A stretch of 64,000 bases of DNA from Tateyamaria sp. syn59 (GTDB lineage Bacteria; Pseudomonadota; Alphaproteobacteria; Rhodobacterales; Rhodobacteraceae), in contig NZ_VCBA01000009.1 of assembly GCF_007995245.1 (NCBI RefSeq), positions 1 through 64,000 of the forward strand, in the 5' to 3' direction. The translations under genes were made by a program, and so were the position numbers. The notes below the pieces were generated by a model. The model saw only the letters and a program-made list of their open reading frames with translations, ran no database searches and was not told the DNA's origin. Below are positions 1 to 64,000 of the stretch, piece after piece. Numbering within the stretch: position 1 is the first letter of the stretch; every line of letters begins with the position of its first letter.

Positions 1-661
1 CCGCCCATTTGATGAACCCGTGCAACGTCTGAAAGCGTGCGTCCGCTTCGGCGCTGCTGGGTGGGGTTGCGGGCGCAAGCGGTGAGGCATCCTCAACATC
101 AACAAGAATGCCTGGATCCAGCGCGGGCTGTTCTGGTGCCAGCGATGGCTTGGCCGGTGTGGCACCGGCATCCCAGCTGTCAATCAGATCTGCAAGATGT
201 TCTGCCCAGACAGAATCGCCACCATCCGGATAAATGCCATCGCGCAATTCCGACGACGTGACGCCCACCAATTGGACGTGCGGCTTTTCGATCAGTTGAT
301 TGTTCTTGTTGAACAGCGGCGTCATGTTGTGTTCGGCGGCCACCTCATGCATCCGGCTCCACCATTTGGCCTTGGCCCCGCTGTCGTCCCAGCTCCATTT
401 GCCGTTCTCAAATAAAACAAAATCCACCGCTAAACCGTACTGATGAATGGACCCCCACGGACCGACCCAAGTGACTATGTTGCCGGGCTTTGTGCGGCCC
501 TGAGCAAATAAATTGGCCTGTCTGTGGGGTGTGCGGAACGCTTCGAACACCCGAAATGGAATATCCTCGGCGTTCAGCTTTTCCTGAATGGCCGCGACGC
601 TGTCGCGAATGGCAGGATGAAGACGCGCAATATCTCCGTCTCGTTTCGTGAGCCCTGACAT
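1..661 (-). CDS. M15-family peptidoglycan peptidase, C-terminus off the window
   Basis: The frame is open from an ATG at 661 to the left edge (220 codons), so the C-terminus is missing. The first ~130 residues look like M15 zinc peptidases (VanY/CwlK type), which cut peptide cross-links or stems of peptidoglycan. Visible motifs are FRTPHRQANLF, then IHQYGLAVDF, which supplies the His-x6-Asp zinc ligands, and about 55 residues later KPHVQL with the third ligand His. A Pro/Ala-rich linker follows. The N-terminus (MSGLTKRDGDIARLHP) has no signal peptide, so it resembles lysin-like or cytoplasmic members more than secreted carboxypeptidases. It is divergent from the LacI-type gene. The domain call is good; the exact substrate bond is not determined. 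Confidence 0.8.
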   Translation of the reverse strand, partial: MSGLTKRDGDIARLHPAIRDSVAAIQEKLNAEDIPFRVFEAFRTPHRQANLFAQGRTKPGNIVTWVGPWGSIHQYGLAVDFVLFENGKWSWDDSGAKAKWWSRMHEVAAEHNMTPLFNKNNQLIEKPHVQLVGVTSSELRDGIYPDGGDSVWAEHLADLIDSWDAGATPAKPSLAPEQPALDPGILVDVEDASPLAPATPPSSAEADARFQTLHGFIKWA

Positions 662-917
662 ATGTGAATCCCTTAAATGGATCGATGAAATAGGTTGTTT
701 GCGATTTCGTGTCGGTTTGAGATCAAGGAATTTTGCAGAAGTTATCGAACAGTCGGATGCGTATGTAAAAAATGAATTCCCTCATAGGTTATTACAAAAT
801 TTCAAATTAGCCAAGTTTTTAGAAAAAACGCCATTTTCCTGCCCCGTCCGCGCACGTCCGAAGGCGGTCGGAAAATGTAGCTTGACGCGCGATGTGACCG
901 GGCACACCCTGCACCTC

Positions 918-1949
918 ATGTCCCAGACGCCCACCAAATCCTCTGGCCCCGTCACCATGCGTGACGTGGCACGCGCCGCCGGTGTGTCGCGTATGACGGT
1001 GAGCCGTGCGCTGAAGAAGGACAGCCCGATTTCCAAGGACACACGCGACCGCATCCTGAAGGTTGTGCGCGAGATGAACTATGTCCCCGACCTGATGGCG
1101 GGCAGCCTGACAACCAAACGCTCGGGCTTTGTCGCGGTGCTGGTGCCGTCACTCAACAACCTGCATTTCGCCGAAACCGTGCAGGCGCTGACCGAAGAAC
1201 TGGAGGGCATCGGCCAGCAAATTCTGCTGGGCCACACCGACTATTCCCCCGACCGCGAAGAACAGCTGGTCGAGGACATGCTGAAGCGCAGGCCCGAGGC
1301 GATTGTCCTGTCTTATGACGGCCATTCAGACCGCACCGTCGCTCTGCTGAGTGATGCGCATATTCCAGTGATCGAGTTGTGGGAGCGGCCCGACAATCCC
1401 ATTGGCCACACCATCGGCTTTTCCAACCGGCAGGCGGCGGCGGACATGACACGCGCGCTGATCGAAAAGGGTTATCGCAACATCGCCTTTGTCGGTGAGG
1501 CGGATGATGACTGGACCCGTGGGGCGGCCCGGCGCAAAGGGTATCTGGACGCCATGGCAGAGGCGGGATTGCCCACTGATCGCGCGCTTAAGATCGGCAA
1601 ACCGCCGTTGTCGATCGAGGAAGGCGCCGCCGCCGCAACCCGACTGCTTGAGGATTTTCCCGACACTGATTGCGTGTTCTGCGTGTCCGACGCGCCTGCC
1701 TTCGGAGTGCTGTCTGTGATGCTGAAGCTGGGCAAGTCCGTGCCCGGCGATATCGGCATCGCGGGCTTTGGCGACTTTGAGGTTTCGCGCTTTGCCACGC
1801 CTACGATCAGCACCGTGTCCGTGGACCCGAAAACCATCGGGCGCGAGACCGGAAAGCTGATCGGACAGCTTCTTTCAGACGACGCGCCAGCGAGTCGCAC
1901 ATTGGTCCCCGTGCCGGTCAATCTGACCTTTCGCGACAGCACGAAATAA
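918..1949 (+). CDS. LacI/GntR-family transcriptional regulator of the sugar-acid module
   Basis: A 343-residue LacI-family repressor, the usual length. The N-terminal helix-turn-helix is at about residues 14-33 (MRDVARAAGVSRMTVSRALK) and is followed by the hinge and a periplasmic-binding-protein-like sensor domain (VAVLVPSLNN..., with GFGDFEVSRFATP near the end). The frame stays open upstream to 648, but that extension is low-complexity and AT-rich, so the ATG at 918 is preferred; an ATG at 957 is the alternative. The gene lies 99 bp before a sugar ABC operon whose upstream gap contains two TGTTACCGGTCACA-type operators. The same half-sites also lie before the 6-phosphogluconate dehydrogenase gene. 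By analogy with E. coli GntR, whose operators are very similar, the effector is probably gluconate or a related aldonate. That is inference. Confidence 0.88.
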   Translation: MSQTPTKSSGPVTMRDVARAAGVSRMTVSRALKKDSPISKDTRDRILKVVREMNYVPDLMAGSLTTKRSGFVAVLVPSLNNLHFAETVQALTEELEGIGQQILLGHTDYSPDREEQLVEDMLKRRPEAIVLSYDGHSDRTVALLSDAHIPVIELWERPDNPIGHTIGFSNRQAAADMTRALIEKGYRNIAFVGEADDDWTRGAARRKGYLDAMAEAGLPTDRALKIGKPPLSIEEGAAAATRLLEDFPDTDCVFCVSDAPAFGVLSVMLKLGKSVPGDIGIAGFGDFEVSRFATPTISTVSVDPKTIGRETGKLIGQLLSDDAPASRTLVPVPVNLTFRDSTK

Positions 1950-1992
1950 CGAAACCAAGGGTTTTCAGAGGGTTACGCCAAGTAATTTTCCT

Positions 1993-2032
1993 TGTGTTAC
2001 CGGTCACACTTGCTAATGTGACCGGTAACACA
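1993..2032. promoter_or_regulatory. Paired LacI/GntR-type operators before the ABC operon
   Basis: Two 16-bp arms, TGTGTTACCGGTCACA (1993-2008) and TGTGACCGGTAACACA (2017-2032), are perfect reverse complements separated by 8 bp. Each arm is itself a near-palindrome around the central ACCGGT, as expected for a LacI-family dimer site. Their centres are 22 bp apart, about two helical turns, which suits cooperative binding on one DNA face. The second site ends 16 bp before the ATPase start codon at 2049. The 14-bp core recurs with two changes at 9489. Confidence 0.82.
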
Positions 2033-2048
2033 GAACGGAAGTACATCT

Positions 2049-3137
2049 ATGCCCACCATCCGGCTCGACAATCTGGTCAAACGCTACGGCAATGTTGAGG
2101 TGCTGCACGGCATCGAGCTTGAGATGGCCGAGAACGAATTTACCGTGCTCGTCGGCCCGTCGGGCTGCGGTAAATCCACGACCCTGCGCATGATCGCGGG
2201 GCTGGAGGATGTGTCGGATGGCGAGATCTATGTCGACAACAAGCCGGTCAGCCATCTGGAGCCAAAGGAGCGCGACCTGGCGATGGTGTTCCAGGACTAC
2301 GCGCTTTATCCCCACATGAACGTGGCGCAGAACATCAGCTTTGCCCTGCGCCTCGCCCGCCGCCCGAAATCCGAGATCAACGCCAAGGTCAAAGAAGTGG
2401 CCGAGATGGTCGGCCTGACCGACTTTCTGGGCCGCAAGCCCGGTGCCTTGTCAGGTGGGCAACGCCAACGGGTCGCCATGGCTCGCGCACTGGCGAAGGA
2501 CTCCGGCATCTTCCTCTTCGATGAACCGCTGTCGAACCTCGATGCCAAACTGCGCGGGCAGATGAGGGCGGAACTGGCGCTGATGAGCCAGCGGGTGCAG
2601 AAAAACATGATCTACGTGACGCACGACCAGATCGAGGCGATGACCCTCGCCGACCGGATCGTCGTCATGCACGGTGGCTACATCCAGCAGCAGGGCACAC
2701 CCGAAGAGCTGTTCAAACGCCCAGTGAACAAGTTCGTGGCGGGCTTCATGGGCATGCCGCCAATGAACTTCCTCGACGGCGCACTGGAAGAGCGGGCGGG
2801 GGAGATGTGGGTCACCGGCGACGGCTTCGACCTGAGACTATCGGGCGAGATTGCAGCCAAGGCCAAGGCGCATTCGAGCCGAGAGGTTACCCTGGGCATC
2901 CGGCCCTCTGACCTGAACTTTGCCGAAGACGCCGACCCGGCAACAGCCCTGACGCTCGACGTGCAGGTGTCGGAATACATCGGCGCACAATCCGTCCTGC
3001 TCTGCAAATGCGGACCGGCGCAGGTGATGGTCGAGGTGAACTCGGAAACACCGGTTGCCCTCGGCCAGACCCTCACATTCGCAGTTAACCAGCGTGGCGT
3101 ACACCTGTTCGACCGCACATCCGAAAACGCACTTTGA
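2049..3137 (+). CDS. Sugar ABC importer ATP-binding protein (MalK/UgpC type)
   Basis: A 362-residue carbohydrate-type ABC ATPase. It shows Walker A GPSGCGKST (about 36-44), signature LSGGQRQR, Walker B IFLFDEP, the D-loop SNLDAKLR and the H-loop TYVTHDQ-like YVTHDQIEAM. A C-terminal ~120-residue TOBE-type regulatory domain follows, typical of MalK/UgpC and absent from amino-acid or iron importers. It energises the two permeases encoded downstream at the inner membrane. It is the first gene of the operon, directly behind the paired operators, so it is probably the controlled promoter-proximal cistron. The binding-protein gene starts 28 bp later behind a strong GGGAGG ribosome site. The exact sugar cannot be read from sequence. 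Confidence 0.92.
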   Translation: MPTIRLDNLVKRYGNVEVLHGIELEMAENEFTVLVGPSGCGKSTTLRMIAGLEDVSDGEIYVDNKPVSHLEPKERDLAMVFQDYALYPHMNVAQNISFALRLARRPKSEINAKVKEVAEMVGLTDFLGRKPGALSGGQRQRVAMARALAKDSGIFLFDEPLSNLDAKLRGQMRAELALMSQRVQKNMIYVTHDQIEAMTLADRIVVMHGGYIQQQGTPEELFKRPVNKFVAGFMGMPPMNFLDGALEERAGEMWVTGDGFDLRLSGEIAAKAKAHSSREVTLGIRPSDLNFAEDADPATALTLDVQVSEYIGAQSVLLCKCGPAQVMVEVNSETPVALGQTLTFAVNQRGVHLFDRTSENAL

Positions 3138-3165
3138 AAATCAATAAGTTCTAAGGGAGGAACAC

Positions 3166-4494
3166 ATGTTCAAAGGACTGAAAACAACGGCGGTGGGTCT
3201 GACGACCGCGGCCATCATGGCGGGGGCGGCTTATGCTAACCCCTATGAGGAATACGCGGGCACGACCCTGATCGTGAACTTCCCCGCGCACCCGCACTAC
3301 AACGCCGCGATGAAGGTTTTGCCCGAGTTTACTAAGGAAACGGGCATTGAGGTTGAGGTGGACCAGCTGCCCTACCTCAAGATGCGCGAGCGTCAAACGC
3401 TGGAACTGGCGCAGGACGAAGGCGAATATGACCTCATCTCCTACGTGGTGTTTTCCAAGGCCGACTATGTCTTTGCCGATCAGCTGGAAAACCTGGCCAA
3501 GTATTTCATGAACCCCAAGCTGGCCGACCCGAACTATGACGCAGGCGACCTGATCGACGGCTATGTCGAAAACATCGGTGTTGCGGGTGGCTTCAAAGGC
3601 TACCTGCCGGGTCCGACCGGTTCGCTGTTCGGCATCCCCTTCGGATCGGAAACCTCCGTCCTCGCCTACCGCAAGGACATCTTTGAAAAGCACGGCATTC
3701 CAACGCCTGAAACCTATGACCAACTGCTCGATGCAGCCTGCAAGATCCCCGAGCTTGAGCCAGGCATGGGCGGTATGGCGTCGCGCGCGGCATCAGGCCA
3801 CCAGGCGAGCCACGCGTTCCTGCTGCACCTCGCTCCGCTGGGCGGTCGCGTGTTTGACGATGCCTGGAACCCGATCATCAACAACGCCGCCGGTGTTGAA
3901 GCGGCTAATGCGCTGAAATCCATCGTCGATTGCGGCCCCGAAGGCGCAATGAGCTTTGGTCCGTCCGAAGCGGCCAATGCTTTTGCAACCGGTCAGGCGG
4001 CAATGTTTATGGACTCCATCGCCTTTATGCCCGGTTTTGAAGATCCCGAGCGTAGCCAGGTGGCAGGTAAGGTCGGCTATGCCATGCACCCCAAAGGCGT
4101 GCGTCGCGGCAGCCAAACCGGTGGCTTCGGCATCGGTATCCCCAAGAATGCTGAGAACAAAGAAGCGGCCTTCCTTCTGATGCAGTGGCTGACGTCCAAG
4201 AAAGGTGACCTGATGGTCGCCATGGAAGGCGGCAACCCCTCGCGCTTCTCCACCTATCAGGATGCCGGTCTGAACGAAAAATACCCGTTCGCCGCCACCT
4301 TTGGTGAAGCCCTGAAATATGCCGACCCCGACTGGCGTCCGATCATCCCCGTCTGGGGCAAGATCAACGCAGACATCGGCACAACCATGTCCAAAGTGCT
4401 GACCGAAGACCTTGACATCCAGGAAGCACTCGATGGCGTGGCCGAGCGGACGCGCGCCGTGATGGACGACGCCGGCTACTACACCTGGCAGTAA
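3166..4494 (+). CDS. Sugar ABC transporter substrate-binding protein
   Basis: A 442-residue extracellular solute-binding protein of the carbohydrate family. The N-terminal signal peptide (about 25 residues, cleavage near AAYANP) exports it to the periplasm. The mature part has the family hallmarks: YDLISYVVFSKADY, LPGPTGSLFGIPFGSETSVLAYRKD split over the hinge, and GFGIGIPKNAENKEAAFLLMQWLTS in the C-lobe. It captures the sugar and passes it to the permease pair downstream. The start is fixed by the GGGAGG ribosome site at 3154-3159. An 83-nt gap with a GC-rich hairpin separates it from the permeases, a usual arrangement for making more binding protein than permease. Ligand unknown; the neighbouring gluconolactonase and 6-phosphogluconate dehydrogenase point to an aldose or aldonate. 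Confidence 0.9.
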   Translation: MFKGLKTTAVGLTTAAIMAGAAYANPYEEYAGTTLIVNFPAHPHYNAAMKVLPEFTKETGIEVEVDQLPYLKMRERQTLELAQDEGEYDLISYVVFSKADYVFADQLENLAKYFMNPKLADPNYDAGDLIDGYVENIGVAGGFKGYLPGPTGSLFGIPFGSETSVLAYRKDIFEKHGIPTPETYDQLLDAACKIPELEPGMGGMASRAASGHQASHAFLLHLAPLGGRVFDDAWNPIINNAAGVEAANALKSIVDCGPEGAMSFGPSEAANAFATGQAAMFMDSIAFMPGFEDPERSQVAGKVGYAMHPKGVRRGSQTGGFGIGIPKNAENKEAAFLLMQWLTSKKGDLMVAMEGGNPSRFSTYQDAGLNEKYPFAATFGEALKYADPDWRPIIPVWGKINADIGTTMSKVLTEDLDIQEALDGVAERTRAVMDDAGYYTWQ

Positions 4495-4506
4495 GCCTTT
4501 CCTCCT

Positions 4507-4540
4507 GCCGGGGCGTGCGGTGACACGCCCGCGCCCCGGC
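4507..4540 (+). promoter_or_regulatory. Intercistronic GC hairpin after the binding-protein gene
   Basis: GCCGGGGCG (4507-4515) pairs with CGCCCCGGC (4532-4540), a 9-bp all-G/C stem, with no T-run after it. Such stems after binding-protein genes usually protect the upstream mRNA or cause partial termination. The role here is inferred from position only. Confidence 0.55.
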
Positions 4541-4576
4541 CCTTTGCCCCCTTCAAGACCCTGGAAAGATTGACCC

Positions 4577-5488
4577 ATGCGTACCGCGATGGCCAACCGA
4601 CTGACGCCTTACATGTTCATGGCACCCGCCGCGATCATCATGGCAATCGCGCTGATGTACCCACTGGGTTACATGGTCTGGGGTTCATTCCGCGACTGGA
4701 ACCCGAGCCAAACCATTGGCGAGGCCGAGTTCGTGGGCCTCAAGAACTACATCTTCCTCTGGAACGACCCGAACTTCCACGAAAGCCTGATCGTCACGCT
4801 CAAATTCGCCTTCTTCGTGGTAACCATCGAGATGGTGATCGGCGTGGGCCTCGCCCTGCTGCTGGATCGCGAAATCCGAGGCATCTCGGTCCTCCGCACC
4901 ATGTTTATCCTGCCCATGATGATCGCCCCCGTCGTGGTGGGCCTGATGTGGCGCTACATGTACCACCCGACGGTCGGTACATTTAACCGCTTCCTCGACA
5001 GCATTGGCCTGCCGCGTGTGGACTGGCTCGGGGACCACGCGCTCACCTCAGTGATCATTGCCGACATCTGGCAATGGACGCCCTTTATCTTCATCCTGTC
5101 GCTCGCGGCCCTGCAGTCGCTGCCGCGCTCGGCGCTAGAGGCCGCGCGGATCGACGGTGCCACGGCGTGGCAACAAATCATCCACATCAAGCTGCCCCTG
5201 ATGATGCCCGTCCTGATCGTCACCGCGCTCTTGCGCCTGATCGACGCCTTCAAGGTGCTGGAGGTGATCCTTGTGATGACCGAAGGCGGCCCAGGCCTAT
5301 CGACCGAAATCCTGGCCCTGCGGATCAGCCGCACAGCCACCGAATTCCGCGAACTGGGCGTCGCCGCCGCCATGTCCAACTACCTGTTGATCCTGCTTCT
5401 GCTGCTGACCGTGGGCATGTTCGCCTTCAACCGCTGGCAAGAAGCACGCGCCGCCCGGCTAAACGCGCTGGTCGAGGAGGAAAGCTGA
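4577..5488 (+). CDS. Sugar ABC transporter permease 1 (MalF/UgpA type)
   Basis: A 303-residue inner-membrane permease with about six transmembrane helices. It carries the EAA loop that docks on the ATPase, ALEAARIDGATAWQQIIHIKLP (here split by an L/A-rich segment). The N-terminus MRTAMANRLTPYMFMAPAAI runs directly into the first helix. It forms the channel as a heterodimer with the next gene product and imports the sugar delivered by the binding protein. The stop codon overlaps the next start by one base (TGATG), so the two are translationally coupled. Carbohydrate-type BPD_transp_1 family membership is clear; the substrate is not. Confidence 0.9.
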   Translation: MRTAMANRLTPYMFMAPAAIIMAIALMYPLGYMVWGSFRDWNPSQTIGEAEFVGLKNYIFLWNDPNFHESLIVTLKFAFFVVTIEMVIGVGLALLLDREIRGISVLRTMFILPMMIAPVVVGLMWRYMYHPTVGTFNRFLDSIGLPRVDWLGDHALTSVIIADIWQWTPFIFILSLAALQSLPRSALEAARIDGATAWQQIIHIKLPLMMPVLIVTALLRLIDAFKVLEVILVMTEGGPGLSTEILALRISRTATEFRELGVAAAMSNYLLILLLLLTVGMFAFNRWQEARAARLNALVEEES

Positions 5489-6423
5489 TGTCCACCCCCA
5501 ACTCCCGCGCCAATCTGGCATTCTACGCGGTCATCGCCCTTCTGGTTTTCATGTCCGTGGGCCCGGTGCTCCTGATGTTCATCAACTCGTTCAAGCTAGA
5601 CGTGGACATCATCTCGGGCACCTCTGGCCTGATCTTCATGCCGACGATCCAGAACTATGAGCAAGCCCTGTGCGATGTCCTCTGGTACGAACCCGAGCAC
5701 CTCGACTTCTGCTCGCTCAAATTTGGCGGTGCTTTTATCAACTCGCTGATCATCGCGCTGATCTCGACCGCGCTCACGCTGGTGATCGGGTGTATGGCGG
5801 CCTACGCGCTCGTGCGATTCCGATTCATGGGGCGGGACACCGTATCGCTCAGCACACTCATGGTCCGCATGGTACCGCCCGCCGTGCTGCTCGTCCCTGT
5901 TTTTGGTTTGTGGAATAACGAGTTTTGTCTGGATCGCGATGGCCTGATTGGCGGCGCGATCCGTGACACGTTTGGGGGGCGGGGTGATGTCTGCCTTGCA
6001 GGCACACACTCCGGTATCATCCTGATCTATGTGGCGATGAACCTGCCCTTCGTGATCTGGATTTTGCAGAGTTTCATTGTGCAGGTGCCGCGTTCGCTGG
6101 AAGAAGCGGCGCGGGTTGATGGGGCGGGGCCGTTCCAGGTCTTCTTCAAAGTGGTGCTACCGCTCATCAAACCCGGCCTCGCTGCCGCAGCCATCTTTAC
6201 CTTCCGCATCGCATGGAACGAATACCTGCTCGCGTCCGCCCTGTCGGACCGCGACACACGCACCGTGCCGATCCTGATCGTGAACAACATGTCCGAGTTC
6301 AACGTGGAGTGGGGTGTGATCATGGCCACGGGCATGCTGCTCGCCATCCCACCGATCATCTTCACGCTGCTGGCCAGCCGCCAGATCATCACCGGCATGA
6401 CCGCAGGCGCGGTCAAAGGCTGA
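5488..6423 (+). CDS. Sugar ABC transporter permease 2 (MalG/UgpE type)
   Basis: A 311-residue inner-membrane permease, partner of the preceding gene. The EAA motif is SLEEAARVDGAGPFQVFFKV. The N-terminal helix is FYAVIALLVFMSVGPVLLMF. A longer than usual periplasmic segment between the first helices contains four Cys (YEQALCDVLW, LDFCSLKF, NNEFCLDRD, GDVCLAG), which could form disulfides. The start at 5488 shares its A with the upstream TGA and is preceded by GAGGAGG, so it is the natural start although the frame is open further upstream. Its own stop overlaps the next gene by one base. The importer is therefore complete: ATPase, binding protein and two permeases. Confidence 0.9.
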   Translation: MSTPNSRANLAFYAVIALLVFMSVGPVLLMFINSFKLDVDIISGTSGLIFMPTIQNYEQALCDVLWYEPEHLDFCSLKFGGAFINSLIIALISTALTLVIGCMAAYALVRFRFMGRDTVSLSTLMVRMVPPAVLLVPVFGLWNNEFCLDRDGLIGGAIRDTFGGRGDVCLAGTHSGIILIYVAMNLPFVIWILQSFIVQVPRSLEEAARVDGAGPFQVFFKVVLPLIKPGLAAAAIFTFRIAWNEYLLASALSDRDTRTVPILIVNNMSEFNVEWGVIMATGMLLAIPPIIFTLLASRQIITGMTAGAVKG

Positions 6424-7166
6424 TGGACTGGCTCCTCGCCCCCATTGACCCAAGCCGTGCGCACGAGGTGGGTTTCGCCATCTCGTGGCACGCAAGGTCG
6501 ATGGTGCTGGCATGGGGTATCCTTGCGCCAATGGCTGTGATCATCGCGCGATTTTTCAAAGTGATGCCGGGGCAGGACTTTCCGCGTGAGATCGACAATC
6601 TGACCTGGTGGCGCAGTCATTGGATGGGGCAGTCGCTGGTTGTCGGCTTGTCACTGTTGGGCCTTGTGCTGGTGCTTCCCAGTGACTTCGCAACGATGAG
6701 CCTGCACAACTGGCTGGGGTACGCAGTCCTCGCTGGGGCAGGGGCGCAGGTGCTGCTTGGCCTGTTTCGTGGGTCCAAGGGTGGGCCGACCGACAGCCAG
6801 ATGCGTGGGCACCACTACGACATGACCCCGTGGCGTCGGGTGTTCGAGGTGCTGCACAAGGGCATCGGCTATTCCGTCATCTTGCTTGCCATTGTTACGA
6901 TTGTGCTGGGCTTGTGGAAAGCGAACGGCCCGGTCTGGATGTGGCTGGTTTTGACAGTATGGTGGACGGCGCTGGCGATTGCCTTTGTCACCATGCAAAA
7001 GCGTGGCATGGCCATCGACACCTATCAGGCGATCTGGGGCACGGACCCCAGCCATCCCGGCAACCAGGGCCCGCCTCCGGGCTGGGGTGTGCGCCGGTAT
7101 GGCGAGACTACGGAAGGAAACGACGATGTTCGGCGTGATCGAGGGGACCGGGTTCGAAGTCATTGA
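6423..7166 (+). CDS. Cytochrome b561-domain membrane protein
   Basis: A 247-residue membrane protein with about five to six helices that fits the cytochrome b561 domain family, transmembrane di-haem b electron carriers. Candidate haem-ligand His residues fall in successive helices: AISWHARSMV, WRSHWMGQSL, SLHNWLGYAV and EVLHKGIGYS. The start ATG overlaps the permease stop by one base, so it belongs to the sugar operon. Its end overlaps the next gene by 41 nt. In this setting it could pass electrons between quinone and a periplasmic sugar-oxidising step, but no dehydrogenase is encoded beside it, so that role is inference. The C-terminal ~20 residues (RDRGDRVRSH) are charged and may only reflect the overlap. 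Confidence 0.7.
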   Translation: MDWLLAPIDPSRAHEVGFAISWHARSMVLAWGILAPMAVIIARFFKVMPGQDFPREIDNLTWWRSHWMGQSLVVGLSLLGLVLVLPSDFATMSLHNWLGYAVLAGAGAQVLLGLFRGSKGGPTDSQMRGHHYDMTPWRRVFEVLHKGIGYSVILLAIVTIVLGLWKANGPVWMWLVLTVWWTALAIAFVTMQKRGMAIDTYQAIWGTDPSHPGNQGPPPGWGVRRYGETTEGNDDVRRDRGDRVRSH

Positions 7167-8049
7167 ACCCGAATTTGCAGAGTGCTTTGTGGGCCACGCG
7201 CGAGTCGAACGGTTGTGGACCGGCGCGCGCTGGTCCGAAGGGCCGGTGTGGTTCGCGGCGGGGCGCTACCTGCTGTGGTCCGACATCCCGAACAACCGCA
7301 TCCTGCGCTATGACGATAACGACGGATCGGTGTCGACCTTCCGTCAGCCCTCGAACAACTCCAATGGCCATACGGTCGACCGGCAGGGACGGCTGGTGTC
7401 CTGCGAGCACCTCGCGCGCCGGGTGACACGCACCGAACATGATGGCTCCATCACTGTCATCGCCGACAGCTATCAGGGCAAACGCCTGAATTCGCCGAAT
7501 GACGTGGTGGTGAAATCCGACGGCTCGGTGTGGTTCACTGACCCAAGCTACGGCATCCTCATGGACTACGAGGGAGACCGTGCCGACAGCGAAATCGGCG
7601 CCTGCCACGTCTACCGCGTGGATCCCTCTGGCGAGATCACCATCGTCGCGGATGACTACTACAAACCGAACGGCCTCGCCTTCTCACCTGATGAAACGAT
7701 GCTCTACATCGCAGACACCGGGATCACCCATGATACAGACGGACCGAAACACATCCGCCGCCACATGGTCGGCGCTGACGGCATGCTCAGCGGAGGAGAG
7801 GTCTTCGCCACCTGTACCGAGGGGCTGTTCGACGGCTTCCGCTTCGACACCCATGGCCGGATCTGGAGTTCAGCCGCTGATGGCGTCCACTGCCTGAACA
7901 GCGATGGAGTGCTGATCGGCAAGGTCCACATCCCCGAACTGGTCGGGAATGTCTGCTTTGGCGGAGAGAAGCTGAACCGGCTCTTCATCGCCGGCACAAC
8001 CTCGCTTTACTCCGTGTTCCTAAACGTGAACGGCGTCTCACCCTTGTAA
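7126..8049 (+). CDS. SMP-30/gluconolactonase family lactonase
   Basis: A 307-residue six-bladed beta-propeller of the SMP-30/gluconolactonase/LRE family, which hydrolyses sugar lactones such as gluconolactone to the aldonate using a divalent metal. The expected metal ligands are visible: Glu in RWSEGPVWF, Asn in LNSPNDVVV, and the KPNGLAFSPDE segment with the catalytic-region Asp. There is no signal peptide, so the enzyme is cytoplasmic. The start at 7126 follows GGAAGGAAAC and lies inside the end of the b561 gene. The 3' end overlaps by 12 nt the convergent 6-phosphogluconate dehydrogenase gene. Together they suggest lactone to aldonate to 6-phosphogluconate to pentose phosphate, with the kinase encoded elsewhere. 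Confidence 0.88.
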   Translation: MFGVIEGTGFEVIEPEFAECFVGHARVERLWTGARWSEGPVWFAAGRYLLWSDIPNNRILRYDDNDGSVSTFRQPSNNSNGHTVDRQGRLVSCEHLARRVTRTEHDGSITVIADSYQGKRLNSPNDVVVKSDGSVWFTDPSYGILMDYEGDRADSEIGACHVYRVDPSGEITIVADDYYKPNGLAFSPDETMLYIADTGITHDTDGPKHIRRHMVGADGMLSGGEVFATCTEGLFDGFRFDTHGRIWSSAADGVHCLNSDGVLIGKVHIPELVGNVCFGGEKLNRLFIAGTTSLYSVFLNVNGVSPL

Positions 8050-9459
8050 GTGCTGATCCAGCCACGGCCCGTGATGATCGCCTTCCTTGTCCGTGCGCTC
8101 AAAACTGTGCGCGCCGAAGTAATCGCGCTGCGCCTGTAGCATATTGGCTGTCGTCCGCGCGCTGGTAAGTGTGTCGAAGTAGTTTAGCGCCGATGCCAAT
8201 GCGGGCACAGGCTGCCCCGCGCCCATGGCCACGACGGCGACCTTACGTAGCCCGGCCATGTTCTTGCGCAGAATATCCGCAAAGTAAGGCGCCAGCGCCA
8301 GGTTACGGGCGGGCGCATCGGTCAGCGCCGACGCCATGTCGTTCAGCATAGCGGACCGGATGATGCACCCTTCCCGCCAGACCTCGGCGATCTCTGCCAT
8401 GGGTAGGTCCCAATCGTATTCCGCGCTCGCCTTGGTCAGAAGTTCAAATCCCTGCGCATAGCACAGCACCTTGCCCGCAATCAGCGCCTGTTCCAGATCG
8501 TCAAAGGTGAGCGTGCCTTTCGCCATCGCCCCGCCGGTCGGTCCAAACGCCTCCGCCCCGGCCAGTCGCAAGTCACGCTGCGCCGACAGGTTACGGGCAA
8601 CAACGGCCGCTTCGATGACTGGTACAGGCGCGCCCAACATCTGGCTCTCGATCACTGTCCAGCGACCCGTACCTTTCTGCCCCGCCCGGTCGAGGATCAT
8701 GTCCAGCATCGGATTGCCCGTCTCAGGATCGGTCGCGGCAGACACCTTGCCCGAAATCTCGATCAGGTAGCTTTGCAACAGCCCGTCATTCCAGCGGTCG
8801 AACACGGCCCCACAAGCCGAGGCATCCATGCCCATCCCATCCCGCATCACGCCATAGGCTTCGGCAATCAGCTGCATGTCGGCATATTCGATCCCGTTGT
8901 GCACGGTTTTAACGAAATGCCCGGCCCCGCCCGCGCCCATATAAGTAGCGCAGGGCTGGCCCTGGTACTTGGCCGAAATGGCCTTGAGGATATGCGCCAC
9001 GCGGACCCATGCCTCCGGCGTGCCGCCGCCCATAATAGATGGGCCAAAACGGGCCCCTTCCGCCCCACCGGAAACGCCGATCCCCAGGAAAGGGACACCC
9101 GCCTCTTCCGACGTCGTCGCACGACGTTCACTGTCTTGAAAATTCGCGTTGCCCGCATCAATGATCATGTCATCGGAATCGAGCAGCGGGCGCAATTGTT
9201 CGATCTGCGCATCAACGGCATCACCGGCAGGTACCATCAGGATGATGTTGCGAGGGCACGCCAGTCCCTTCACGAAATCCTCCAGCTCCGCATGGCCGGT
9301 GATCCGCTCTGCTAGATCGCCCGCCTTGTCCAGAAACTCCGGGATCCGCGCGGCCGTACGGTTGTGTACGGCCACCGAAAACCCGTTGTCCGCAATATTG
9401 AGTGCGAGCATTGCGCCCATGGTTCCCAACCCGATCAAACCGATTTCTGCTGCAGACAT
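8038..9459 (-). CDS. gnd: 6-phosphogluconate dehydrogenase, decarboxylating
   Basis: A 473-residue enzyme that oxidises and decarboxylates 6-phosphogluconate to ribulose 5-phosphate (pentose phosphate pathway, cytoplasm). Length matches the classical long form (~470). The N-terminal Rossmann fold has GLIGLGTMGAMLALNIADNG and an NR dinucleotide-binding region (VHNRTAAR) suited to NADP. GAGGAGHFVKTVHNGIEY holds the catalytic Lys, and ILDRAGQKGTGRWT is the family signature. The ATG at 9459 follows AGAGGAAAG; an upstream in-frame ATG at 9531 would read through the operator, so it is rejected. A TGTTACCGATAACA operator lies 30-43 bp upstream, shared with the divergent GlcG-like gene, linking it to the LacI-type regulator. 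Confidence 0.93.
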   Translation of the reverse strand: MSAAEIGLIGLGTMGAMLALNIADNGFSVAVHNRTAARIPEFLDKAGDLAERITGHAELEDFVKGLACPRNIILMVPAGDAVDAQIEQLRPLLDSDDMIIDAGNANFQDSERRATTSEEAGVPFLGIGVSGGAEGARFGPSIMGGGTPEAWVRVAHILKAISAKYQGQPCATYMGAGGAGHFVKTVHNGIEYADMQLIAEAYGVMRDGMGMDASACGAVFDRWNDGLLQSYLIEISGKVSAATDPETGNPMLDMILDRAGQKGTGRWTVIESQMLGAPVPVIEAAVVARNLSAQRDLRLAGAEAFGPTGGAMAKGTLTFDDLEQALIAGKVLCYAQGFELLTKASAEYDWDLPMAEIAEVWREGCIIRSAMLNDMASALTDAPARNLALAPYFADILRKNMAGLRKVAVVAMGAGQPVPALASALNYFDTLTSARTTANMLQAQRDYFGAHSFERTDKEGDHHGPWLDQHLQG

Positions 9460-9488
9460 ATGCTTTCCTCTTTCCGGAGCCGCTGTTA

Positions 9489-9502
9489 TGTTACCGATAA
9501 CA
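9489..9502. promoter_or_regulatory. LacI/GntR-type operator between gnd and the GlcG-like gene
   Basis: TGTTACCGATAACA is a 14-bp near-perfect palindrome. It differs at two positions from TGTTACCGGTCACA in front of the ABC operon and closely resembles the E. coli GntR site. It lies 30 bp before gnd (minus) and 24 bp before the divergent gene (plus), so one bound repressor could control both. Confidence 0.78.
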
Positions 9503-9525
9503 AAGGCCGCGAAAGGATGGAAGCC

Positions 9526-9948
9526 ATGCATGTCGAAAACTCACTTGTGCTGACACACGGGGCGGTCATGGCCATGTTGCAGGCCGCCATCGCACGGGCC
9601 GATGAGATCGGCCAACCGCAATGCATCGTGATTGTCGACGCAAGCGGCGTCACGTTGGGTCAGATCCGCATGTCGGGCGCAAAATACCTCGGCCTCAAAA
9701 GCGCCGAAGCCAAGGCGCGCACCGCAGCCTCAATCCGCGTGCCAAGCGACGCGATCCCGGAAGCAGTCGGACCCGCGATCGCAGCCGCCACGGGTAATGC
9801 CGTCACACGGCTTGGTGGTGGTTTACCGATTATCGTCGACGACATCTGCGTCGGAGGGATTGGTGTTGGATCAGGAACGGCGGAGCAAGACAAAGATGTC
9901 GCCAACGCCGCACTTAACGAAATCGGTGGACGGATCTATATAACATAA
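9526..9948 (+). CDS. GlcG/HbpS-family (DUF336) protein
   Basis: A 140-residue member of the GlcG/HbpS (haem-degrading, DUF336) family, read from THGAVMAMLQAAIARADEIG, SAEAKARTAASIRVPS, RLGGGLPIIVDD and GGIGVGSGTAEQDKDVA, which match the family's conserved blocks. Members bind haem or cobalamin-like ligands or have no known activity and often sit beside glycolate, sugar-acid or alcohol oxidation genes. No signal peptide is present. The start at 9526 is chosen because AAGGA lies 9 bp upstream; an ATG at 9517 has no spaced ribosome site. The gene shares the operator at 9489 with gnd. Its precise role in the sugar-acid regulon is unknown. A 14-bp palindrome, ATAATCATGATTAT, overlaps its stop codon. 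Confidence 0.82.
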   Translation: MHVENSLVLTHGAVMAMLQAAIARADEIGQPQCIVIVDASGVTLGQIRMSGAKYLGLKSAEAKARTAASIRVPSDAIPEAVGPAIAAATGNAVTRLGGGLPIIVDDICVGGIGVGSGTAEQDKDVANAALNEIGGRIYIT

Positions 9949-10169
9949 TCATGATTATCTTATTTTGGCGCGCTTTATACAACACCGGCAACCTCCCAAC
10001 ATCGGGCTGTTGGCGCAACATTTCCATCAGACATCGAAAACGCTCTGGAAATTCTGATTGACCGGCAGATACAAAGCCCACTGCTTCGCTTTTGCCTTGT
10101 AATACTGACTTACTGCCAAGTTAGTCTGACGCTCTAAAGCCAGAAGACCGAGCGCCTCAACCTCCGATA

Positions 10170-10949
10170 GTGAAGCTCTTGACTGCAAATTCGTCAAAAC
10201 TTCGTTTGACACAATTGCATTACGTTACGACAGTTCAATCTCACACTAAAAACGATTGGGGTCATCAGCCAATTCGGCTGTCCGGTCCCACACAAGCGAG
10301 GGTTGACCATGTTCTTCAAAAATGCCTTTCAAAACTCACAACAGCAGCCGCTACTTTTGCTGCGCTTGCCGCGATCAGCGCCCCGCAAAAAGCGGCTGCT
10401 TTTGACCCGTTTATCGGTCAGATCATGTATTTTGGTGGCAATTTCTGCCCGCGCGGATTTGCCTATGCTGATGGGCAGCTGCTTTCGATTGCACAAAACC
10501 AAGCGCTTTTCTCAATCCTTGGCACGACTTATGGAGGGGACGGGCGTACGACCTTTGCTCTGCCCGACTTTCGAGGCCGTGCTGCACTAAACCGCGGCAC
10601 GGGTCCTGGGCTCCAAACCAAGCAACTCGGCCAGCTGGGCGGCGCGCAAACGAAAACCCTGACCATCGACGAAATGCCCAGCCACAACCACTTGGTGAAT
10701 GGCGGCAATAATCAGGTTGGCTTTGGCAATCGAACCGCTCCGGGTACCGACTTTTTGGGCGTCCCAAGCTACAATGCGCCGGACAATCCGGCCGAAGACC
10801 TCGCCATTTACGTCGATGAAGCCAACGTTAAATTCGACCCGCGTATGGTCGATCCCGCTGGTGGAAATCAGCCTTTTTCGATCGAAAACCCATACTTGGC
10901 AGTGTCGGTCTGCATAGCGCTCAATGGTATCTTCCCTAGCCGAATCTGA
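10170..10949 (+). CDS. Tail-collar (microcystin-dependent/MdpB-like) secreted protein, N-terminus uncertain
   Basis: The last ~190 residues are a phage tail collar domain of the MdpB type: FDPFIGQIMYFGGNFCPRG, YADGQLLSIAQNQALFSILG, TTYGGDGRTTFALPDFRGR and MPSHNHLVNGG, ending SVCIALNGIFPSRI. These proteins occur as tail-fibre parts or as host-encoded secreted proteins. Immediately before it, KLTTAAATFAALAAISAPQKAAA reads as a signal peptide, but no ATG/GTG/TTG precedes it closely in this frame. The open frame reaches a GTG at 10170 with an unconvincing 60-residue extension. A plausible start, MFFKNAFQ at 10309, is in another frame, so a one-base error or real frameshift near 10330 is likely. 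No other phage genes flank it. Confidence 0.72.
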   Translation: MKLLTANSSKLRLTQLHYVTTVQSHTKNDWGHQPIRLSGPTQARVDHVLQKCLSKLTTAAATFAALAAISAPQKAAAFDPFIGQIMYFGGNFCPRGFAYADGQLLSIAQNQALFSILGTTYGGDGRTTFALPDFRGRAALNRGTGPGLQTKQLGQLGGAQTKTLTIDEMPSHNHLVNGGNNQVGFGNRTAPGTDFLGVPSYNAPDNPAEDLAIYVDEANVKFDPRMVDPAGGNQPFSIENPYLAVSVCIALNGIFPSRI

Positions 10950-10981
10950 CAGCGGGAGATCAATAACCACATATCGTCAAG

Positions 10982-11005
10982 GACCGCCTCAGCAATGAGG
11001 CGGTC
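10982..11005 (+). terminator. Hairpin after the collar gene
   Basis: GACCGCCTC (10982-10990) pairs with GAGGCGGTC (10997-11005) around a six-base loop, 33 bp after the collar stop codon. There is no T-run, so it is a weak terminator or an mRNA-end hairpin. Confidence 0.5.
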
Positions 11006-11146
11006 TACTTGAATTGAGCCGCCTTGCAAATGACAGCTTGGCGAAACAAAGTCCGCCCCCACTCAATATGTCCTCACCCTGGCCGCTGGGCTTGAGCAGG
11101 CGTGCACACTTCTGCTGTCGTTGCGCCGTGTTCAAAACAATCGGCT

Positions 11147-12256
11147 TCAAGCCGATTGCACATACCCACCATTATAGGCGTCGCTTTTTCTTCTTACTTG
11201 CGAGTGCTCGACAATTCTTTGACGTGCCAGACCGCGAAAGTCCTCAATCGACTTGTATCCCTTGCGCTCCAGGTAATCGCTCAGGTCAGTGTTCAATTCT
11301 TGGATGAGTTTCACTCCAATTCCGCCACTGCCCTTTTCCTCCATAGCAGCCGTGCACACCTGCAGGTTGCCTGCCCCGTGCACGATGAAGTTAAAGGCTT
11401 CCCGAAAGCCACGGATGCCACCTATTCCCGAGATTTCCTTGTCGGGGAAAGCGCGCGAGATGTCCGAGACGCGTTGCAGCGCCTGATGGAGAATAGCCAG
11501 CCCTCCCAATCCCCCCGAGGTGACAAGCCCGTCAACCTCAACTTCGAACTTCATCGTCTCCGGATCCATCAGGGGCAGCGACGGGAAGGTGTTACAGAGT
11601 GAGATAGACGACGCACCTGCCGCATATGCGGCCGCGGCTCCATCCACCAGGGCCGAGTTCGACGGCGTGAGCTTGACCCAGATCGGCACGCTCACCGCGC
11701 TCCGCACTGCGGTTACGATTGATGTGATTATCTGTTCATCATTTGCGATATGCGCGCCCATGTCCTTGCGGTCCATATGAGGGCAAGACAAGTTCAACTC
11801 CAAGGCATCGCATCCTGCATCAACACAGGCCGTCGACAGCTTTTTCCAGTTCTCCATCTCGCGTGCACCGCCGGCGCCCGCCATGATCGACGCGATCAGC
11901 ATGCGATCTGGGTAGCTTGATTTAATCTCTTCTAAGTCCGGAAGCCACAAGTCGATCGGCTGATCAGAGATGAGCTCCCAGTTCCATGAGGAGTGAGAAA
12001 CGGTGTCAGGTCTCTTGTTCCGCGACACATACGGTTTTGCCTCGCTGACACGCTGAAATATCGTTTTTGGACCTGCTACGTTTTCGACGGGATGCAATCC
12101 GATTGTCTTGGTAACGACGCCACCCCACCCCGCTTCGAACGCCTTCATTATCTTCCGTTTACTCTCGGTCGGGGGCGCAGACGCGAGGATGAACGGATTT
12201 ACAAACTTAAGGCCTGTGAAGTGCGTCGTGAGGTCAGCTGGCATCTCTGGTGTCAT
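11147..12256 (-). CDS. PreA-like dihydropyrimidine/dihydroorotate dehydrogenase-family flavoprotein without ferredoxin domain
   Basis: A 369-residue FMN barrel of the dihydroorotate dehydrogenase superfamily, closest by motif to the PreA subunit of NAD-dependent dihydropyrimidine dehydrogenase: NPFILASAPPTESKRKIMKA, GGVVTKTIG, LELNLSCPHM with the catalytic-loop Cys, VPIWVKLTP, SLPLMDPET, and SGIGGIRGFREA. PreA normally continues into a C-terminal 4Fe-4S ferredoxin domain. Here the protein ends at GGYVQSA with no Cys cluster, and no PreT-like partner lies nearby. It may therefore use another electron carrier or a different substrate. The 3' end is 197 bp from the convergent collar gene. Pyrimidine degradation is only a family-level inference. 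Confidence 0.78.
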   Translation of the reverse strand: MTPEMPADLTTHFTGLKFVNPFILASAPPTESKRKIMKAFEAGWGGVVTKTIGLHPVENVAGPKTIFQRVSEAKPYVSRNKRPDTVSHSSWNWELISDQPIDLWLPDLEEIKSSYPDRMLIASIMAGAGGAREMENWKKLSTACVDAGCDALELNLSCPHMDRKDMGAHIANDEQIITSIVTAVRSAVSVPIWVKLTPSNSALVDGAAAAYAAGASSISLCNTFPSLPLMDPETMKFEVEVDGLVTSGGLGGLAILHQALQRVSDISRAFPDKEISGIGGIRGFREAFNFIVHGAGNLQVCTAAMEEKGSGGIGVKLIQELNTDLSDYLERKGYKSIEDFRGLARQRIVEHSQVRRKSDAYNGGYVQSA

Positions 12257-12887
12257 CCTAACGATAAGGGCTTTATTTTACCAAATAGTCAAAAAAGTGT
12301 TTTCGAGCAATGAAAGACCGCCTACTGCTGGCTTGGCGTCACTTTTTACAAGGCCTTGAGTGGCAAGTAGCCCAAAATTTCGGCGTTTACTCAGTGTGTG
12401 CAAAGAAGGGGTACTGTAGGCTCGTGTAACCGCGGGTGTGTTGCAGTTCGTGGGCTCGATAGTCCTTGTGACCGATTTGCTAAAACCGAAGTCCGGCCAC
12501 CCATTTGCTCGCATCACAATGACCTTTATGCTCCGAATGCAACGCACCTGAGGCTATCGGCGTTGTGACCCTCGCAAGAACGGTTTGTCGATAAGTGCTA
12601 GGCTGTAGAAGCGCCAAACCGGCGCCTATCGCAAAATCGCACCGTCGACCAAGATCCCTATCCGTTCCAATCGGTCATACTCAAAGCTCACGAAACTAAC
12701 ACTGTGCACGATCCTCGGCGCGCCTTGGGATCATGCGGAAAAAGCAGAGTACAGCATCGATACCGGCATCGGGACCCTAGTGGACGGGCAAGCAAGCTAC
12801 TATCTAAGCGGGAAACACTTCTCTGCGCTTTCTAGATATTGCTTAGGCGGTCGCAGAGCTCTCCAGCTCAAAAAAGAGGGACTCCCA
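12257..12887. other. Intergenic stretch without a recognisable gene
   Basis: About 630 bp between the PreA-like gene and the DUF2799 lipoprotein. Short open frames on both strands have no recognisable domains or ribosome sites. No repeat or IS end was recognised. Confidence 0.5.
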
Positions 12888-13415
12888 GTGCACCCGCGTC
12901 TCATGGTTCTACCAAGTTTGATCTTAACACTGACATCTTGTGCCGAAATCACAGATCTACATTGCGCCAACATCAACTGGTACAACTTCGGGTATCAGAC
13001 TGGATTGGATGGACGGTCATCCTCCGTTGTCACGGGTGAAGCAAGCATCTGCCAAGCGAGCGCAACAGCACCCCGCGAAGATCTCGCGCTGGAAGGTTAT
13101 CGCGCTGGTTTAGAGAACTATTGCACGCCAACCAACGCCTTCAGGATAGGCCAGCGCGGAGGCGAGCTGTCGTCGTTCTGCGCGCCCGAGGAACTCTCGC
13201 TTATGCAGCAACCTCATCAACGCGGCCTCCAAGATCGTCGCTTGTCGACGCAAATCAGAGATCTTGAGACCGAGCGCGATCGTCTTCTGGATTTGCGCGA
13301 CCGCGCAGATACAGATGAAGATCGACGCGCCGAAATCAGAGGTGACATTCGAGAGCTTGACCGTCGTATCGACCGACTTGGAGATCGGAGGCTGCTTCTC
13401 ACGCTGGTTGACTAG
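12888..13415 (+). CDS. DUF2799-type lipoprotein
   Basis: A 175-residue predicted lipoprotein. The signal sequence MVLPSLILTLTSC ends in the lipobox LTSC, with acylation at the Cys. The mature part fits the DUF2799 pattern: WYNFGYQTGLDG, spaced Cys residues (ICQAS, NYCTPTNAFRIGQRGG, SSFCAPEE), then an Arg/Glu/Asp-rich tail of about 60 residues (LETERDRLLDLRDRAD...) likely to be helical or coiled coil. The GTG at 12888 is preferred because AAAGAGGGA precedes it; an ATG at 12903 is an alternative. DUF2799 proteins are envelope lipoproteins of unknown function. It stands alone between two long non-coding gaps. Confidence 0.75.
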   Translation: MHPRLMVLPSLILTLTSCAEITDLHCANINWYNFGYQTGLDGRSSSVVTGEASICQASATAPREDLALEGYRAGLENYCTPTNAFRIGQRGGELSSFCAPEELSLMQQPHQRGLQDRRLSTQIRDLETERDRLLDLRDRADTDEDRRAEIRGDIRELDRRIDRLGDRRLLLTLVD

Positions 13416-13825
13416 CAGTTCCCAGCAAACGTTGGTCTTCAGAACATGTTTTATGAATTCTAGACTAATGTAGTTTTTGAACGTTCCCGCCACGATGTGA
13501 TCTCTGTTCCGTTTGCGCATACTCGGAAAATCACCGACCGTGCAAAGCGGAACTTCTCAAGTGTAACGAGCCGGATTGGTCTGCCCAGGGCCTGACGATT
13601 TATCACACCTGTATGCCTGCACTCAGGCTTGCTGCGGGCGTCGCGAATTCCATCTTTTTCCGCGCATCGCATCTGTGTGATCCGGACAAGCTAAAGGTTT
13701 CAGTAACTCAAGGGAATGCTTCGGCACCTCCTCACCAGTTGGCTGTGTAGGGGCACCTTTTACTTGACCTTTGTGCATCGCTCGCCACGCTTTGGCCGCA
13801 ACCCAGAAATCATTGCCACATCGGT
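13416..13825. other. Intergenic stretch without a recognisable gene
   Basis: About 410 bp before the MFS exporter. A 71-codon minus-strand frame (13623-13838) was examined and not recognised. No riboswitch or metal-box sequence could be identified by eye. Confidence 0.45.
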
Positions 13826-15211
13826 ATGCTCCAGCCACTTGCGAATAAAAATTACGCTGCTCTGTTTGCCGCCCAGGTCATCGCACTGTTGGGTACGGGG
13901 TTAACGACAGTTGCGCTTGCGCTGCTTGCCTTTGAATTGGCCGGCGATGATGCAGGTCAGGTTTTGGGCGCTGCCCTCGCCATCAAAATGGTTGCGTATG
14001 TGACGCTCGCGCCTGTGGCTGGTGCGTTCGCCCCACTGGTGCCACGCAAGAGGTACTTGGCTACGCTAGACGTGCTGCGCGCCGTTCTGGTTCTGTGCCT
14101 GCCGTTCGTCACACAGGTCTGGCACATTTACGTACTGATCTTGTTGCTCCAGGCATGCTCCGCCGGATTTACACCTGTGTTTCAGGCGACAATTCCCGAC
14201 CTTTTCGAAGATGAAGAGACGTATACCAAAGCGCTATCTTTGTCGCGGCTGGCATATGACATCGAGAGCCTTGTCAGTCCTGCTTTGGCGGGAGCTGCCC
14301 TTTTGATGTTCAGTTTCTACACTCTATTCGGAGCCAACGCAGTGGCGTTTCTGGTCTCCGCTGGACTTGTGATCTCGGTTTCATTGCGCGACCGCCCGCA
14401 AGGTGCAACCGCCTCAGGTTTCGTAGAGCGGATCGCCTTTGGCATTCGGGCATACCTAGCGACACCACGCCTGCGTGGCTTGCTGGCGATGTCCATGGCC
14501 GTGTCTGCGGCGGGGGCGATGGTGATCGTAAACACCGTTGTTCTTGTCCAAACGGAATTGCAGCTGACGGAGGTATGGACCGCTGCTCTCTTAATGGCGT
14601 TTGGCTTTGGCTCCATGGCGGCTGCATTCTCGATGCCGCGCATTCTTTCAAGCATTGATGATCGTAAAGTCTCGCTGGTAGCAGGGGGTGCGATGACTTT
14701 TGCTTTGGCTCTTGGCACAGCGATAGGTAGCTTTGCGATGGCAGCTGTTCTGTGGTGTGTCGTCGGCGCTGCCTACTCAGCAGTGCTAGTGTGTGCGGGT
14801 CGATTGGTGCAACGGTCATCAACCAAGCCTGATCGATCAGCGTATTTCACCGCGCAGTTTGCGTTATCCCATGGCTGTTTTCTGGTGACGTATCCATTGG
14901 CGGGCTGGCTTAGTGCCACCTTTGGGCTTCCGGTCGCTTTCGTTGTCTTGTCGGGTTTGGCCGGGCTTTCGTTTTGCGTCGCGATGCTTGTCTGGCCTGC
15001 ACAGGACGATCGCGTCATTCTCCATGACCATCCATCACTAAACCACGCGCATCTGCACGTGCATGACGAACACCACCAACACGCGCATGAGGGGTGGGAA
15101 GGACCGGAGCCGCACAGTCATCCGCATGATCACGTTGCGTTGCGTCACAGCCATGACTTTACAATCGACTTGCACCATACCGAATGGCCGCTCCGACCCG
15201 CAACACGCTAG
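13826..15211 (+). CDS. MFS exporter with histidine-rich C-terminal tail (NreB-like metal exporter)
   Basis: A 461-residue major facilitator with about 12 helices, beginning MLQPLANKNYAALFAAQVIALLG. The helix 2-3 loop reads APLVPRKRYLATLDVLRAV, typical of the DHA3/NreB-like branch. The last ~65 residues are exceptional: about 18 His in clusters such as HAHLHVHDEHHQHAH, HSHPHDH and HSHDFTIDLHH. A His-rich cytoplasmic tail of this kind is known in NreB nickel-resistance exporters and in other Ni/Co/Zn transporters, where it binds the metal. Export of nickel, cobalt or zinc is therefore the likely role. No metal-responsive regulator is adjacent. The frame ends cleanly at TAG, so the tail is a real part of the protein. 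Confidence 0.8.
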   Translation: MLQPLANKNYAALFAAQVIALLGTGLTTVALALLAFELAGDDAGQVLGAALAIKMVAYVTLAPVAGAFAPLVPRKRYLATLDVLRAVLVLCLPFVTQVWHIYVLILLLQACSAGFTPVFQATIPDLFEDEETYTKALSLSRLAYDIESLVSPALAGAALLMFSFYTLFGANAVAFLVSAGLVISVSLRDRPQGATASGFVERIAFGIRAYLATPRLRGLLAMSMAVSAAGAMVIVNTVVLVQTELQLTEVWTAALLMAFGFGSMAAAFSMPRILSSIDDRKVSLVAGGAMTFALALGTAIGSFAMAAVLWCVVGAAYSAVLVCAGRLVQRSSTKPDRSAYFTAQFALSHGCFLVTYPLAGWLSATFGLPVAFVVLSGLAGLSFCVAMLVWPAQDDRVILHDHPSLNHAHLHVHDEHHQHAHEGWEGPEPHSHPHDHVALRHSHDFTIDLHHTEWPLRPATR

Positions 15212-15339
15212 GATAGGGCCTGGCCGGACAGGGCGCAGTGCTTGAGAGATATCATCTCGATGCAGCGTATCATGAACGGTCGGTGGCCCAGTGAGGGCCT
15301 CTCAAACCAGAAGAGCCTATTTTCGACATCAGCCGTGCC

Positions 15340-15813
15340 GTGGGCAGGGTGTCTTTGATCACGGACAATGCGGAGAAGCTACGCGACCGCCTCGTCGAAC
15401 ACACCGGGGAACGGACCACCGCACTCGACACCTGGCTCGAAAGCCAGCGCGCGGACGGGGATCAGTTCAAGCTCAAACTGGATGCGAGCCGCACCGAACG
15501 TCCAGCCAGTTTTGACGATCTGATGAACCGAGATCGCGCCAGTGCTGGAAGCCCTCACAGGAACGCTGAGCGCGCAGCCGAGCGCGATATGGCCAACGGC
15601 CCAGCCCACGCCAAAGCCTCGGACAAGGACGCTCAGAGAGAGGCAGACAAAGACGCAAAAGACAGTGTTCTCGAAAACACGAAAGACGCGAAAGATCGTC
15701 AACTGTCCTTCTTTGAAGATCCCGACAAGCGCGCAGAGCTGCGCAACGATATTAAGGAAATCGAAAACTATGCGGAGCGTGTCCGCGAACGCAACAAGGA
15801 GATTGAACGGTGA
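15340..15813 (+). pseudogene. C-terminal fragment of a MobA/MobL-like relaxase
   Basis: The open frame begins right after an in-frame TGA at 15292 and has no natural N-terminus. It reads ...FDISRAVGRVSLITDNAEKLRDRL, then a hydrophilic Asp/Lys/Ala-rich segment (ASDKDAQREADKDAKDS), ending ENYAERVRERNKEIER. Charged helical tails of this sort are found in mobilisation relaxases, and the following gene looks like a small mobilisation accessory protein. The catalytic N-terminal nicking domain (Tyr and His triad) is missing, so it is called a fragment. The last four bases overlap the next start (ATGAGCG/GTGA arrangement), showing an old operon. The family call rests on context and composition and is tentative. 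Confidence 0.45.
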
Positions 15814-16325
15814 GCGATAGCACTCAGAACGTCCGTGTGGTTCTGGGCCCGGTAGCGAGGTCCCTTATACCGGGTGTGACGGAGAACCGACAGGATGCGC
15901 TTGACGCAGCCATCACCGGATTGATGAACGCGCCCGCCGATCGTGCGGACTCGGCGCTGAGCGATAACCCTGACTCAGACACCCCATCCGGAGCTGATGC
16001 GGAGATCGGAGTCCTGATAGATGAGGTTGGCGCTCTGCGCCGAGCGCTGATCGAAATGAAAGAGATCGCGCTGGCAGAGATGCGGATGACGCGGCTCCTG
16101 GTCGGAACGCTGGTCGATCAAGGCAACGAGGACCATGCCGCCCTGCTTCGTTTTGCAAACAGCATGATCCAGAAGATGTACGCGAACTCCGCACTCCTGA
16201 CGCTTGAGGATCAGCAGGACCTGGAGCGGAAGGAAGATCTGTTCGTACGCCTCAATCGGATGGAACTGGAGAGAGGTATCGAGCCCCAGAAGGTAGACGA
16301 AAAAACAGAGGAGATCCTCCGTTGA
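15810..16325 (+). CDS. Small mobilisation-associated protein (MobC-like, tentative)
   Basis: A 171-residue soluble protein starting with GTG at 15810, inside the end of the relaxase fragment. The middle (DAEIGVLIDEVGALRRALIEMKEIALAEMRMTRLLVGTLVDQGNEDH) is a long amphipathic, probably coiled-coil helix. The tail LERKEDLFVRLNRMELERGI is also helical. No catalytic motif is visible. Translational coupling to a relaxase-like fragment and the repeat-rich sequence just after it suggest an oriT-binding or relaxosome accessory protein. No family could be named with certainty; the alternative is an unrelated plasmid maintenance protein. Confidence 0.45.
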   Translation: MSDSTQNVRVVLGPVARSLIPGVTENRQDALDAAITGLMNAPADRADSALSDNPDSDTPSGADAEIGVLIDEVGALRRALIEMKEIALAEMRMTRLLVGTLVDQGNEDHAALLRFANSMIQKMYANSALLTLEDQQDLERKEDLFVRLNRMELERGIEPQKVDEKTEEILR

Positions 16326-16339
16326 AACCCGCAACTTCC

Positions 16340-16432
16340 CGTGCCACCGTCGCCCTGAGATGTGCCATTGTCGTGGCATGCCGTACCATTCTCGTGCCAT
16401 GCCGTGGCACAGACCCGTGCCACGCCTCGCAA
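16340..16432. repeat. Cluster of CGTGCCA / TGGCACG half-sites
   Basis: Within 93 bp the heptamer CGTGCCA or close variants occur four times directly, and CGTGGCA twice in inverted orientation. GTGCCA-TGCCG-TGGCAC at 16394-16410 forms a 6-bp stem. The cluster lies just after the mobilisation-like gene. It could hold binding sites for a relaxosome, replication or partition protein. No function is proven. Confidence 0.5.
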
Positions 16433-16529
16433 CCGGTTGAAAAACAACAAAAACAGGTTGCGGCCAGTCGCCTCGCTGCCAATCACCGTTTTTCTTATAA
16501 AAACAAGGGGTTTGGCGCGTTTTGCAGCT

Positions 16530-16610
16530 TGCTGCGTGGGGTGTGACCCCTTTCTGCGGTCCGAAGGACCAAAACGGCGTGCGCGGGAAACTCGTAAGTC
16601 CCTGACGTGA
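16530..16610. other. Candidate oriT-like region with two inverted repeats
   Basis: GGGG-TGTGA-CCCC (16538-16550) and GGTCC-GAA-GGACC (16558-16570) are adjacent perfect inverted repeats. About 23 nt further on is GTAAGTCCCTG, loosely like the nick region GTAAGTGCGCCCT of IncQ-type plasmids. The position after mobilisation-like genes supports a decayed oriT, but the match is weak. Confidence 0.35.
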
Positions 16611-16741
16611 CTTGTGTCCCGCGCATGGAACGCGTCGCTGCCGCGTCGCTGTTGTCTGTCATTTTCTGCTTCCCAGCTTTTCCTGGCTGCTTCCCAGGGA
16701 ACTGCGTGGATTTTTTCCTGAAGCGGCAAAGGACACCAGAC

Positions 16742-17772
16742 ATGGGAAAAGCTCATCCAAAAACCGACAAAATCAATCCACACCCGCTGCACCGAGAAAC
16801 CGTGTCCTGGGACGCGGAAGTTCCGGGCCTTGGTTTGCGGCAGCGTGGGGCGACTGCGACATGGATCGTGCAACGTCGCGAAGGAGGCCGAACGCGCAAA
16901 CAGACGCTTGGTCGTACAGACGACATGTCGCTGTCGCACGCCCGCGTGGTGGCGCGGGACTTGCTTGGTCTCGAAGACGTAAGCGCGTCTGCAGACATTT
17001 CGCCGACGGTGGCAGAGTTCAGTCAACGATACCTGGCTGACTGCGCGCAGAATTGGAAACCGGCTACGCGCCGCGCGCATGCATTGGATGTCAGGAACCG
17101 CATCCTGCCATCCCTCGGCGACAAGCGATTGGATCAACTGTCTCGTTCAGATTTGGAGAACTGGAAAGAAAGACTGACCTGCAGTGCCGCCAGTGGCAAT
17201 CGCGCTCTGGCCGTCTTGTCGGGTATGATGCGCTACGCGGAACTGTTAGGTGTGCAACCCCGGACAGCAATCCGTGCAAGGGTTTGCATCGGCGCAAATC
17301 CGAGTTCACGGCCACCTATTTGTCTGACGCGCAATGGAAGCGACTGGGACAAGCCTTGTCCGGCTTTGAAGCGGCGCACCCAAGAGAAGTGGGCGTGCTG
17401 CGGTTTCTGGCCTACACCGGATGCCGGAAGGGCGAGGCTTTGTCTTTGCAGTGGGATAAGATCGACGTTATGCGTTGCGTGCCCAGCGACTCCAAGACCG
17501 GTCCGCTCTCGATTTGGCTCGGACAATCCGCGCGGCGACTTCTCAGTTCCTTTCCCCGCATCAACCGGTTTATCTTTGGAGAGGGCACGAACTCCGCATG
17601 CTCGACGTTAAACAGATATCACCGCAGCGATGCCGAGGCCCCTACCCCACAGTGCGCAAAATCACTATCGTTAGCGGAGTTGAGCGATCAGTTTTGCTCC
17701 GCATTGCCGCCCGTCGAACTGGCCATTTGCGATGACCGTAAAAACGCGAGGTTACAAGCAGTGAACTGCTAG
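16742..17772 (+). pseudogene. Tyrosine integrase, frameshifted and truncated
   Basis: The ATG at 16742 opens a DUF4102-type integrase N-terminus (VSWDAEVPGLGLRQRG, TRKQTLGRTDDMSLSHAR), followed by the core-binding domain (TVAEFSQRYLADCAQNWKP, LGDKRLDQLSRSDLENWKERL). Near 17262 the homologous reading moves to another frame (a one-base deletion fits), continuing NPCKGLHRRKSEFTATYLS and LAYTGCRKGEALSLQWDKI, which holds the first catalytic Arg. After SDSKTGPLSIWLGQSARRLL the homology fades: the HxxR box and the nucleophile Tyr are not found before the stop at 17772. Two independent lesions make this a dead gene. It marks an old integrated element together with the mobilisation remnants upstream. 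Confidence 0.85.
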
Positions 17773-18168
17773 GAAAAGCATAGGACCCTCCCAAGTCATC
17801 TGCGCGCATCAATTCCGTTTCGCCATCCCGTTAGCGATCATGTTTCGAGGAAAACGGACTGAAAAGCTGCGCGTTCATGGGCGGTGATGACGATTTTAGT
17901 TGGATCATAGCCTGTATCGGCATCATCGCGCACATCGGGTTCAAAAAGCTAAAGCATCTGCGTGGGAGGGCTTCAAAGACACTGAACTCTCATCCGAACC
18001 CGATGCAAAAAAAGCAGTAGACTTATCTTACTATTATTGTCAGATTAAGCTCATTGCAAGGTGGTCTGAGACACCCAGCCTTTACTTCGCGCGTCGCGCG
18101 ATCAGATAGAAAGGGCTGAATGTGATCTCCATCATCAAACGCTCTCCTGTAACTTGGGCAGGCGCAGC
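17773..18168. other. Intergenic stretch after the dead integrase
   Basis: About 395 bp with locally AT-rich sequence near 18005-18055. No gene, repeat or attachment-site duplicate could be recognised. Confidence 0.45.
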
Positions 18169-18678
18169 ATGACTGGCAGGTCCACACAGTGCTGTGGACG
18201 CAGCCCGGAGGCCAAAGAATGCGCACTCAGCGATGCCGGTCTCGACAAGATTGAGCTCGTCATCCTTGATGTGGCGCGGTGCTACTGGCAGACCTTTGCA
18301 ACCCCTCAAGCACAGACATGGCTCATGGCATTGCACCGGGCTGAAGTCGCATTTGGCAGTGAACAGGGCCCTCAAGTGGCGCTGGAAGTACTCGCCGCCG
18401 TGCAGGCCATGCGCACCACGCGCATCTCATGTTTCCGCTTCAACAATCCGGCCTGCCCACATTGCGCAGCGATCTTAAGCGAACACGAGCGCCAGTTCAT
18501 GTTTGTCGCTCAAGCGATCCGTGCGGGACGGCTCGGCCCTGCTCGGACCCACGCCATGCTACTATGCGAAGGAAACGACACTACACGTTTCATTCAGCGC
18601 ATGTCCTCTCTGGCGGACGCGCTCAAACCGGACATTGCGACTGCGCGCGGCCATGGTTGCACATCCGAATTGGTCTGA
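18169..18678 (+). CDS. Conserved protein of unknown function, paralogue of the gene at 42439
   Basis: A 169-residue soluble protein, start ATG at 18169. It aligns along most of its length with the protein encoded at 42439-42921: LDKIELVILDVARCYW against LDPFEQAFLCVARHFF, and EHERQFMFVAQAIRAGRLG against REEQYLLQVLRGLRSGDTT, then AMLLCEGNDTTRF against ALMLCCGDDTQPF. This copy also has CFRFNNPACPHCAAIL, a possible metal-binding CxxC plus a further Cys; the other copy lacks those Cys, so they are not essential to the family. It is all-helical by inspection. No known domain was recognised. It stands alone, after the integrase debris. Confidence 0.7.
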   Translation: MTGRSTQCCGRSPEAKECALSDAGLDKIELVILDVARCYWQTFATPQAQTWLMALHRAEVAFGSEQGPQVALEVLAAVQAMRTTRISCFRFNNPACPHCAAILSEHERQFMFVAQAIRAGRLGPARTHAMLLCEGNDTTRFIQRMSSLADALKPDIATARGHGCTSELV

Positions 18679-19016
18679 TCACGGGTCAACGCGCCTGCAT
18701 CAGCCAAGCCCCTGTCGGCGCGCGTTTTGGCCTCTTTGGTCGAAGTCGGATCGGCCGATAGGGGTCTTACTTTAAAGCAGACGCTCGGCTGAGCACCACT
18801 GTGTCACAGCGATCTTGCACACCCCCAGAAATCGTCCAAACTGATCTTTGCAGGATTTTGCCCTGCCGAAGCTTCAATATAGCCTCTTCGGGCTTTTGTC
18901 GTTTTCCAGCCACCACTGATACAACATCCAAAAAATACATCCTCGTTGGAGGAATGCTCTCAGGTTGCTACTCCATCTGCTGCTCGTCTTCGATGACTTA
19001 AGTTTGAGGCATCATC
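18679..19016. other. Intergenic stretch without a recognisable gene
   Basis: About 340 bp between two oppositely oriented genes. No open frame with a ribosome site and no clear terminator stem was found. Confidence 0.45.
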
Positions 19017-19553
19017 TCATTCTGCTTTGTGTAGGGGACGCTGAATTCGTGGCTCTAAAGTCTGTAAGACCGATTGCACGGAGTACGCATCTGGCTCATT
19101 TGTAGGTTTCCGGCCCCGAAACACCTGCACTTGTGCAAAGGCCTCAAAGCTTCGGATCGGGCGTACATTTACGAACTCTGTACTGAACCGATCATAGTGT
19201 CCGTACCCCACCCTACCAAAATGCGATCTGCCAAAGCCCGATGAAGTGCCGGAGAAACGGGTCACGGTTTCAGTGTCCTGATCCGTGATCCGAAACCAGG
19301 TGCCGCCAGCATCCCGTGCAACCTCAGCAGCGCGGTAGAGCAGATAAGACTCGACTGTTTCCCGGTTTGTCAGCGAGTTGCCACGGAAGGAGATCATGTA
19401 ACGACCTTCTTCCACTGGCTGAGTTGTAAATCCTCGTCCGTCGCTGCCTGCAGGTGCGTATGCCGTGGGCTCCGCACAGGCGACAAGAAGCGCGAGAGTT
19501 GACACTGCGAGCGCCGGTTTGAAAAATATGATTGAGCGCCGGTTAATGCACAT
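19017..19553 (-). CDS. CC0125/CC1285-family lipoprotein
   Basis: A 178-residue predicted outer-membrane lipoprotein. The signal sequence ends in the lipobox LLVAC (acylated Cys at about residue 26). The core fits the alphaproteobacterial CC0125/CC1285 family: GRYMISFRGNSLTNRETVES, then YLLYRAAEVARDAGGTWFRI, with the DQDTETVTRF strand. Family members are envelope proteins without known activity. After the core the protein carries a Gly/Phe/His-rich stretch (SGFGRSHFGRVGYGHY). It lies alone, 237 bp from the left end of the IS5-family element. Confidence 0.82.
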   Translation of the reverse strand: MCINRRSIIFFKPALAVSTLALLVACAEPTAYAPAGSDGRGFTTQPVEEGRYMISFRGNSLTNRETVESYLLYRAAEVARDAGGTWFRITDQDTETVTRFSGTSSGFGRSHFGRVGYGHYDRFSTEFVNVRPIRSFEAFAQVQVFRGRKPTNEPDAYSVQSVLQTLEPRIQRPLHKAE

Positions 19554-19789
19554 TGTAGCACCCTACTTAGTGAAGCCGGATTGGTGATAAATAGTGTGCT
19601 CTAAGCTCGCTTTCCAGAGACCTCACCCGTTTGGGAAGTCTCAGCTGTTCAGGGTAACTTGCTAATCGCATCTGAGTTGTTGCTTGGAAAGCGCTCTCTA
19701 TTTTCCCATGAATGCCCAATTCATGTGCCAAAAGGGGTGGGGAATTACCGACCTGTTTCAAGGGGCAAGGCATAGGTCTCGCCCCTCTA

Positions 19790-20621
19790 GGGTCAGGACC
19801 CATTGATTTCCGTTTGGCAGCATGATTCACGGTTCGAAAACCGAGCGGTGACCATGTCTGATCTATTTTGGCTGACGGATGCGCAAATGGCGCGCCTTGA
19901 GCCCTTCTTTCCGAAGTCCCACGGTAAGCCGCGCGTCGATGATCGGCGCGTGCTGAGCGGGATTATCTTCTTCAATCGCAATGGCTTACGCAGGCGCGAT
20001 GCACCCGCCGCCTATGGCCCCCACAAGACGCTATACAATCGCTGGAAACGGTGGAGCGATAAGGGTGTCTTTGCCCGGATGATGATGGGTTTGGCTGCCG
20101 AGCACGGCGAAGAGAAGACCGTGATGATCGACGCCACCTACCTGAAGGCCCACCGCACAGCGACCAGCTTGGGCGTCAAAAAGGGGGGCGTGGACGCCTG
20201 ATCGGTCGCACCAAAGGTGGCATGAACACCAAGCTGCACGCCATCTGCGACAGCCAAGGGCGTCCGCTCAACCTGTTCGTCACAGCTGGGCAAGTCAGCG
20301 ATTACATCGGAGCGAGGGCATTGCTGAACAGCCTGCCTGATGTCGATTGGCTGCTCGGAGATCGCGGCTATGACGCCGATTGGTTCCGGGAAGCGTTGAA
20401 AGACAATGGGATACGCGCCTGTATCCCTGGCCGGAAGCAGCGGAAGAAACCGGTAAAGTACGACAAGCGTCGATACAAACGCCGCAACCGGATCGAGATC
20501 ATGTTCGGCAGGCTCAAGGACTGGCGGCGTGTAGCGACCCGATAAGATCGCTGTCCAAAGGTATTCCTCTCAGCAATCGCACTCGCCGCAACCGTCATCT
20601 ACTGGCTATGAGTCCTGACCC
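19790..20621 (+). mobile_element. IS5-family insertion sequence (IS427-like group), 832 bp
   Basis: The terminal inverted repeats are GGGTCAGGACCCAT at the left (from 19790) and, as reverse complement, GGGTCAGGACTCAT at the right (ending 20621). TA flanks both ends (19788-19789 and 20622-20623), consistent with the 2-bp target duplication of this family. The length is typical. It encodes one transposase split over two frames. The copy is complete in outline but carries a premature stop near the transposase end. Confidence 0.88.
19854..20611 (+). CDS. IS5-family transposase, two frames joined by a -1 frameshift, with premature stop
   Basis: The first part (19854-20201, MSDLFWLTDAQMARLEPFFP...) ends in another frame after VKKGGVDA. 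The second part (KGGMNTKLHAICDSQGRPL, LLGDRGYDADWFREAL, RRNRIEIMFGRLKDWRRVATR) is in the -1 frame. The switch falls on A5G6 at 20178-20188, a good slippery run. Read through it, the protein gives KKGGRGRLIGRTKGG, the normal family sequence. The DDE residues are split between MIDATYLKAH, GDRGYDAD and the RIEIMFGRLK Glu. The second frame stops at a TAA (20543-20545) where relatives have a Tyr codon (TAC). Beyond it DRCPKVFLSAIALAATVIYWL is still intact to the TGA at 20611. So this copy lacks its last ~22 residues and is probably inactive. Confidence 0.85.
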
Positions 20622-20792
20622 TAACCGGCTCAGGAAAAGAAATCTCCTCTGTGCGACGGCTCGCGCCGGGTAAAGCGGTCAACATAAACGAAGGATGCTA
20701 CACTGTTTGCGAACCTCGGCTTATGTTCATCCTACTGGATACGAACTTGGATAGATCCAGGAGGTGCTGACACCTCAGTTATGGCAGTATGA

Positions 20793-22043
20793 TCACCGCG
20801 ATTTATCAATATGGCGGAGAAATAACTCGACTTCTTTCTCCCACAAGGCCGGCATTGTGATCACCCAGTGACCGTTCCGGTATCCCGGTAGTTTCAGAAC
20901 GTGAAGCGTGTTTTTCGCTCCTTGCCTTTCCATCTCGGCTAAGTTCGATTTGGAATGCTCGATGCTGTAATAAGGGTCTTCCTCGCCGTAGATAGACAAG
21001 ACCTCACCTTTGAATGGGTTGATACGTTTGAAGAGCGTGGGATTGATTGATGCATCGCCCCTACTCCCAGTCCAACCGCCCACAAAGTTAATCACGCCAG
21101 CGACGTCATCCGGTTTGCTACCAGCTTGCATTATCGCGACGACCCCACCGCGAGATACGCCGCCGACCAGAATGTCGCTTTGCGCCACGTCAGGTCGCGA
21201 TCTGAGGGCTGCCAGAGCAGAATTCGCGTCTGTCAGCGCGCGTTCAGCACCTGGTATCGAAAACTCAGCCTTGGGCGAATATCCGTCTGCCCGATCCGGT
21301 GCAAAGCCTTCGTCATAAAGACCGTCTGACATACCTCGGCCCCTTCGGTAGGGAAAAGCGACAAGCCAGCCATACTCGTTCAATAGGTCTGCAAGCCAAG
21401 CACTTGTCCAAACCCTGTCAAAGTCACTTGGCCGCGTTCCAGACCCTGTTGAGCCGTGGTGAAGCAATGCAAGTGGAAAAGGGCCGTCGCCCTGCGGCGC
21501 ATAGGTGACAACGGTTAGCCGAACAGGCTGTCCGTTCTCAACGAGATCGGTTTGAAGGTACTCCCGATTTGCAATAGAAAACCAATCCTCACCAGGCGCA
21601 GCAAGTATGTCCGACAGGTTCCGGCGCTCCAGAACCGCAAAACCCCGGTCATCATCAAATACGCCTCGCATTCGTCCAGTTTCCGACAATTGGTAACTTG
21701 CGGAAAAACCATCATCGATAAAAGTAAGCGTGTCGCCCTGGATTTTTGCCTTTCGCCTGAACCAACGCCCTGCTCCGTTCAGATCGCTTCCAACAGCATA
21801 GACCACATCTGACAGTCCATTTTCGGTTATACGTTCAATGATTAAGACGTGATTGCGCCAACCGTCCCATTGCCCAACCCAAGTTCCGGCAAATCCAGAC
21901 AACCCTTCCTGCGTTTCGACGGCATCACCAGGCAGTGGTACATTGCCGATGCGAACGACATCCTGGGCAATGGCGGCTCCAGCCAGAACGAAGGCGAGCA
22001 GCATGGTCTGGAGCGCTAGTTTCAAATTTCGAAAACACCACAT
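20793..22043 (-). CDS. Secreted alpha/beta hydrolase (dienelactone-hydrolase/peptidase-like)
   Basis: A 416-residue protein with a signal peptide (LLAFVLAGAAIAQD, cleavage after AIA), so it acts in the periplasm or outside. Residues ~40-140 form an N-terminal beta-rich domain (GTWVGQWDGWRNHVLIIERI) like those measuring or binding small ligands. The C-terminal ~250 residues are an alpha/beta hydrolase: LALLHHGSTGSGTRP near the oxyanion hole, nucleophile elbow GGVSRGG, acid-loop SIYGEEDPYYS and catalytic His in GYRNGHWV. Substrate unknown; esterase or prolyl-oligopeptidase-like peptidase are both possible. It is a single gene, separated from the IS right end by 171 bp. Confidence 0.8.
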   Translation of the reverse strand: MWCFRNLKLALQTMLLAFVLAGAAIAQDVVRIGNVPLPGDAVETQEGLSGFAGTWVGQWDGWRNHVLIIERITENGLSDVVYAVGSDLNGAGRWFRRKAKIQGDTLTFIDDGFSASYQLSETGRMRGVFDDDRGFAVLERRNLSDILAAPGEDWFSIANREYLQTDLVENGQPVRLTVVTYAPQGDGPFPLALLHHGSTGSGTRPSDFDRVWTSAWLADLLNEYGWLVAFPYRRGRGMSDGLYDEGFAPDRADGYSPKAEFSIPGAERALTDANSALAALRSRPDVAQSDILVGGVSRGGVVAIMQAGSKPDDVAGVINFVGGWTGSRGDASINPTLFKRINPFKGEVLSIYGEEDPYYSIEHSKSNLAEMERQGAKNTLHVLKLPGYRNGHWVITMPALWEKEVELFLRHIDKSR

Positions 22044-22381
22044 AGAGTTTTCACTCTCGTTCCGGTGAGGAGCGTCAGTTTCGGCACATCATAACATACA
22101 GGATTTTGCAAATGGCCCCAAAGCGGCGAGTACGGCTGAGTATTGCTCATTGGAACGCCCGGTAGATGAGGAGCGGACAGGAGACTGGATCCTATTCTTT
22201 AAGGCGCACATCGGCGCACACGCGGCAAAAGCTCACTTTGTCCCGCGCGATCACCACTCAACCGGCGCCACTGAATGCCACTTTTCGGGTCAGACGAGTT
22301 GATTGACCCAAACCGTCGGATGAAGCCTCCGAGTTCGCTTCGATGTATGTTGCATAAGTAGCATCCGTGTTAGCGAGCAGC
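22044..22381. other. Divergent promoter region, nothing further recognised
   Basis: About 340 bp between the divergent hydrolase and acetyltransferase genes. It must hold both promoters; no operator-like palindrome stands out. Confidence 0.4.
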
Positions 22382-23185
22382 ATGGTTGCAAAATTTCATA
22401 CTCTCAAAAGTCTCGTCACCGACCTCACTGACCTTGGTATTCAAGAAGGTGACGGATTGTTCGTTCATGCTTCAATGAAGTCAGTTGGTTCTGTTGTGGG
22501 TGGGCCGCGAACCGTCATCGAAGCGCTTCAGCAAGTTGTAGGAGAGAACGGACTGGTCGGAATGCCGGGATTTTCTGCGGACGCATACTTTCCGGCTTAC
22601 TTGGTCCGGTCCGCGTTATCGCAAGATCAGATCGCGGAAATAGAAAACTCCGTACTCGGGTTCGACATTGCAAAGTCACCAACATCGGGCATGGGTGTCA
22701 TAGCCGAGATGTTCAGAACCTGGCCAGGAACAAAGCGCAGCAGTCATCCGACAGTTTCGATATGCCTTAACGGTCTGGATGCGAACCGCCTTGTCGAAGC
22801 CCATAGCCTGGCATGGGCAACAGGCGAGCAAACCCCACTTGGCAAAATCAGACATCGTCAATCGATGAAGATTTTGCTCATAGGCGTAGGTTGGAACCGA
22901 TGCTCGGCTCTCCATACCGCTGAGACACTGTCACCGCACAAACGGATTAAGACCCGGCGTTTCAAATACGGTTCAATGGATGGAGCGTGGATTGAAACAC
23001 CTGATGTCGCTGATGACATGAACCGGCTTTTCCCGGCAGTCGGTTCAGCGTTTGAGGACACTGGCGCTGTTTCCAATGGCAAATTCGGCGACGCCCTATG
23101 CCAACTCTGCGGCTTTCAAGCTCTTGTTGAATTTGCTTCGGGCTGGATTGATCGCGTAAACAAACAGAGCGGCGAAACACGCTAG
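22382..23185 (+). CDS. AAC(3)-family N-acetyltransferase (aminoglycoside 3-N-acetyltransferase-like)
   Basis: A 267-residue member of the AAC(3)/YokD acetyltransferase family: GDGLFVHASMKSVGSVVGG at the N-terminus, GTLVGMPGF-like GLVGMPGFSADA, then TKRSSHPTVSICLNG with the conserved His, ATGEQTPLGKI, and LLIGVGWNRCSALHTAE. Known members acetylate the 3-amino group of 2-deoxystreptamine aminoglycosides with acetyl-CoA in the cytoplasm; many chromosomal homologues act on unknown amines. The ATG at 22382 is chosen over a GTG five codons upstream. It is not next to other resistance genes, so a housekeeping or detoxifying role is as likely as clinical-type resistance. The CDS is intact. Confidence 0.85.
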   Translation: MVAKFHTLKSLVTDLTDLGIQEGDGLFVHASMKSVGSVVGGPRTVIEALQQVVGENGLVGMPGFSADAYFPAYLVRSALSQDQIAEIENSVLGFDIAKSPTSGMGVIAEMFRTWPGTKRSSHPTVSICLNGLDANRLVEAHSLAWATGEQTPLGKIRHRQSMKILLIGVGWNRCSALHTAETLSPHKRIKTRRFKYGSMDGAWIETPDVADDMNRLFPAVGSAFEDTGAVSNGKFGDALCQLCGFQALVEFASGWIDRVNKQSGETR

Positions 23186-23233
23186 CAGGTGTGCATCTGC
23201 GGTTGCCCCTTATTCGCGCCCGCGCACTCATTG

Positions 23234-23260
23234 CTGTCTGAAAACATCGTTTTCGGGCAG
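23234..23260 (+). terminator. Hairpin downstream of the acetyltransferase gene
   Basis: CTGTCTGAAAAC pairs with GTTTTCGGGCAG (two G-T pairs) around the loop ATC, 48 bp after the stop. There is no T-run, so terminator function is uncertain. Confidence 0.45.
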
Positions 23261-23488
23261 AAGTGAGCGTGGGGCGCATGATTGATCCGACAGATTAGAC
23301 AGACAGGATCAAGGGTTGCCAGATTTGGGCACCAAATCCGTACCGCATAAACTGGCGGGCGTAGCCCGACTGTTTTTGTGGATGGCCCCCTTGAGGTTGT
23401 CTGGCCTATCTGTCACGGATCCAAACTTCCTGAACCGTGACCTGAACCGCTTGCGGTTCAAGTCTCCTTTGTCTTGGTCGCGACCCCA

Positions 23489-23623
23489 GGGCGTAGAAAC
23501 CGGATCAAAAACACATTCGACAAGCGCAAAGACTGGCGGACGGTAGCGACCCTATACGACAGGTGTGCAAAGGTCTCCCTCTCAACCATCTCACGCACTG
23601 CCAAGATCATCTCTTGGCTATGA
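23489..23623 (+). pseudogene. Relic of an IS5-family transposase C-terminus
   Basis: A 44-codon stretch reads RRNRIKNTFDKRKDWRTVAT, then LYDRCAKVSLSTISRTAKII and SWL-stop. It is clearly the C-terminal end of an IS5-family transposase of a different lineage from the copy at 19790. The sequence after the stop (ATTCCTCATCC) resembles a decayed right inverted repeat. No left part remains in the 300 bp upstream. The relic lies ~90 bp before the iron-type ABC operon and may mark how that operon arrived. Confidence 0.75.
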
Positions 23624-23713
23624 TTCCTCATCCTGGGGGGTAATTCCGATAATTTTACTTGGATTTCAGGATGACACATCATATCACACGAATGTAGCCA
23701 ACAGGAGACCGCT

Positions 23714-24874
23714 ATGACGTTCATTACGAATGTCAGCGGCTTCGTCCCCGCTATAGCAGCAACTGCGACCCTGCTCGCAGCAGCCCCTGATGCAAGTGCC
23801 GAAGCGCTGACCATTACCGACATCGCCGGGCGCCAAGTCACGTTGACCGAAGCCCCTGACAAGATAATCTTGGGCGAAGGCCGGATGATGTATTCCATTG
23901 CCGCCATCACCGACGGAAATCCGTTTGAAAAGATCGTCGGCTGGAAAGACGACCTGATCCAGTATGACCCCGATGCGTTCCGCAAATTCCAGTCCGCATT
24001 TCCGGACGATGCGGATCGCATGATCAACTTCGGCAATCCCTACGCGGGTGACTTTAGCGTCGAGGCTGTGCTCGAAGCTGAAGCGGACCTGTTGCTGCTC
24101 GACGCAGGCAACCTCTTCAAAGCCGAAGAAACAGGACTGATCGAGAAGTTGGACAAAGCTGGCGTACCCGTCGCTTTCATCGACTTCCGCCGCAATGCAA
24201 CCGAGAACACGGTGCCGTCACTTTTGATTCTCGGACGGCTTCTGGGTGAAGAACGAGGCGCGCTTGAATTCGTCGATTTCTACGTGGCTGAAATGCGCAA
24301 AGTAACCAATGTGGTCGACCAAATTCCGGCAGAAGAACGCCCGCTTGTGGTGATCGAAAATGCAGCCGGGTGGCAGAACGACTTCTGTTGCTGGTCCTTC
24401 GGCCCCTACAACTACGGGCGCTTTGTGGAACTGGCGGGCGGTACGAATTTTGCCTCCAAACTCGCCAACGCTTACTCCGTGGACATCTCGATGGAAGGGA
24501 TCATAGACGCCGACCCCGACCATATCATCGGGACCGGTGCCAACTGGGCCGAAGCCAAACCTGAAGTTACCTCAACCCTGCTAGGGTACGAGGGAGACCC
24601 GGCCGTAAACGCCGAAAAGATCGACGCTTTGGCGGGACGCCCGGGCTTCAAGGATCTACGGGCGGTGCAGGATGGCAACTACCACTCGATCTACCACCAG
24701 TTTTACAACTCGCCTTATCACTTCATCGCTGTGCAACAGATCGCTAAGTGGCTCTACCCGGATGATTTTGCGGATCTCGACCCGCAAGAGACATTTGATC
24801 GCATGCATGACAAGTTCATGCCCTATGACAACTCCGGCCAGTTCTGGCTCAGCGCTTCGGCGCCTGCCGACTGA
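23714..24874 (+). CDS. Iron/siderophore ABC transporter substrate-binding protein (FecB/FepB type)
   Basis: A 386-residue periplasmic binding protein of the siderophore/haem/cobalamin class. The signal peptide ends near APDASAEA. The mature protein starts LTITDIAGRQVTLTEAPDKI, the usual opening of this family, and ends with two-lobe features such as ISMEGIIDADPDHIIGTG. An unusual WQNDFCCWSFGPYN segment carries adjacent Cys, and the region HSIYHQFYNSPYHF is rich in His and Tyr, possible metal or metallophore contacts. AGGAG lies 8 bp before the ATG. It heads an operon with permease, ATPase, pseudoazurin and methyltransferase. The ligand (ferric siderophore, haem or a copper chelate) is not determined. 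Confidence 0.85.
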   Translation: MTFITNVSGFVPAIAATATLLAAAPDASAEALTITDIAGRQVTLTEAPDKIILGEGRMMYSIAAITDGNPFEKIVGWKDDLIQYDPDAFRKFQSAFPDDADRMINFGNPYAGDFSVEAVLEAEADLLLLDAGNLFKAEETGLIEKLDKAGVPVAFIDFRRNATENTVPSLLILGRLLGEERGALEFVDFYVAEMRKVTNVVDQIPAEERPLVVIENAAGWQNDFCCWSFGPYNYGRFVELAGGTNFASKLANAYSVDISMEGIIDADPDHIIGTGANWAEAKPEVTSTLLGYEGDPAVNAEKIDALAGRPGFKDLRAVQDGNYHSIYHQFYNSPYHFIAVQQIAKWLYPDDFADLDPQETFDRMHDKFMPYDNSGQFWLSASAPAD

Positions 24875-24920
24875 CGCCATCGACCACGGGCGTGTCCAAC
24901 GCGCCCGTGGACCTCTCAAT

Positions 24921-25994
24921 ATGCCCACAGACACCACACCTTCGCTCACTGCGCAGGGCATCGTTACGGCCTATCGTCGCCGGTCTGTCCGCCGCGTTTC
25001 ACTTGTTGGCCTTGCTGCTCTTGCTTTGTTCACCACTGTTGTGGTGGACGTCATCACCGGGCCTGCCGATCTCGACTTTTGGCGGGTTGCCCATATCATC
25101 GTCAATCCCTCTATCGCCACAGTGAAGGAAGAGGTGATCATTTGGGATTTGCGCCTGCCAGTCGCACTGATGGCCGTTGTCGTAGGTGCGATGTTAGGCG
25201 CAGCGGGCGCTGAAATGCAGACCATTCTCAACAACCCGCTGGCAGACCCGTTTACACTGGGTCTATCGTCAGCTGCCTCGTTTGGGGCTGCGCTCGCCAT
25301 CGTGCTGGGCCTGTCGGTGATCCCTGGTGTCGGAGGCCTGTTTGTCACCGTCAACGCGTTTGTCGTTTCGATGCTGGCGTCCCTTGCCCTTTTCGCCTTC
25401 ACCCGCTTGCGCGGGGTCACACCCGAGGCGATGATCCTCGTCGGCATCGCTATGCTGTTTACGTTCAACGCGCTGCTGGCCTTTTTGCAATACGGCGCAT
25501 CCGAACTGCAGCTGGCGCAACTAATCTTCTGGCAGCTGGGCTCCCTCGCCCGCGCGACGTGGGAAAAGGTTGGCATCTGCCTACTGGTGCTGGCCGTGGT
25601 CATGCCCTATTTCCTTAGCCGCTCATGGGCCCTGACCGCCCTGCGCATGGGCGAAGACAAGGCCGCGGCGCTTGGCGTCAACGTCTCCTTGCTCCGTCTT
25701 GCTGTGCTGGCAGGCGTCTCGCTGCTGTCGGCCGTTGCCGTCTCATTTGTCGGTGCCATCGCATTTGTCGGCCTTGTGGGCCCACATATCGCTCGTATGA
25801 TCGTCGGCGAGGATCAGCGGGGCTTTCTGCCGCTGTCGGCGCTCGCGGGTGCGCTGATCCTTTCCGGCACTTCCATCGCGTCCAAGGCGATCACACCCGG
25901 CATCGTTTATCCCATCGGAATGATCACCTCACTCATCGGGATCCCCTTTTTCGTCAGTCTGATCCTCAGCCAACGCAAAAGGCATTGGCAATGA
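24921..25994 (+). CDS. Iron-type ABC transporter permease (FecCD family)
   Basis: A 357-residue FecCD/BtuC-type permease with about nine to ten helices. It shows WDLRLPVALMAVVVGAMLG, GAEMQTILNNPLADPFTLGL and the ATPase-docking stretch AFVGLVGPHIARMIVGEDQR, all conserved in the family. As only one permease gene is present, it should act as a homodimer. The ATG at 24921 is chosen as the first Met before the first helix; upstream codons overlap the binding-protein gene in another frame. Its stop overlaps the ATPase start (ATGA). It moves the ligand from the preceding binding protein into the cytoplasm. Confidence 0.9.
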   Translation: MPTDTTPSLTAQGIVTAYRRRSVRRVSLVGLAALALFTTVVVDVITGPADLDFWRVAHIIVNPSIATVKEEVIIWDLRLPVALMAVVVGAMLGAAGAEMQTILNNPLADPFTLGLSSAASFGAALAIVLGLSVIPGVGGLFVTVNAFVVSMLASLALFAFTRLRGVTPEAMILVGIAMLFTFNALLAFLQYGASELQLAQLIFWQLGSLARATWEKVGICLLVLAVVMPYFLSRSWALTALRMGEDKAAALGVNVSLLRLAVLAGVSLLSAVAVSFVGAIAFVGLVGPHIARMIVGEDQRGFLPLSALAGALILSGTSIASKAITPGIVYPIGMITSLIGIPFFVSLILSQRKRHWQ

Positions 25995-26761
25995 GCCTCG
26001 CCGCCGTCGCCCTCAACTTCGCATATGACAAGCGGCCGATCCTGCAAGGAGCCGGGTTTGATGCGCTGAAACCGGGTGAACTGACAGCCTTAATTGGACC
26101 AAATGCATCCGGCAAATCGACCCTGTTCCGGGTCATTGCGGGTCTTTTGGCACCCTCGGTAGGCACAGTGATGCTCGGCGACACCGACCTTGCCACCCTG
26201 CCCGTCCGCACCCGCCTCAAACGCGTGTGCTTCATGCCTCAGTTCTTTGCTGCCAATGCCGCATTGACGGTCTTTGACGTGGTCATGATGGCGCGCAAGA
26301 ACCTCTCCGGTTGGCGCGTCACAACTGAGGACATGGACGCCGTGGGCGAGGCTTTGCACGGCGCGGGCATCGGTCACCTTTCCGAAGCATACATCTCCGA
26401 CCTCTCCGGCGGGCAGGCCCAGATGGTTTCGGTGGCCCAGGCCCTGATCCGTCAAGCAGACGTCTACCTTTTTGACGAGCCAACCTCCGCGCTTGACCTT
26501 CGCCACCAACTTGACGTGCTCAACCGTATCCGAACCACCATCGCCAACCGTAATGCCATCGGCATTGTAGCACTTCACGACCTAAACCTTGCGGCCCGCT
26601 TTGCAGATCACTTGATCCTGCTACGCCAAGGTACGGTTCTGGCCCAAGGCACCCCCGCAAATGTGCTTCATCAGCCCGAAATTGGCGCCACGTACGGCGT
26701 AGACATCCGCATCACCACAGGCCCTAAAAAGGATCTCGTCGTCCATGCTTACACGTCGTAA
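25991..26761 (+). CDS. Iron-type ABC transporter ATP-binding protein (FecE type)
   Basis: A 256-residue ATPase with Walker A GPNASGKST, signature DLSGGQAQMVSVAQAL, Walker B VYLFDEP, D-loop SALDLRHQ and H-loop VALHDLNLAARFADH, the last typical of the FepC/FecE/BtuD group. The unusual QAQM in the signature replaces QRQR/QQQR. It couples to the FecCD-type permease by a 4-nt overlap. Its 3' end overlaps the pseudoazurin start by 17 nt, so the cupredoxin belongs to the same transcription unit rather than being a chance neighbour. Confidence 0.9.
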   Translation: MSLAAVALNFAYDKRPILQGAGFDALKPGELTALIGPNASGKSTLFRVIAGLLAPSVGTVMLGDTDLATLPVRTRLKRVCFMPQFFAANAALTVFDVVMMARKNLSGWRVTTEDMDAVGEALHGAGIGHLSEAYISDLSGGQAQMVSVAQALIRQADVYLFDEPTSALDLRHQLDVLNRIRTTIANRNAIGIVALHDLNLAARFADHLILLRQGTVLAQGTPANVLHQPEIGATYGVDIRITTGPKKDLVVHAYTS

Positions 26762-27227
26762 CTTTACCATCTCCCTAGCAGCGCTTACCGGCACCTATGC
26801 CGCGGCCAAGACACCCATTCCAACAGCCACCGGAGGCAAGCATTCCATCCTGATGCTCAACGCGGATTGCAATGACAGCAACATCCTCAACGTCTTCGAC
26901 CCTGCGATCTTGCATGTAGACGTTGGCGATAGCGTGACCTTCCTCGCGACCGATCCCAGCCACAACTCCGCATCAAAACGCGGCATGATCCCTGAGGGCG
27001 CGGAGCCATGGAACGGCGGTATCGACGAAGAAATCACTCTCACTTTAACCGTTCCGGGCATCTACGGATATCTCTGCCTACCGCACTATGAACAGGGAAT
27101 GGTGGGCCTGATCGTGGTGGGCGGCGATCTGACGAACCTCGACTCGGTCAAGAAGGTACGCCACCCCGGCGCAGCACGCACCAATTTCCGCGCCCTGCTG
27201 CGGCAACTCGAAGAGGGAAAGACGTAG
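26745..27227 (+). CDS. Pseudoazurin-like type 1 copper protein, in the iron ABC operon
   Basis: A 160-residue cupredoxin. The N-terminus MLTRRNFTISLAALTGTYAAA is a twin-arginine-like export signal. The copper ligands of pseudoazurin are visible: His in DPSHNSAS, then Cys-x2-His-x4-Met in CLPHYEQGM. Trp in AEPWNGG and GIYGYLCLPH are also typical. It would carry single electrons in the periplasm. Its gene overlaps the ABC ATPase and is followed 3 bp later by a methyltransferase. Pseudoazurins are best known from denitrification, but no nir or nor gene is in the window. A similar protein is encoded at 35643, also beside a TonB receptor, suggesting a metal-uptake role (inference). Confidence 0.85.
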   Translation: MLTRRNFTISLAALTGTYAAAKTPIPTATGGKHSILMLNADCNDSNILNVFDPAILHVDVGDSVTFLATDPSHNSASKRGMIPEGAEPWNGGIDEEITLTLTVPGIYGYLCLPHYEQGMVGLIVVGGDLTNLDSVKKVRHPGAARTNFRALLRQLEEGKT

Positions 27228-27230
27228 CAC

Positions 27231-27908
27231 ATGTCTAGCCTGATCGACACATGGTCCAAGGATCCATCCGAAGAGGATGGCATGACACATGAACATGCCT
27301 GGATCTGGCGCGAAATGATCCGCTGCATCCCGCATTCGGATCTTTCCGACAAACGCATACTCGATATCGGCTGCAACCAGGGCGGATTTCTGCGGATGCT
27401 CTATGACACCTATCCCTTCGCCGCTGGTACAGGCGTCGATCTGGCCCGCGACCGGATCGCATTGGCGGAAGCGGCCAAGGGCAGCCGCCCGCTGACGTAC
27501 TTGGCGACGCCCACGCTTACAGATGCAGGCCAGAACTTCGACCTGGCGTTCAGTCACGAGGTGATCTACCTGATTAGCGATCTTGAACACCATGCAAAGC
27601 AGGTAATTACCTTGCTGGCGCCCGGTGGGCGGTACGACGCCGTCACTTGCTGTCACGCCGACAACCCACTCTGGAAACACTGGCGCGCTAAGATCAAAAC
27701 GTTTTCGAATATCGAAGTCCCAAGCCATAGCGTTGCGCAGATTACCCAAGCCTTTCGGACCGCTGGGTTCGAAGTGTCGGTAAGTCGATTTCTGGCCCAA
27801 ACGCCCATCCCGGCTGAGGGGCCTTCAGACTATTTTCCAAGCGATCTGGCACGCATAGACACCTACTGCACCTGGAAGCTTTGCTTTAGCTGCCACCGCC
27901 CTGCCTAA
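27231..27908 (+). CDS. SAM-dependent methyltransferase
   Basis: A 225-residue class I methyltransferase, last gene of the iron-type ABC operon. The SAM-binding fold shows KRILDIGCNQGGFLRML (motif I), GTGVDLARDRIALAEAA (acidic loop), QNFDLAFSHEVIYLISDL (motif II/III) and LLAPGGRYDAVTCCHADN. Four Cys occur near CC and C-x3-CFSC at the C-terminus. Cytoplasmic. The substrate is unknown; in this context it may modify a siderophore-like molecule after import or during synthesis, but nothing in the sequence proves this. The gene starts 3 bp after the pseudoazurin stop. Confidence 0.8.
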   Translation: MSSLIDTWSKDPSEEDGMTHEHAWIWREMIRCIPHSDLSDKRILDIGCNQGGFLRMLYDTYPFAAGTGVDLARDRIALAEAAKGSRPLTYLATPTLTDAGQNFDLAFSHEVIYLISDLEHHAKQVITLLAPGGRYDAVTCCHADNPLWKHWRAKIKTFSNIEVPSHSVAQITQAFRTAGFEVSVSRFLAQTPIPAEGPSDYFPSDLARIDTYCTWKLCFSCHRPA

Positions 27909-28199
27909 AACAGGACCCACGACTGTAGCCGCGGAGTTACGGGCGCGCCAATGCCACACCGGGCAACTACGGACTGCCCTCTACGGATGACAAAACAAAA
28001 GGGTGCAAGAGACCCCTGAGCGCGCATCCAGGCTCTGCCTATTACAATTGGCGGAAACGGTCTCATCGCGCTGGGATGTTAGCGGTTGGCAAACAAATGC
28101 AGATCATCGGATTGGTCATGATTGGCGAGGACAATAACTGCATCAATATCCTGCCTCACTCGGCTGACCATCCCAAGCCGTGCGAGCAACTCTGAACTT

Positions 28200-28847
28200 T
28201 CAAACGCGACCCAATGAAGGAATGAGCCGAGGCGTCCTTTCGGCATAGGAGCGCCATTGGTCGCCGAACTGGTCTTCCATCATTGCCTCCTCCGGACCCA
28301 CACGGGTTACGTAGAGCAGGGTGAAAAACACCAAGCCTGCGGGACCTGCGATCCAATTGGTCAGGATCAACGCCTGAGCTAGGCAAAGCAGAAAGATCGC
28401 CGTATACATCGGGTGCCGCACGCGACCGTAGATACCATTTGTGACCAGCGTATGCTTCTCGCGCACTTCAAGATGTGCAGACCAGTTTTTGCCCAAATCA
28501 CGGTGCGCACACCAGAACACGTAGGTCCCCAGCGCGCCCACAAGCATCCCGATCACGAACTGACCGGGCCATGTGATATAGGATGCAAAGTCAATAATCG
28601 GCAGACTGATGGTCAGGATCGGTAAGAACACCATGCCAGCGCCTACAAGACCCGCAAGAATGCGTTCGCGCCTTGCGTCTTTCTCTGTGTTGACCGGCTT
28701 TTCTTCGCCCCAGGTCAGGTACATCCGCACAGTATACCACGCTCCCATCAACACTAGGAATTCGATAGCGGAATAGGGTGAGCCGCGCAGCGTGGCCGCA
28801 ACAGCAGCTGCAAGCATGATGACATAAGGGATTGCAGCACCGATCAT
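28200..28847 (-). CDS. Isoprenylcysteine carboxyl methyltransferase-like membrane protein
   Basis: A 215-residue membrane protein with about five helices, of the ICMT/phospholipid methyltransferase family. The conserved C-terminal core is present: LVTNGIYGRVRHPMYTAIFL, with the RHP SAM-site motif, and GPEEAMMEDQFGDQWRSYAER, with the E-E-x-x-L/M-x-x-x-F-x-x-x-Y pattern. Bacterial members methylate small molecules or lipids. The ATG at 28847 overlaps the stop of the upstream ABC gene (ATGA), so it is the third gene of the minus-strand operon with the two ABC exporter-type subunits. It might methylate the compound handled by the transporter; that is inference. Confidence 0.8.
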   Translation of the reverse strand: MIGAAIPYVIMLAAAVAATLRGSPYSAIEFLVLMGAWYTVRMYLTWGEEKPVNTEKDARRERILAGLVGAGMVFLPILTISLPIIDFASYITWPGQFVIGMLVGALGTYVFWCAHRDLGKNWSAHLEVREKHTLVTNGIYGRVRHPMYTAIFLLCLAQALILTNWIAGPAGLVFFTLLYVTRVGPEEAMMEDQFGDQWRSYAERTPRLIPSLGRV

Positions 28848-30577
28848 CGGGAAGGTTCCACTGTGCCCGTGGACTGCAACTTGGCGTCCATCAGGGCGCA
28901 AAACGCAGCGTAGCGTCCGCCCCTGGCCAAGAGAGTTGCGTGATCACCCTCTTCGGCAACCTTGCCGTCTTCGAGAAAGACAATCTTGTCCGCGGCTTGA
29001 ATGGTGCTGAGCCGGTGTGAAATTGCGATCACCGTTCGATCCTGCGCCAGCTTTTCGATGGAAGCGCGCATGCGGGCCTCGTCCAGTGCATCAAGGGCAG
29101 CCGTTGCTTCGTCCAGCAGCACGATATTGGCATTCTTGAGCAAGGCGCGGGCGATCGACACCCGTTGCTTTTCGCCACCCGATAATGCGGCGCCGCCCTC
29201 GCCTACAGGGGTATCAAGCCCGGCGGGGAAGCGGGCCAGTGTCGCCTCAAGCTGTGCGGCGCGTACCGCATCCCAAAGCGCGTCTCGGCTGGCGTCGGGT
29301 TTGCTGATCAGGATATTGTCGGCGATGGTACCATCGAACAGGTAAACGTCCTGGAACACCACGGCAAGTTGATCCATCAGCGTCTCTGTTGCGATATCGC
29401 GCACGTCTGCGCCGCCAACAGACACGCGCCCGGCCTCGACATCGAAGAAGCGCGCGATCAGCCGCAAGACAGTGGACTTGCCTGCGCCTGACGGGCCAAC
29501 TACCGCCACGAGGCTGTTTGCCGGAACGTCGAGGGTAAAGCCATCAAGGACAGGCTGGTCGTTATAGCCAAAGGTGACGTTGTCAAAGCGAATGGCATTG
29601 TCTTGCGGTTTGGCATTGCCTGTCGATTGCATCAATGGCAGATCCAGGATGTCCTGCATTCGGCCCAGCGTTGCGTCCGAACTGCGCACAACGTCCTGCA
29701 CGTCGGCTGCGCCCAAGAGCGGCTCCGCAAAGCGGATGCCGAGGACGAAGATCGCTACAAGCTCGGGAACATCCACCTCGCCCCCGAGGCTGCGATTGAC
29801 GCCGTAGACCAGCAGCACTGTCAGAGCGAGTTGGATTGTCAGCGTGAAGGCCAGAAAGCCGGAAGCAGCATTCCTGAGCTTGAACATTGTGGCGTCATGA
29901 CTTTGGACCAAGGCGCGGTCCAGTTCCCGCGCGGCGCCATCCGTGCGCCCAAAGGCACGCAGCACAGTCTGGGCCTGCGCGAACTCGTAAATGCGTGCCG
30001 CTGCATCAACGGAGGTGCCATGAACCGAGTGATCAGCCTTGTGCATGTGCGACCCCGACCAAATGAATGCAGCAACGGCAAAGGGGATGACGCAACCCAG
30101 CGCCACAGCCAGTTGCCAGTCGATGAAAGCGATGAAAATCAGCACGATGGCTGGTGCCGTGATAGCAACGACCAATGGGCGCATCAGGTGGGCGGCGAGG
30201 CTCATGATTTCGACAATCCCCTCGCTTGACATGACAGACAACTCACCCGCGCGCCGTTCATTGAACCAGCCAAGCGGCAGTGCCTTGATCTGCGCGCCCA
30301 AGCGTTCAAAGAGGACATTCGCGATCTGCAGGCCCGTCCGGTAGCCATAAAGCTGCATCACCCAGCGGGTGACGGCATAGGCCAGGAAGACCACGGCAAG
30401 GCCTATGAGCGGCAGGACAGCCGCATCTGCATCCCCGTCGAGCACCGCGCGCAGAAACGGAACGAGCGCAACAAAGCCCAAGCCCATCAACGCCCCTTCG
30501 AGGGCCAGGCCCGCCATCAGCATTTGGATGCGGGGGCGGAAAGAGTGTCCGACAACGGTAAGCAATCGGGGGATCAT
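28844..30577 (-). CDS. ABC transporter, fused permease-ATPase, IrtB/YbtQ-like
   Basis: A 577-residue half-transporter: N-terminal six-helix type IV domain (~1-300), then an ATPase with Walker A GPSGAGKSTVLRL, signature ALSGGEKQRVSIARAL, Walker B IVLLDEATAALD and H-loop VIAISHRLSTI. The fold is that of exporters, but the pairing with a second half-transporter, both divergent from a TonB receptor, is the arrangement of the siderophore importers IrtAB and YbtPQ. The start at 30577 overlaps the stop of the preceding gene by four bases; an in-frame Met at 30607 is inside that gene and less likely. The canonical Walker B and LSGGE make this the catalytically complete subunit. Inner membrane. Confidence 0.85.
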   Translation of the reverse strand: MIPRLLTVVGHSFRPRIQMLMAGLALEGALMGLGFVALVPFLRAVLDGDADAAVLPLIGLAVVFLAYAVTRWVMQLYGYRTGLQIANVLFERLGAQIKALPLGWFNERRAGELSVMSSEGIVEIMSLAAHLMRPLVVAITAPAIVLIFIAFIDWQLAVALGCVIPFAVAAFIWSGSHMHKADHSVHGTSVDAAARIYEFAQAQTVLRAFGRTDGAARELDRALVQSHDATMFKLRNAASGFLAFTLTIQLALTVLLVYGVNRSLGGEVDVPELVAIFVLGIRFAEPLLGAADVQDVVRSSDATLGRMQDILDLPLMQSTGNAKPQDNAIRFDNVTFGYNDQPVLDGFTLDVPANSLVAVVGPSGAGKSTVLRLIARFFDVEAGRVSVGGADVRDIATETLMDQLAVVFQDVYLFDGTIADNILISKPDASRDALWDAVRAAQLEATLARFPAGLDTPVGEGGAALSGGEKQRVSIARALLKNANIVLLDEATAALDALDEARMRASIEKLAQDRTVIAISHRLSTIQAADKIVFLEDGKVAEEGDHATLLARGGRYAAFCALMDAKLQSTGTVEPSR

Positions 30578-32400
30578 GCCACTTCCCTCCGCTCCATCGC
30601 GCCCCAAAGCTCGGCGTAAAGCCCATCTTCGGCGAGCAGGCTCTTGTGGGTGCCGCGTTCAACGATACGCCCAGCCTTGAGCACACAGATCTGGTCCGCC
30701 CCAACGATAGAGGTGAGATCATGCGCGATCATCAGAACGGTGCGCGTTCCGGTCCACGTGGCCAATGCTGCGCGCAGAGCAGCGGACGTTTCGGCGTCGG
30801 CAAAGGCCATGGCTTCGTCCAGTACAACGATAGGCGCGTCCGACAGCATGGCGCGGGCGATGGTGATACGCTGCGCCTCGCCCCCGGACAGGTTGGTGCC
30901 GTCGCCAAGCATAGTATCGTACCCGTCTGGTAGGGCCATGATGCGATCATGGATATGCGCGGCTTTTGCCACACGCTCGACATCCGCGCGCGGCGTGTCG
31001 GGTGCAGCAAGCGCTATGTTGTCGGCCACCCTCGCGCGCAGCAGGCGCACATCCTGAAACACAAAGCTGACATGGCTGTACAGGACATCAGGGTCGATCT
31101 GCGTCAGGGGCACACCGCCAAGCGTCACCTCACCCGCGCGCGGGTCGAAGAACCGTGGCAACAGGCGCGCAAGCGTTGTCTTGCCTGAACCGGACGGCCC
31201 CACAAGCGCCGTCACGGTGCGTGGTGCGAGGGATAAATTGATGCCTGACAGGACATCACGTTGCCCGTCATAGCTGGCGGACACGCCCGCATAAACCACG
31301 CGCGACCCGTCGGGGGTGCGCGGTGTGTCCGGCACTTCAAGCTTCGGCGTCTCGAGCAGCTCAACCAAACGTGTCGCGGCATGCTGGCCCTGCTGCATGA
31401 AGTGGCTCATGAAATTCAGGACGAGAAAAGGATGTGTAAAAGCCGGTGTCAGAACGCACAGAGCAAGTACATCAATGGCACCGATCCAGCCACCCGAAAA
31501 CATTGCGAGGCCAACGGCTGCCGCGATCACGATGGATGTCAGCGGCGACATAATGATTTCGGCGGTGGCTGCGACGCGTAACTTGTCTTTGATCCACAGC
31601 CAGAATTCCTGCACGAAATCATGCCCGCTTTGGACAAACCGATCAAATGCGCGGTCGGATCCGCCAAAAACCTTGATCACTGAAATCCCCTGCACATAAG
31701 CAAGTGCAGAGGCGTTCACTTTGGCGATTTTTTCATGATAGGCGTCAGCGGCGTCCTTCGCTTCGCTCATCTGCGTGGCAAACACTGCGACGCCCAGTAG
31801 TGCGGGCGCGATAGCGGCGGGAACGAGCCATGGGTTCAGGTAAATCAGGTAGATCAACGCGCAAACAGGCGTGATAACGGCGCTGACCATGGCGGTGTAG
31901 ACATGGCCAACGATGACATGCATCGCCTTTACATCGTCCTGCATGTTCTTTTTCAGATCGCCCGCGCTGTGGGTCGAGAACCAGTTGAGCGGCACCCGAG
32001 TCATCGCATCGGCAATCTGGCGCCGCAGCGACAGTTGAAAATCCGCATCGGCCTTGTGCGAAACCACCGACGCCGACAACAGCAGCACAAAGCGCGCCGC
32101 AAGGGCAGCGGCAGCAACCCAGGCGATTGTTATCGCGCGGGCCGTGTCACCCTCTGTCAGCAACGCACGCCCAATTTCGATCACTGACAGAAAGGGGACG
32201 ATACCTGCGATGGCTGCAAAACCTTGTACGATGCAAGCGAGAACGAGAGCTCTTTTGACAGGCCCAACAATACGCGCGACAGGTGATGGGGTTTTGGGGG
32301 ATTTTCGGGCCACGGCATACTCCAGGATGCCACCTGACAAGAACCGTACGAGTGCGGCTTTGACGGGTGAATGGGTTGAATCTGGGGCATGTCGCGACAT
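30574..32400 (-). CDS. ABC transporter, fused permease-ATPase, IrtA/YbtP-like
   Basis: A 608-residue half-transporter, partner of the next gene. Residues ~45-330 hold six helices; the ATPase has Walker A GPSGSGKTTLARLL, signature NLSGGEAQRITIARAM, Walker B IVVLDEAMAFAD (the family form DEAxAFAD rather than DEATSALD) and H-loop VLMIAHDLTSI. That variant is typical of the YbtP/YbtQ/IrtA-type heterodimers that move ferri-siderophores inward despite an exporter fold. No N-terminal siderophore-interaction domain, as in mycobacterial IrtA, is present. It is the first gene of the minus-strand operon and is divergent from the TonB receptor, sharing a 305-bp promoter region. Confidence 0.85.
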   Translation of the reverse strand: MSRHAPDSTHSPVKAALVRFLSGGILEYAVARKSPKTPSPVARIVGPVKRALVLACIVQGFAAIAGIVPFLSVIEIGRALLTEGDTARAITIAWVAAAALAARFVLLLSASVVSHKADADFQLSLRRQIADAMTRVPLNWFSTHSAGDLKKNMQDDVKAMHVIVGHVYTAMVSAVITPVCALIYLIYLNPWLVPAAIAPALLGVAVFATQMSEAKDAADAYHEKIAKVNASALAYVQGISVIKVFGGSDRAFDRFVQSGHDFVQEFWLWIKDKLRVAATAEIIMSPLTSIVIAAAVGLAMFSGGWIGAIDVLALCVLTPAFTHPFLVLNFMSHFMQQGQHAATRLVELLETPKLEVPDTPRTPDGSRVVYAGVSASYDGQRDVLSGINLSLAPRTVTALVGPSGSGKTTLARLLPRFFDPRAGEVTLGGVPLTQIDPDVLYSHVSFVFQDVRLLRARVADNIALAAPDTPRADVERVAKAAHIHDRIMALPDGYDTMLGDGTNLSGGEAQRITIARAMLSDAPIVVLDEAMAFADAETSAALRAALATWTGTRTVLMIAHDLTSIVGADQICVLKAGRIVERGTHKSLLAEDGLYAELWGAMERREVA

Positions 32401-32705
32401 GCCAGCCCTGGGTGAAAGCGATACAGAGTACGCAATCAGAAACGCAACCTAGGTGCATTGACACTATCTAACAGATGCTGGGTATTCAACGCGGCACGTT
32501 GTCAGTGGGTTCGTGACCGCCCAATCGAGTACGTGCCCGTTGCTGCAATGCGGCGTATCAGCCCACGTGGGAAAGTGAGCGTTTACAGGAAAACACATTT
32601 GATACACGGTCACGCTGGCGCGTGGGATCGCGCATCATCCAATCAAAATACAACCGCCACCCACGTAGAATTGGAGGCACGCGGTCACAACAGAGGGACC
32701 GTCAC
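32401..32705. promoter_or_regulatory. Divergent promoter region between the ABC pair and the TonB receptor
   Basis: 305 bp that must contain both start sites. No exact Fur-type or Irr-type box was recognised by eye. Shared control of uptake across both membranes is inferred from the layout. Confidence 0.45.
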
Positions 32706-34814
32706 ATGCGTGCGCCTAATGCCAAGGCTCGCCTTCACGCGAGCACATGCGCGATCTATGCCTTTTCTCTTTTTTCCGCGACAACTGTCGCAGCCCAGGA
32801 AACACCCGTTGATTTGGGTACACTTGTCTTGCGTTGGGATAATCTGGGACGCCCCGTTCGGGAAACCTCGGCTTCGAACACCGTGGTTGAAACCGATGCA
32901 GTGCAATCCGCCGAGCATGAGAGCGTCATCGACGCGGCCGACGGCTTGCCCAATGTGGACGTTCAGCGCGGCTTTCAACTGCCGGTGATCCGGGGCCTTG
33001 ACGGCACGGGCGGCGCCGTTGGGGCATCACAATTTGCAACGGGGTCTAACCCTCGGGTCAATGTGGTTGTTGATGGTGTGAGCCGTGTGTCATCCACCAA
33101 CGGTGCATTGGGGGCTTTTGCATCGGGCTGGGATGTCCAGCAGGTGGAGGTTGCGCGCGGCCCACAAACAACGCTGGGTGGGCGGTCATCTCTGGCAGGC
33201 GCGATCAACGTGGTGACCAACGATCCGATTTTCGAACGGGAAGGTGCGTTGCGCTTTTCCTATGAGACGCGCAACGGCGAGCCGCTTTTTGGTCTATCGG
33301 GGGTCTACAACACTCCGCTGAGCGACGATGTGGCGGTCAGGCTTAGCTTTGACGCCGATTTCGGCGATGAATTCATAAACGTGGTCGATCCGACCCCGCA
33401 GGTCCAAGCTGATCGGAGCGAAATCGAAGATATCGAAAATGGGACCCTCCGTGCCAAACTGTTGTATGCGCCATCAACGATACCGGGCCTTGAGCTTGTT
33501 TTTGGTTACGAACGGCAAAGGCAAGATCGGATCGGCTTCCCGTCCCGTGATGTTGGGTCTGATAACTTTGAACTCAGCGATTTTACAAACACCGCGTCAG
33601 AAGCCCGGCTTGATCAGGACATCTTTTCGATCCAGGCAAATTTCGACATCAACGCGGCCTGGTCTTTGGAAGGGCAGCTTTCATACCAGGATTTGGTGAC
33701 GCGAATTCCGGCGACCAATTCAGCCTTTGATCTGACGCAAAGTTTCGAAAACACGCAGTTCGAGCTTTTGGCGCGCTACCAGGGGGATGGGTTTGTGAGC
33801 GCCGGTGTGATCGGTGTCGCATACGAGGATCAGGACGAAGACGGTGCAAATGACACGCTGTTTCCCGTGCCCATCCCGTTTGTCTTTCTTGCGGACGGCG
33901 AGTTCACTAACAAGTCGATCTTTGGCGAGATCGAGTTTGCCTTCAGCGAGTCTTTGTTTGCCTTTGTGGGCGGGCGATACGAAGAACAGGACATTCGCAG
34001 AGAGGTTGATCTGACCTTTGCCGGTGTGTCACAAAGCGCGGTTTCGACCACTGCGGACAGCCGGTTCACGCGCAGAATCGGGTTTCGCTACGAATTCAGC
34101 GAAACGCTGGTTGTAGGCTATCAGTATAGCGAAGGGTTCCGGCCGGGCTCTGTCGACGTCAATCTGCTACCACCTGTGCCGGGGGTGAGTGTCTTTGACG
34201 GCGAAACCTTGCGCCAGCACGAGGCGTGGGTCCGTTTCAACGACCCCGAGAATCGCTTCAATCTGGATGCCGCTGTATTCCACTATCGCCTGAATGACGC
34301 CCAAATCCCCGGGGCCGGTGGCGGTCGGTTGATTGCCAATCTGCCCGAAGCAGAAGGGTTCGGTTTGGAAATATCTGGCGACGTGGCGCTGACACCAAAT
34401 TCGCGGCTTCGCGCTTCGCTTGGCTTGCTTGATACGGAGATTACCGACGTCGGGAACTCGGCGGGCGCCGCAGCGTTTTTGGGCCAAGATCTACCCGAGT
34501 CTGTCGGTCTGACCTTTTCGGTTGGCTATCAGTACATATCGCCCGCGGGTTGGGATTTTGGGATTGACATCCAGCATGTCGGCGACCGCTCGGGATTTGC
34601 AGGCACAACACCATTGCCAGACTACACAAAGGTCGATCTGCGCGTCGGGTATGACACGATTTTTCAGGGTCGAAACCTACGGCTTGAGGCATTTGTGGAA
34701 AACGCGTTCGACGAAGACATCGTCATTTCCACAGATCCCAACCTCGCAGCCTTCAATGTGGAGGCCATTGGTGCTCCACGCACAATCGGCGTATCGGCGA
34801 CACTGCGGTTCTGA
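32706..34814 (+). CDS. TonB-dependent outer-membrane receptor A
   Basis: A 702-residue receptor: signal peptide ending TTVAAQE, then PVDLGTLVLRWDNLGRP (TonB-box position), plug domain with VIRGLDG, VNVVVDGVSR and QQVEVARGPQTTLGGRSSLAGAINVVT, and a 22-strand-type barrel ending in ...IGVSATLRF with the C-terminal Phe needed for assembly. Such receptors import ferric siderophores, haem or other scarce chelates using TonB energy. ATG at 32706 is chosen because the signal peptide starts there and GAGGGA precedes it. It faces away from the IrtAB-like pair. The substrate cannot be named. It belongs with receptors at 51610 and 61530 by motif (VDLG, GPQSTxxGRNALAGA). Confidence 0.9.
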   Translation: MRAPNAKARLHASTCAIYAFSLFSATTVAAQETPVDLGTLVLRWDNLGRPVRETSASNTVVETDAVQSAEHESVIDAADGLPNVDVQRGFQLPVIRGLDGTGGAVGASQFATGSNPRVNVVVDGVSRVSSTNGALGAFASGWDVQQVEVARGPQTTLGGRSSLAGAINVVTNDPIFEREGALRFSYETRNGEPLFGLSGVYNTPLSDDVAVRLSFDADFGDEFINVVDPTPQVQADRSEIEDIENGTLRAKLLYAPSTIPGLELVFGYERQRQDRIGFPSRDVGSDNFELSDFTNTASEARLDQDIFSIQANFDINAAWSLEGQLSYQDLVTRIPATNSAFDLTQSFENTQFELLARYQGDGFVSAGVIGVAYEDQDEDGANDTLFPVPIPFVFLADGEFTNKSIFGEIEFAFSESLFAFVGGRYEEQDIRREVDLTFAGVSQSAVSTTADSRFTRRIGFRYEFSETLVVGYQYSEGFRPGSVDVNLLPPVPGVSVFDGETLRQHEAWVRFNDPENRFNLDAAVFHYRLNDAQIPGAGGGRLIANLPEAEGFGLEISGDVALTPNSRLRASLGLLDTEITDVGNSAGAAAFLGQDLPESVGLTFSVGYQYISPAGWDFGIDIQHVGDRSGFAGTTPLPDYTKVDLRVGYDTIFQGRNLRLEAFVENAFDEDIVISTDPNLAAFNVEAIGAPRTIGVSATLRF

Positions 34815-34850
34815 TCAGACTGCGGAAATCGTTTGATCGGCCGGGTGTTG

Positions 34851-35627
34851 TCAACGCGCGTGCGCAGACGTGCTGGATTTCCTTGGCCTGAAATGGCTTT
34901 GGGATCGAATGCGTTTCTCGGTCCTTCCGCGCCATATCGCGAAGGTCCACGCAGATAACACGGCACTGATGAGGAGAATGAGCGCATACATCAACACATG
35001 GCCAAAGGCGAAATACGACCCTGGCGCGGCAAGGGTCAGGGTCACGTTTGCTCCGGGTTCAAAGTATCGCAGAGACTTGGTCTGTTGACCGCTGCCGAAG
35101 TCGAAGACACGAACGGTCAGGTCGCTGGCGGTGGGCGTGGCCAATGTCAGCTCTAAGGTGGCCTCCACGCTGCCGACATCGGCAAAGTAACCCGCGTAGC
35201 CGGACAACTCGGCCAAATAGTACGTCGCATCGGACGACAATGCGTTACAGACGCCAATCGCGACCATACCGTCCAATGGTGTTTCAAAGGCAAGGGCGTC
35301 GCCCGAGGGATGAAGCATGAAAGACATTGCCTCAGGCCGAACCGGAGACTGGTCAATCTCTATCACCGCGTCCGCAATCAGGGCGTCGCCAATGCCCCAC
35401 GTCCCACCCGCGAAGGCGGCGTAATCGACGCGGTCATCATGTTTTGGAACGATCTGCGTATCTGCGCCGAAGGCACGAAACAGAGTTTCGGCCTCGGCCG
35501 ATATGTAGAGTTCAGTGTGCGTCGCTGCGCGGTTCACCACAATCGAAACCACCTCGGCGCGGACAGCCCCGGGTAGTACCATGAGGTGAACGACCACGGC
35601 CACCAAGTATATCGCAACGATACGCAC
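34851..35627 (-). CDS. Exported single-helix membrane protein of unknown family
   Basis: A 258-residue protein not recognised. The N-terminus IYLVAVVVHLMVLPGAVRAE is a signal peptide. Residues ~30-210 form a beta-rich periplasmic domain (VSIVVNRAATHTELYISAEA, VTLTLAAPGSYFAFG). A single helix, VLMYALILLISAVLSAWTFA, lies near residues 212-232 and is followed by a short basic cytoplasmic tail (WRGRTEKRIRSQSHFRPRK). Topology is therefore periplasmic sensor or anchor. It starts 15 bp after the stop of the pseudoazurin gene, so both form one operon, and it may hold or reduce that cupredoxin. It converges on the TonB receptor gene with a 36-bp gap. Confidence 0.7.
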   Translation of the reverse strand: MRIVAIYLVAVVVHLMVLPGAVRAEVVSIVVNRAATHTELYISAEAETLFRAFGADTQIVPKHDDRVDYAAFAGGTWGIGDALIADAVIEIDQSPVRPEAMSFMLHPSGDALAFETPLDGMVAIGVCNALSSDATYYLAELSGYAGYFADVGSVEATLELTLATPTASDLTVRVFDFGSGQQTKSLRYFEPGANVTLTLAAPGSYFAFGHVLMYALILLISAVLSAWTFAIWRGRTEKRIRSQSHFRPRKSSTSAHAR

Positions 35628-35642
35628 GAGGCCGCGAAGCCC

Positions 35643-36149
35643 TTAAGCAGAGCTTGGTTCGAGAAGCCCCATCTCGGACGCCTCTTCCCAGATTTCTTCA
35701 AACACTTTCTTGGCGCGACCGCGTTGGCGTACGCTTTGCGCGGCCTCGAGGTTGTCGAGCTTGCCTTCGCCTTCAACGACGACGAGCGCCACCATACCCG
35801 TGGCGGCGTGCGGTGTGCATTTGTAACCATAGATGCCAGGCACATCGAAGATAACTTCTATATCCTCGTTGATCCGGCCATCCCACTCTTCGGCTGCCTC
35901 AGGGATCATACCGTCGATTGACGCGCTGTTGTGGCTACGATCGGTGGCCTTGAACAACACGGTTTGGCCTGCTTCGACAGAGATCACCCGCGGAAGAAAA
36001 ATGTTGCGCAGCCTGCTGTCAGTCGGATGCTTGGTCAGCATCTCGATTGTGACAGGTTCTTGGGCAAACACCTTCGTAGGCAAAGCAGGGACAAGAGTTG
36101 CGGCGGCGCTGCCTGCCAGAAAGGTGCGACGGCTGTGCGAGTTCGACAT
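35643..36149 (-). CDS. Pseudoazurin-like type 1 copper protein (second copy)
   Basis: A 168-residue cupredoxin with a twin-arginine-like signal (HSRRTFLAGSAAATLVPALP, cleavage near KVFAQE). Copper ligands: His in DRSHNSAS, then Cys-x2-His-x4-Met in CTPHAATGM. The match to the copy at 26745 is clear around TDRSHNSAS/TDPSHNSAS, GMIPE and VPGIYGY, but the N-terminal half differs, so the two diverged long ago. Its C-terminal extension (FEEIWEEASEMGLLEPSSA) is helical. It is followed by a membrane-anchored partner gene. Divergent neighbour is the Sel1-puhC-puf operon (99-bp gap), so it is also a candidate periplasmic electron donor for that reaction centre; this is inference. Confidence 0.86.
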   Translation of the reverse strand: MSNSHSRRTFLAGSAAATLVPALPTKVFAQEPVTIEMLTKHPTDSRLRNIFLPRVISVEAGQTVLFKATDRSHNSASIDGMIPEAAEEWDGRINEDIEVIFDVPGIYGYKCTPHAATGMVALVVVEGEGKLDNLEAAQSVRQRGRAKKVFEEIWEEASEMGLLEPSSA

Positions 36150-36248
36150 GAAAAGACCTCAGTAGATATATGTTTCTGCTGGGGCAGCACATCGGCATTC
36201 CTCGCGGTGCATTGCAGATTAGAGCAGATTGCCTTAAAGTCTACAATT

Positions 36249-36884
36249 ATGCTCAGGTATTTTTATTGCACCGTGAAGATCACTTTGGCGGCACTTTCGA
36301 CCGCTTTATTTTTTGCGCCCACAGTGTCTGCGGAGCCGACCCCACACCCATGTGGATCGCCCTTGTCCAACCGACTTGTCGCGCATCGGGCCGCGGCGGG
36401 TGATGCCGGTGCAATGGTGTATTTGGGCAAGAAACTGATCCAGCCCGTTTGCACACAGGCCCAACAAAACGAAGGGATACGTCTTATTGCACGCGCCGTG
36501 ACAGCCCAACACCCCGAAGCGATGTTTACGCTTGGCACGCCGCTGATCCGTGACGCTGCAAAGGAAACCGAAGAACAGCTCGGCCTCGATTACATTGAAC
36601 AAAGCGCGCAGCTTGGTCATACCCATGCGGCTGCTTTCCTTGGCGCGCATCTCATGTCTGTTTCCCGAACTGAGGATCAGCGAGATCAAGCGTTTCTTTG
36701 GTTGGGACTTGCGGCAAATGACGGATCTGTATTGGCCGCCATGACGCTGTCGCAGCTTTACAAAAGCGGCATGCACGGCGTGGTTCAGGACCGCTGCGCA
36801 GCTGCGCTATGGCGTGAAACTGCCGGGCTGCTCCAAAATCCGGACATGGATTTCAGCCCTCAGACCGATGTTGCGTGCAAATGA
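36249..36884 (+). CDS. Secreted Sel1-repeat protein at the head of the puhC-puf group
   Basis: A 211-residue protein with a signal peptide (ITLAALSTALFFAPTVSAEP). The mature part is a row of about four Sel1/TPR-like helical repeats, seen as AHRAAAGDAGAMVYLGKKL, ARAVTAQHPEAMFTLG, IEQSAQLGHTHAAAFLGAHL and GLAANDGSVLAAMTLSQLY. Four Cys (HPCGSP, PVCTQ, QDRCAA, VACK) could form disulfides. Sel1 proteins are periplasmic protein-protein scaffolds. The gene is 24 bp before puhC in the same direction, so the two are likely co-transcribed. A Sel1 protein is not a known part of photosynthesis clusters, which makes its place here notable. ATG at 36249 is the only Met before the signal peptide. Confidence 0.75.
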   Translation: MLRYFYCTVKITLAALSTALFFAPTVSAEPTPHPCGSPLSNRLVAHRAAAGDAGAMVYLGKKLIQPVCTQAQQNEGIRLIARAVTAQHPEAMFTLGTPLIRDAAKETEEQLGLDYIEQSAQLGHTHAAAFLGAHLMSVSRTEDQRDQAFLWLGLAANDGSVLAAMTLSQLYKSGMHGVVQDRCAAALWRETAGLLQNPDMDFSPQTDVACK

Positions 36885-36908
36885 ATACGGACATCGGAGA
36901 GCATAGCA

Positions 36909-37382
36909 ATGCTTACACCTGAAACAGAGGACACCGCCCCTTCCCATCTTGGTCCGCAGTCTGGGCGGGCGATGATTATGATCGCCGCCCTGCTGTGTGT
37001 CATCGTGGCGCTTGTCGCCTGGGCCCGGCTGACGGAGCAGCCCCTTGCTGCGCGGCCAGCCGATTTGCCAATAACCTCCGAGCGGGCATTACACTTGGAG
37101 GCGGAGCTTGATGGGTCGGCGCAGGTAACAGATCTTCGAGGTGCCCTCATCGCCGATTTCGGCCCAGGCCAGGCCGTTTTTATTTCGACAATCGTCCGGG
37201 TTATTGACCGCGAGCGCATGAAGGTGGGTGCGGATCCCGACGCGGCCATCTATCTGCGGCAGCGTGGTAAGACACGCCTGACGTTTTTCGACCCAGAGAC
37301 GCAACGCGAGACTGAACTCAACAGCTTTGGTCAAGACAATGTAGCATCCTTCAAAGCACTGCTTCAGCAAGACGCAAAGTAG
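36909..37382 (+). CDS. puhC: Photosynthetic complex assembly protein PuhC
   Basis: A 157-residue single-pass membrane protein: cytoplasmic N-terminus, helix IMIAALLCVIVALVAWARL at about residues 23-41, then a periplasmic domain. The domain matches PuhC in order: ERALHLEAELDGSAQVTDL, GQAVFISTIVRVIDRERMKVG and RLTFFDPETQRETELNSFGQDN, ending SFKALLQQ. PuhC is needed for full assembly of the reaction centre-LH1 core in purple bacteria and is normally encoded in the puhABCE cluster. Here it is without puhA, puhB and bch genes and leads straight into pufLM. Two TGT-N12-ACA sites begin 2 bp after its stop. The family call is by pattern reading and is good but not certain. Confidence 0.83.
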   Translation: MLTPETEDTAPSHLGPQSGRAMIMIAALLCVIVALVAWARLTEQPLAARPADLPITSERALHLEAELDGSAQVTDLRGALIADFGPGQAVFISTIVRVIDRERMKVGADPDAAIYLRQRGKTRLTFFDPETQRETELNSFGQDNVASFKALLQQDAK

Positions 37383-37383
37383 C

Positions 37384-37424
37384 TGTCCAATATTCCTGAC
37401 AAAATATGTAAATTATTATTGACA
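37384..37424 (+). promoter_or_regulatory. Tandem TGT-N12-ACA (PpsR/CrtJ-type) sites with overlapping -35 element
   Basis: TGT-N12-ACA occurs at 37384-37401 and again at 37407-37424, 5 bp apart. This is the recognition pattern of PpsR/CrtJ, the aerobic repressor of photosynthesis genes. The second site ends in TTGACA (37419-37424), a consensus -35 element; TAGTCT at 37441-37446 is a weak -10 candidate. A repressor here would block the pufLMX promoter. Confidence 0.65.
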
Positions 37425-37781
37425 GATTGCCGCGGGTCGGTAGTCTAAGGCAGTCGAACATTGCTATCTGCTTTTAGCAGCTTGGGGCCGGATCGTTCTC
37501 CGCGGTTCCGGTTGGCAAAAGGGGTCGGTTGGCAAGCTCTGCCCTTATGCTGGAAGCGGCGCGACGCTGTTTGACGGCAGGCCATTGCCTGCGACACGGA
37601 CCAGCAGTCTTGCCAGTTCATTTTCTAAGAACCGATAGGACCTCCGCTCCTATCACCGTGCGATGTGCACGGCTCGACCGACTGTCTGCGCACGGCGGTC
37701 GGTCGGGCGCACATTGGGTTTTGCCGCATAGATTGTGTGCGGTCGGCATCGGCGCTTGGCTACGCTGGAAAGGGGAAAACG
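37425..37781 (+). other. Long pufL leader; no LH1 (pufBA) or pufQ genes
   Basis: About 357 nt between the putative promoter and pufL. No frame encodes anything like the LH1 beta or alpha peptides, or PufQ. Two hairpins are visible: GCAGGC/GCCTGC (37577-37592) and CGACCGAC/GTCGGTCG (37675-37705). In standard puf operons pufBA and stabilising hairpins occupy this place, so the leader may be what is left after loss of pufBA. Confidence 0.6.
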
Positions 37782-38630
37782 ATGGCATTGCTCTCGTTTG
37801 AACGAAAGTACCGGGTTCGAGGAGGCACGCTCATTGGCGGCGACCTCTTCGACTTTTGGGTTGGCCCGTTCTACGTCGGCTTCTTCGGGGTCACGACGGC
37901 ATTCTTCACGCTGTTGGGGACATTTTTGATATTCTATGGGGCCGCTCTGGGTGACACGTGGAATCCTTGGCTGATCTCGATCGAGCCGCCAGAGCTTGAT
38001 GTCGGTCTGGGTGTAGCACCGCTGGCCGAAGGCGGATTGTGGCAGTTGATCACGATATGCGCCCATGGCGCCTTTATCAGCTGGGCGCTGCGTGAAACGG
38101 AGATCTGCCGAAAGCTTGGTATCGGATGCCATGTGCCGGTTGCTTTTGGTGTCGCGATCTTTGCCTACACGACACTTGTGGTCATTCGCCCTGTGCTGAT
38201 GGGCGCCTGGGGGCACGGCTTTCCGTATGGCATTTGGAGCCACCTCGATTGGGTCAACAACGTGGGCTATGCCTATGGCAACTTCCACTACAACCCGGCC
38301 CACATGATCGCGGTGACTTTTTTCTTCACCACGACGCTCGCACTTGCACTGCACGGGTCGTTGATCCTGTCGGCGGCGAACCCCGAAAAGGGCGAAACCA
38401 TGCGGAGTCCCGAACATGAAGACACGTTTTTCCGCGATTTCATCGGCTATTCAATTGGGCCACTTGGCATCCACCGCCTTGGCCTGTTGCTCGCTTTGAA
38501 CGCCGGTTTTTGGTCGGCCGTGTGCATCGTGATTTCCGGAACGGTCTGGTTCGATGCCTGGGCTGACTGGTGGTACTGGTATGTCGATCTGCCGTTCTGG
38601 ATCGACCTTGAGGGAGGCGTTAATGGCTGA
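37782..38630 (+). CDS. pufL: Photosynthetic reaction centre L subunit
   Basis: A 282-residue protein, the same length as PufL of Rhodobacter sphaeroides, with five helices. Counting without Met, the cofactor residues fall at the standard numbers: His153 (accessory bacteriochlorophyll), His173 (special pair), His190 and His230 (non-haem iron), Glu104, Glu212, Asp213 and Ser223 (quinone protonation). Blocks such as [26 protein letters not shown] and [10 protein letters not shown] are intact. Nothing indicates decay. It binds the pigments and QB of a type II reaction centre in the cytoplasmic membrane. AAGGGGAA lies 5 bp before the ATG. The stop overlaps pufM by 8 nt. It lacks the usual upstream pufBA. 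Confidence 0.97.
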
Positions 38631-39546
38631 GTATCAGAACATCTTTACGCAGGTTCAAATCCAAGGACCGCCTGAAATGGGCATGATCGAGGATGCGAAT
38701 CCCACCGATCGCACGACGTCCGCGCGTTACTCCACGCTCCTCGGTTGGTTCGGCAATGCTCAGTTGGGCCCGATCTACCTTGGCAGCTTCGGAGTGGTGT
38801 CACTGGCCACGGGGGCGATCTGGTTCCTGATGGTCGGCGCCAGCTACTGGGCGCAGGCAGGCTACAATCCGGGCGTCTTCATGCGCGATCTGTTCTGGTT
38901 CTCGCTTGAGCCACCCTCGCCAGACTACGGGCTGAGTATGCCGCCGTTGAAAGAGGGCGGGATGTGGCTGATTGCCAGCTTCTTCCTTCTGGTGTCAGTG
39001 ATGGCCTGGTGGGCGCGGTCCTACCAGCTTGCGCAGCAGCAAAAGATGGGCAAGCACGTGTTCTGGGCATTTGGAGCCGCCATATGGCTGTTTCTGGTGC
39101 TGGGCCTGATCCGCCCGATCCTGATCGGTAACTGGTCGGAGGCTGTGCCATATGGCATCTTCAGCCACCTCGACTGGACGATGAATTTTTCCGTGCTTTA
39201 TGGCAACCTATTCTACAACCCGTTCCACGCCCTGTCGATCGTGTTTCTATATGGGTCAACACTGCTGTTCGCGATGCACGGTGCGACGATCCTCGCGGTG
39301 TCCCGCTACGGTGGCGACCGCGAACTGGAGCAGATCGCCAATCGCGGGACAGCAACAGAACGCGCCGCTCTATTCTGGCGCTGGACCATGGGGTTCAACG
39401 CCACGATGGAGGGCATTCACCGCTGGGCCTGGTGGTTCGCAATCCTGACGCCGATCACAGGCGGCATCGGCATCTTGCTGACCGGTACAGTGGTCGACAA
39501 CTGGTACGTCTGGGCACAAGAGCACGGCTATGCGCCGCTGGACTAG
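38623..39546 (+). CDS. pufM: Photosynthetic reaction centre M subunit
   Basis: A 307-residue partner of PufL. Relative to R. sphaeroides one residue is lost near position 105 (SMPPLK), so ligands appear one lower: His181 and His201 (bacteriochlorophylls), His218, Glu233 and His265 (non-haem iron), and Tyr209 (the M210 Tyr that tunes primary charge separation). Motifs [43 protein letters not shown] and [12 protein letters not shown] are intact. The gene is translationally coupled to pufL. No pufC cytochrome gene follows, so the donor would be a soluble or membrane cytochrome c2/cy or possibly a cupredoxin. Function depends on bacteriochlorophyll synthesis and PuhA, which are not in this window. 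Confidence 0.97.
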
Positions 39547-39558
39547 GAGGTACGCGGG

Positions 39559-39798
39559 ATGACCAAACACATCTTTGAACTGGAAAACGTCTCCGAAAGG
39601 GACCGCCGCAAATTCCTGCTGGACAACATCCTCGGGCAGATGGTTCGGGGCTGCGCGTTCGCGGCGACAGTCCTCTTTGGGCCGATCCTATTTATCTATG
39701 CGATCTATGTGGTGGGGACGTTCCTGCCCCCGGAGTCAAAAGAGGCGCAAGACCCCACGCCAGATAGTTTCGTGTCGTCCAGCGAAGAGGGGTCGTAG
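39559..39798 (+). CDS. pufX: PufX-like reaction-centre-associated protein
   Basis: A 79-residue single-helix membrane protein starting 12 bp after pufM behind GGAGG. The charged N-terminus (MTKHIFELENVSERDRRKFL) is followed by the helix MVRGCAFAATVLFGPILFIY and the end AIYVVGTFLPPE. The VVGxxLP junction and position match PufX of Rhodobacter (82 residues, VVGRMLP), which opens the LH1 ring for quinone exchange. The Ser/Glu-rich tail may be trimmed as in PufX. PufX acts on LH1, yet no LH1 genes precede it here, so the partner antenna must come from elsewhere or the role has changed. PufX diverges fast, so identity is judged by position plus motif. Confidence 0.75.
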   Translation: MTKHIFELENVSERDRRKFLLDNILGQMVRGCAFAATVLFGPILFIYAIYVVGTFLPPESKEAQDPTPDSFVSSSEEGS

Positions 39799-39808
39799 GC
39801 ATTAACTT

Positions 39809-39840
39809 TTGCCGCATGGGTCGCTCCACCCACGCGGCAA
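39809..39840 (+). terminator. Terminator of the puf operon
   Basis: TTGCCGC-A-TGGGT (39809-39821) pairs with ACCCA-C-GCGGCAA (39828-39840), a 12-bp stem with one internal mismatch, followed by TTCTAT. It lies 10 bp after the pufX stop, closing the operon. Confidence 0.75.
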
Positions 39841-39960
39841 TTCTATGGGTGCCACGGCCCGCAATCGGCACTGAATTTCACAGGCTTATATGCAGTCGAT
39901 TTGTGCCGCCTTCATAAATGGGTTAGCATCGCAATCGCAGCGCCCGACACGGAGTGATTC

Positions 39961-40110
39961 ATGACAGAACCTGATACTTGTGGGTGCGCCCAATGCTCGC
40001 CCGAATGTGGATGTTCACAAGAAGCACCGACAGATGGGCAATGCTGTTGCGGTGAGACATGCACTTGCGAGGATTGCACGTGCGGACCCAGCTGCCGCTG
40101 TCCCGACTGA
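39961..40110 (+). CDS. Metallothionein-like small Cys-rich protein
   Basis: A 49-residue protein too short for routine gene calling: ATG at 39961 with GGAG 6 bp upstream and TGA at 40110. It has 14 Cys (at 7, 9, 12, 16, 18, 28, 29, 30, 34, 36, 39, 41, 45, 47) in C-x-C, C-x2-C and CCC runs, with no His and no aromatic residues. Start MTEPDTCGCAQCSPECGCS, end TCGPSCRCPD. This composition is that of metallothioneins, which sequester Zn, Cd or Cu(I) in the cytoplasm. It lies between the puf operon and a small XRE regulator that itself ends in Cys residues, in a metal-transport neighbourhood. It is not clearly a BmtA/SmtA type, as those carry His and aromatic residues. Confidence 0.8.
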   Translation: MTEPDTCGCAQCSPECGCSQEAPTDGQCCCGETCTCEDCTCGPSCRCPD

Positions 40111-40240
40111 ATTTTAGGCACCCACCTGTTCATCACCGGTGCGGTTCACAGACTTCAATCCGCAACTGGTTCAAGGCTTGATGTCAGAGCCATGCTTTGC
40201 GACTTGCCGCTATAATAATCTGCTTCCATGGGAATGTTCT

Positions 40241-40516
40241 ATGAACAGCGTGACAGTTGACAGAGATCGAATAAAGGCCATCCGTAAATCACGTAAGATC
40301 GGGCGGCCAAAGCTTGCGAAGCTGGCCGGTTTGACTGAGCGGCAGATTGCAAAGATCGAAACGGACAGTGCACCAGTCGTTGCCGAAAACCTACTCGTTC
40401 AGGTATCGGACGCGCTGCATGTCCCAGTCCAGACCCTGACGGGCGAATTTCCTTTGATCGCTGAAGATCTTGAGCCCGCGTCAGCGAAAAAATGTACAAG
40501 CGGCTGCTGCGGCTAG
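40241..40516 (+). CDS. XRE-type regulator with C-terminal Cys motif
   Basis: A 91-residue DNA-binding protein. The helix-turn-helix is RIKAIRKSRKIGRPKLAKLA followed by GLTERQIAKIE, about residues 9-40. The helical remainder ends ASAKKCTSGCCG. The terminal C-x3-CC could sense a thiol-binding metal such as Cu(I), Zn or Cd. The ATG at 40241 is preferred; the 34 codons upstream lack a ribosome site. A TATAAT hexamer lies at 40211-40216. The metallothionein-like gene ends 130 bp upstream in the same direction, so this may be its regulator. That link is inferred from proximity and Cys content only. Confidence 0.75.
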   Translation: MNSVTVDRDRIKAIRKSRKIGRPKLAKLAGLTERQIAKIETDSAPVVAENLLVQVSDALHVPVQTLTGEFPLIAEDLEPASAKKCTSGCCG

Positions 40517-40584
40517 TCGGCTCAGGCAAACAAGTTACGACGTTTGTGCTGCTCGCGCATGTATGCACCTATCAGGCGTGTGCT

Positions 40585-42243
40585 TCATGCCCTGTCTATG
40601 CTTGAAGCAATCCGATCCGCTTGCTCCGGTGTGAGGCGTGGTGGATGCCAATCCCGCCCGGGAGCGGCTTCAAGTAGCTTTTGGGTATAGGGGTGCTTTG
40701 GGGCGGCAAAGACCTCAGCTGCTGGCCCGAATTCGACCATAATCCCTTTTTCCATCACTGTGATGTAGTCCGAGATTTGGGCCGCAACCCGCAAATCATG
40801 CGTGATGAAGATGATCGCCATTTTATACTTTGTTTGCAGATCATTCATCAGCCGCAGAACCTGTTTCTGGACCGATAAATCCAGCGCCGAAACGCTTTCA
40901 TCAGCAATCACCACATCTGGTTCCATTGCGAGCGCGCGCGCGACGCCGATGCGCTGACGCTGTCCGCCGGAAAAATTGCGCGGCTTGCGTTTATACGCCG
41001 CCTCGCTCAGACCGACTTGGTCAAGCAGTTCGATGGCCCGCGCCCGTGCCGTGGATGCGTCCAGACCTTGCAGGTGCAGCCCCCGCGTGATCATGAAGCC
41101 CACCGATTGCGACGGGTTCAGCGAGCCATAAGGGTCCTGAAAAACCATCTGGATATTCTTGCGTGCACGCACCAAATCATCACCGACGAGGCCCAGGAAA
41201 TCCTCTTCGTTGATGATGATTGTGCCCTCTGTCGCCTCCTCAAGCCGGATCAGAGTCTTGGCCAAGGTGGATTTCCCTGAACCTGACTCCCCGACAACGC
41301 CAAGTGTTTCGCCAGCGCGCAGCACGAAGCGCGCATCGTTCACGGCGTGTATCTCGCGCGTTCCGGTATGATAGATCTTGTGCAGCCCTTCGACCTTGAC
41401 GACAGGCGCGTCGTTGCGGGTCTGATCAGGTGCGCGTGTTGTCTCCAACAGCGGCATCGCATCGACGAGAAGCTGGGTGTAGGGCTCTTTGGGATGCATG
41501 AGGATCTCGTCTTTGGGCCCCTCCTCAACTACCCTGCCCCAGCACATGACGGCGACCCGGTCCGCCACATCAGCCACGACCCCGAAATCATGCGTGATAA
41601 AAATGGTTGCATTGTCATAGACCTCGCGCAGGTCGTCGATCAGACGAAGGATTTCCGCCTGTGTCGTCACGTCCAGCGCGGTAGTAGGCTCATCCGCGAT
41701 CAGAACATCCGGTTTGCATGCCAGCGCCATGGCGATGACAATCCGCTGGCATTGACCGCCCGACATCTGGTGCGGATAGCTGTCATAGATACGCGGCGGT
41801 GTGGGCAGCTTCATCTGCTCCAGCAATTTCAGGGTCTCGGTCTTGCGCGCTGCCGACGCGATATCTGGCCGATGCAGAGCAAAGACCTCGTCCACCTGGG
41901 CTCCAATTCTCATTGCCGGGTTTAACGCGGCCATCGGCTCTTGGTAGATCATCGAAATGCGCGCGCCACGCAGCTTGTTCAGTTCGGTTTGGCGCATGTG
42001 AAGCACGTTCTGCCCGTCAAAGATCACCTCACCCGAGGTGATGCTAAGCCTGTCGGGCACGTCATTCATAATGGCCGACGTCATCACGGACTTGCCCGAA
42101 CCGCTTTCACCCACCACGCACAGAATTTCACCGCGCCTCAGCTTCAGGTTCACATTCTCAACCGCATATTCGCGGTCTGCCCCTCGTGGAAGTGCGATAG
42201 ACAGATTGCGTATCTCAAGGATGGTTTCAGGCTTCGTAGACAT
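40585..42243 (-). CDS. Fused dipeptide/oligopeptide ABC ATP-binding protein (DppD-DppF type)
   Basis: A 552-residue tandem ATPase of the oligopeptide/nickel family (YejF/GsiA-like). First half: Walker A GESGSGKSVMTSAIM, signature MSGGQCQRIVIAMAL, Walker B VLIADEPTTALD. Second half: GESGSGKSTLAKTL, FSGGQRQRIGVARAL, VVIADESVSALD (Ser in place of Pro after DE). HP-x-x-PYT-x-L-L motifs (HPKEPYTQLL and HPYTQKLLEA) end each half, as usual. Such proteins power import of peptides, glutathione, opines or nickel chelates. No permease or binding-protein gene is adjacent, so it is an orphan here. Start ATG at 42243 rather than an upstream Met at 42261. Confidence 0.88.
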   Translation of the reverse strand: MSTKPETILEIRNLSIALPRGADREYAVENVNLKLRRGEILCVVGESGSGKSVMTSAIMNDVPDRLSITSGEVIFDGQNVLHMRQTELNKLRGARISMIYQEPMAALNPAMRIGAQVDEVFALHRPDIASAARKTETLKLLEQMKLPTPPRIYDSYPHQMSGGQCQRIVIAMALACKPDVLIADEPTTALDVTTQAEILRLIDDLREVYDNATIFITHDFGVVADVADRVAVMCWGRVVEEGPKDEILMHPKEPYTQLLVDAMPLLETTRAPDQTRNDAPVVKVEGLHKIYHTGTREIHAVNDARFVLRAGETLGVVGESGSGKSTLAKTLIRLEEATEGTIIINEEDFLGLVGDDLVRARKNIQMVFQDPYGSLNPSQSVGFMITRGLHLQGLDASTARARAIELLDQVGLSEAAYKRKPRNFSGGQRQRIGVARALAMEPDVVIADESVSALDLSVQKQVLRLMNDLQTKYKMAIIFITHDLRVAAQISDYITVMEKGIMVEFGPAAEVFAAPKHPYTQKLLEAAPGRDWHPPRLTPEQADRIASSIDRA

Positions 42244-42438
42244 TGCTCGGCTCTGTCGCATTGGCTTGCGGTACTGAGCTGGGAACGGAGCCTGGCACTA
42301 TGATCCAATCAGGTGTTCGGCACTTTCGCAAGCCTGTCAGACAACCTTGACATACGCACGCAACCACAGGCATTGCATGTGCACCAAGCGTCGACGCGTG
42401 CCAGGCAACTACGATCTGCAATCGCTGAGGATCTTACC

Positions 42439-42921
42439 ATGACGCAGCATTCTCCATCTCTGATCTTTTTCTGTGATCCCGGAATGGGAAACCGGCAAAG
42501 CTTGGAACTCGACCCGTTCGAACAGGCCTTTCTTTGTGTAGCGCGGCATTTCTTTGAGACGCACGATGCGCCTGACACACAGTGCTGGATGCAAGCATTC
42601 ATGGCGGCAGAACAGCGTTTTCCACCACCTTTCGGTGCAACAATTGCGCATGCAATTTCATTAGCGGTCAGTGCGCTAGCGACGCGCAGGGGATCATTTG
42701 CATATTACCGAAACAGTCATGCATTGGCAGACCATGCCATCACCCGGGAAGAACAATATCTGCTTCAGGTCCTGCGCGGCTTAAGGTCCGGTGACACAAC
42801 ACATCTGCAAACCAAAGCACTGATGTTGTGCTGCGGCGATGATACACAGCCATTTCTGGCAGCTTTGGAAAGGCTATGCCTGATCACTGGGGACGTCACG
42901 GAGTTGCGATTTCAACCCTGA
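42439..42921 (+). CDS. Conserved protein of unknown function, paralogue of the gene at 18169
   Basis: A 160-residue, mainly helical soluble protein. GAGG lies 9 bp before the ATG at 42439; the longer open frame upstream is unsupported. It is related to the protein at 18169: shared LDxxExxxLxVARxxxxT spacing, EEQYLLQVLRGLRSGDTTHL and ALMLCCGDDTQPFLAALERL. The N-terminal part (IFFCDPGMGNRQSLELDPF) differs. No enzymatic motif was found. It lies between the fused peptide-type ATPase (divergent) and the AraC regulator. Two copies in one 64-kb window suggest a family spread in accessory DNA. Function unknown. Confidence 0.7.
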   Translation: MTQHSPSLIFFCDPGMGNRQSLELDPFEQAFLCVARHFFETHDAPDTQCWMQAFMAAEQRFPPPFGATIAHAISLAVSALATRRGSFAYYRNSHALADHAITREEQYLLQVLRGLRSGDTTHLQTKALMLCCGDDTQPFLAALERLCLITGDVTELRFQP

Positions 42922-43145
42922 GTCAAGGGTAGTCCGAAGCGATCTGCAACCTGTCGACCGACCAATTGGTTTACAGGCTACTTATACCAATCAAGACCGC
43001 ACCGCGGCCAAGGCACGCGGCTTGCGCGGATACTTACCTTCCAATAACGTTCAGCTCCGCAACGCCACACCGCGTTGCATAGCAAGCGCATACCATCGCC
43101 AGCCTACGCTCAAACTGGGTTCCAACCGACGTGCAAGGTGATGCG

Positions 43146-44006
43146 ATGACTTTTATGCCCAACATGACTGCCTCGACACGCATGATGCGGGTGCTGGAAC
43201 CTTTGTCATGGCGGCGTTTGCCCGGCGTGATTGGGGACGTTTGGAGTGTTCGTTTCCAATCCGGTGGCGGCGGCCACTACATGGCACCAAACCCGCGGCT
43301 GGTTGTGTTCCTGAACGAACCGACAGACGCACTTCACTTCCGCATTGCGGATAGCACGACTTGGCAAAACGGTGTTCAGGCGCTTTACGTGCCTGGAGGA
43401 GTGCCATTGCGCAGTGCCGTTTCCGAGGCGTGCAAGCTGAAGCATCTCGATCTCCATCTTGATACGATCCCACTCTTGCGAAGAATGCAGGCCATGGGGG
43501 CGCATCACCTCGTTCGCAAACCGGTCATTTGTACACAGTCCAGGGCGGTAACTCACCTTGCCGACGTGCTTGCCGAAGAAGTGTGCAACCCGCGTCGCCC
43601 CAGTATGGTCGCAGACGGACTGGTTTCAGCACTTTTGGCTGAAATTCTGGATATCGGGAAGGTGTCTGATCCGATTGAGTTAGCCGCACAAAACCATGCT
43701 GTATTTGAAGATTTACGCGCTTTTGTATCTGATCACCTCCAGGATCGTATCACGGTTTCTGACATGGCCGAAGTCATCGGCGTGTCAGAAAGCTGGTTGA
43801 CCCGTCTCTGCCGAAAAGAACTTGATACGACGCCTCTGCGCTGGCTGATGGACCAACGTCTCAGCGCTGCGAAAGAGCTGATGCGGCAAACAAATGGAAC
43901 GTTGTCTGAGATTGCGGCAGCCACGGGTTTTGCAGACCAGGCGCACCTTACGCGCAACTTCAGGGCCGCTGTTGGGCAGACCCCAGCCATCTGGCGTAAG
44001 GGATAA
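43146..44006 (+). CDS. AraC-family regulator of the siderophore system
   Basis: A 286-residue regulator. The C-terminal ~100 residues hold the two helix-turn-helix units: ITVSDMAEVIGVSESWLTRL and GTLSEIAAATGFADQAHLTR, then NFRAAVGQTPAIWRKG. The N-terminal ~180 residues are a ligand domain without a clear match. AAGGTGA precedes the ATG at 43146. It lies 97 bp before a siderophore-type TonB receptor and the ABC genes in the same direction. Regulators of this form (PchR, YbtA, AlcR) bind the ferri-siderophore and activate its own receptor operon, so the same is likely here. That is inference from family and position. Confidence 0.85.
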   Translation: MTFMPNMTASTRMMRVLEPLSWRRLPGVIGDVWSVRFQSGGGGHYMAPNPRLVVFLNEPTDALHFRIADSTTWQNGVQALYVPGGVPLRSAVSEACKLKHLDLHLDTIPLLRRMQAMGAHHLVRKPVICTQSRAVTHLADVLAEEVCNPRRPSMVADGLVSALLAEILDIGKVSDPIELAAQNHAVFEDLRAFVSDHLQDRITVSDMAEVIGVSESWLTRLCRKELDTTPLRWLMDQRLSAAKELMRQTNGTLSEIAAATGFADQAHLTRNFRAAVGQTPAIWRKG

Positions 44007-44102
44007 GATGTGCAGAATGGATCAAAAAACGCCAGTCTGATCCAAGACTGCTGTTGCCATACGCGCTAGCGAGCCTTTGGGAAAATACCCGGGGGACACA
44101 TT

Positions 44103-46214
44103 ATGAAACGGATTATCAAACTTCTATGCCTGTCAGGCACAACGTTTGGATTGGGCGCTCAAGCACTTTTAGCACAGTCCACCGCAGACCTGATCGACCC
44201 GGTTGACCTTGGCAAACTGATTTTGAACGCGGCTCCATCTGACCCTGTGCCAGGGTATGTGGCTGACCGCTCCGCCACGGCGTCAAAGTCCGGGACACCG
44301 ATCCTAGAAATTCCGCAATCGGTTTCCGTGGTCACCGGCGAACAGATCGAGGATCAAGGGGCCACCACGCTCGGCGATACTTTAGGATACTCCGCAGGTG
44401 TCTTCGCACAGCCCTTTGGCACAGACCCCCGGTTCGATAGCCCAACGATCCGAGGCTTCAACGGGTCGGAAGCGCAGTATCTCAACGGGCTGCGCATCTT
44501 GCGGAACCTTGGCGCACCCTCATTCGAAATCTACTCACTCGAACGCGTTGAAATACTCAAAGGGCCAGCGTCTGTGCTATATGGCTCAGGCAGTCCCGGT
44601 GGTGTCATCAACCAGGTCCAGAAACGTGCACAATTCCTGACATTTGGTGAGGCCGGCGTTGGTCTTGGCGATCCTCAAGCGACCGAGGCCTTTGTCGATT
44701 GGAACGCTGCCGTTTCCGACACGTTTGCCGCGCGCATAACGGCCGTTGCCCGCGACAGTGAAGAAGACGTGGAAGAACTTGAACAACAACGGCGCTATCT
44801 CGGCCTTGCGACGCGCTGGAGCATTACGCCCAGCACAGAGCTTCAGTTTCTCGGCTCGTATCAGGAAGACGACCCGATCACGCCCGCTGGCGTTCCCTTT
44901 GATCTCGTCGGCACGGGCATTGATGAACAATTGCGCGACTCTTATGCCGGTGATCCGACCGACGACAGGAGTGAACGCAAGAACCTCAATCTGGGATTCC
45001 AAATGCGTCACGATTTGGACAACAACTGGGCGCTCGATGCCAACTTCCGCTACCAGAACTTTGATTGGGACTACACGGGCTTTTTTGTACAAAACGCAGT
45101 TGCGGACGGGGATACGATCAACCGCGGCGGTATCAACCAGCTTGAGGACTCCGAGACCGTCAACTTGGACCTGCGGCTAAGCGGAACTGTCGAGACAGGC
45201 GCGGTCACACATGACTTACTCTTTGGTATGGAGTATTTGCGCTATGACTTGGTGGATCGGACAGAGTTTCTGAACGCTAACCCCATCAGCCTATCGAACC
45301 CAGTCCGCACTGGCGCTGACCTAAGGGGACCGACATTTTTTATCGTCAACGACCTGGTGCAGGAACAGGTGGCATTTTACGCTCAGGACGAATTTAGTAC
45401 GGGAAACTGGCGCGGCTCATTGGCCATCCGGCACGACCGGAGCGAAATCAAAGGGCGCAGTGGAAACAGCCTTGGTATTTCCGAAATCGACCAAGATGAC
45501 ACAGAAACCACCGGTCGGATCGGGCTGTCTTATGTATTCGACAACGGGGTTGCGCCCTATGGCAGTTATACAACCTCCTTCGATCCGGAAATTGGCTCTG
45601 ACATCGACGGCAATGCATTGAAACCAACCGAGGGCGAGCAGTGGGAGGTCGGTTTGAAGTGGCAACCCGATGGCCTCGATGCGTTGTTCACCGCCGCCAT
45701 CTATGATCTGCGTCAGCAGAACATTCCCAATACTGTGACAGAAGGTACTGCAACGGGCACTCGCCAGATTGGCGAAGCCCATTCGCGCGGGCTGGAGCTT
45801 GAGGGCACGATCGACCTCAACAACGGCTGGAGCATTCGCGGGCAATACACCTACAACCAAACCAAGGTTCTGTCAGGAGTCAACGAAGGCAACGAATTGC
45901 CAAACGCGCCCGAGCAAAGCTTCGGACTTTTTGCAAACTATGCCTTTGACGGCGGCTCCCAACTCGGCGGCCTTGAACTGGGCGGTGGCGTGCGCTTTAT
46001 CGACAATCGTTTTGGCGACGCAGGCAACACCCTTGGCCTTGAAGGTGTGACATTGCTCGACGTGCGCGCAAGCTATCAAGTGCGCGAGAATTTGAACATG
46101 TCGCTCAACATAACCAACCTCACCGACCAGGCATATGTTGCAAATTGCGGCCCGTTCGGGTGCTTTTTCGGGGATGGTCGAACGCTCCAGGCACGTGTGA
46201 CCTACCAGTGGTAA
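44103..46214 (+). CDS. TonB-dependent siderophore receptor B (FhuA/FhuE-like)
   Basis: A 703-residue outer-membrane receptor. Signal peptide to about LLAQS, then DPVDLGKLIL at the TonB-box position. The plug has GTPILEIPQSVSVVTGEQIE, TLGDTLGYSAGV, PTIRGFNG and ERVEILKGPASVLYGSGSPG followed by GVINQVQKR; the LYG-x-x-x-PGG form marks the TonB-siderophore receptor subfamily (hydroxamate or catecholate). The barrel ends in RTLQARVTYQW. A C-terminal loop contains two Cys (VANCGPFGCFFG). The gene follows the AraC regulator and precedes the binding protein, so it is the outer-membrane entry for this system. The precise siderophore is unknown. Confidence 0.92.
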   Translation: MKRIIKLLCLSGTTFGLGAQALLAQSTADLIDPVDLGKLILNAAPSDPVPGYVADRSATASKSGTPILEIPQSVSVVTGEQIEDQGATTLGDTLGYSAGVFAQPFGTDPRFDSPTIRGFNGSEAQYLNGLRILRNLGAPSFEIYSLERVEILKGPASVLYGSGSPGGVINQVQKRAQFLTFGEAGVGLGDPQATEAFVDWNAAVSDTFAARITAVARDSEEDVEELEQQRRYLGLATRWSITPSTELQFLGSYQEDDPITPAGVPFDLVGTGIDEQLRDSYAGDPTDDRSERKNLNLGFQMRHDLDNNWALDANFRYQNFDWDYTGFFVQNAVADGDTINRGGINQLEDSETVNLDLRLSGTVETGAVTHDLLFGMEYLRYDLVDRTEFLNANPISLSNPVRTGADLRGPTFFIVNDLVQEQVAFYAQDEFSTGNWRGSLAIRHDRSEIKGRSGNSLGISEIDQDDTETTGRIGLSYVFDNGVAPYGSYTTSFDPEIGSDIDGNALKPTEGEQWEVGLKWQPDGLDALFTAAIYDLRQQNIPNTVTEGTATGTRQIGEAHSRGLELEGTIDLNNGWSIRGQYTYNQTKVLSGVNEGNELPNAPEQSFGLFANYAFDGGSQLGGLELGGGVRFIDNRFGDAGNTLGLEGVTLLDVRASYQVRENLNMSLNITNLTDQAYVANCGPFGCFFGDGRTLQARVTYQW

Positions 46215-46629
46215 TGGAGTTCTTGTAGAGGCGCTGGAACCGTTTCAAGCCTGTGTATCGATACGCAAAAGCTTGTTTCCGCGGAAATCGGCCTGCTTAA
46301 GGGAGCACTGCCTTCATCCGTTTAATCATGCGACCGTTAACACTGTGCGCGGCAATGCGATTAGACTGTAAGGTTACTCTATACATGTCGTAAGCCAAAG
46401 GTTGGTGAGCCGCGTCTATATCAGTCGGCCTCCTGCTCGAAATACATGCTGGCCGACGGTAAAAGTGTTGGATCGGCGGACGATAGATGGTCCAAACCGG
46501 CACCGTAAACCTGCTTGCAGTCAGCACTATTGAAGGCGCAGGACGATGCTCGCATATCAGCGAAACTGATCACGCCGCTACTGGCTGCGCACCAGATTGG
46601 CTCTGGTCATTGGCGGACAAGGTAGGCAT
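46215..46629. other. Gap between receptor B and the siderophore ABC operon
   Basis: About 415 bp without a convincing gene. TTTCCGCGGAAA (46276-46287) is a perfect 12-bp palindrome about 60 bp after the receptor stop and could be a short terminator or an operator. A separate promoter for the ABC operon should lie in the remainder. Confidence 0.45.
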
Positions 46630-47655
46630 ATGCTTGTCGTGAGCCCGCGTCGTTCGCCAGCCACACCATTTCATTCCAATGGAAATAGGTTCGCTGTCGT
46701 GGTGCTGCGCCTTGCATGTATGCTGCTCATACTCTTTCTGCCGGTCATGGCGACGGCAGATCCTCGTGTGCTGCATCATCGCTTTGGACACACGGAAATC
46801 TCTGGGACACCGCAACGCGTCGTATCACTTTCGTTCATTGGCCATGACTATCTTCTGGGCCTTGGGCATGTTCCGATCGCGCTGCGCTATTGGTACGGGA
46901 ACAACCCGTCCGGCGTTTGGCCGTGGGCTTCCGAATACCTGGGCGATGCACAGCCGCACATCATTACAGGTGGTATAGATGTCGAGGCGATCGCGCTGCT
47001 TAAACCCGACCTTATCTTGGCACAGTGGTCCGGCATCACTGAAACCGAATACCATTTACTCTCCAGTATCGCGCCGACATTGCCGCCGCCTGCAGGTGCC
47101 AGCGACTTCAGCGCGACGTGGCAACAGATGACACGTCAAGTCGGACGCGCCTTGGGCATCGAGGAGACGGCGGAAGCACAAATTGCCCAGATTGAAGCAC
47201 GATTTGCGAGGCTGCGCGGTGCCTATCCACATTGGCAGGGCCGAACAGCCTCAGCGGTTTGGCCAGATCAGATTGGTGCATACACCCGCGCGGATTTGCG
47301 CGGGCAGTTTCTGGAACAGCTTGGCTTTGTAAACGCCCCACAAGTCGAGGCGCTGGCCGGACCCACCACGTACAATGTCCGTCTGTCTCAAGAACAGTTG
47401 GACCCAATTGATACAGATCTGCTGCTCTGGCTGACTGTCGCTGATCCAAAAAACAGTCTTGAGCGGATCACGCTGCGCCGGTCGATGCGAGCATACCGGG
47501 AAGGTCGCGAGATTGTTGCTGACCCGGTTTTGACGGCGGCACTGAGCCATTCCAGCCCCCTCGCCCTGAACTATGCCTTGGATCGGCTAGAGCCGATGAT
47601 TGAGGCCGCTTTGGATGGGAAACCCGACACAACTGTTCCCGGTGTGCCCGAATGA
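46630..47655 (+). CDS. Siderophore ABC transporter substrate-binding protein (FhuD type)
   Basis: A 341-residue binding protein with a late signal peptide (RLACMLLILFLPVMATADP, about residues 26-45), so the first ~25 residues may not be used or the true start could be the Met just before LLILF. Mature features: TEISGTPQRVVSLSFIGHDYLLGLG, GGIDVEAIALLKPDLILAQW, YHLLSSIAPTL and WLTVADPKNSL. The pattern fits FhuD/ferrichrome-type proteins with a rigid backbone helix. The stop overlaps the permease start (ATGA). It hands the ferric siderophore from receptor B to the permease pair. Confidence 0.85.
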   Translation: MLVVSPRRSPATPFHSNGNRFAVVVLRLACMLLILFLPVMATADPRVLHHRFGHTEISGTPQRVVSLSFIGHDYLLGLGHVPIALRYWYGNNPSGVWPWASEYLGDAQPHIITGGIDVEAIALLKPDLILAQWSGITETEYHLLSSIAPTLPPPAGASDFSATWQQMTRQVGRALGIEETAEAQIAQIEARFARLRGAYPHWQGRTASAVWPDQIGAYTRADLRGQFLEQLGFVNAPQVEALAGPTTYNVRLSQEQLDPIDTDLLLWLTVADPKNSLERITLRRSMRAYREGREIVADPVLTAALSHSSPLALNYALDRLEPMIEAALDGKPDTTVPGVPE

Positions 47656-48632
47656 ATCGAAGTATGGGAGTAGTTGCGCTGTGTGCGGCAGTGGCGTCGC
47701 TTGGACTTGGGGTGCGCGATGTGCCCCTTGGCGAAGTTGTCGATGCGCTGCTGAACTTCGATGCAAGTAACGCAGACCACATGGTTGTTCGGGAGTTGCG
47801 CGTTGCACGTGCGGTGGCTGCTCTGATCGGCGGCGCTGCGCTTGGTGTTGCCGGGGCGCTTATGCAAACGATGACGCGGAACCCTCTGGCTGATCCAGGC
47901 ATTTTAGGCATCAACAGTGGTGCAGCTTTTGGCGTTGCCGTCGGCATCTGGGCGTTGCAACTGACGGCGCCCGGTGCACTCGTTATCCCCGCTTTGGCCG
48001 GCGCTACGGTATCAGCTGTCCTTGTTCTGCTGTTGGGTGGTGGCATGCGACGCGACGGGCCTGACCCGATCCGCATGGTGCTTGTCGGAGCGGGTTTGAG
48101 CGCCCTATTTCTTTCGCTGACCTGGGGTCTGCTGATCCTCAGCCGCCAATCCCTGGACATTTATAGATACTGGGTTCTTGGCGGCTTCAACCAGATCGAT
48201 CCCCAAAGCCTTTGGGCCGTGTCGCCCTTGTTTGTTCTTGGCTTCATAGCGGCAGCAATCGCTTCATTTCTGCTCAACCCGTTGGCTGTCGGAGACGACA
48301 CTGCGCGTGCACTAGGTGTGCGCGTTGGACTGACACGTCTGGTCAGTTTGATTGCCGTTGTGCTGCTGTGCGGGACAACCGTTTCGGTTGCGGGACCTAT
48401 CGCCTTTGTAGGGCTTGTCGTTCCGCATCTTGTGCGGCCATTCGTACATGGTGACACAAGACGGCTTGCTTTTGGATCGGCGGTACTGGGTGCAGCACTG
48501 GCGATGATTGCGGATGTAGCGGGGCGTTTCATACTGCCCGGACAAGAGGTTGAGGCAGGCGCCGTGATGGCACTGATTGGCGGTGCGGCCTTGGTCCTTC
48601 TCGTACAACGACGGCGCGAGGTGCGGTTGTGA
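47652..48632 (+). CDS. Siderophore ABC permease 1 (FecCD family)
   Basis: A 326-residue permease with about nine helices. Family blocks: RELRVARAVAALIGGAALG, GALMQTMTRNPLADPGILGI, NSGAAFGVAVGIW and AFVGLVVPHLVRPFVHGDTR with the ATPase-docking loop. It pairs with the next gene product as a heterodimer, as in FecCD and FepDG. It overlaps both neighbours by 4 nt, so it is tightly coupled within the operon. Inner membrane. Confidence 0.92.
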   Translation: MNRSMGVVALCAAVASLGLGVRDVPLGEVVDALLNFDASNADHMVVRELRVARAVAALIGGAALGVAGALMQTMTRNPLADPGILGINSGAAFGVAVGIWALQLTAPGALVIPALAGATVSAVLVLLLGGGMRRDGPDPIRMVLVGAGLSALFLSLTWGLLILSRQSLDIYRYWVLGGFNQIDPQSLWAVSPLFVLGFIAAAIASFLLNPLAVGDDTARALGVRVGLTRLVSLIAVVLLCGTTVSVAGPIAFVGLVVPHLVRPFVHGDTRRLAFGSAVLGAALAMIADVAGRFILPGQEVEAGAVMALIGGAALVLLVQRRREVRL

Positions 48633-49657
48633 CAACGCTTGTTCTCCGCAATCGCCTGTTGTCAGCACGGATCACAAGCAGGATCGTCGTCGTCAATGCG
48701 CTGCTGCTGCTTGGTGTGCTGGCGATGCTGGCAACCGGGTTGCTGGGCGGCACGTTTCCGATCACATTTTCGGATGTTTTGGCCGCGCTCAACGGCACCG
48801 CCGACCAGGTCACCCAGATGGTTGTTCTCGAAAATCGCTTGCCACGGTTGTTGACGGCTCTGGGTGTCGGCCTTGCATTTGGATTGGCAGGCGAGATGGT
48901 GCAAACGCTCTTGCGCAACCCGCTCGCCTCCCCCGATGTGATCGGGTTCAGCGCCGGAGCGGGGCTTGGCGCTGTGATGTCAGTTGCTCTCATCGGAACA
49001 ACAGCGTTTGTTTTGCTCGGCGCATTGGCAGGGGGCGCTTTGGCTGCCACGCTGCTGTTGGCCTTGAGTTGGAACAAGGGGCTGACGCCGGGCGCCATTG
49101 TGCTGGTCGGTGTCGGTTTGACGGTAAGCCTTGGTGTCATCACCGATCTACTGATGACACGGCTTGACGCCAATAATGTCGGCGAGTTGGTCAAGTGGAT
49201 CGTTGGGTCGCTCAATGCGCGCAGTTGGGATGATACCGGACTGATCTGGGCTGGTCTCGCAGCAGTCGCACCACTGTGTTTTTGGCAACAGTTTTCCTTG
49301 AACCGCCTTTCGGTCGCCGATGATGTGGCAATCAGTTGGGGCCTGCCGGTTGTAAGAATACGTCTGATCACCATCACTTTGGCCGTTGTCCTTGTCGCCT
49401 TGTGCGTCGCAACCGCCGGCCCACTGCCATTTGTGGCCTTCGTGGCCGGACCGATTGCGCATGGGCTGAACGGTCTGCCGCGTCCCACGTTGTTCTCTGC
49501 CGCTCTTGTTGGCGCGCTGGTGACCCTATTGGCAGACCGGGCGGCCCAAGCATTGCCTGCGCTTTTCGTTTTGCCTGCTGGGATCTTCACCGCGCTGATT
49601 GGTGCACCGGTGTTGATCTGGGTCCTCATCCTCCAAAGTCGAAAGGCGCGTAGATGA
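48629..49657 (+). CDS. Siderophore ABC permease 2 (FecCD family)
   Basis: A 342-residue permease of the same family: VLENRLPRLLTALGVGLAFG, GEMVQTLLRNPLASPDVIGF, SAGAGLGAVMSVAL and FVAFVAGPIAHGLNG in place of the usual AFVGLVVPHxxR, a divergent docking loop. The start is GTG within the preceding stop (GTGA), and its own stop overlaps the ATPase start (ATGA). It completes the heterodimeric channel. The weaker docking motif suggests that permease 1 makes the main contact with the ATPase; this is inference. Confidence 0.92.
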   Translation: MTTLVLRNRLLSARITSRIVVVNALLLLGVLAMLATGLLGGTFPITFSDVLAALNGTADQVTQMVVLENRLPRLLTALGVGLAFGLAGEMVQTLLRNPLASPDVIGFSAGAGLGAVMSVALIGTTAFVLLGALAGGALAATLLLALSWNKGLTPGAIVLVGVGLTVSLGVITDLLMTRLDANNVGELVKWIVGSLNARSWDDTGLIWAGLAAVAPLCFWQQFSLNRLSVADDVAISWGLPVVRIRLITITLAVVLVALCVATAGPLPFVAFVAGPIAHGLNGLPRPTLFSAALVGALVTLLADRAAQALPALFVLPAGIFTALIGAPVLIWVLILQSRKARR

Positions 49658-50430
49658 CATCGCAACTGGTCACGCGAGATCTTGAATTCAGCTATGGCAA
49701 TGGCCCAGTGCTGGACGGGATCACGCTTGATATTCCAAGCGGCAAGGTCACGGCGATTGTCGGCCCCAACGCCTGCGGCAAATCCACCTTGCTTCGCTGT
49801 CTTGCGCGATTGATTGTACCAAAGAGCGGCGCAGCATTATTGAACGGCACGCCACTGCATCGCCAAAACACCCGCGCTGTCGCACGCGCCATTGCACTGC
49901 TGCCACAAAGTGCCGAGGCCCCGACGGGCATGCGGGTCATCGACCTTGTTGCGCGTGGACGCACGCCACATCAGAACCCGCTTCAACAATGGTCCGACCG
50001 GGATGAGAGGGTCGTTCGCGAAGCGCTCACCCAAGTCGGGCTCGAAGATGAGGCCGACCGTCCCTTGTCCGATCTGTCGGGCGGCCAAAGGCAGCGGGCC
50101 TGGATTGCGATGGTCTTGGCGCAAGACACCGGCATACTGCTCCTTGATGAACCAACGACGTTTCTTGATCTGCACTACCAGATTGGAACGCTCAAACTGG
50201 TGCGGCAGCTGCAACAAGAGCGTGATCTAACGGTCGTCATGGTTTTGCACGACATCAATCTGGCCGCACGATTTGCTGACCACATCATAGCCTTGCGCAG
50301 CGGCGGCATCGTTTGCCAAGGCACACCAAAAGAGGTGGTCACGAAAGCCAATATTTTCGCCATCTACGATTTGCATTCGGAGATCATCACCGGGCCAATC
50401 GACGATCTACCCCATGTCATTCCACTCTGA
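49654..50430 (+). CDS. Siderophore ABC ATP-binding protein (FecE/FepC type)
   Basis: A 258-residue ATPase. Walker A GPNACGKSTLLRCLARL, signature DLSGGQRQRAWIAMVLAQDT, Walker B ILLLDEPTTFLD (the TTFLD form is standard for FepC/FecE) and H-loop VMVLHDINLAARFADH. RGRTPHQNPLQQWSDRDE is the conserved insertion of this group. It is the last component of the importer and is followed 9 bp later by a siderophore-interacting flavoprotein, so uptake and iron release are encoded together. Confidence 0.94.
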   Translation: MTSQLVTRDLEFSYGNGPVLDGITLDIPSGKVTAIVGPNACGKSTLLRCLARLIVPKSGAALLNGTPLHRQNTRAVARAIALLPQSAEAPTGMRVIDLVARGRTPHQNPLQQWSDRDERVVREALTQVGLEDEADRPLSDLSGGQRQRAWIAMVLAQDTGILLLDEPTTFLDLHYQIGTLKLVRQLQQERDLTVVMVLHDINLAARFADHIIALRSGGIVCQGTPKEVVTKANIFAIYDLHSEIITGPIDDLPHVIPL

Positions 50431-50439
50431 GAGCACACC

Positions 50440-51465
50440 ATGAAAGTCTATTCCGATATCGACGGACTGACATTTGCCGCAATGAAGGGTTTGATGCTGC
50501 ACGAGGCCACGGAACATGGCTTGCCAGTTTTGGACAACAGTGCCGACAGTCTGCGGATCCAGTCAGAATACGGCGTTTTTGGTATTGTGGACCGTGGCTC
50601 AAACGCTATCAGGATCGAAGTTGAGGCTGATGGCCCAAGCAATCTGCACGTTCTGCGCGAAGGCTTGGTCGACCACATTATCCACTTCCTGCCTGATCTC
50701 ACCCAACAGATCGCGTGGTCAGATACGGTGCAAGAAGGTCTGCGTCCACCGAACTTCCAGTTTGCCGAGGTGATCGCCGCTGAACGGCTATGTCCGTCGT
50801 TCCAGCGCTTAACCCTGTGCCTATCCAAACCGGAAGGCTTTAATGATCGCGCGATCCACTTCCGGTTCGTGCTGCCGCACCAAGGGAATACCGATCCTGA
50901 GTGGCCAACACTCACCGCCAATGGTTCAACACGCTGGCCAACCGGTGACAAAGCGTTGCACAGGCCCGTCTACACCCTGCGTGCGCAGCGCGGTGCAGAG
51001 ATCGACGTTGATGTGTTTGTGCATGAAGGCGGCCAGGCATCAGACTGGGCGATACAGGTCAGACCGGGTACGCAGGTTGCCGTGATCGGGCCCGGTGGGG
51101 GCGGTGTGATCGATGCGTCCGACGTTGTACTAGCGGGCGACGAAACCGCTTATCCCGCGATATCGCGTATCATCGAAAGCCTTGCAGATGATGTATCTGG
51201 CCGCGTGATCCTTCTGAATCACGACATGCGCAAGGACTATCCGCTGCCGCAGCATCCCGGCCTTAGTGTTCAAACGGTTGGTCCGGATGCTTTTGTCACT
51301 GCAGTGTGCGCGGCGGCGTCAGCGTGCACAGATGGATACGTTTGGATCGCTGCGGAAGCAGAACAGGTTAAGTTACTGCGCAAAGCTAATGCGATTGAAA
51401 AGCATCCCAAGTCTGCGCGCTATCTTGCGACCTATTGGACACGCGTGGCTTCGGAGTCCGACTGA
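50440..51465 (+). CDS. Siderophore-interacting protein with N-terminal DUF2218-like domain
   Basis: A 341-residue cytoplasmic flavoprotein. Residues ~1-95 resemble DUF2218 (GVFGIVDRGSNAIRIEVEAD, LREGLVDHIIHFLPD). From ~105 it is a ferredoxin-reductase-like SIP domain: RLTLCLSKPEGF, HFRFVLP, RPVYTLRAQRGAEIDVDVFV with the FAD-binding RxYT, HEGGQASDWAIQVRPGTQVA, then SIP domain DVVLAGDETAYPAISRIIES and VWIAAEAEQVKLLR. SIP enzymes reduce Fe(III) in imported siderophores so the iron is released. Placement right after the ABC ATPase gene supports that. The C-terminal YLATYWTRVAS (family: Y-x-x-Y-W-R/K) is present. Confidence 0.9.
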   Translation: MKVYSDIDGLTFAAMKGLMLHEATEHGLPVLDNSADSLRIQSEYGVFGIVDRGSNAIRIEVEADGPSNLHVLREGLVDHIIHFLPDLTQQIAWSDTVQEGLRPPNFQFAEVIAAERLCPSFQRLTLCLSKPEGFNDRAIHFRFVLPHQGNTDPEWPTLTANGSTRWPTGDKALHRPVYTLRAQRGAEIDVDVFVHEGGQASDWAIQVRPGTQVAVIGPGGGGVIDASDVVLAGDETAYPAISRIIESLADDVSGRVILLNHDMRKDYPLPQHPGLSVQTVGPDAFVTAVCAAASACTDGYVWIAAEAEQVKLLRKANAIEKHPKSARYLATYWTRVASESD

Positions 51466-51609
51466 TCACGTAAATGTGCAAAAATGTCACTGGCTGTTAT
51501 CGTTAGGCGGCTGCTGCATTCTGTTTGAAGCCGCGCACTGCTAGGACGCGAGCGCCAGGCAGGCCAACGCCCCCAAGCTCCTCACCAGACCTTCCTTTGG
51601 AGCCGCGTT

Positions 51610-53742
51610 ATGCTATTTGCCCACCCGCGCTATCTTTGCGCGACATCCATCCTTGCCATTACATCCCTGACGATAGCCGCACATGCGCAATCTTCCGACG
51701 ATGCAGTCGATTTGGGCACGCTGATCCTTGGCGAATTGCAGACACGATCGGTTCAGGACAGTTCGACCTCTGCCGTGGTCGAAAGCGGTGAAGAACTGGA
51801 AAAGCGTGGCGATGTAGACATCTACGATGTTGTTGAGCGCGCACCCAATGTCAGCACGACTTTCGGCAACAAGGGTTTTGTGTTGCGGGGTATTCAAACC
51901 AACGGGGCCGTCAACAATGTCCAGTTGAATGGCACTCTAGTGTCTGTCCAAGTCGATGGTGTCGCGCTGAACAACTATCAATCCACGTTCTTTGGTCCCT
52001 ATTCCACGTGGGATGTGGGCCAAGTCGAGATTTTACGCGGTCCCCAGTCGACACAACAGGGCCGAAATGCGCTTGCCGGGGCCGTGATCATCAACACGCG
52101 TGACCCGGAGTTTTTCAAAGAATACCGGTTCCGGGCCGAGGTTGGATCGCGAAACACCCAACGGTTGGCATTTGCGATCAACGAACCACTGAGCGACACC
52201 GTCGCAGTGCGGTTCACCGCCGAAACCAATTCGACCGACGGTTATGTACGGAGCGAGCCGCGCGATGACAATGAATATGACGCGCGCGACTACGAAGCGT
52301 ACCGTGCCAAATTGCGCTGGCGGCCCAGCGACCGGTTCGATGCGGTTCTGGAGTATAGTTACACCGACAGCACTGGTGGCGAGGATTATGTGCGCGAGGC
52401 AGAGCGCGTGTCCTTCGACACAGCGGACGCGGTCGAAGGGTCAGTCCATCAAAACTGGGGGCTGTCCACGCGTTACGACATCAACGGATTCTGGACGCTT
52501 GAAACGCAGACAAACTTCTACGACCAAGACTATACGCGGCTAGAAGGCTCCGTTAAGCCATTTCAACCGGGCGAGTCTTTCCGTGACTTCAGCGGCGACA
52601 GCCAGACCTTTGAGCAGGACATCCAATTCAAATATGAAAGCGAACGCGTTCAGGGCGTGTTCGGCCTCTTTTACACCAAGACCGAGGACTCACGGCCCTC
52701 CCGTACAGACACCGATCTGACGCTTCTCGGCTTCCCGGGCTTTTCTGACTTCCGCAATGAAGAGTTCACAACCGAGGTTCGCAACTTTGCCATTTATGGC
52801 GAGGCGGACATTGCTCTTGCGGATAGGTTGACCCTGACGATTGGTGCCCGCTATGACACAGAAGAGTTCAAGTTTGCCCAGTCTGTGGATTTTGGCCCGC
52901 TCTTAAATGGGGCCGCCGGGATCCCTGACATTGGCCTGACAACCGGCGAAAAGAGCTTTGAGGCATTTTTGCCAAAGGTCGGCTTGACCTACGATATTGA
53001 TCCCGATCAGTCGGTCAGTTTCACAGTACAACGCGGCTACCGCGCCGGCGGTGTCAGCTCGAACTTTGTCGAAACGCTTATACCAGGAGAGAATTTCCTT
53101 TCGGAATATGATCCGGAATACTCAAACAACTTCGAACTTGCATACCGCGGCTCGTTCAACAACGACCGCCTGCGGGTTGCAGGCAACCTGTTCTACACGG
53201 ACTGGAAAGATATGCAGATTTCCGTACCAGGCACGCAGACCGGTACACCGCTTGATCCGCTGTTCAACTTCGACACGGTTAACGCGGCCAAGGCGGAGCT
53301 TTACGGATTTGAACTGAGTGTCGAAGCAGAGCCGACCGATCAACTCGAGCTCTTTGGAAACGTCGGCTACACGAAAACCGAATTCAAAAGCTTCATCAGC
53401 GGTTCAGACGACTTTACCGGAAATGAATTCCCCTTTGCGCCAGATTGGACCGCAAGCATCGGCGGACGCTATACGTGGGACAGTGGTTTTTCACTCGCTG
53501 TTGATGCGTCCTACAAGGCAGCCTCGTTCCAGGACAACGCAAATACGTACAAGGACGACTCGCGTTGGCTTGTAAACGCCCACGCGACCTATCCAATCAA
53601 CGACAATCTGACGGCAGGAATCTATGCCCGGAATCTGTTTGACGAGGACTATGCGACAGCTCGGTTCCAGTCTGCCGATCCCACGATTATCCGGGTCGGA
53701 GAACCCCGGACAATCGGCGCCTACATTCAGGCCGAGTTCTAA
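51610..53742 (+). CDS. TonB-dependent outer-membrane receptor C
   Basis: A 710-residue receptor with a signal peptide ending TIAAHAQS and then DAVDLGTLILGELQTRSVQD. The plug shows SSTSAVVESGEELEKRGDVD, FVLRGIQTNG, VSVQVDGVALN and VEILRGPQSTQQGRNALAGAVI; the barrel ends GEPRTIGAYIQAEF with terminal Phe. The closest relative in this window is receptor D at 61530, which shares the SVQDSSTS/TVQDSATS start, GPQSTQQGRNALAGA and the end VGEPRTIGA. GGAG precedes the ATG by 9 bp. It follows the SIP gene after 144 bp and may be a second entry route for the same importer. Ligand unknown. Confidence 0.92.
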   Translation: MLFAHPRYLCATSILAITSLTIAAHAQSSDDAVDLGTLILGELQTRSVQDSSTSAVVESGEELEKRGDVDIYDVVERAPNVSTTFGNKGFVLRGIQTNGAVNNVQLNGTLVSVQVDGVALNNYQSTFFGPYSTWDVGQVEILRGPQSTQQGRNALAGAVIINTRDPEFFKEYRFRAEVGSRNTQRLAFAINEPLSDTVAVRFTAETNSTDGYVRSEPRDDNEYDARDYEAYRAKLRWRPSDRFDAVLEYSYTDSTGGEDYVREAERVSFDTADAVEGSVHQNWGLSTRYDINGFWTLETQTNFYDQDYTRLEGSVKPFQPGESFRDFSGDSQTFEQDIQFKYESERVQGVFGLFYTKTEDSRPSRTDTDLTLLGFPGFSDFRNEEFTTEVRNFAIYGEADIALADRLTLTIGARYDTEEFKFAQSVDFGPLLNGAAGIPDIGLTTGEKSFEAFLPKVGLTYDIDPDQSVSFTVQRGYRAGGVSSNFVETLIPGENFLSEYDPEYSNNFELAYRGSFNNDRLRVAGNLFYTDWKDMQISVPGTQTGTPLDPLFNFDTVNAAKAELYGFELSVEAEPTDQLELFGNVGYTKTEFKSFISGSDDFTGNEFPFAPDWTASIGGRYTWDSGFSLAVDASYKAASFQDNANTYKDDSRWLVNAHATYPINDNLTAGIYARNLFDEDYATARFQSADPTIIRVGEPRTIGAYIQAEF

Positions 53743-53820
53743 CAAGGCCATTGACGTCAGCGTCTTCGGAAGGTGGATGCCGGTTAGGCCGCGACATAAT
53801 CAGACGGCATCAGCATCATG

Positions 53821-53851
53821 AAAAAGGGGCCGACGAACCGTCGGCCCCTTT
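53821..53851. terminator. Bidirectional terminator between receptor C and the aldehyde dehydrogenase
   Basis: GGGGCCGAC (53826-53834) pairs with GTCGGCCCC (53840-53848), preceded by AAAAA and followed by TTT. The stem works for both convergent genes. Confidence 0.9.
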
Positions 53852-53873
53852 CATCATAGTGCAGTCGATTAGT

Positions 53874-55424
53874 TTAAAAGAACCCCATCGGATTTTCATC
53901 GTAACTGACAAGCAGGTTCTTTGTGTTGCGGTAGTGATCCAGCATCATCTTATGGTTTTCGCGGCCGATGCCGGACTTCTTGTATCCACCAAACGCCGCA
54001 TGTGCCGGGTAGTGGTGGTAGCAGTTGGTCCACACGCGGCCCGCCTCAATCGCGCGACCCATCCGGAAGGCGGTATTTCCGTCGCGCGTCCAGACGCCTG
54101 CCCCCAAGCCAAAGGTCGTGTCATTGGCAATCGCGATCGCCTCCGCCTCGTCCTTGAACGTCGTCACGGACAAGACCGGGCCAAAGATCTCTTCCTGAAA
54201 GATCCGCATGGAATTGTCGCCGCGGAAGACCGTGGGCTGGACATAGTACCCGGTGTTCAGATCACCGCCCAAGGCGGCGGTTTCGCCACCGACAAGCACC
54301 TTTGCGCCTTCTTCCCGACCAAGTTTGAGGTAGCCGGTGATCTTCTCCATCTGCTCGGTCGATGCTTGCCCGCCGATCATCGTCTCCATTTGCAGGGGAT
54401 TGCCTTGTTTGATGTTTTTGACCCGCTCGACGGCACGTTCAAGGAAGGCCTCTGCGATGCTTTCGTGCACGAGCGCCCGGGATGGGCACGTGCAGACCTC
54501 GCCCTGATTAAGGGCGAACATCGCGAACCCTTCAAAGCACTTGTCGAGGAAGGCATCGTCGGCATCCATGACGTCCCCGAAGAAGATGTTCGGTGACTTG
54601 CCACCCAATTCCAGCGTTACGGGGATGAGGTTTTCGGCCGCTGCCTTCATGATGATTTTGCCGGTGCCCGTCTCGCCTGTGAATGCCAGTTTGGCGATCC
54701 GTGTCGACGTCGAGAGCGCGGCGCCCGCCTCTTCCCCAAAGCCGTTGACCACGTTGACGACGCCGTCGGGCAGCAGATCCGCGATCAACTCCACAAGCAC
54801 CATGATCGACGCTGGTGTCTGCTCGGCTGGCTTCAGAACCACCGCGTTTCCTGCGGCCAGCGCGGGCGCAAGCTTCCACACCGCCATGAGGATCGGAAAA
54901 TTCCACGGAATGATCTGACCGACCACTCCAAGCGGTTCGTGGAAGTGATACGCATAGGTATTTGCATCGATCTCAGCGATCGAACCTTCATCTGCGCGGA
55001 TCACACCGCCGAAGTACCGAAAGTGATCAATGGCCAGCGCAAGGTCGGCATTGACCGACTCGCGAATGGGTTTGCCGTTGTCCAGTGTTTCGGCCACGGC
55101 GAGGGTCATCAAATTCTGTTCGATCCGGTCGGCGATGCGAAACAGCATTGTGGATCGTTCTGCGAGCGATGTTTTGCCAAAGCTCGGGGCGGCGGCGTGG
55201 GCCGCGTCAAGTGCTGCCTCGATATCGGCTGCATTGGACCGCGCAACCTCGCACAGGCGTTCGCCCGTGATCGGGGTCACGTTCTCAAACCATTTCCCGG
55301 ATTTCGGTTCCACAAATGCGCCGTTGATAAAGTTGCCGTAGCGCGCCTTGTAGGGGAACTCGACCCCCAAATGAGTTGCGTCCAAAGCGGTGCTGGGACC
55401 GCTCGCATTGGTGTGTACGTTCAT
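53874..55424 (-). CDS. NAD-dependent aldehyde dehydrogenase
   Basis: A 516-residue aldehyde dehydrogenase of the AldA/AcoD/ExaC type, oxidising acetaldehyde or related aldehydes to acids in the cytoplasm. Visible: [35 protein letters not shown] (NAD-binding turn), the general-base Glu in [12 protein letters not shown], the nucleophile Cys in [14 protein letters not shown], and [13 protein letters not shown]. The C-terminus [20 protein letters not shown] ... GIGREN is typical of the AcoD group. GGGAGGAAG precedes the ATG at 55424. It stands alone between a terminator and IS debris. Possible links to ethanol or acetoin use are not supported by neighbours. Confidence 0.93.
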
Positions 55425-55847
55425 GATCTTCCTCCCAGAAGTCTGAATTCAGGCGTTAATGGCTGGCTGAGGAATTCTGATGCTGGCAGGTGGACATACG
55501 GTGCCACCAACTCGATGGCTTGAAAATAAGACCTTAGCATTGCGCCGTCGGCCGGGAAGCACTCCGTTTGGGATGCGCGTTGCCGACTTCCCGCTTTCTA
55601 AGGTGGCAGAGGACTAAACCGGATCAGCATGTAACGGTATCACCGCACGTCTTCATCGGCATATCGCGCCGACTACAACAATCACCGTCCGCATTCGACC
55701 CTCGGCGGACGCACCCCGTGCGAGTATCGCCCACGGTCAAGAGGGGACCAAGCCCCGAACAGCGCTAGCCAATAAATGCAGGCTTAAATAGGAGCAGGTC
55801 ACAACCCATAAGCGAGCACTGCGAAAGTACTCGGACAATCGTTTCTG
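55425..55847. other. Intergenic stretch with IS debris
   Basis: About 420 bp upstream of the aldehyde dehydrogenase; it must contain its promoter (near 55440-55500) and holds the IS3/IS481-type relic at 55662-55775. Nothing else recognised. Confidence 0.5.
55662..55775 (+). pseudogene. Relic of an IS3/IS481-type transposase C-terminus
   Basis: A 37-codon stretch reads YRADYNNHRPHSTLGGRTP followed by CEYRPRSRGDQAPNSASQ and TAA. YN-x-x-RPH-x-x-LGG-x-TP is the conserved end of integrase-core (DDE) transposases of IS3/IS481. The catalytic core upstream is gone, and no inverted repeats were recognised, so only this fragment remains. Confidence 0.8.
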
Positions 55848-56201
55848 TCAGGTCTCCGCGTCCTCAGTTTTTCGCAAGTAAACGGCAAGTCCGGCGAGCG
55901 CGACTGTGATGACCTGCATGTAGGGCACCCATTGCTCATGTGGACCAAGTCCATCGCCGAGATAAAGTCGGTCAAAATAGTAGTGCCCGATATTAATCGT
56001 CATACCTATGAAAAGAAAACTGGCCCGCCCCCAGACAAAATACGCTATCACGCAGGCCACGAAGGACCAAAACGCATAAGACGGCAGGTTTGTTTGCGGC
56101 CAGTAGAACGCCGCAAACCCAAACAGCACCTGCCAAAAAAGCAGTGCAAGCACAATCACCACCCAGCCGATGCGTCGCATGTTTCCTCGCTTTGCGGTCA
56201 T
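55848..56201 (-). CDS. Small four-helix membrane protein of unknown function
   Basis: A 117-residue hydrophobic protein, not recognised. Helices: WVVIVLALLFWQVLFGFAAF, AFWSFVACVIAYFVWG, ASFLFIGMTINIGHYYF and YMQVITVALAGLAVYL, linked by short loops, with cytoplasmic-type basic ends (MTAKRGNMRR and RKTEDAET). The start could also be the Met at 56180. The size and layout recall many DUF membrane proteins, but no motif allows naming. It lies alone between IS debris and the Uma2 gene on the same strand, 365 bp downstream of the latter. Moderate confidence that it is a real gene, from the coherent hydrophobic pattern. Confidence 0.6.
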   Translation of the reverse strand: MTAKRGNMRRIGWVVIVLALLFWQVLFGFAAFYWPQTNLPSYAFWSFVACVIAYFVWGRASFLFIGMTINIGHYYFDRLYLGDGLGPHEQWVPYMQVITVALAGLAVYLRKTEDAET

Positions 56202-56505
56202 CTAAGTGCGTAGTACGTCCATGGCGATTTGCTCAGACAATTGCACCCAAAAGTCATGGATTCGATCAGCTACACCCTGATCAAAGAACTCGATGCTCTT
56301 GTAGTGCTGCAGTCTTCTTCCTCACCATCTTGTAAAACTATCCCGTCAGCCGCCTGGTGATGCTCTGTTTGGATGTGATTTATGAAGAAGTCCGTCTGAT
56401 CTTCCCGAGGATCGACACACGCGTCAACGATCCGGATATGTGGCGGCGGAAATTCACCACAGTGTATCCTTAGATCTGTCCTTTCCGGGCACCAGAACGC
56501 AGAAA

Positions 56506-56525
56506 GCCCGGTCGATTGACCGGGC
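56506..56525 (-). terminator. Terminator of the Uma2-family gene
   Basis: GCCCGGTC (56506-56513) pairs with GACCGGGC (56518-56525) around GATT. On the minus strand the stem is followed by TTTC, 40 bp after the Uma2 stop. The rest of the gap 56202-56565 shows no gene. Confidence 0.75.
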
Positions 56526-56565
56526 CTTGCACTCTGAAGAAGAGATTTTTGTGCGTGACGGGCCG

Positions 56566-57144
56566 TCAGGCCCAGAGGTCATCCAGCTTGAAGGTGATGG
56601 CATCGAAGGGCGCCACGCAGACGGGATCATCATCGCGCAGCGTGGCGATGGTAGTCCAGGCGCCGTCGTTGTTCTCGTAGGCAATCAATGTGCGTTCGTC
56701 GGGATCGACAAACCACATATGCTTCACGCCAAAGGTGGCGTAGATTTCGCTCTTGTCGATCTGATCCACCTTGCGGGTGGATGGAGAATGTATCTCGCAG
56801 ACCCAATCCGGCACGATGTCGAACCAGGCAGTGTCCGGGATGGTGGGCATCCGTTCTCGGCGCCATCCAGCGACATCTGGAGCCAAAACATCCGTGCCCA
56901 GGTGGACCTCTGGTTCATCCAGAATCCACCATCCGCCTGGACCACCGCTGCCTTTGCTGAAGGGCCCGTGCAGTTCGGCACCCAAACTCGAATGTGAGAC
57001 GGCATGCTTCGGAGCGGGCCGTGGATGCGTGTGCAGCGCACCGTAGATGATCTCGGCCGTCACATTGGGCGGCGCGTCGATCACGTCCTGGTACGTGGCT
57101 GTCCCGCGCGGTCGGATCATCTTGTTCATGGCGTGTCTCATCAT
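56566..57144 (-). CDS. Uma2-family (DUF820) endonuclease-like protein
   Basis: A 192-residue protein of the Uma2 family, a PD-(D/E)XK nuclease-fold group very common in cyanobacteria and some proteobacteria. The order fits: ATYQDVIDAPPNVTAEIIYG, ALHTHPRPAPKHAVSHSSLG, the acidic site VLAPDVAGWRRERMP and VPDWVCEIHSPSTRKVDQID with the E-x-x-SPS motif, then KSEIYATFGVKHMWFVDPDE. The likely catalytic residues Asp (APDVAG), Glu (CEIHSPS) and Lys (DKSEIY) are kept. GGAAG precedes the ATG at 57144; four Met lie close together, so the exact start may be shifted by up to eight codons. Cellular role unknown. Confidence 0.88.
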   Translation of the reverse strand: MMRHAMNKMIRPRGTATYQDVIDAPPNVTAEIIYGALHTHPRPAPKHAVSHSSLGAELHGPFSKGSGGPGGWWILDEPEVHLGTDVLAPDVAGWRRERMPTIPDTAWFDIVPDWVCEIHSPSTRKVDQIDKSEIYATFGVKHMWFVDPDERTLIAYENNDGAWTTIATLRDDDPVCVAPFDAITFKLDDLWA

Positions 57145-57755
57145 GAAGCTTCCATCATCATATAACAATTTTGCTGGCAAGTTGCCACGACAGGACACAA
57201 AGCCCTCTCTTTCCTTTGAAAATCAGCCTGCATCATCAGCGCACAGCACCATCCAGTTCGCCCAGACGGGGCCACGGCCCAGCCTCAAGCGGATAATCTT
57301 GAAGTGCGCGTCCCGGTCCTTGCTACAGTCCGCAGCCACTTACAGGCGTCGGTAGGCCGCGCGTCGGGTCTCAAAGAGTTTGCACTGTGCCATGCCGCCC
57401 GCATCGGTCTTGGTCAGGGGGAAAGACGGTGCCTTCAGGTCGATCCTTCCTGTCTCAGAACCGCGCAAAAAACCAAGCAGGCGGACCGGATGGCCAGTGT
57501 AAGGCGTACAAGTCTCACGCCATAAGTCGGCAGCCTAATACTTTGCGAAAACGGTGCTCCGTCATGTATTGCAGGGTTCGTTTGCTTGCTTTGCTCGTTC
57601 TGCAGCACTTTTCTGGCACGTTTTGCTACCAGAAGAGCACTACCAGCGCGCAACTGAGCATTTTATCGTGTCGGACGAAACACGGATCTTTGTATCTTCT
57701 GATTCAAATCGGGCATAGTTGTCTTGGCATGCAAGCGGCAAGGGAGTTGTCCGAA
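57145..57755. other. Intergenic stretch without a recognisable gene
   Basis: About 610 bp between the Uma2 gene and the SDR. A short minus-strand frame around 57235-57320 (FKIIRLRLGRGPVWANW) looks protein-like, possibly a gene remnant, but no family was recognised. Short plus-strand frames lack ribosome sites. Confidence 0.4.
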
Positions 57756-58481
57756 ATGAGCAAGGTCCTTTTGCTCACTGGCGCAAGTCGCGGAATTGGT
57801 CATGCGACGGTCAAGAAGTTCTCGGCGGAAGGTTGGCGCGTTCTGACCTGCTCACGGCAGGCATTCGACCAAAGCTGCCCTTGGCCAGGTGGTGAGGAAA
57901 ACCACGTTCAGATCGACCTGTCTGATCCTGCTGACACGATCAACGCGGTTGGGGTCATCCGGGATCGCCTGAACGGGCGACTGGACGCACTGGTGAACAA
58001 CGCAGGCATTTCACCCAAAGCAGCAGACGGTTCGCGGCTGAACACAATGGACACCGACCTGATGGATTGGGGAAAGGTGTTTCATGTCAACTTTTTCGCT
58101 CCCATCGTCCTTGCCCGCGGCCTCAGCGAAGAGCTCGTCGAAGCCAAGGGCACAGTTGTCAATGTGACCTCCATTGCCGGATCGCGTGTGCATCCTTTCG
58201 CAGGAGCGGCCTACGCGACGTCAAAGGCGGCGTTGTCCGCGCTAACGAGGGAGATGGCTCATGATTTTGGTCCTCTCGGCGTTCGCGTAAATTCCATTGC
58301 TCCAGGAGAGATAGAAACCTCGATACTGTCTCCCGGCACTGACAAGATTATCGAACGACTGCCAATGAGACGTATCGGCCAGACATCCGAGGTGGCAGAC
58401 GTGATCTTCTTTCTCTGTTCCGAGCATTCAAGTTACGTGAGTGGGACCGAGATCGAAATCAACGGCGGGCAACACGTTTGA
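57756..58481 (+). CDS. Short-chain dehydrogenase/reductase
   Basis: A 241-residue classical SDR. The cofactor turn is LLTGASRGIGHATVKKF; then IDLSDPAD (Asp of the second strand region), LVNNAGIS, the catalytic Ser in VNVTSIAGSRV, Tyr-x3-Lys in YATSKAALSALTREMA, and VNSIAPGEIETSIL. The end YVSGTEIEINGGQHV is typical. An Arg at the end of strand 2 (TCSRQAF) favours NADP(H). The ATG at 57756 follows AAGGGAG; a Met nine codons upstream is possible. No operon partner, so the substrate alcohol or ketone is unknown. Cytoplasmic oxidoreductase. Confidence 0.9.
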   Translation: MSKVLLLTGASRGIGHATVKKFSAEGWRVLTCSRQAFDQSCPWPGGEENHVQIDLSDPADTINAVGVIRDRLNGRLDALVNNAGISPKAADGSRLNTMDTDLMDWGKVFHVNFFAPIVLARGLSEELVEAKGTVVNVTSIAGSRVHPFAGAAYATSKAALSALTREMAHDFGPLGVRVNSIAPGEIETSILSPGTDKIIERLPMRRIGQTSEVADVIFFLCSEHSSYVSGTEIEINGGQHV

Positions 58482-58790
58482 GTCCTTGTTATCGCCCTTA
58501 GTAAGAGACAGGCGGGACATCGATGTTTGGACCCAAACCTACGCGCTCGGATAGTCTGAACTTCAACAGGATGTTCTATCCCGTTTTCCTAACTGTGGCG
58601 GTTCCAACGCAACCCGCAACACGTAGATACCCACAATCGAGATTTGCGAACTTGACCGGTGCCCCTCAAGTGTCCTCGCGTCGAGGTAGGCTCTGTTCCT
58701 TGACTGAAAAAACATAGGGTGAAGAGAAAGCCGCCTCGGCGCAGAACAAACCATTCATTGCTCAGCGGGCGTATGCAAACGATACCGCCA
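58482..58790. other. Intergenic stretch leading into IS debris
   Basis: About 310 bp after the SDR with no recognisable gene; it ends in the IS3-type relic and may include that element's decayed left end. Confidence 0.4.
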
Positions 58791-59018
58791 AAAGGTGCCA
58801 TCCTGAAGGAGCATCGGGCCAGGTTTGGCGAGAAGGGCCTGTGCTGCAAGCATGGGACCAGTGATAAGACCTTCTGAAAGTGTTGGTCGATCTATGGTGG
58901 CATCGACGCGTGGCTTTCAAAGGCTGTTGAAGCGGAGGATACTCAGACCATGACGATGTTGGCGAAGCATATGCTCAACGGCGCCACGCTGAGAGAAGTA
59001 CTTTCAAAGGACTTCTGA
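58791..59018 (+). pseudogene. Relic of an IS3-family OrfA (helix-turn-helix subunit)
   Basis: One frame reads ILKEHRARFGEKGLCCKHGT, SDKTF-stop-KCWSIYGGIDA, then MTMLAKHMLNGATLREVLSK and DF-stop. The blocks KHGxSxxTFYKWxxxYGG and LAxxMLxNxxLKExLxKxF are those of IS3-family OrfA proteins. An internal TGA stands where a Tyr/Trp codon is expected, and OrfB is missing, so the element is dead. With two further IS fragments in the window, it shows repeated past insertion. Confidence 0.8.
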
Positions 59019-59149
59019 GGATATGCCTTCCGTGTCTCTTGATCGTTTCACTGAAAAATACTTTAACAGACAAGTGACGTAGCCAGCCGAAGCGCTAGCA
59101 CACTACGGCCCCCCTACCCAACATCGGTATACAGTGTGCGAGCAAACCT

Positions 59150-59839
59150 ATGTCCGAAAACTCAGTAAAATCTGCAAATCTGTGGATCGACCCTGTGCAC
59201 AGAGTTGTTCTTTCATTAGTCGGCAGTTTCGTCGTCACGCTGATGTTCGTTTCGGCCCTGACCCTTGGGATAGGAGCCAATGCGAGCGTCAGTACAGGCG
59301 ACTCGTTCTTTTGGTCGGCCTATGCAGGGATCGTGGTGTTTTTTCTCGCCTCGCTTTGGTGTTTTTCAGCCCGCAGCTTAGGTCAGGTTTGGTTTGTTTT
59401 TTCATTGGTCACCGTGCTTTCGATGCTTGTCATCTATCTCAACGGCGGTGATCAAAATCTGGGTTACGGTCCGCAAATCACAAAGACAGTCCTGCGCCTG
59501 CTGACAATCCTAACAGCTGCCATCGCCTTTGCAGGCTTTGCCCTATCGCAGCTTAAACACTGGACGCTGGTAACAGGTGAAAAGGCGATCTGCCCAGCGA
59601 CGTCGCACACCTTCAAGGCAATCGGGTGCTCGCTCATCGCACTTGGGTTTGCGCTTGCCATTATCCACGAAGGATGGGGATTTGGATTACTGATCTACCC
59701 CATGTGGGCATTTTCAGGTGCGTTGGCGGTCTCATTCACCTTGGCATATCGGCCGAGGATGCTGCGCCCGTTCGCACGCCTAGTGCGCGGCTTCACCGCG
59801 CCCTTTGACACTGACGGAGTGGAGTCCGATGCGCCCTGA
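59150..59839 (+). CDS. DUF3649/DUF3325-like fused membrane protein of an iron-uptake pair
   Basis: A 229-residue membrane protein with about seven helices. The N-terminal half (HRVVLSLVGSFVVTLMFVSA, YAGIVVFFLASLWCFSARSL) is DUF3649-like. The C-terminal half (LTAAIAFAGFALSQLKHWTLV, FKAIGCSLIALGFALAIIHE, then GWGFGLLIYPMWAFSGALAV and AYRPRM) is DUF3325-like. In other proteobacteria these two are separate small genes flanking a PepSY-domain (PiuB-like) gene beside siderophore receptors; here they seem fused. It overlaps the PepSY gene by 11 nt. Its role is unknown but tied to TonB-dependent iron uptake by recurrent context. The fusion call rests on pattern reading. Confidence 0.65.
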   Translation: MSENSVKSANLWIDPVHRVVLSLVGSFVVTLMFVSALTLGIGANASVSTGDSFFWSAYAGIVVFFLASLWCFSARSLGQVWFVFSLVTVLSMLVIYLNGGDQNLGYGPQITKTVLRLLTILTAAIAFAGFALSQLKHWTLVTGEKAICPATSHTFKAIGCSLIALGFALAIIHEGWGFGLLIYPMWAFSGALAVSFTLAYRPRMLRPFARLVRGFTAPFDTDGVESDAP

Positions 59840-61478
59840 GTTCAAGGACAGCATGGATTGGCTGCACACCTGGTCGGGTGTCATCCTCGGGGCGGTCATG
59901 TTTGCCATTTTTTGGATGGGCACGCTCAGCGTGTTCAAGGACGAGACGGATCAGTGGTTCTGGCCTTACGCACGCGATGCCGCGCCGGCCCAAATTGTCT
60001 CGGCTGACGCAATACTCGACACCGCGCGCGCGCATTTTTCTGAACACGACCTTGATCGCCTAGTCTTGGCAATGCCAACTGACCGGGCCCCTGCCCCATC
60101 GATTATTGCGTTTACCGAAAAGGGTAGCATGATGCCGGTCTACCTTGACCAGCACACACTCCAGATCACAGGCGAACTGGACAGCGGCGCGGCAAGCTAC
60201 TTCTTTTACCCGTTCCACTACCAGCTCAACATCGGCCATTCGGGCCGCTGGATCGTGGGCCTGACGTCAATGTTTCTGCTGCTGGGCCTGTTTTCCGGAA
60301 TCATCATTCACAAAAAGATCTTTGTAGACTTCTTCACGTTCCGGGCTGCAAAGAAGCTCCCCAGAAAGAGCCTGGACCTGCACAACATGACGTCGGTCTT
60401 TGCGATGCCTTTCCATCTCATGATCACAATCACCGGCGTTCTGATTTTTGCGACCTTCTACCTGGAGGCCAGCTTAAAGGGGATTTACGGACAGACAGAC
60501 GGTGTCAGAGCGCAGGTGGCCAATGAGGTGCAGTCTTTCTATGCCGAACAGCCTGATGATCAGACCGTGCATCTGGGGATCGCATCTTTGGACGCCATGA
60601 TCATCCGTGCGCAGCGAGAGTGGGGCCCAGGCTTCACCGTCAAGGAAATCTACATCGACCACCTCAGTCGCGCGGACGGGACTGTGCGCATCCGTGCGAA
60701 TATCGATCACCGCATAGACGACTACACGCAGCCGATCACATTTGACAAAGTCAGTGGTGAAATGCTCACCGAACCCTGGATAAGCTCTGCCGGTTACACC
60801 CAGGCCTTTATCAGAGGCATGCACGAAATACACTTTGATCATACCCTTTTGCGCTGGTTGTACGTGGCCGGTGGTATCGCGGGCTGCATCATGATCGCCA
60901 CTGGTTACATCTATTGGCTCGAATCCCGCCGTCGCAAACACAGCCGCCAAGGCGGGTACGGTTTACCCGTGGTTGAAGCCCTGACCATTTGGGGTGTAAT
61001 GGGTATGTTATCGGCCACCGCTGCCTACTTTTTTGCCAATCGGGTCCTGCCAGGCGGTCAGTGGGAATTTCTCGGGATTCTCAAGATCTTCTGGGAAGTT
61101 ATCATCTTTTACCTGGTGTACCTGCTTGCGCTGGTCCATGGCGGTCTTCGCAAGAAAAAGGCCTGGTTTGATCAGGCCGTTTTGATCGCCTTTCTTTGCT
61201 TCGGTGCTGCTGTCGCAAACTGGATTACCACAGGTGATCACCTGATACTGACAGTCAGCACCGGTCACTGGGCGATTGCTGGAATAGACCTGTCGCTTCT
61301 TGTTTGCTGCGCGGTCTCTGCTTACGCCGCGCATCGCCTCCGTGCGAACTGGGCGATCGAAGCCGAAACCGCCCGAAGCAAAAGCACGAACCGCTCAACA
61401 GTGACGGACTCACAGAAAGAACAAGCACCGCATCCGGTCGCTTCAGTGGCGGCAGAGGAAAAGGTGGCCGCAGAATAG
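59829..61478 (+). CDS. PepSY-associated transmembrane protein (PiuB-like)
   Basis: A 549-residue inner-membrane protein. The opening MDWLHTWSGVILGAVMFAIFWMG is the LHxWxG helix of PepSY_TM proteins. Two periplasmic PepSY-like segments lie between helices (IVSADAILDTARAHFSEHDL and TFDKVSGEMLTEPW), then MHEIHFDHTLLRWLYVAGG. A C-terminal block of four to five extra helices (VMGMLSATAAYFFANRVLPG, ILKIFWEVIIFYLVYLLALV) extends it beyond short family members. Family members are proposed ferric-siderophore reductases or iron-release factors. GGAGTGGAG precedes the ATG at 59829. It converges on TonB receptor D. The tail (~60 residues) is hydrophilic and Ala/Glu/Ser-rich. Confidence 0.85.
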   Translation: MRPEFKDSMDWLHTWSGVILGAVMFAIFWMGTLSVFKDETDQWFWPYARDAAPAQIVSADAILDTARAHFSEHDLDRLVLAMPTDRAPAPSIIAFTEKGSMMPVYLDQHTLQITGELDSGAASYFFYPFHYQLNIGHSGRWIVGLTSMFLLLGLFSGIIIHKKIFVDFFTFRAAKKLPRKSLDLHNMTSVFAMPFHLMITITGVLIFATFYLEASLKGIYGQTDGVRAQVANEVQSFYAEQPDDQTVHLGIASLDAMIIRAQREWGPGFTVKEIYIDHLSRADGTVRIRANIDHRIDDYTQPITFDKVSGEMLTEPWISSAGYTQAFIRGMHEIHFDHTLLRWLYVAGGIAGCIMIATGYIYWLESRRRKHSRQGGYGLPVVEALTIWGVMGMLSATAAYFFANRVLPGGQWEFLGILKIFWEVIIFYLVYLLALVHGGLRKKKAWFDQAVLIAFLCFGAAVANWITTGDHLILTVSTGHWAIAGIDLSLLVCCAVSAYAAHRLRANWAIEAETARSKSTNRSTVTDSQKEQAPHPVASVAAEEKVAAE

Positions 61479-61480
61479 AC

Positions 61481-61507
61481 AAAGGCGGCCCCCACCGGGC
61501 CGCCTTT
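61481..61507. terminator. Bidirectional terminator between the PepSY gene and receptor D
   Basis: AAAGGCGGCCC (61481-61491) pairs with GGGCCGCCTTT (61497-61507), an 11-bp perfect stem with A- and T-runs at its base, lying between two convergent genes. Confidence 0.9.
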
Positions 61508-61529
61508 CGTGAGTTTGGCACAATATCCT

Positions 61530-63740
61530 TTAGAACTCGTACTGGATAAAGGCGCCAATTGTTCTGGGCTCACCGACACTGATCACGGGCCCCGCGGGCG
61601 TCGCCCGTGCGCCACTCGACGCAAAGTCAACGTCCGTCAGGTTGTTTGCGTAAAGAGTGGCCGTCAGCCCGCGTCCATTGTCATAAGAGACCCGCGCATT
61701 TACCAGAAGACGATTGTCAAAGCGCTCGGTGTTCCTGAAATTTGTGAAGGATGAACCGCGATACGAAGCGTCGAGCGATGCGCTGATGCCGTTGTCAAAA
61801 TAGTAGGTTCCGCCAATCGCTCCAGACCATTCCGGACTGCCAAAGCTGTTGCCGGAAAAATCCTGTTCGTTCGGAAGCCCTCGGTTAAGGACAAAGTCCT
61901 TAAACTCGGTTTTCGCGTATCCGACACCGGCAAAGATATCCAGCTTCCGCGTTACCTCAGCTTCCACGCTCACTTCAAAGCCGTACAGTTCGGACTTCGC
62001 CGCATTCACCGTTTCTGCGTCGAGGACATCGGCAGGGTTTTGGTTGGAGACCTGCTGATCTTCCCATTCGGTGAAGAAAATATTCGCGTTCGTGGTCAGC
62101 CTCCCATCCATGAAACTGCCGCGAAAGGCAAACTCATAGTTGGTCGTGTATTCAGGGCCGAAGGAGAACTGATTGCCAGACGACAGGTTGATGCCCGAGC
62201 CACCGGCCCGGTAACCTCGCTGGATCGTAAAGGCCGTCGAGATATCGTCGTTCCAGTCGTAGGTCAGCCCGACCTTGGGCAGAAACGCATCAAACGTTTC
62301 GCTCGTTTCCGTTGGTTCGATCTGCGCTCCGAGCAGCGCCTCCAGCCTGGCTTGGATACCTGCGATCGTTGTCGGAGGGAGACCCAATCCCTGCAGGCGC
62401 GTCAAGTATGGCGAGAAATCTGCGCTGTCCAATTCGGTTCGGCGATTGTCCAGGGTATCTCTGTCATATCGGAAGCCGACAGTTGCCGTCAGACCCGGAA
62501 CAGAGGTGATGTCGAAATCTGCTTCACCAAAGACGGCGTAGTTCTTTGACGACGACCCAAAATTGCGGTCTTGCACCAAACTGACCTCGCCCAGCAGAAA
62601 TGGCGGCAGAGTACCAGGCAAACGTGAGTTGAATGCGCTTGCGTCACCAGTTGTCGACGTAATGTTGTCACTGTCATTTGTTCCGTAAAACAGGCCAACC
62701 ACACCTCTGACATGTTCATAGTCGAACCGCAGGCGAAGATCTTGCTCAAAGGCCTCGGGGTTGCCGGTCCTTACAAACGTTCCAAGCGGCACGGCTGTAA
62801 AATCATTATCGGCACGACGCAGGTAGTCGGCTTCGTAGTAACTCGTCTCCGACTCCAGCGTCCAAACGTTGTTGATCTCCCAGTTCACTTTCACACCGCC
62901 AAAGCGATGCTCTGCGCCGTGGCGAAAATCACTGTCGGCGCGACTGATGCGTTGGACGGGAAACAGTGCCTCTTCAACCTGCGCGAAAGTGCCAAAGTTT
63001 CGCGCTCTGTTCAAAGAGAACACGACATTTACTGAATCGGTCGGATCCCACCGCAGTTTGGCCCGATAGGTCGTTGCCTCCTGGCGATCAAAAGCATCTG
63101 TGCCAAGCGTCGGGTTTGTAATTGACCCATCGGTTTCAAAACTCTCTACGGAAAATCTAAGGGCCAGCCGATCTTCGATGAGAGGCAAGTTGATTGCGAC
63201 AGCGCGTTCAACGGTCCCACGTTCACCAATGCCAAAGCGAAGTTTGTACTCCTCCTCATAAGTTGGATCTTTCGAACGTATCACAATGGCTCCGGCCAGC
63301 GCATTGCGTCCCTGTTGGGTCGACTGCGGGCCGCGCAACACTTCCACTTGCTCAAGATCCCAGGTTGAGTACGGACCAAAGAACGCAGATTGCGTGCTTG
63401 GCAACGCGATACCGTCCACTTGCAGCGAAACCACAGGACTGCCCCCGCCTCCCAAACCATTACGTGGAACACCACGGATCGAAATACCGGCGTTTTTGCC
63501 GGTTGTTGTCACGCCTGGCGTGCGCTCCAGCATGTCATAAACGTCCTGCTCGCTGCGTTGCTCCAGTTCTTCGCCCGTTTCCACCGCAACAGATGTGGCA
63601 CTGTCCTGAACCGTTCTGCTCTGCAACTCTCCGCGCAAGATGATGACACCAAGGTCAACAGGTTCCTCTTGAGCAAGAACAGGACCGGTGGTCAATGCGA
63701 TAGTCGAGACAAAGCAATAGAATAGGTGACGTCCAGCCAT
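61530..63740 (-). CDS. TonB-dependent outer-membrane receptor D
   Basis: A 736-residue receptor. Signal peptide ending GPVLAQE, then EPVDLGVIILRGELQSRTVQ. Plug: DSATSVAVETGEELEQRSEQD, ISIRGVPRNGLGGGGSPVVS, LQVDGIALPSTQSAFFGPYS, VEVLRGPQSTQQGRNALAGA. The barrel ends VGEPRTIGAFIQYEF. It is a close paralogue of receptor C, with a longer Gly-rich plug loop (GLGGGG) and a ~25-residue extra segment around GLGLPPTTIAGIQARLEALL in an extracellular loop region, so the ligand may differ. It converges on the DUF3649/3325-PepSY pair, the common arrangement for siderophore receptors. Its promoter is in 63741-64000, where no gene was seen. Confidence 0.92.
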   Translation of the reverse strand: MAGRHLFYCFVSTIALTTGPVLAQEEPVDLGVIILRGELQSRTVQDSATSVAVETGEELEQRSEQDVYDMLERTPGVTTTGKNAGISIRGVPRNGLGGGGSPVVSLQVDGIALPSTQSAFFGPYSTWDLEQVEVLRGPQSTQQGRNALAGAIVIRSKDPTYEEEYKLRFGIGERGTVERAVAINLPLIEDRLALRFSVESFETDGSITNPTLGTDAFDRQEATTYRAKLRWDPTDSVNVVFSLNRARNFGTFAQVEEALFPVQRISRADSDFRHGAEHRFGGVKVNWEINNVWTLESETSYYEADYLRRADNDFTAVPLGTFVRTGNPEAFEQDLRLRFDYEHVRGVVGLFYGTNDSDNITSTTGDASAFNSRLPGTLPPFLLGEVSLVQDRNFGSSSKNYAVFGEADFDITSVPGLTATVGFRYDRDTLDNRRTELDSADFSPYLTRLQGLGLPPTTIAGIQARLEALLGAQIEPTETSETFDAFLPKVGLTYDWNDDISTAFTIQRGYRAGGSGINLSSGNQFSFGPEYTTNYEFAFRGSFMDGRLTTNANIFFTEWEDQQVSNQNPADVLDAETVNAAKSELYGFEVSVEAEVTRKLDIFAGVGYAKTEFKDFVLNRGLPNEQDFSGNSFGSPEWSGAIGGTYYFDNGISASLDASYRGSSFTNFRNTERFDNRLLVNARVSYDNGRGLTATLYANNLTDVDFASSGARATPAGPVISVGEPRTIGAFIQYEF

Positions 63741-64000
63741 GACTGTCCTCGGACTTAACTTGGGTTCTACGTGAGGGCTGGCTGGGTGGAAGCTTGCGCG
63801 ATCTCATACTGCGATGCGCAGTACGTCAGGATGGTTGCATCACCTGACCGCTCTGACAGCAAGCAGTCTTTCTACACGTCGCTGACAAACACAATTGAGC
63901 CAGGTTTTTTTGCAACAGTGAGGCTTGCCATTGATTGTCTGTAGGGACTGAAAATCAACGGAGTAAGCATCCCTGGCTATCCTGCAATCTGGCGGATCAC

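Follow-up and report, generated by a model that had tools for sequence, protein, structure and literature searches.

An antenna-free puhC-pufLMX cassette on a putative plasmid of Tateyamaria sp. syn59 and the second reaction centre that it may encode

The stretch analysed here (the window; positions 1 to 64,000 of contig NZ_VCBA01000009.1) carries genes for the L and M subunits of a photosynthetic reaction centre and for PufX, standing apart from any antenna genes, which raises the question of what such an isolated set could do. Contigs, genomes and loci are designated C, G and L; C9 is the contig of the window and C12 the photosynthesis contig of the same genome.

Gene content of the cassette

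The cassette consists of four plus-strand genes, all with open reading frames. The first is a second copy of puhC (36909..37382) encoding a photosynthetic complex assembly protein (TIGR03054, 120.2 bits; cut-off 55); the remaining copy, on C12, lies 1.1 kb from the puhA match. The pufL (37782..38630; TIGR01157, 435.6 bits; cut-off 266.2) and pufM (38623..39546; TIGR01115, 524.5 bits; cut-off 364.25) genes overlap by 8 bases and have intact cofactor ligands, with the standard residue at every position checked (Rhodobacter sphaeroides numbering). The pufX gene (39559..39798; PF11511, 44.4 bits; cut-off 25) is directly 3′ of pufM, in place of PufC. The cassette genes are real and intact, in agreement with an earlier note, made from the sequence alone, that had described complete pufL and pufM genes and a retained PufX-like gene. 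The L and M scores above curated cut-offs, the PufX gene behind pufM and the LM phylogeny (below) identify a PufX-type reaction centre.

The locus does not have the canonical puf organization, with pufQ, pufB and pufA 5′ of pufL and dxs 3′. No match to pufQ, pufB, pufA, pufC, puhA, bchX or bchY is present within the 64-kb window; HMM searches of the whole genome place LH genes on C12 and C7 only and a single puhA match on C12, so that the absences of pufQ, pufBA, pufC and puhA reported earlier are borne out. The broader claim that the window contains no bch or crt genes holds for bchX and bchY; crt and bch were otherwise checked by comparison with 250 ORFs of at least 100 aa from the photosynthesis contig (shadow ORFs included, bchZ not among the queries), in which the matches are L, M, PuhC, transporter and dehydrogenase families and their shadow frames, with one further match at 57387-58481. 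The long leader ahead of pufL (37425..37781, plus strand) contains no pufQ, pufB or pufA remnant by similarity search. Queries from C12 find a sole match in the 37383-37781 gap (E=0.17, minus strand), and the same queries detect pufQ, pufB and pufA in the canonical locus L083 at 1e-16, 7e-21 and 5e-26, respectively. This and the whole-genome LH search exclude a misread pufBA in the gap.

To the left of puhC are a gene for a Sel1/TPR-like protein (36249..36884, plus strand), a gene transcribed divergently from the cassette for a pseudoazurin-like blue copper protein with a TAT-type signal (35643..36149, minus strand), and a gene for a 258-aa protein (34851..35627, minus strand) with no Pfam match, whose homologues also adjoin pseudoazurin genes and whose predicted fold (mean pLDDT 43) provides no usable model. 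The blue copper protein exceeds the cut-off of the broader PF00127 model (46.2 bits; cut-off 21.2) but not the curated one of the pseudoazurin model TIGR02375 (102.7 vs 109.85 bits). The Sel1 label given earlier is weak, as TPR and MotX matches are sub-threshold and every Sel1 or TPR model scores below its cut-off; nor is this gene likely to be a member of the puf cassette, since a homologue in G123 sits with pseudoazurin and 258-aa genes away from puf, and its more probable partner is the adjacent pseudoazurin gene.

Genome setting, recurrence and phylogeny

The Tateyamaria sp. syn59 genome (completeness 100%, contamination 0.34%) has two pufLM pairs, one in the window and one on C12; the other 19 of the 20 genomes of the genus have a single pair. 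The C12 cluster contains pufQBALMC and puhA and is of the PufC type, so that puhA, pufBA and the second pufLM, which the earlier note had proposed to seek elsewhere in the genome, are all on C12; a ppsR gene is assigned there from its match to a named plasmid. C9 has repABC genes and is similar to Tateyamaria omphalii plasmid pDOK1-4-2, and a 20-kb stretch of it has 82.6% identity to a Tateyamaria plasmid across 94% of its length. Judged by this kinship, the cassette appears to be borne on a RepABC-type plasmid.

Similar puhC-pufLMX cassettes without pufBA are present in seven genomes (this one, G194, G011 and the four pelagic genomes G313–G316), all of which retain pufX. In G194 the cassette accompanies a second LM pair, and in G011 and G313–G316 no LM pair was found besides that of the cassette. 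The antenna loci read (G011, G314 and G315) show a main cluster organized as bch-pufQBA-dxs with no pufLM between. The G011 cassette retains pufQ, and its puhC is the sole puhC found in that genome (98% complete).

Comparison of the L and M trees with canonical operons places the window LM within the PufX group and the C12 pair within the PufC group, a split supported at 100/100. The clade containing the cassettes also includes five canonical pufQBALMX operons, and the G011 cassette groups with one canonical operon, L046 (89/85). None of 200 bootstrap trees unites the cassettes in one clade, although a single clade is not rejected by the AU test (p 0.189); together with the G011–L046 grouping this means that one origin of the cassettes is not proven. 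The wider tree omits L106, L112, L134, L147, L149, L150, L152, L153 and L160, in which the motif filter found no L/M pair, and the focused tree uses 26 chosen rows, with L084 (on the same contig as L044) labelled as a cassette in the focused tree only, so that the count of changes in the wider tree is too high.

L and M are under strong purifying selection, with dN/dS values of 0.050 and 0.064 relative to two cassettes with unsaturated silent sites, many silent-site distances in the set being saturated. The window L and M contain seven residues absent from all other aligned sequences, three of which (L105 T, M170 N and M240 N) are at positions that otherwise hardly vary. Of the donor-face positions, L257 alone separates PufX from PufC types; at L261 an acidic residue is shared by the PufC group and missing from most other PufX operons, and M192 is hydrophobic in 7/7 cassettes, 1/5 sister operons and 1/17 other PufX operons. 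M numbering below ~106 is shifted by one in this alignment because of a deletion, and M88, M95 and M100 are excluded.

A proposed second reaction centre and its alternatives

Two plus-strand palindromes matching TGTN12ACA, the PpsR/CrtJ-type consensus, are located in tandem between puhC and pufL (37384..37401 and 37407..37424), the second ending in a −35-like TTGACA. Such tandem sites in a promoter region are, by sequence match, those expected of a PpsR/CrtJ regulon member. They are the only tandem pair of this kind in the window; 240 kb of other sequence from the same genome has none, and C12 has three, every one within its first 20 kb. All seven cassettes have a tandem pair between puhC and pufL (L085, L087 and L088 being near copies of one another), and dinucleotide shuffles of each gap reproduce it in 0/2000 cases for six loci and 1/2000 for L085. 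With promoter-type sites at this position, L-M-X may be transcribed separately; a single puhC-pufLMX transcript is ruled out as the sole option, and the earlier description as an operon has to be qualified accordingly. A sigma-70-type scan ahead of pufL yields no plus-strand match and two minus-strand matches (1.8 expected).

The cassette probably encodes a second reaction centre, PufX-type and under PpsR control, which was gained by horizontal transfer, resides on a RepABC-type plasmid and borrows its H subunit, pigments and antenna. It would contribute its own L, M and PufX and the assembly factor PuhC, with bacteriochlorophyll, carotenoids, H (from the single puhA) and LH1 antenna (from pufBA on C12) supplied by the resident PufC-type cluster. 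The tandem sites ahead of pufL would place it under the resident PpsR, and with this shared control both centres are proposed to be made under the same oxygen and light regime. The resident centre receives electrons via its bound tetraheme PufC, and the cassette centre, without PufC, would draw its electrons straight from a soluble carrier, cytochrome c2 or possibly the neighbouring pseudoazurin. What the analysis shows directly is the make-up and genomic setting of the cassette, its recurrence, its place in the tree, the purifying selection and the tandem sites; its expression, its joining with H and LH1, its function and the donor are inferred. The earlier note had considered an antenna-sharing second centre and a transferred fragment; a plasmid-borne cassette with a photosynthesis cluster elsewhere in the genome supports both, which here amount to the same thing. 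Counting against this explanation are the seven window-only residues, the donor-face positions other than L257, the saturated silent sites, the tree (in which one origin is not proven), the sigma-70 scan, and the origin of the genome's LH1 genes in a PufC-type operon, so that their fit with PufX is presumed.

It is unlikely that the cassette centre works bare, outside any LH1 ring. LH genes are indeed absent from all seven cassette loci, but PufX, known for its role in the LH1-RC complex (PMC6052148), is kept in all of them, and G011, G314 and G315 have pufBA intact elsewhere with the cassette as the only reaction centre found, so that reaction centre and LH1 most likely meet there.

A similarly doubtful alternative is an iron-sparing centre, in which the tetraheme PufC is dispensed with in favour of the adjacent soluble blue-copper donor on an iron-uptake plasmid. 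A pseudoazurin-type gene adjoins the cassette in the window and the four pelagic genomes, is flanked by pufX and bchY in G033 and lies near dxs in G082 and L107; among 13 genomes with such a gene and pufL, the two are within 10 kb on one contig in three (the window's included), far apart on one contig in two and on different contigs in eight. The hydrophobic M192 also favours this alternative. However, the window pseudoazurin has a strongly acidic character (pI 4.7, charge −9.9) and is not sister to the pelagic proteins, which range from slightly acidic through near neutral to slightly basic, that of G033 being basic; no such gene was found beside the G194 and G011 cassettes, and Irr-type iron boxes have 0 matches in the window (0.84 expected). 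A more ambitious synthesis, to which we give only a small chance, is a self-contained module moving among marine Rhodobacteraceae that uses host H and LH1, replaces the resident LM (G011 and the pelagic genomes) or runs alongside it (here and in G194), and gives up the heme-rich electron port of PufC in exchange for a soluble donor that may be copper-based, being both iron-sparing and PpsR-controlled.

An assembly or binning error, with C9 derived from another organism, is retained as a weak and quite improbable rival. The GC content of the window is 0.55–0.60, its tetranucleotide correlation to the mean of 11 genome stretches is 0.88–0.93 (0.91–0.98 for the stretches themselves), and among the matches listed only LM and ABC-transporter genes give the 16 kb surrounding the cassette any relatives at the DNA level within the genus. 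Yet the remainder of C9 correlates at 0.93–0.96 and has repABC together with genes related to those of a Tateyamaria plasmid, C12 likewise matching one, contigs C10, C11 and C20 are of similar GC, and G194 is another two-reaction-centre genome of the same make-up. There is very little probability that the cassette is the degenerating remnant of a photosynthesis cluster since lost, or a fragment that is recent and silent, as the missing antenna genes, the 19/20 genomes of the genus without a second pair and the seven window-only substitutions might suggest, for all frames are open, the tandem regulatory pair is retained and in five other genomes an equivalent cassette holds the sole LM pair found; the broken-cluster relic suggested earlier is not supported, given pufQBALMC and puhA on C12, the dN/dS values and these five genomes.

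Comparison with known systems

This genome and G194 have both reaction centre types in separate intact loci, and G011 and its pelagic relatives show that reaction centre genes can leave the photosynthesis cluster with the antenna genes staying behind, the relocated genes bringing their own PpsR-type sites. Competition between PufC and PufX centres, sharing of LH1 and specialization for different conditions, hard to address in one cell before, become testable, as does the movement of reaction centres between species as separate modules; surveys based on pufM can count two centres in a single cell.

The L, M and X genes are homologous to those of canonical Rhodobacteraceae pufQBALMX operons (PMC6052148) and in unchanged order, with the window LM inside the PufX group, but the window lacks pufQBA and dxs, has puhC upstream and tandem PpsR-type sites immediately 5′ of pufL, and lies outside the photosynthesis cluster. 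Extrachromosomal photosynthesis gene clusters (PGCs) are described in Tateyamaria and others (PMC6739100), and the plasmid location is similar here, with the C12 cluster matching that of T. omphalii; the available text of PMC5810265 has nothing on second copies. Coexistence of pufLMX and pufLMC appears in print, as far as found in the available text, in one figure legend, for seven COR-cluster Roseobacter genomes (PMC12661815), which resemble this genome in having both types; L085–L088 may belong to the streamlined COR-1/2 subclusters of that study, which have a GC of ~40% and are placed near Marinovum. The accessible portion of that paper is silent on the features of the cassette system here, namely antenna-free architecture, LM-less clusters, puhC, PpsR sites and plasmid location, and the split architecture, with an LM cassette apart from the antenna cluster, appears to be undescribed in the literature searched.

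A further close parallel is Citromicrobium sp. JL354 (PMC3338782), which has an incomplete PGC (pufLMC-puhCBA) on an integrating conjugative element in addition to a complete cluster. As there, second reaction centre genes without antenna or pigment genes are located, to judge by plasmid kinship, on mobile DNA beside a complete cluster in the same strain. The JL354 set, however, travels with pufC and puhCBA, whereas the set described here is of the PufX type, has puhC only (the one puhA being on C12) and is on a RepABC-type contig; and unlike in JL354, there are genomes in which the PufX-type cassette is the only reaction centre found.

The puhC-pufLMX cassette and its plasmid-like setting

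The genome holding the window (4.57 Mb, 56 contigs) contains the puhC-pufLMX part of the Sel1-puhC-pufLMX unit described in the earlier note, from puhC (36909–37382) to pufX (39559–39798); support for the Sel1 label is weak. All four frames are open, each gene scores above its curated family cut-off in a profile search, the pufM start overlaps pufL by 8 bases, and the L and M cofactor ligands are, as claimed, intact at the positions tested. The 399 bases separating puhC from pufL contain no recognisable pufQ, pufB or pufA, which speaks against pufBA having been misread there. Matches in the window to 250 ORFs of the resident photosynthesis contig, C12 (bchZ not among the queries), are confined to L, M, PuhC, transporter and dehydrogenase families, their shadow frames and an ORF of no assigned identity at 57387. 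Directly downstream of pufX (39961–40516) come a 49-aa ORF very rich in cysteine, which by eye resembles metallothionein, and an HTH-like ORF with a C-terminal CTSGCCG.

Elsewhere in the genome, C12 (79,900 bases) carries bchX, bchY, pufQ-B-A-L-M-C, dxs and the only puhA found in the genome, with a puhC; its ppsR and other bch genes were assigned via similarity to a named plasmid. Light-harvesting genes occur only on C12 and contig C7, where two further genes precede an ORF that by eye resembles PucC.

The Tateyamaria omphalii photosynthesis plasmid aligns with C12 (84.3% over 91% of 20 kb). C9, the cassette contig, whose first 64,000 bases make up the window, aligns with pDOK1-4-2 of the same strain: identity is 82.6% across 94% of a 20-kb stretch including repABC, 86.3% across 47% of the 20 kb that follow, and 80.7% across 3.5 kb of the window. 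By this sequence kinship the cassette carrier is probably a RepABC-type plasmid, and the plasmid matches indicate that the genus is probably Tateyamaria. pufL is present on 11 plasmid records, pDOK1-4-2 not among them. TonB receptors and iron transporters share the plasmid-type contig with the cassette. The window also contains another pseudoazurin-like gene, next to an ABC transporter for iron (26745–27227; common to pDOK1-4-2), an IS5-family transposase (19803–20625) with copies 86–89% identical on plasmid records among the matches listed, and an integrase-like ORF (16607–17611, by eye).

Distribution and relationships of the cassettes

A reaction centre is present in every one of the 20 genomes of the genus: 19 show two RC-domain matches, one each for L and M, and syn59 alone shows four. 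Across the family (295 genomes drawn, 294 genera), pufL is matched at E ≤ 1e-100 in 121 genomes, and twice in only three: syn59, G194 and G058. LM pairs lacking a pufBA match were seen at L044, L045 and L063 among 20 fetched regions and at L084–L088 among 80 loci listed from a scan of genome contigs (L084, on the same contig as L044, is counted once); the L063 pair (G058) is different and divergent, and is not counted as a cassette. The cassette is present in at least seven genomes: the window's, G194 (L045), G011 (L044, where pufQ separates puhC from pufL) and four pelagic genomes, G313–G316 (L085, Marinovum sp. NAT183; L086, AG-359-N23; L087, AH-326-E22; L088, AG-390-B07), with L085, L087 and L088 having near copies of the same L and M.

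In syn59, with its C12 pufLM, and in G194, with a pufQBALMC main cluster, the cassette is a second centre, a reading that the earlier note had offered as one option for syn59. No LM pair other than that of the cassette is found in G011 or in the four pelagic genomes (small or draft assemblies); antenna genes are found in G011, G314 and G315, and none in G313 and G316. The three antenna-bearing genomes share the order bchX-bchY-(bchZ, by eye)-pufQ-pufB-pufA-dxs, with no LM or X match between pufA and the dxs side (L080 with L079, G011:C16, 323–2765, pufQ being placed by eye across a stretch border; L185, G314, 9591–12439; L186, G315, 7003–10014). The cassette puhC is the sole puhC found in G011 (98% complete) and the only copy seen in G314 and G316; G313 and G315 have a second. 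As it provides the only LM pair found in these five genomes, the cassette looks from gene content like a functioning unit that entire lineages rely on.

Window L shares 94% identity with its G011 counterpart, and window M 84–85% with its counterparts in G011, G194 and L085, versus 77% (L) and 75% (M) for the C12 copy over aligned columns. In L/M trees against canonical operons (26 chosen rows), the window falls within the PufX group, in a clade of 12 rows (99/97), seven of them cassettes and five canonical pufQBALMX operons, and C12 joins the G194 main copy in the PufC group (100/100); a 92-row tree agrees on the groups. The G011 cassette groups with a canonical operon, L046 (89/85), and the cassettes form one clade neither in the best tree nor in any of 200 bootstrap trees (0/200); a single cassette clade is not rejected (p-AU 0.189). 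The dN/dS values, 0.064 (window–G011) and 0.050 (window–G194), lie within the range of three canonical PufX pairs (0.046–0.085), with 0.11–0.15 for two PufC pairs; silent sites are saturated in 6 of the 17 pairs analysed.

Promoter region and electron donor

Paired palindromes of the PpsR/CrtJ consensus form, TGTN12ACA, follow the puhC stop and precede pufL in 7/7 cassettes (in G011 they precede pufQ), with 21–26 bases from one start to the next. Dinucleotide shuffles of each gap gave a pair in 0/2000 for six cassettes and 1/2000 for one. Single sites number 15 in the window versus 12.1 expected by chance, and no second tandem pair occurs within its 64 kb; 240 kb of other genome sequence has 33 sites and no pairs. 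C12 has three pairs, none beyond its opening 20 kb, and one of them closely precedes an ORF taken as bchC. Comparison photosynthesis-cluster stretches contain a pair in 18 of 22 cases and none in four; those also holding pufL have no pair within 5 kb of it. The cassette thus appears to carry a promoter region of the photosynthesis type for itself, and transcription of puhC may be separate from that of pufLMX.

With L, M, X and PuhC intact and neither a second H subunit nor antenna genes with the cassette, its centre, if functional, would have to draw on shared puhA and pigments, and because PufX is kept it would most likely sit with the shared LH1. Lacking PufC, it would be reduced by a soluble donor, the C12 centre being fed via PufC. 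L257, part of the cytochrome c2 docking face in Rhodobacter sphaeroides, is Asp in all cassettes versus Lys, Ser, Gln or Ala in the 12 PufC-type sequences sampled. L261, acidic in cassettes and the PufC group alike and mostly non-acidic in other PufX operons, does not separate the two types in these alignments. M192, at the donor-docking face, is hydrophobic in 7/7 cassettes and mostly Thr, Arg or Gln elsewhere in the L/M alignments.

A copper donor of the pseudoazurin type seems rather unlikely for the cassette centre: although a pseudoazurin-like gene adjoins the cassette in the window and in all four pelagic genomes, the protein encoded in the window is acidic and does not group as sister to its pelagic counterparts, and none is found next to the cassette in G194 or G011. 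Similar genes stand near dxs in G082 and L107 and, in G033, between pufX and bchY; in 13 genomes with both pufL and a pseudoazurin-type gene, the two are ≤10 kb apart in three, far apart on one contig in two and on different contigs in eight. The G033 locus (L236, G033:C27, 10709–14221) reads pufQBALMX-pseudoazurin-bchY-(bchZ, by eye)-dxs, placing pseudoazurin inside the puf superoperon, a gene order that hints at a blue-copper donor for the G033 centre. A 258-aa protein of no assigned family is encoded beside this pseudoazurin type in the window (34851–36884), G123, G011 and, in pieces, L107 (loci outside the window: L241, 5994–7942; L242, 6657–8187), in G123 also with a Sel1-like gene.

Comparison with known second reaction centres

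The second, divergent centre of G058 (L063, G058:C3:44000–63000), with an L 64% identical to window L, is accompanied by a PufC-like ORF, and its contig also carries a second puhA, with no light-harvesting genes found there; it resembles the incomplete cluster of Citromicrobium. A second, incomplete reaction-centre operon is known from Citromicrobium JL354 (PMC3338782), and a figure legend marks seven COR-cluster genomes with both pufLMX and pufLMC (PMC12661815); a 2025 review states that pufX and pufC do not occur together in any known phototroph (PMC12654162). No description of antenna-free pufLMX or of LM-lacking clusters was recognised among the papers listed from the literature searched, most subscription papers being outside its scope.
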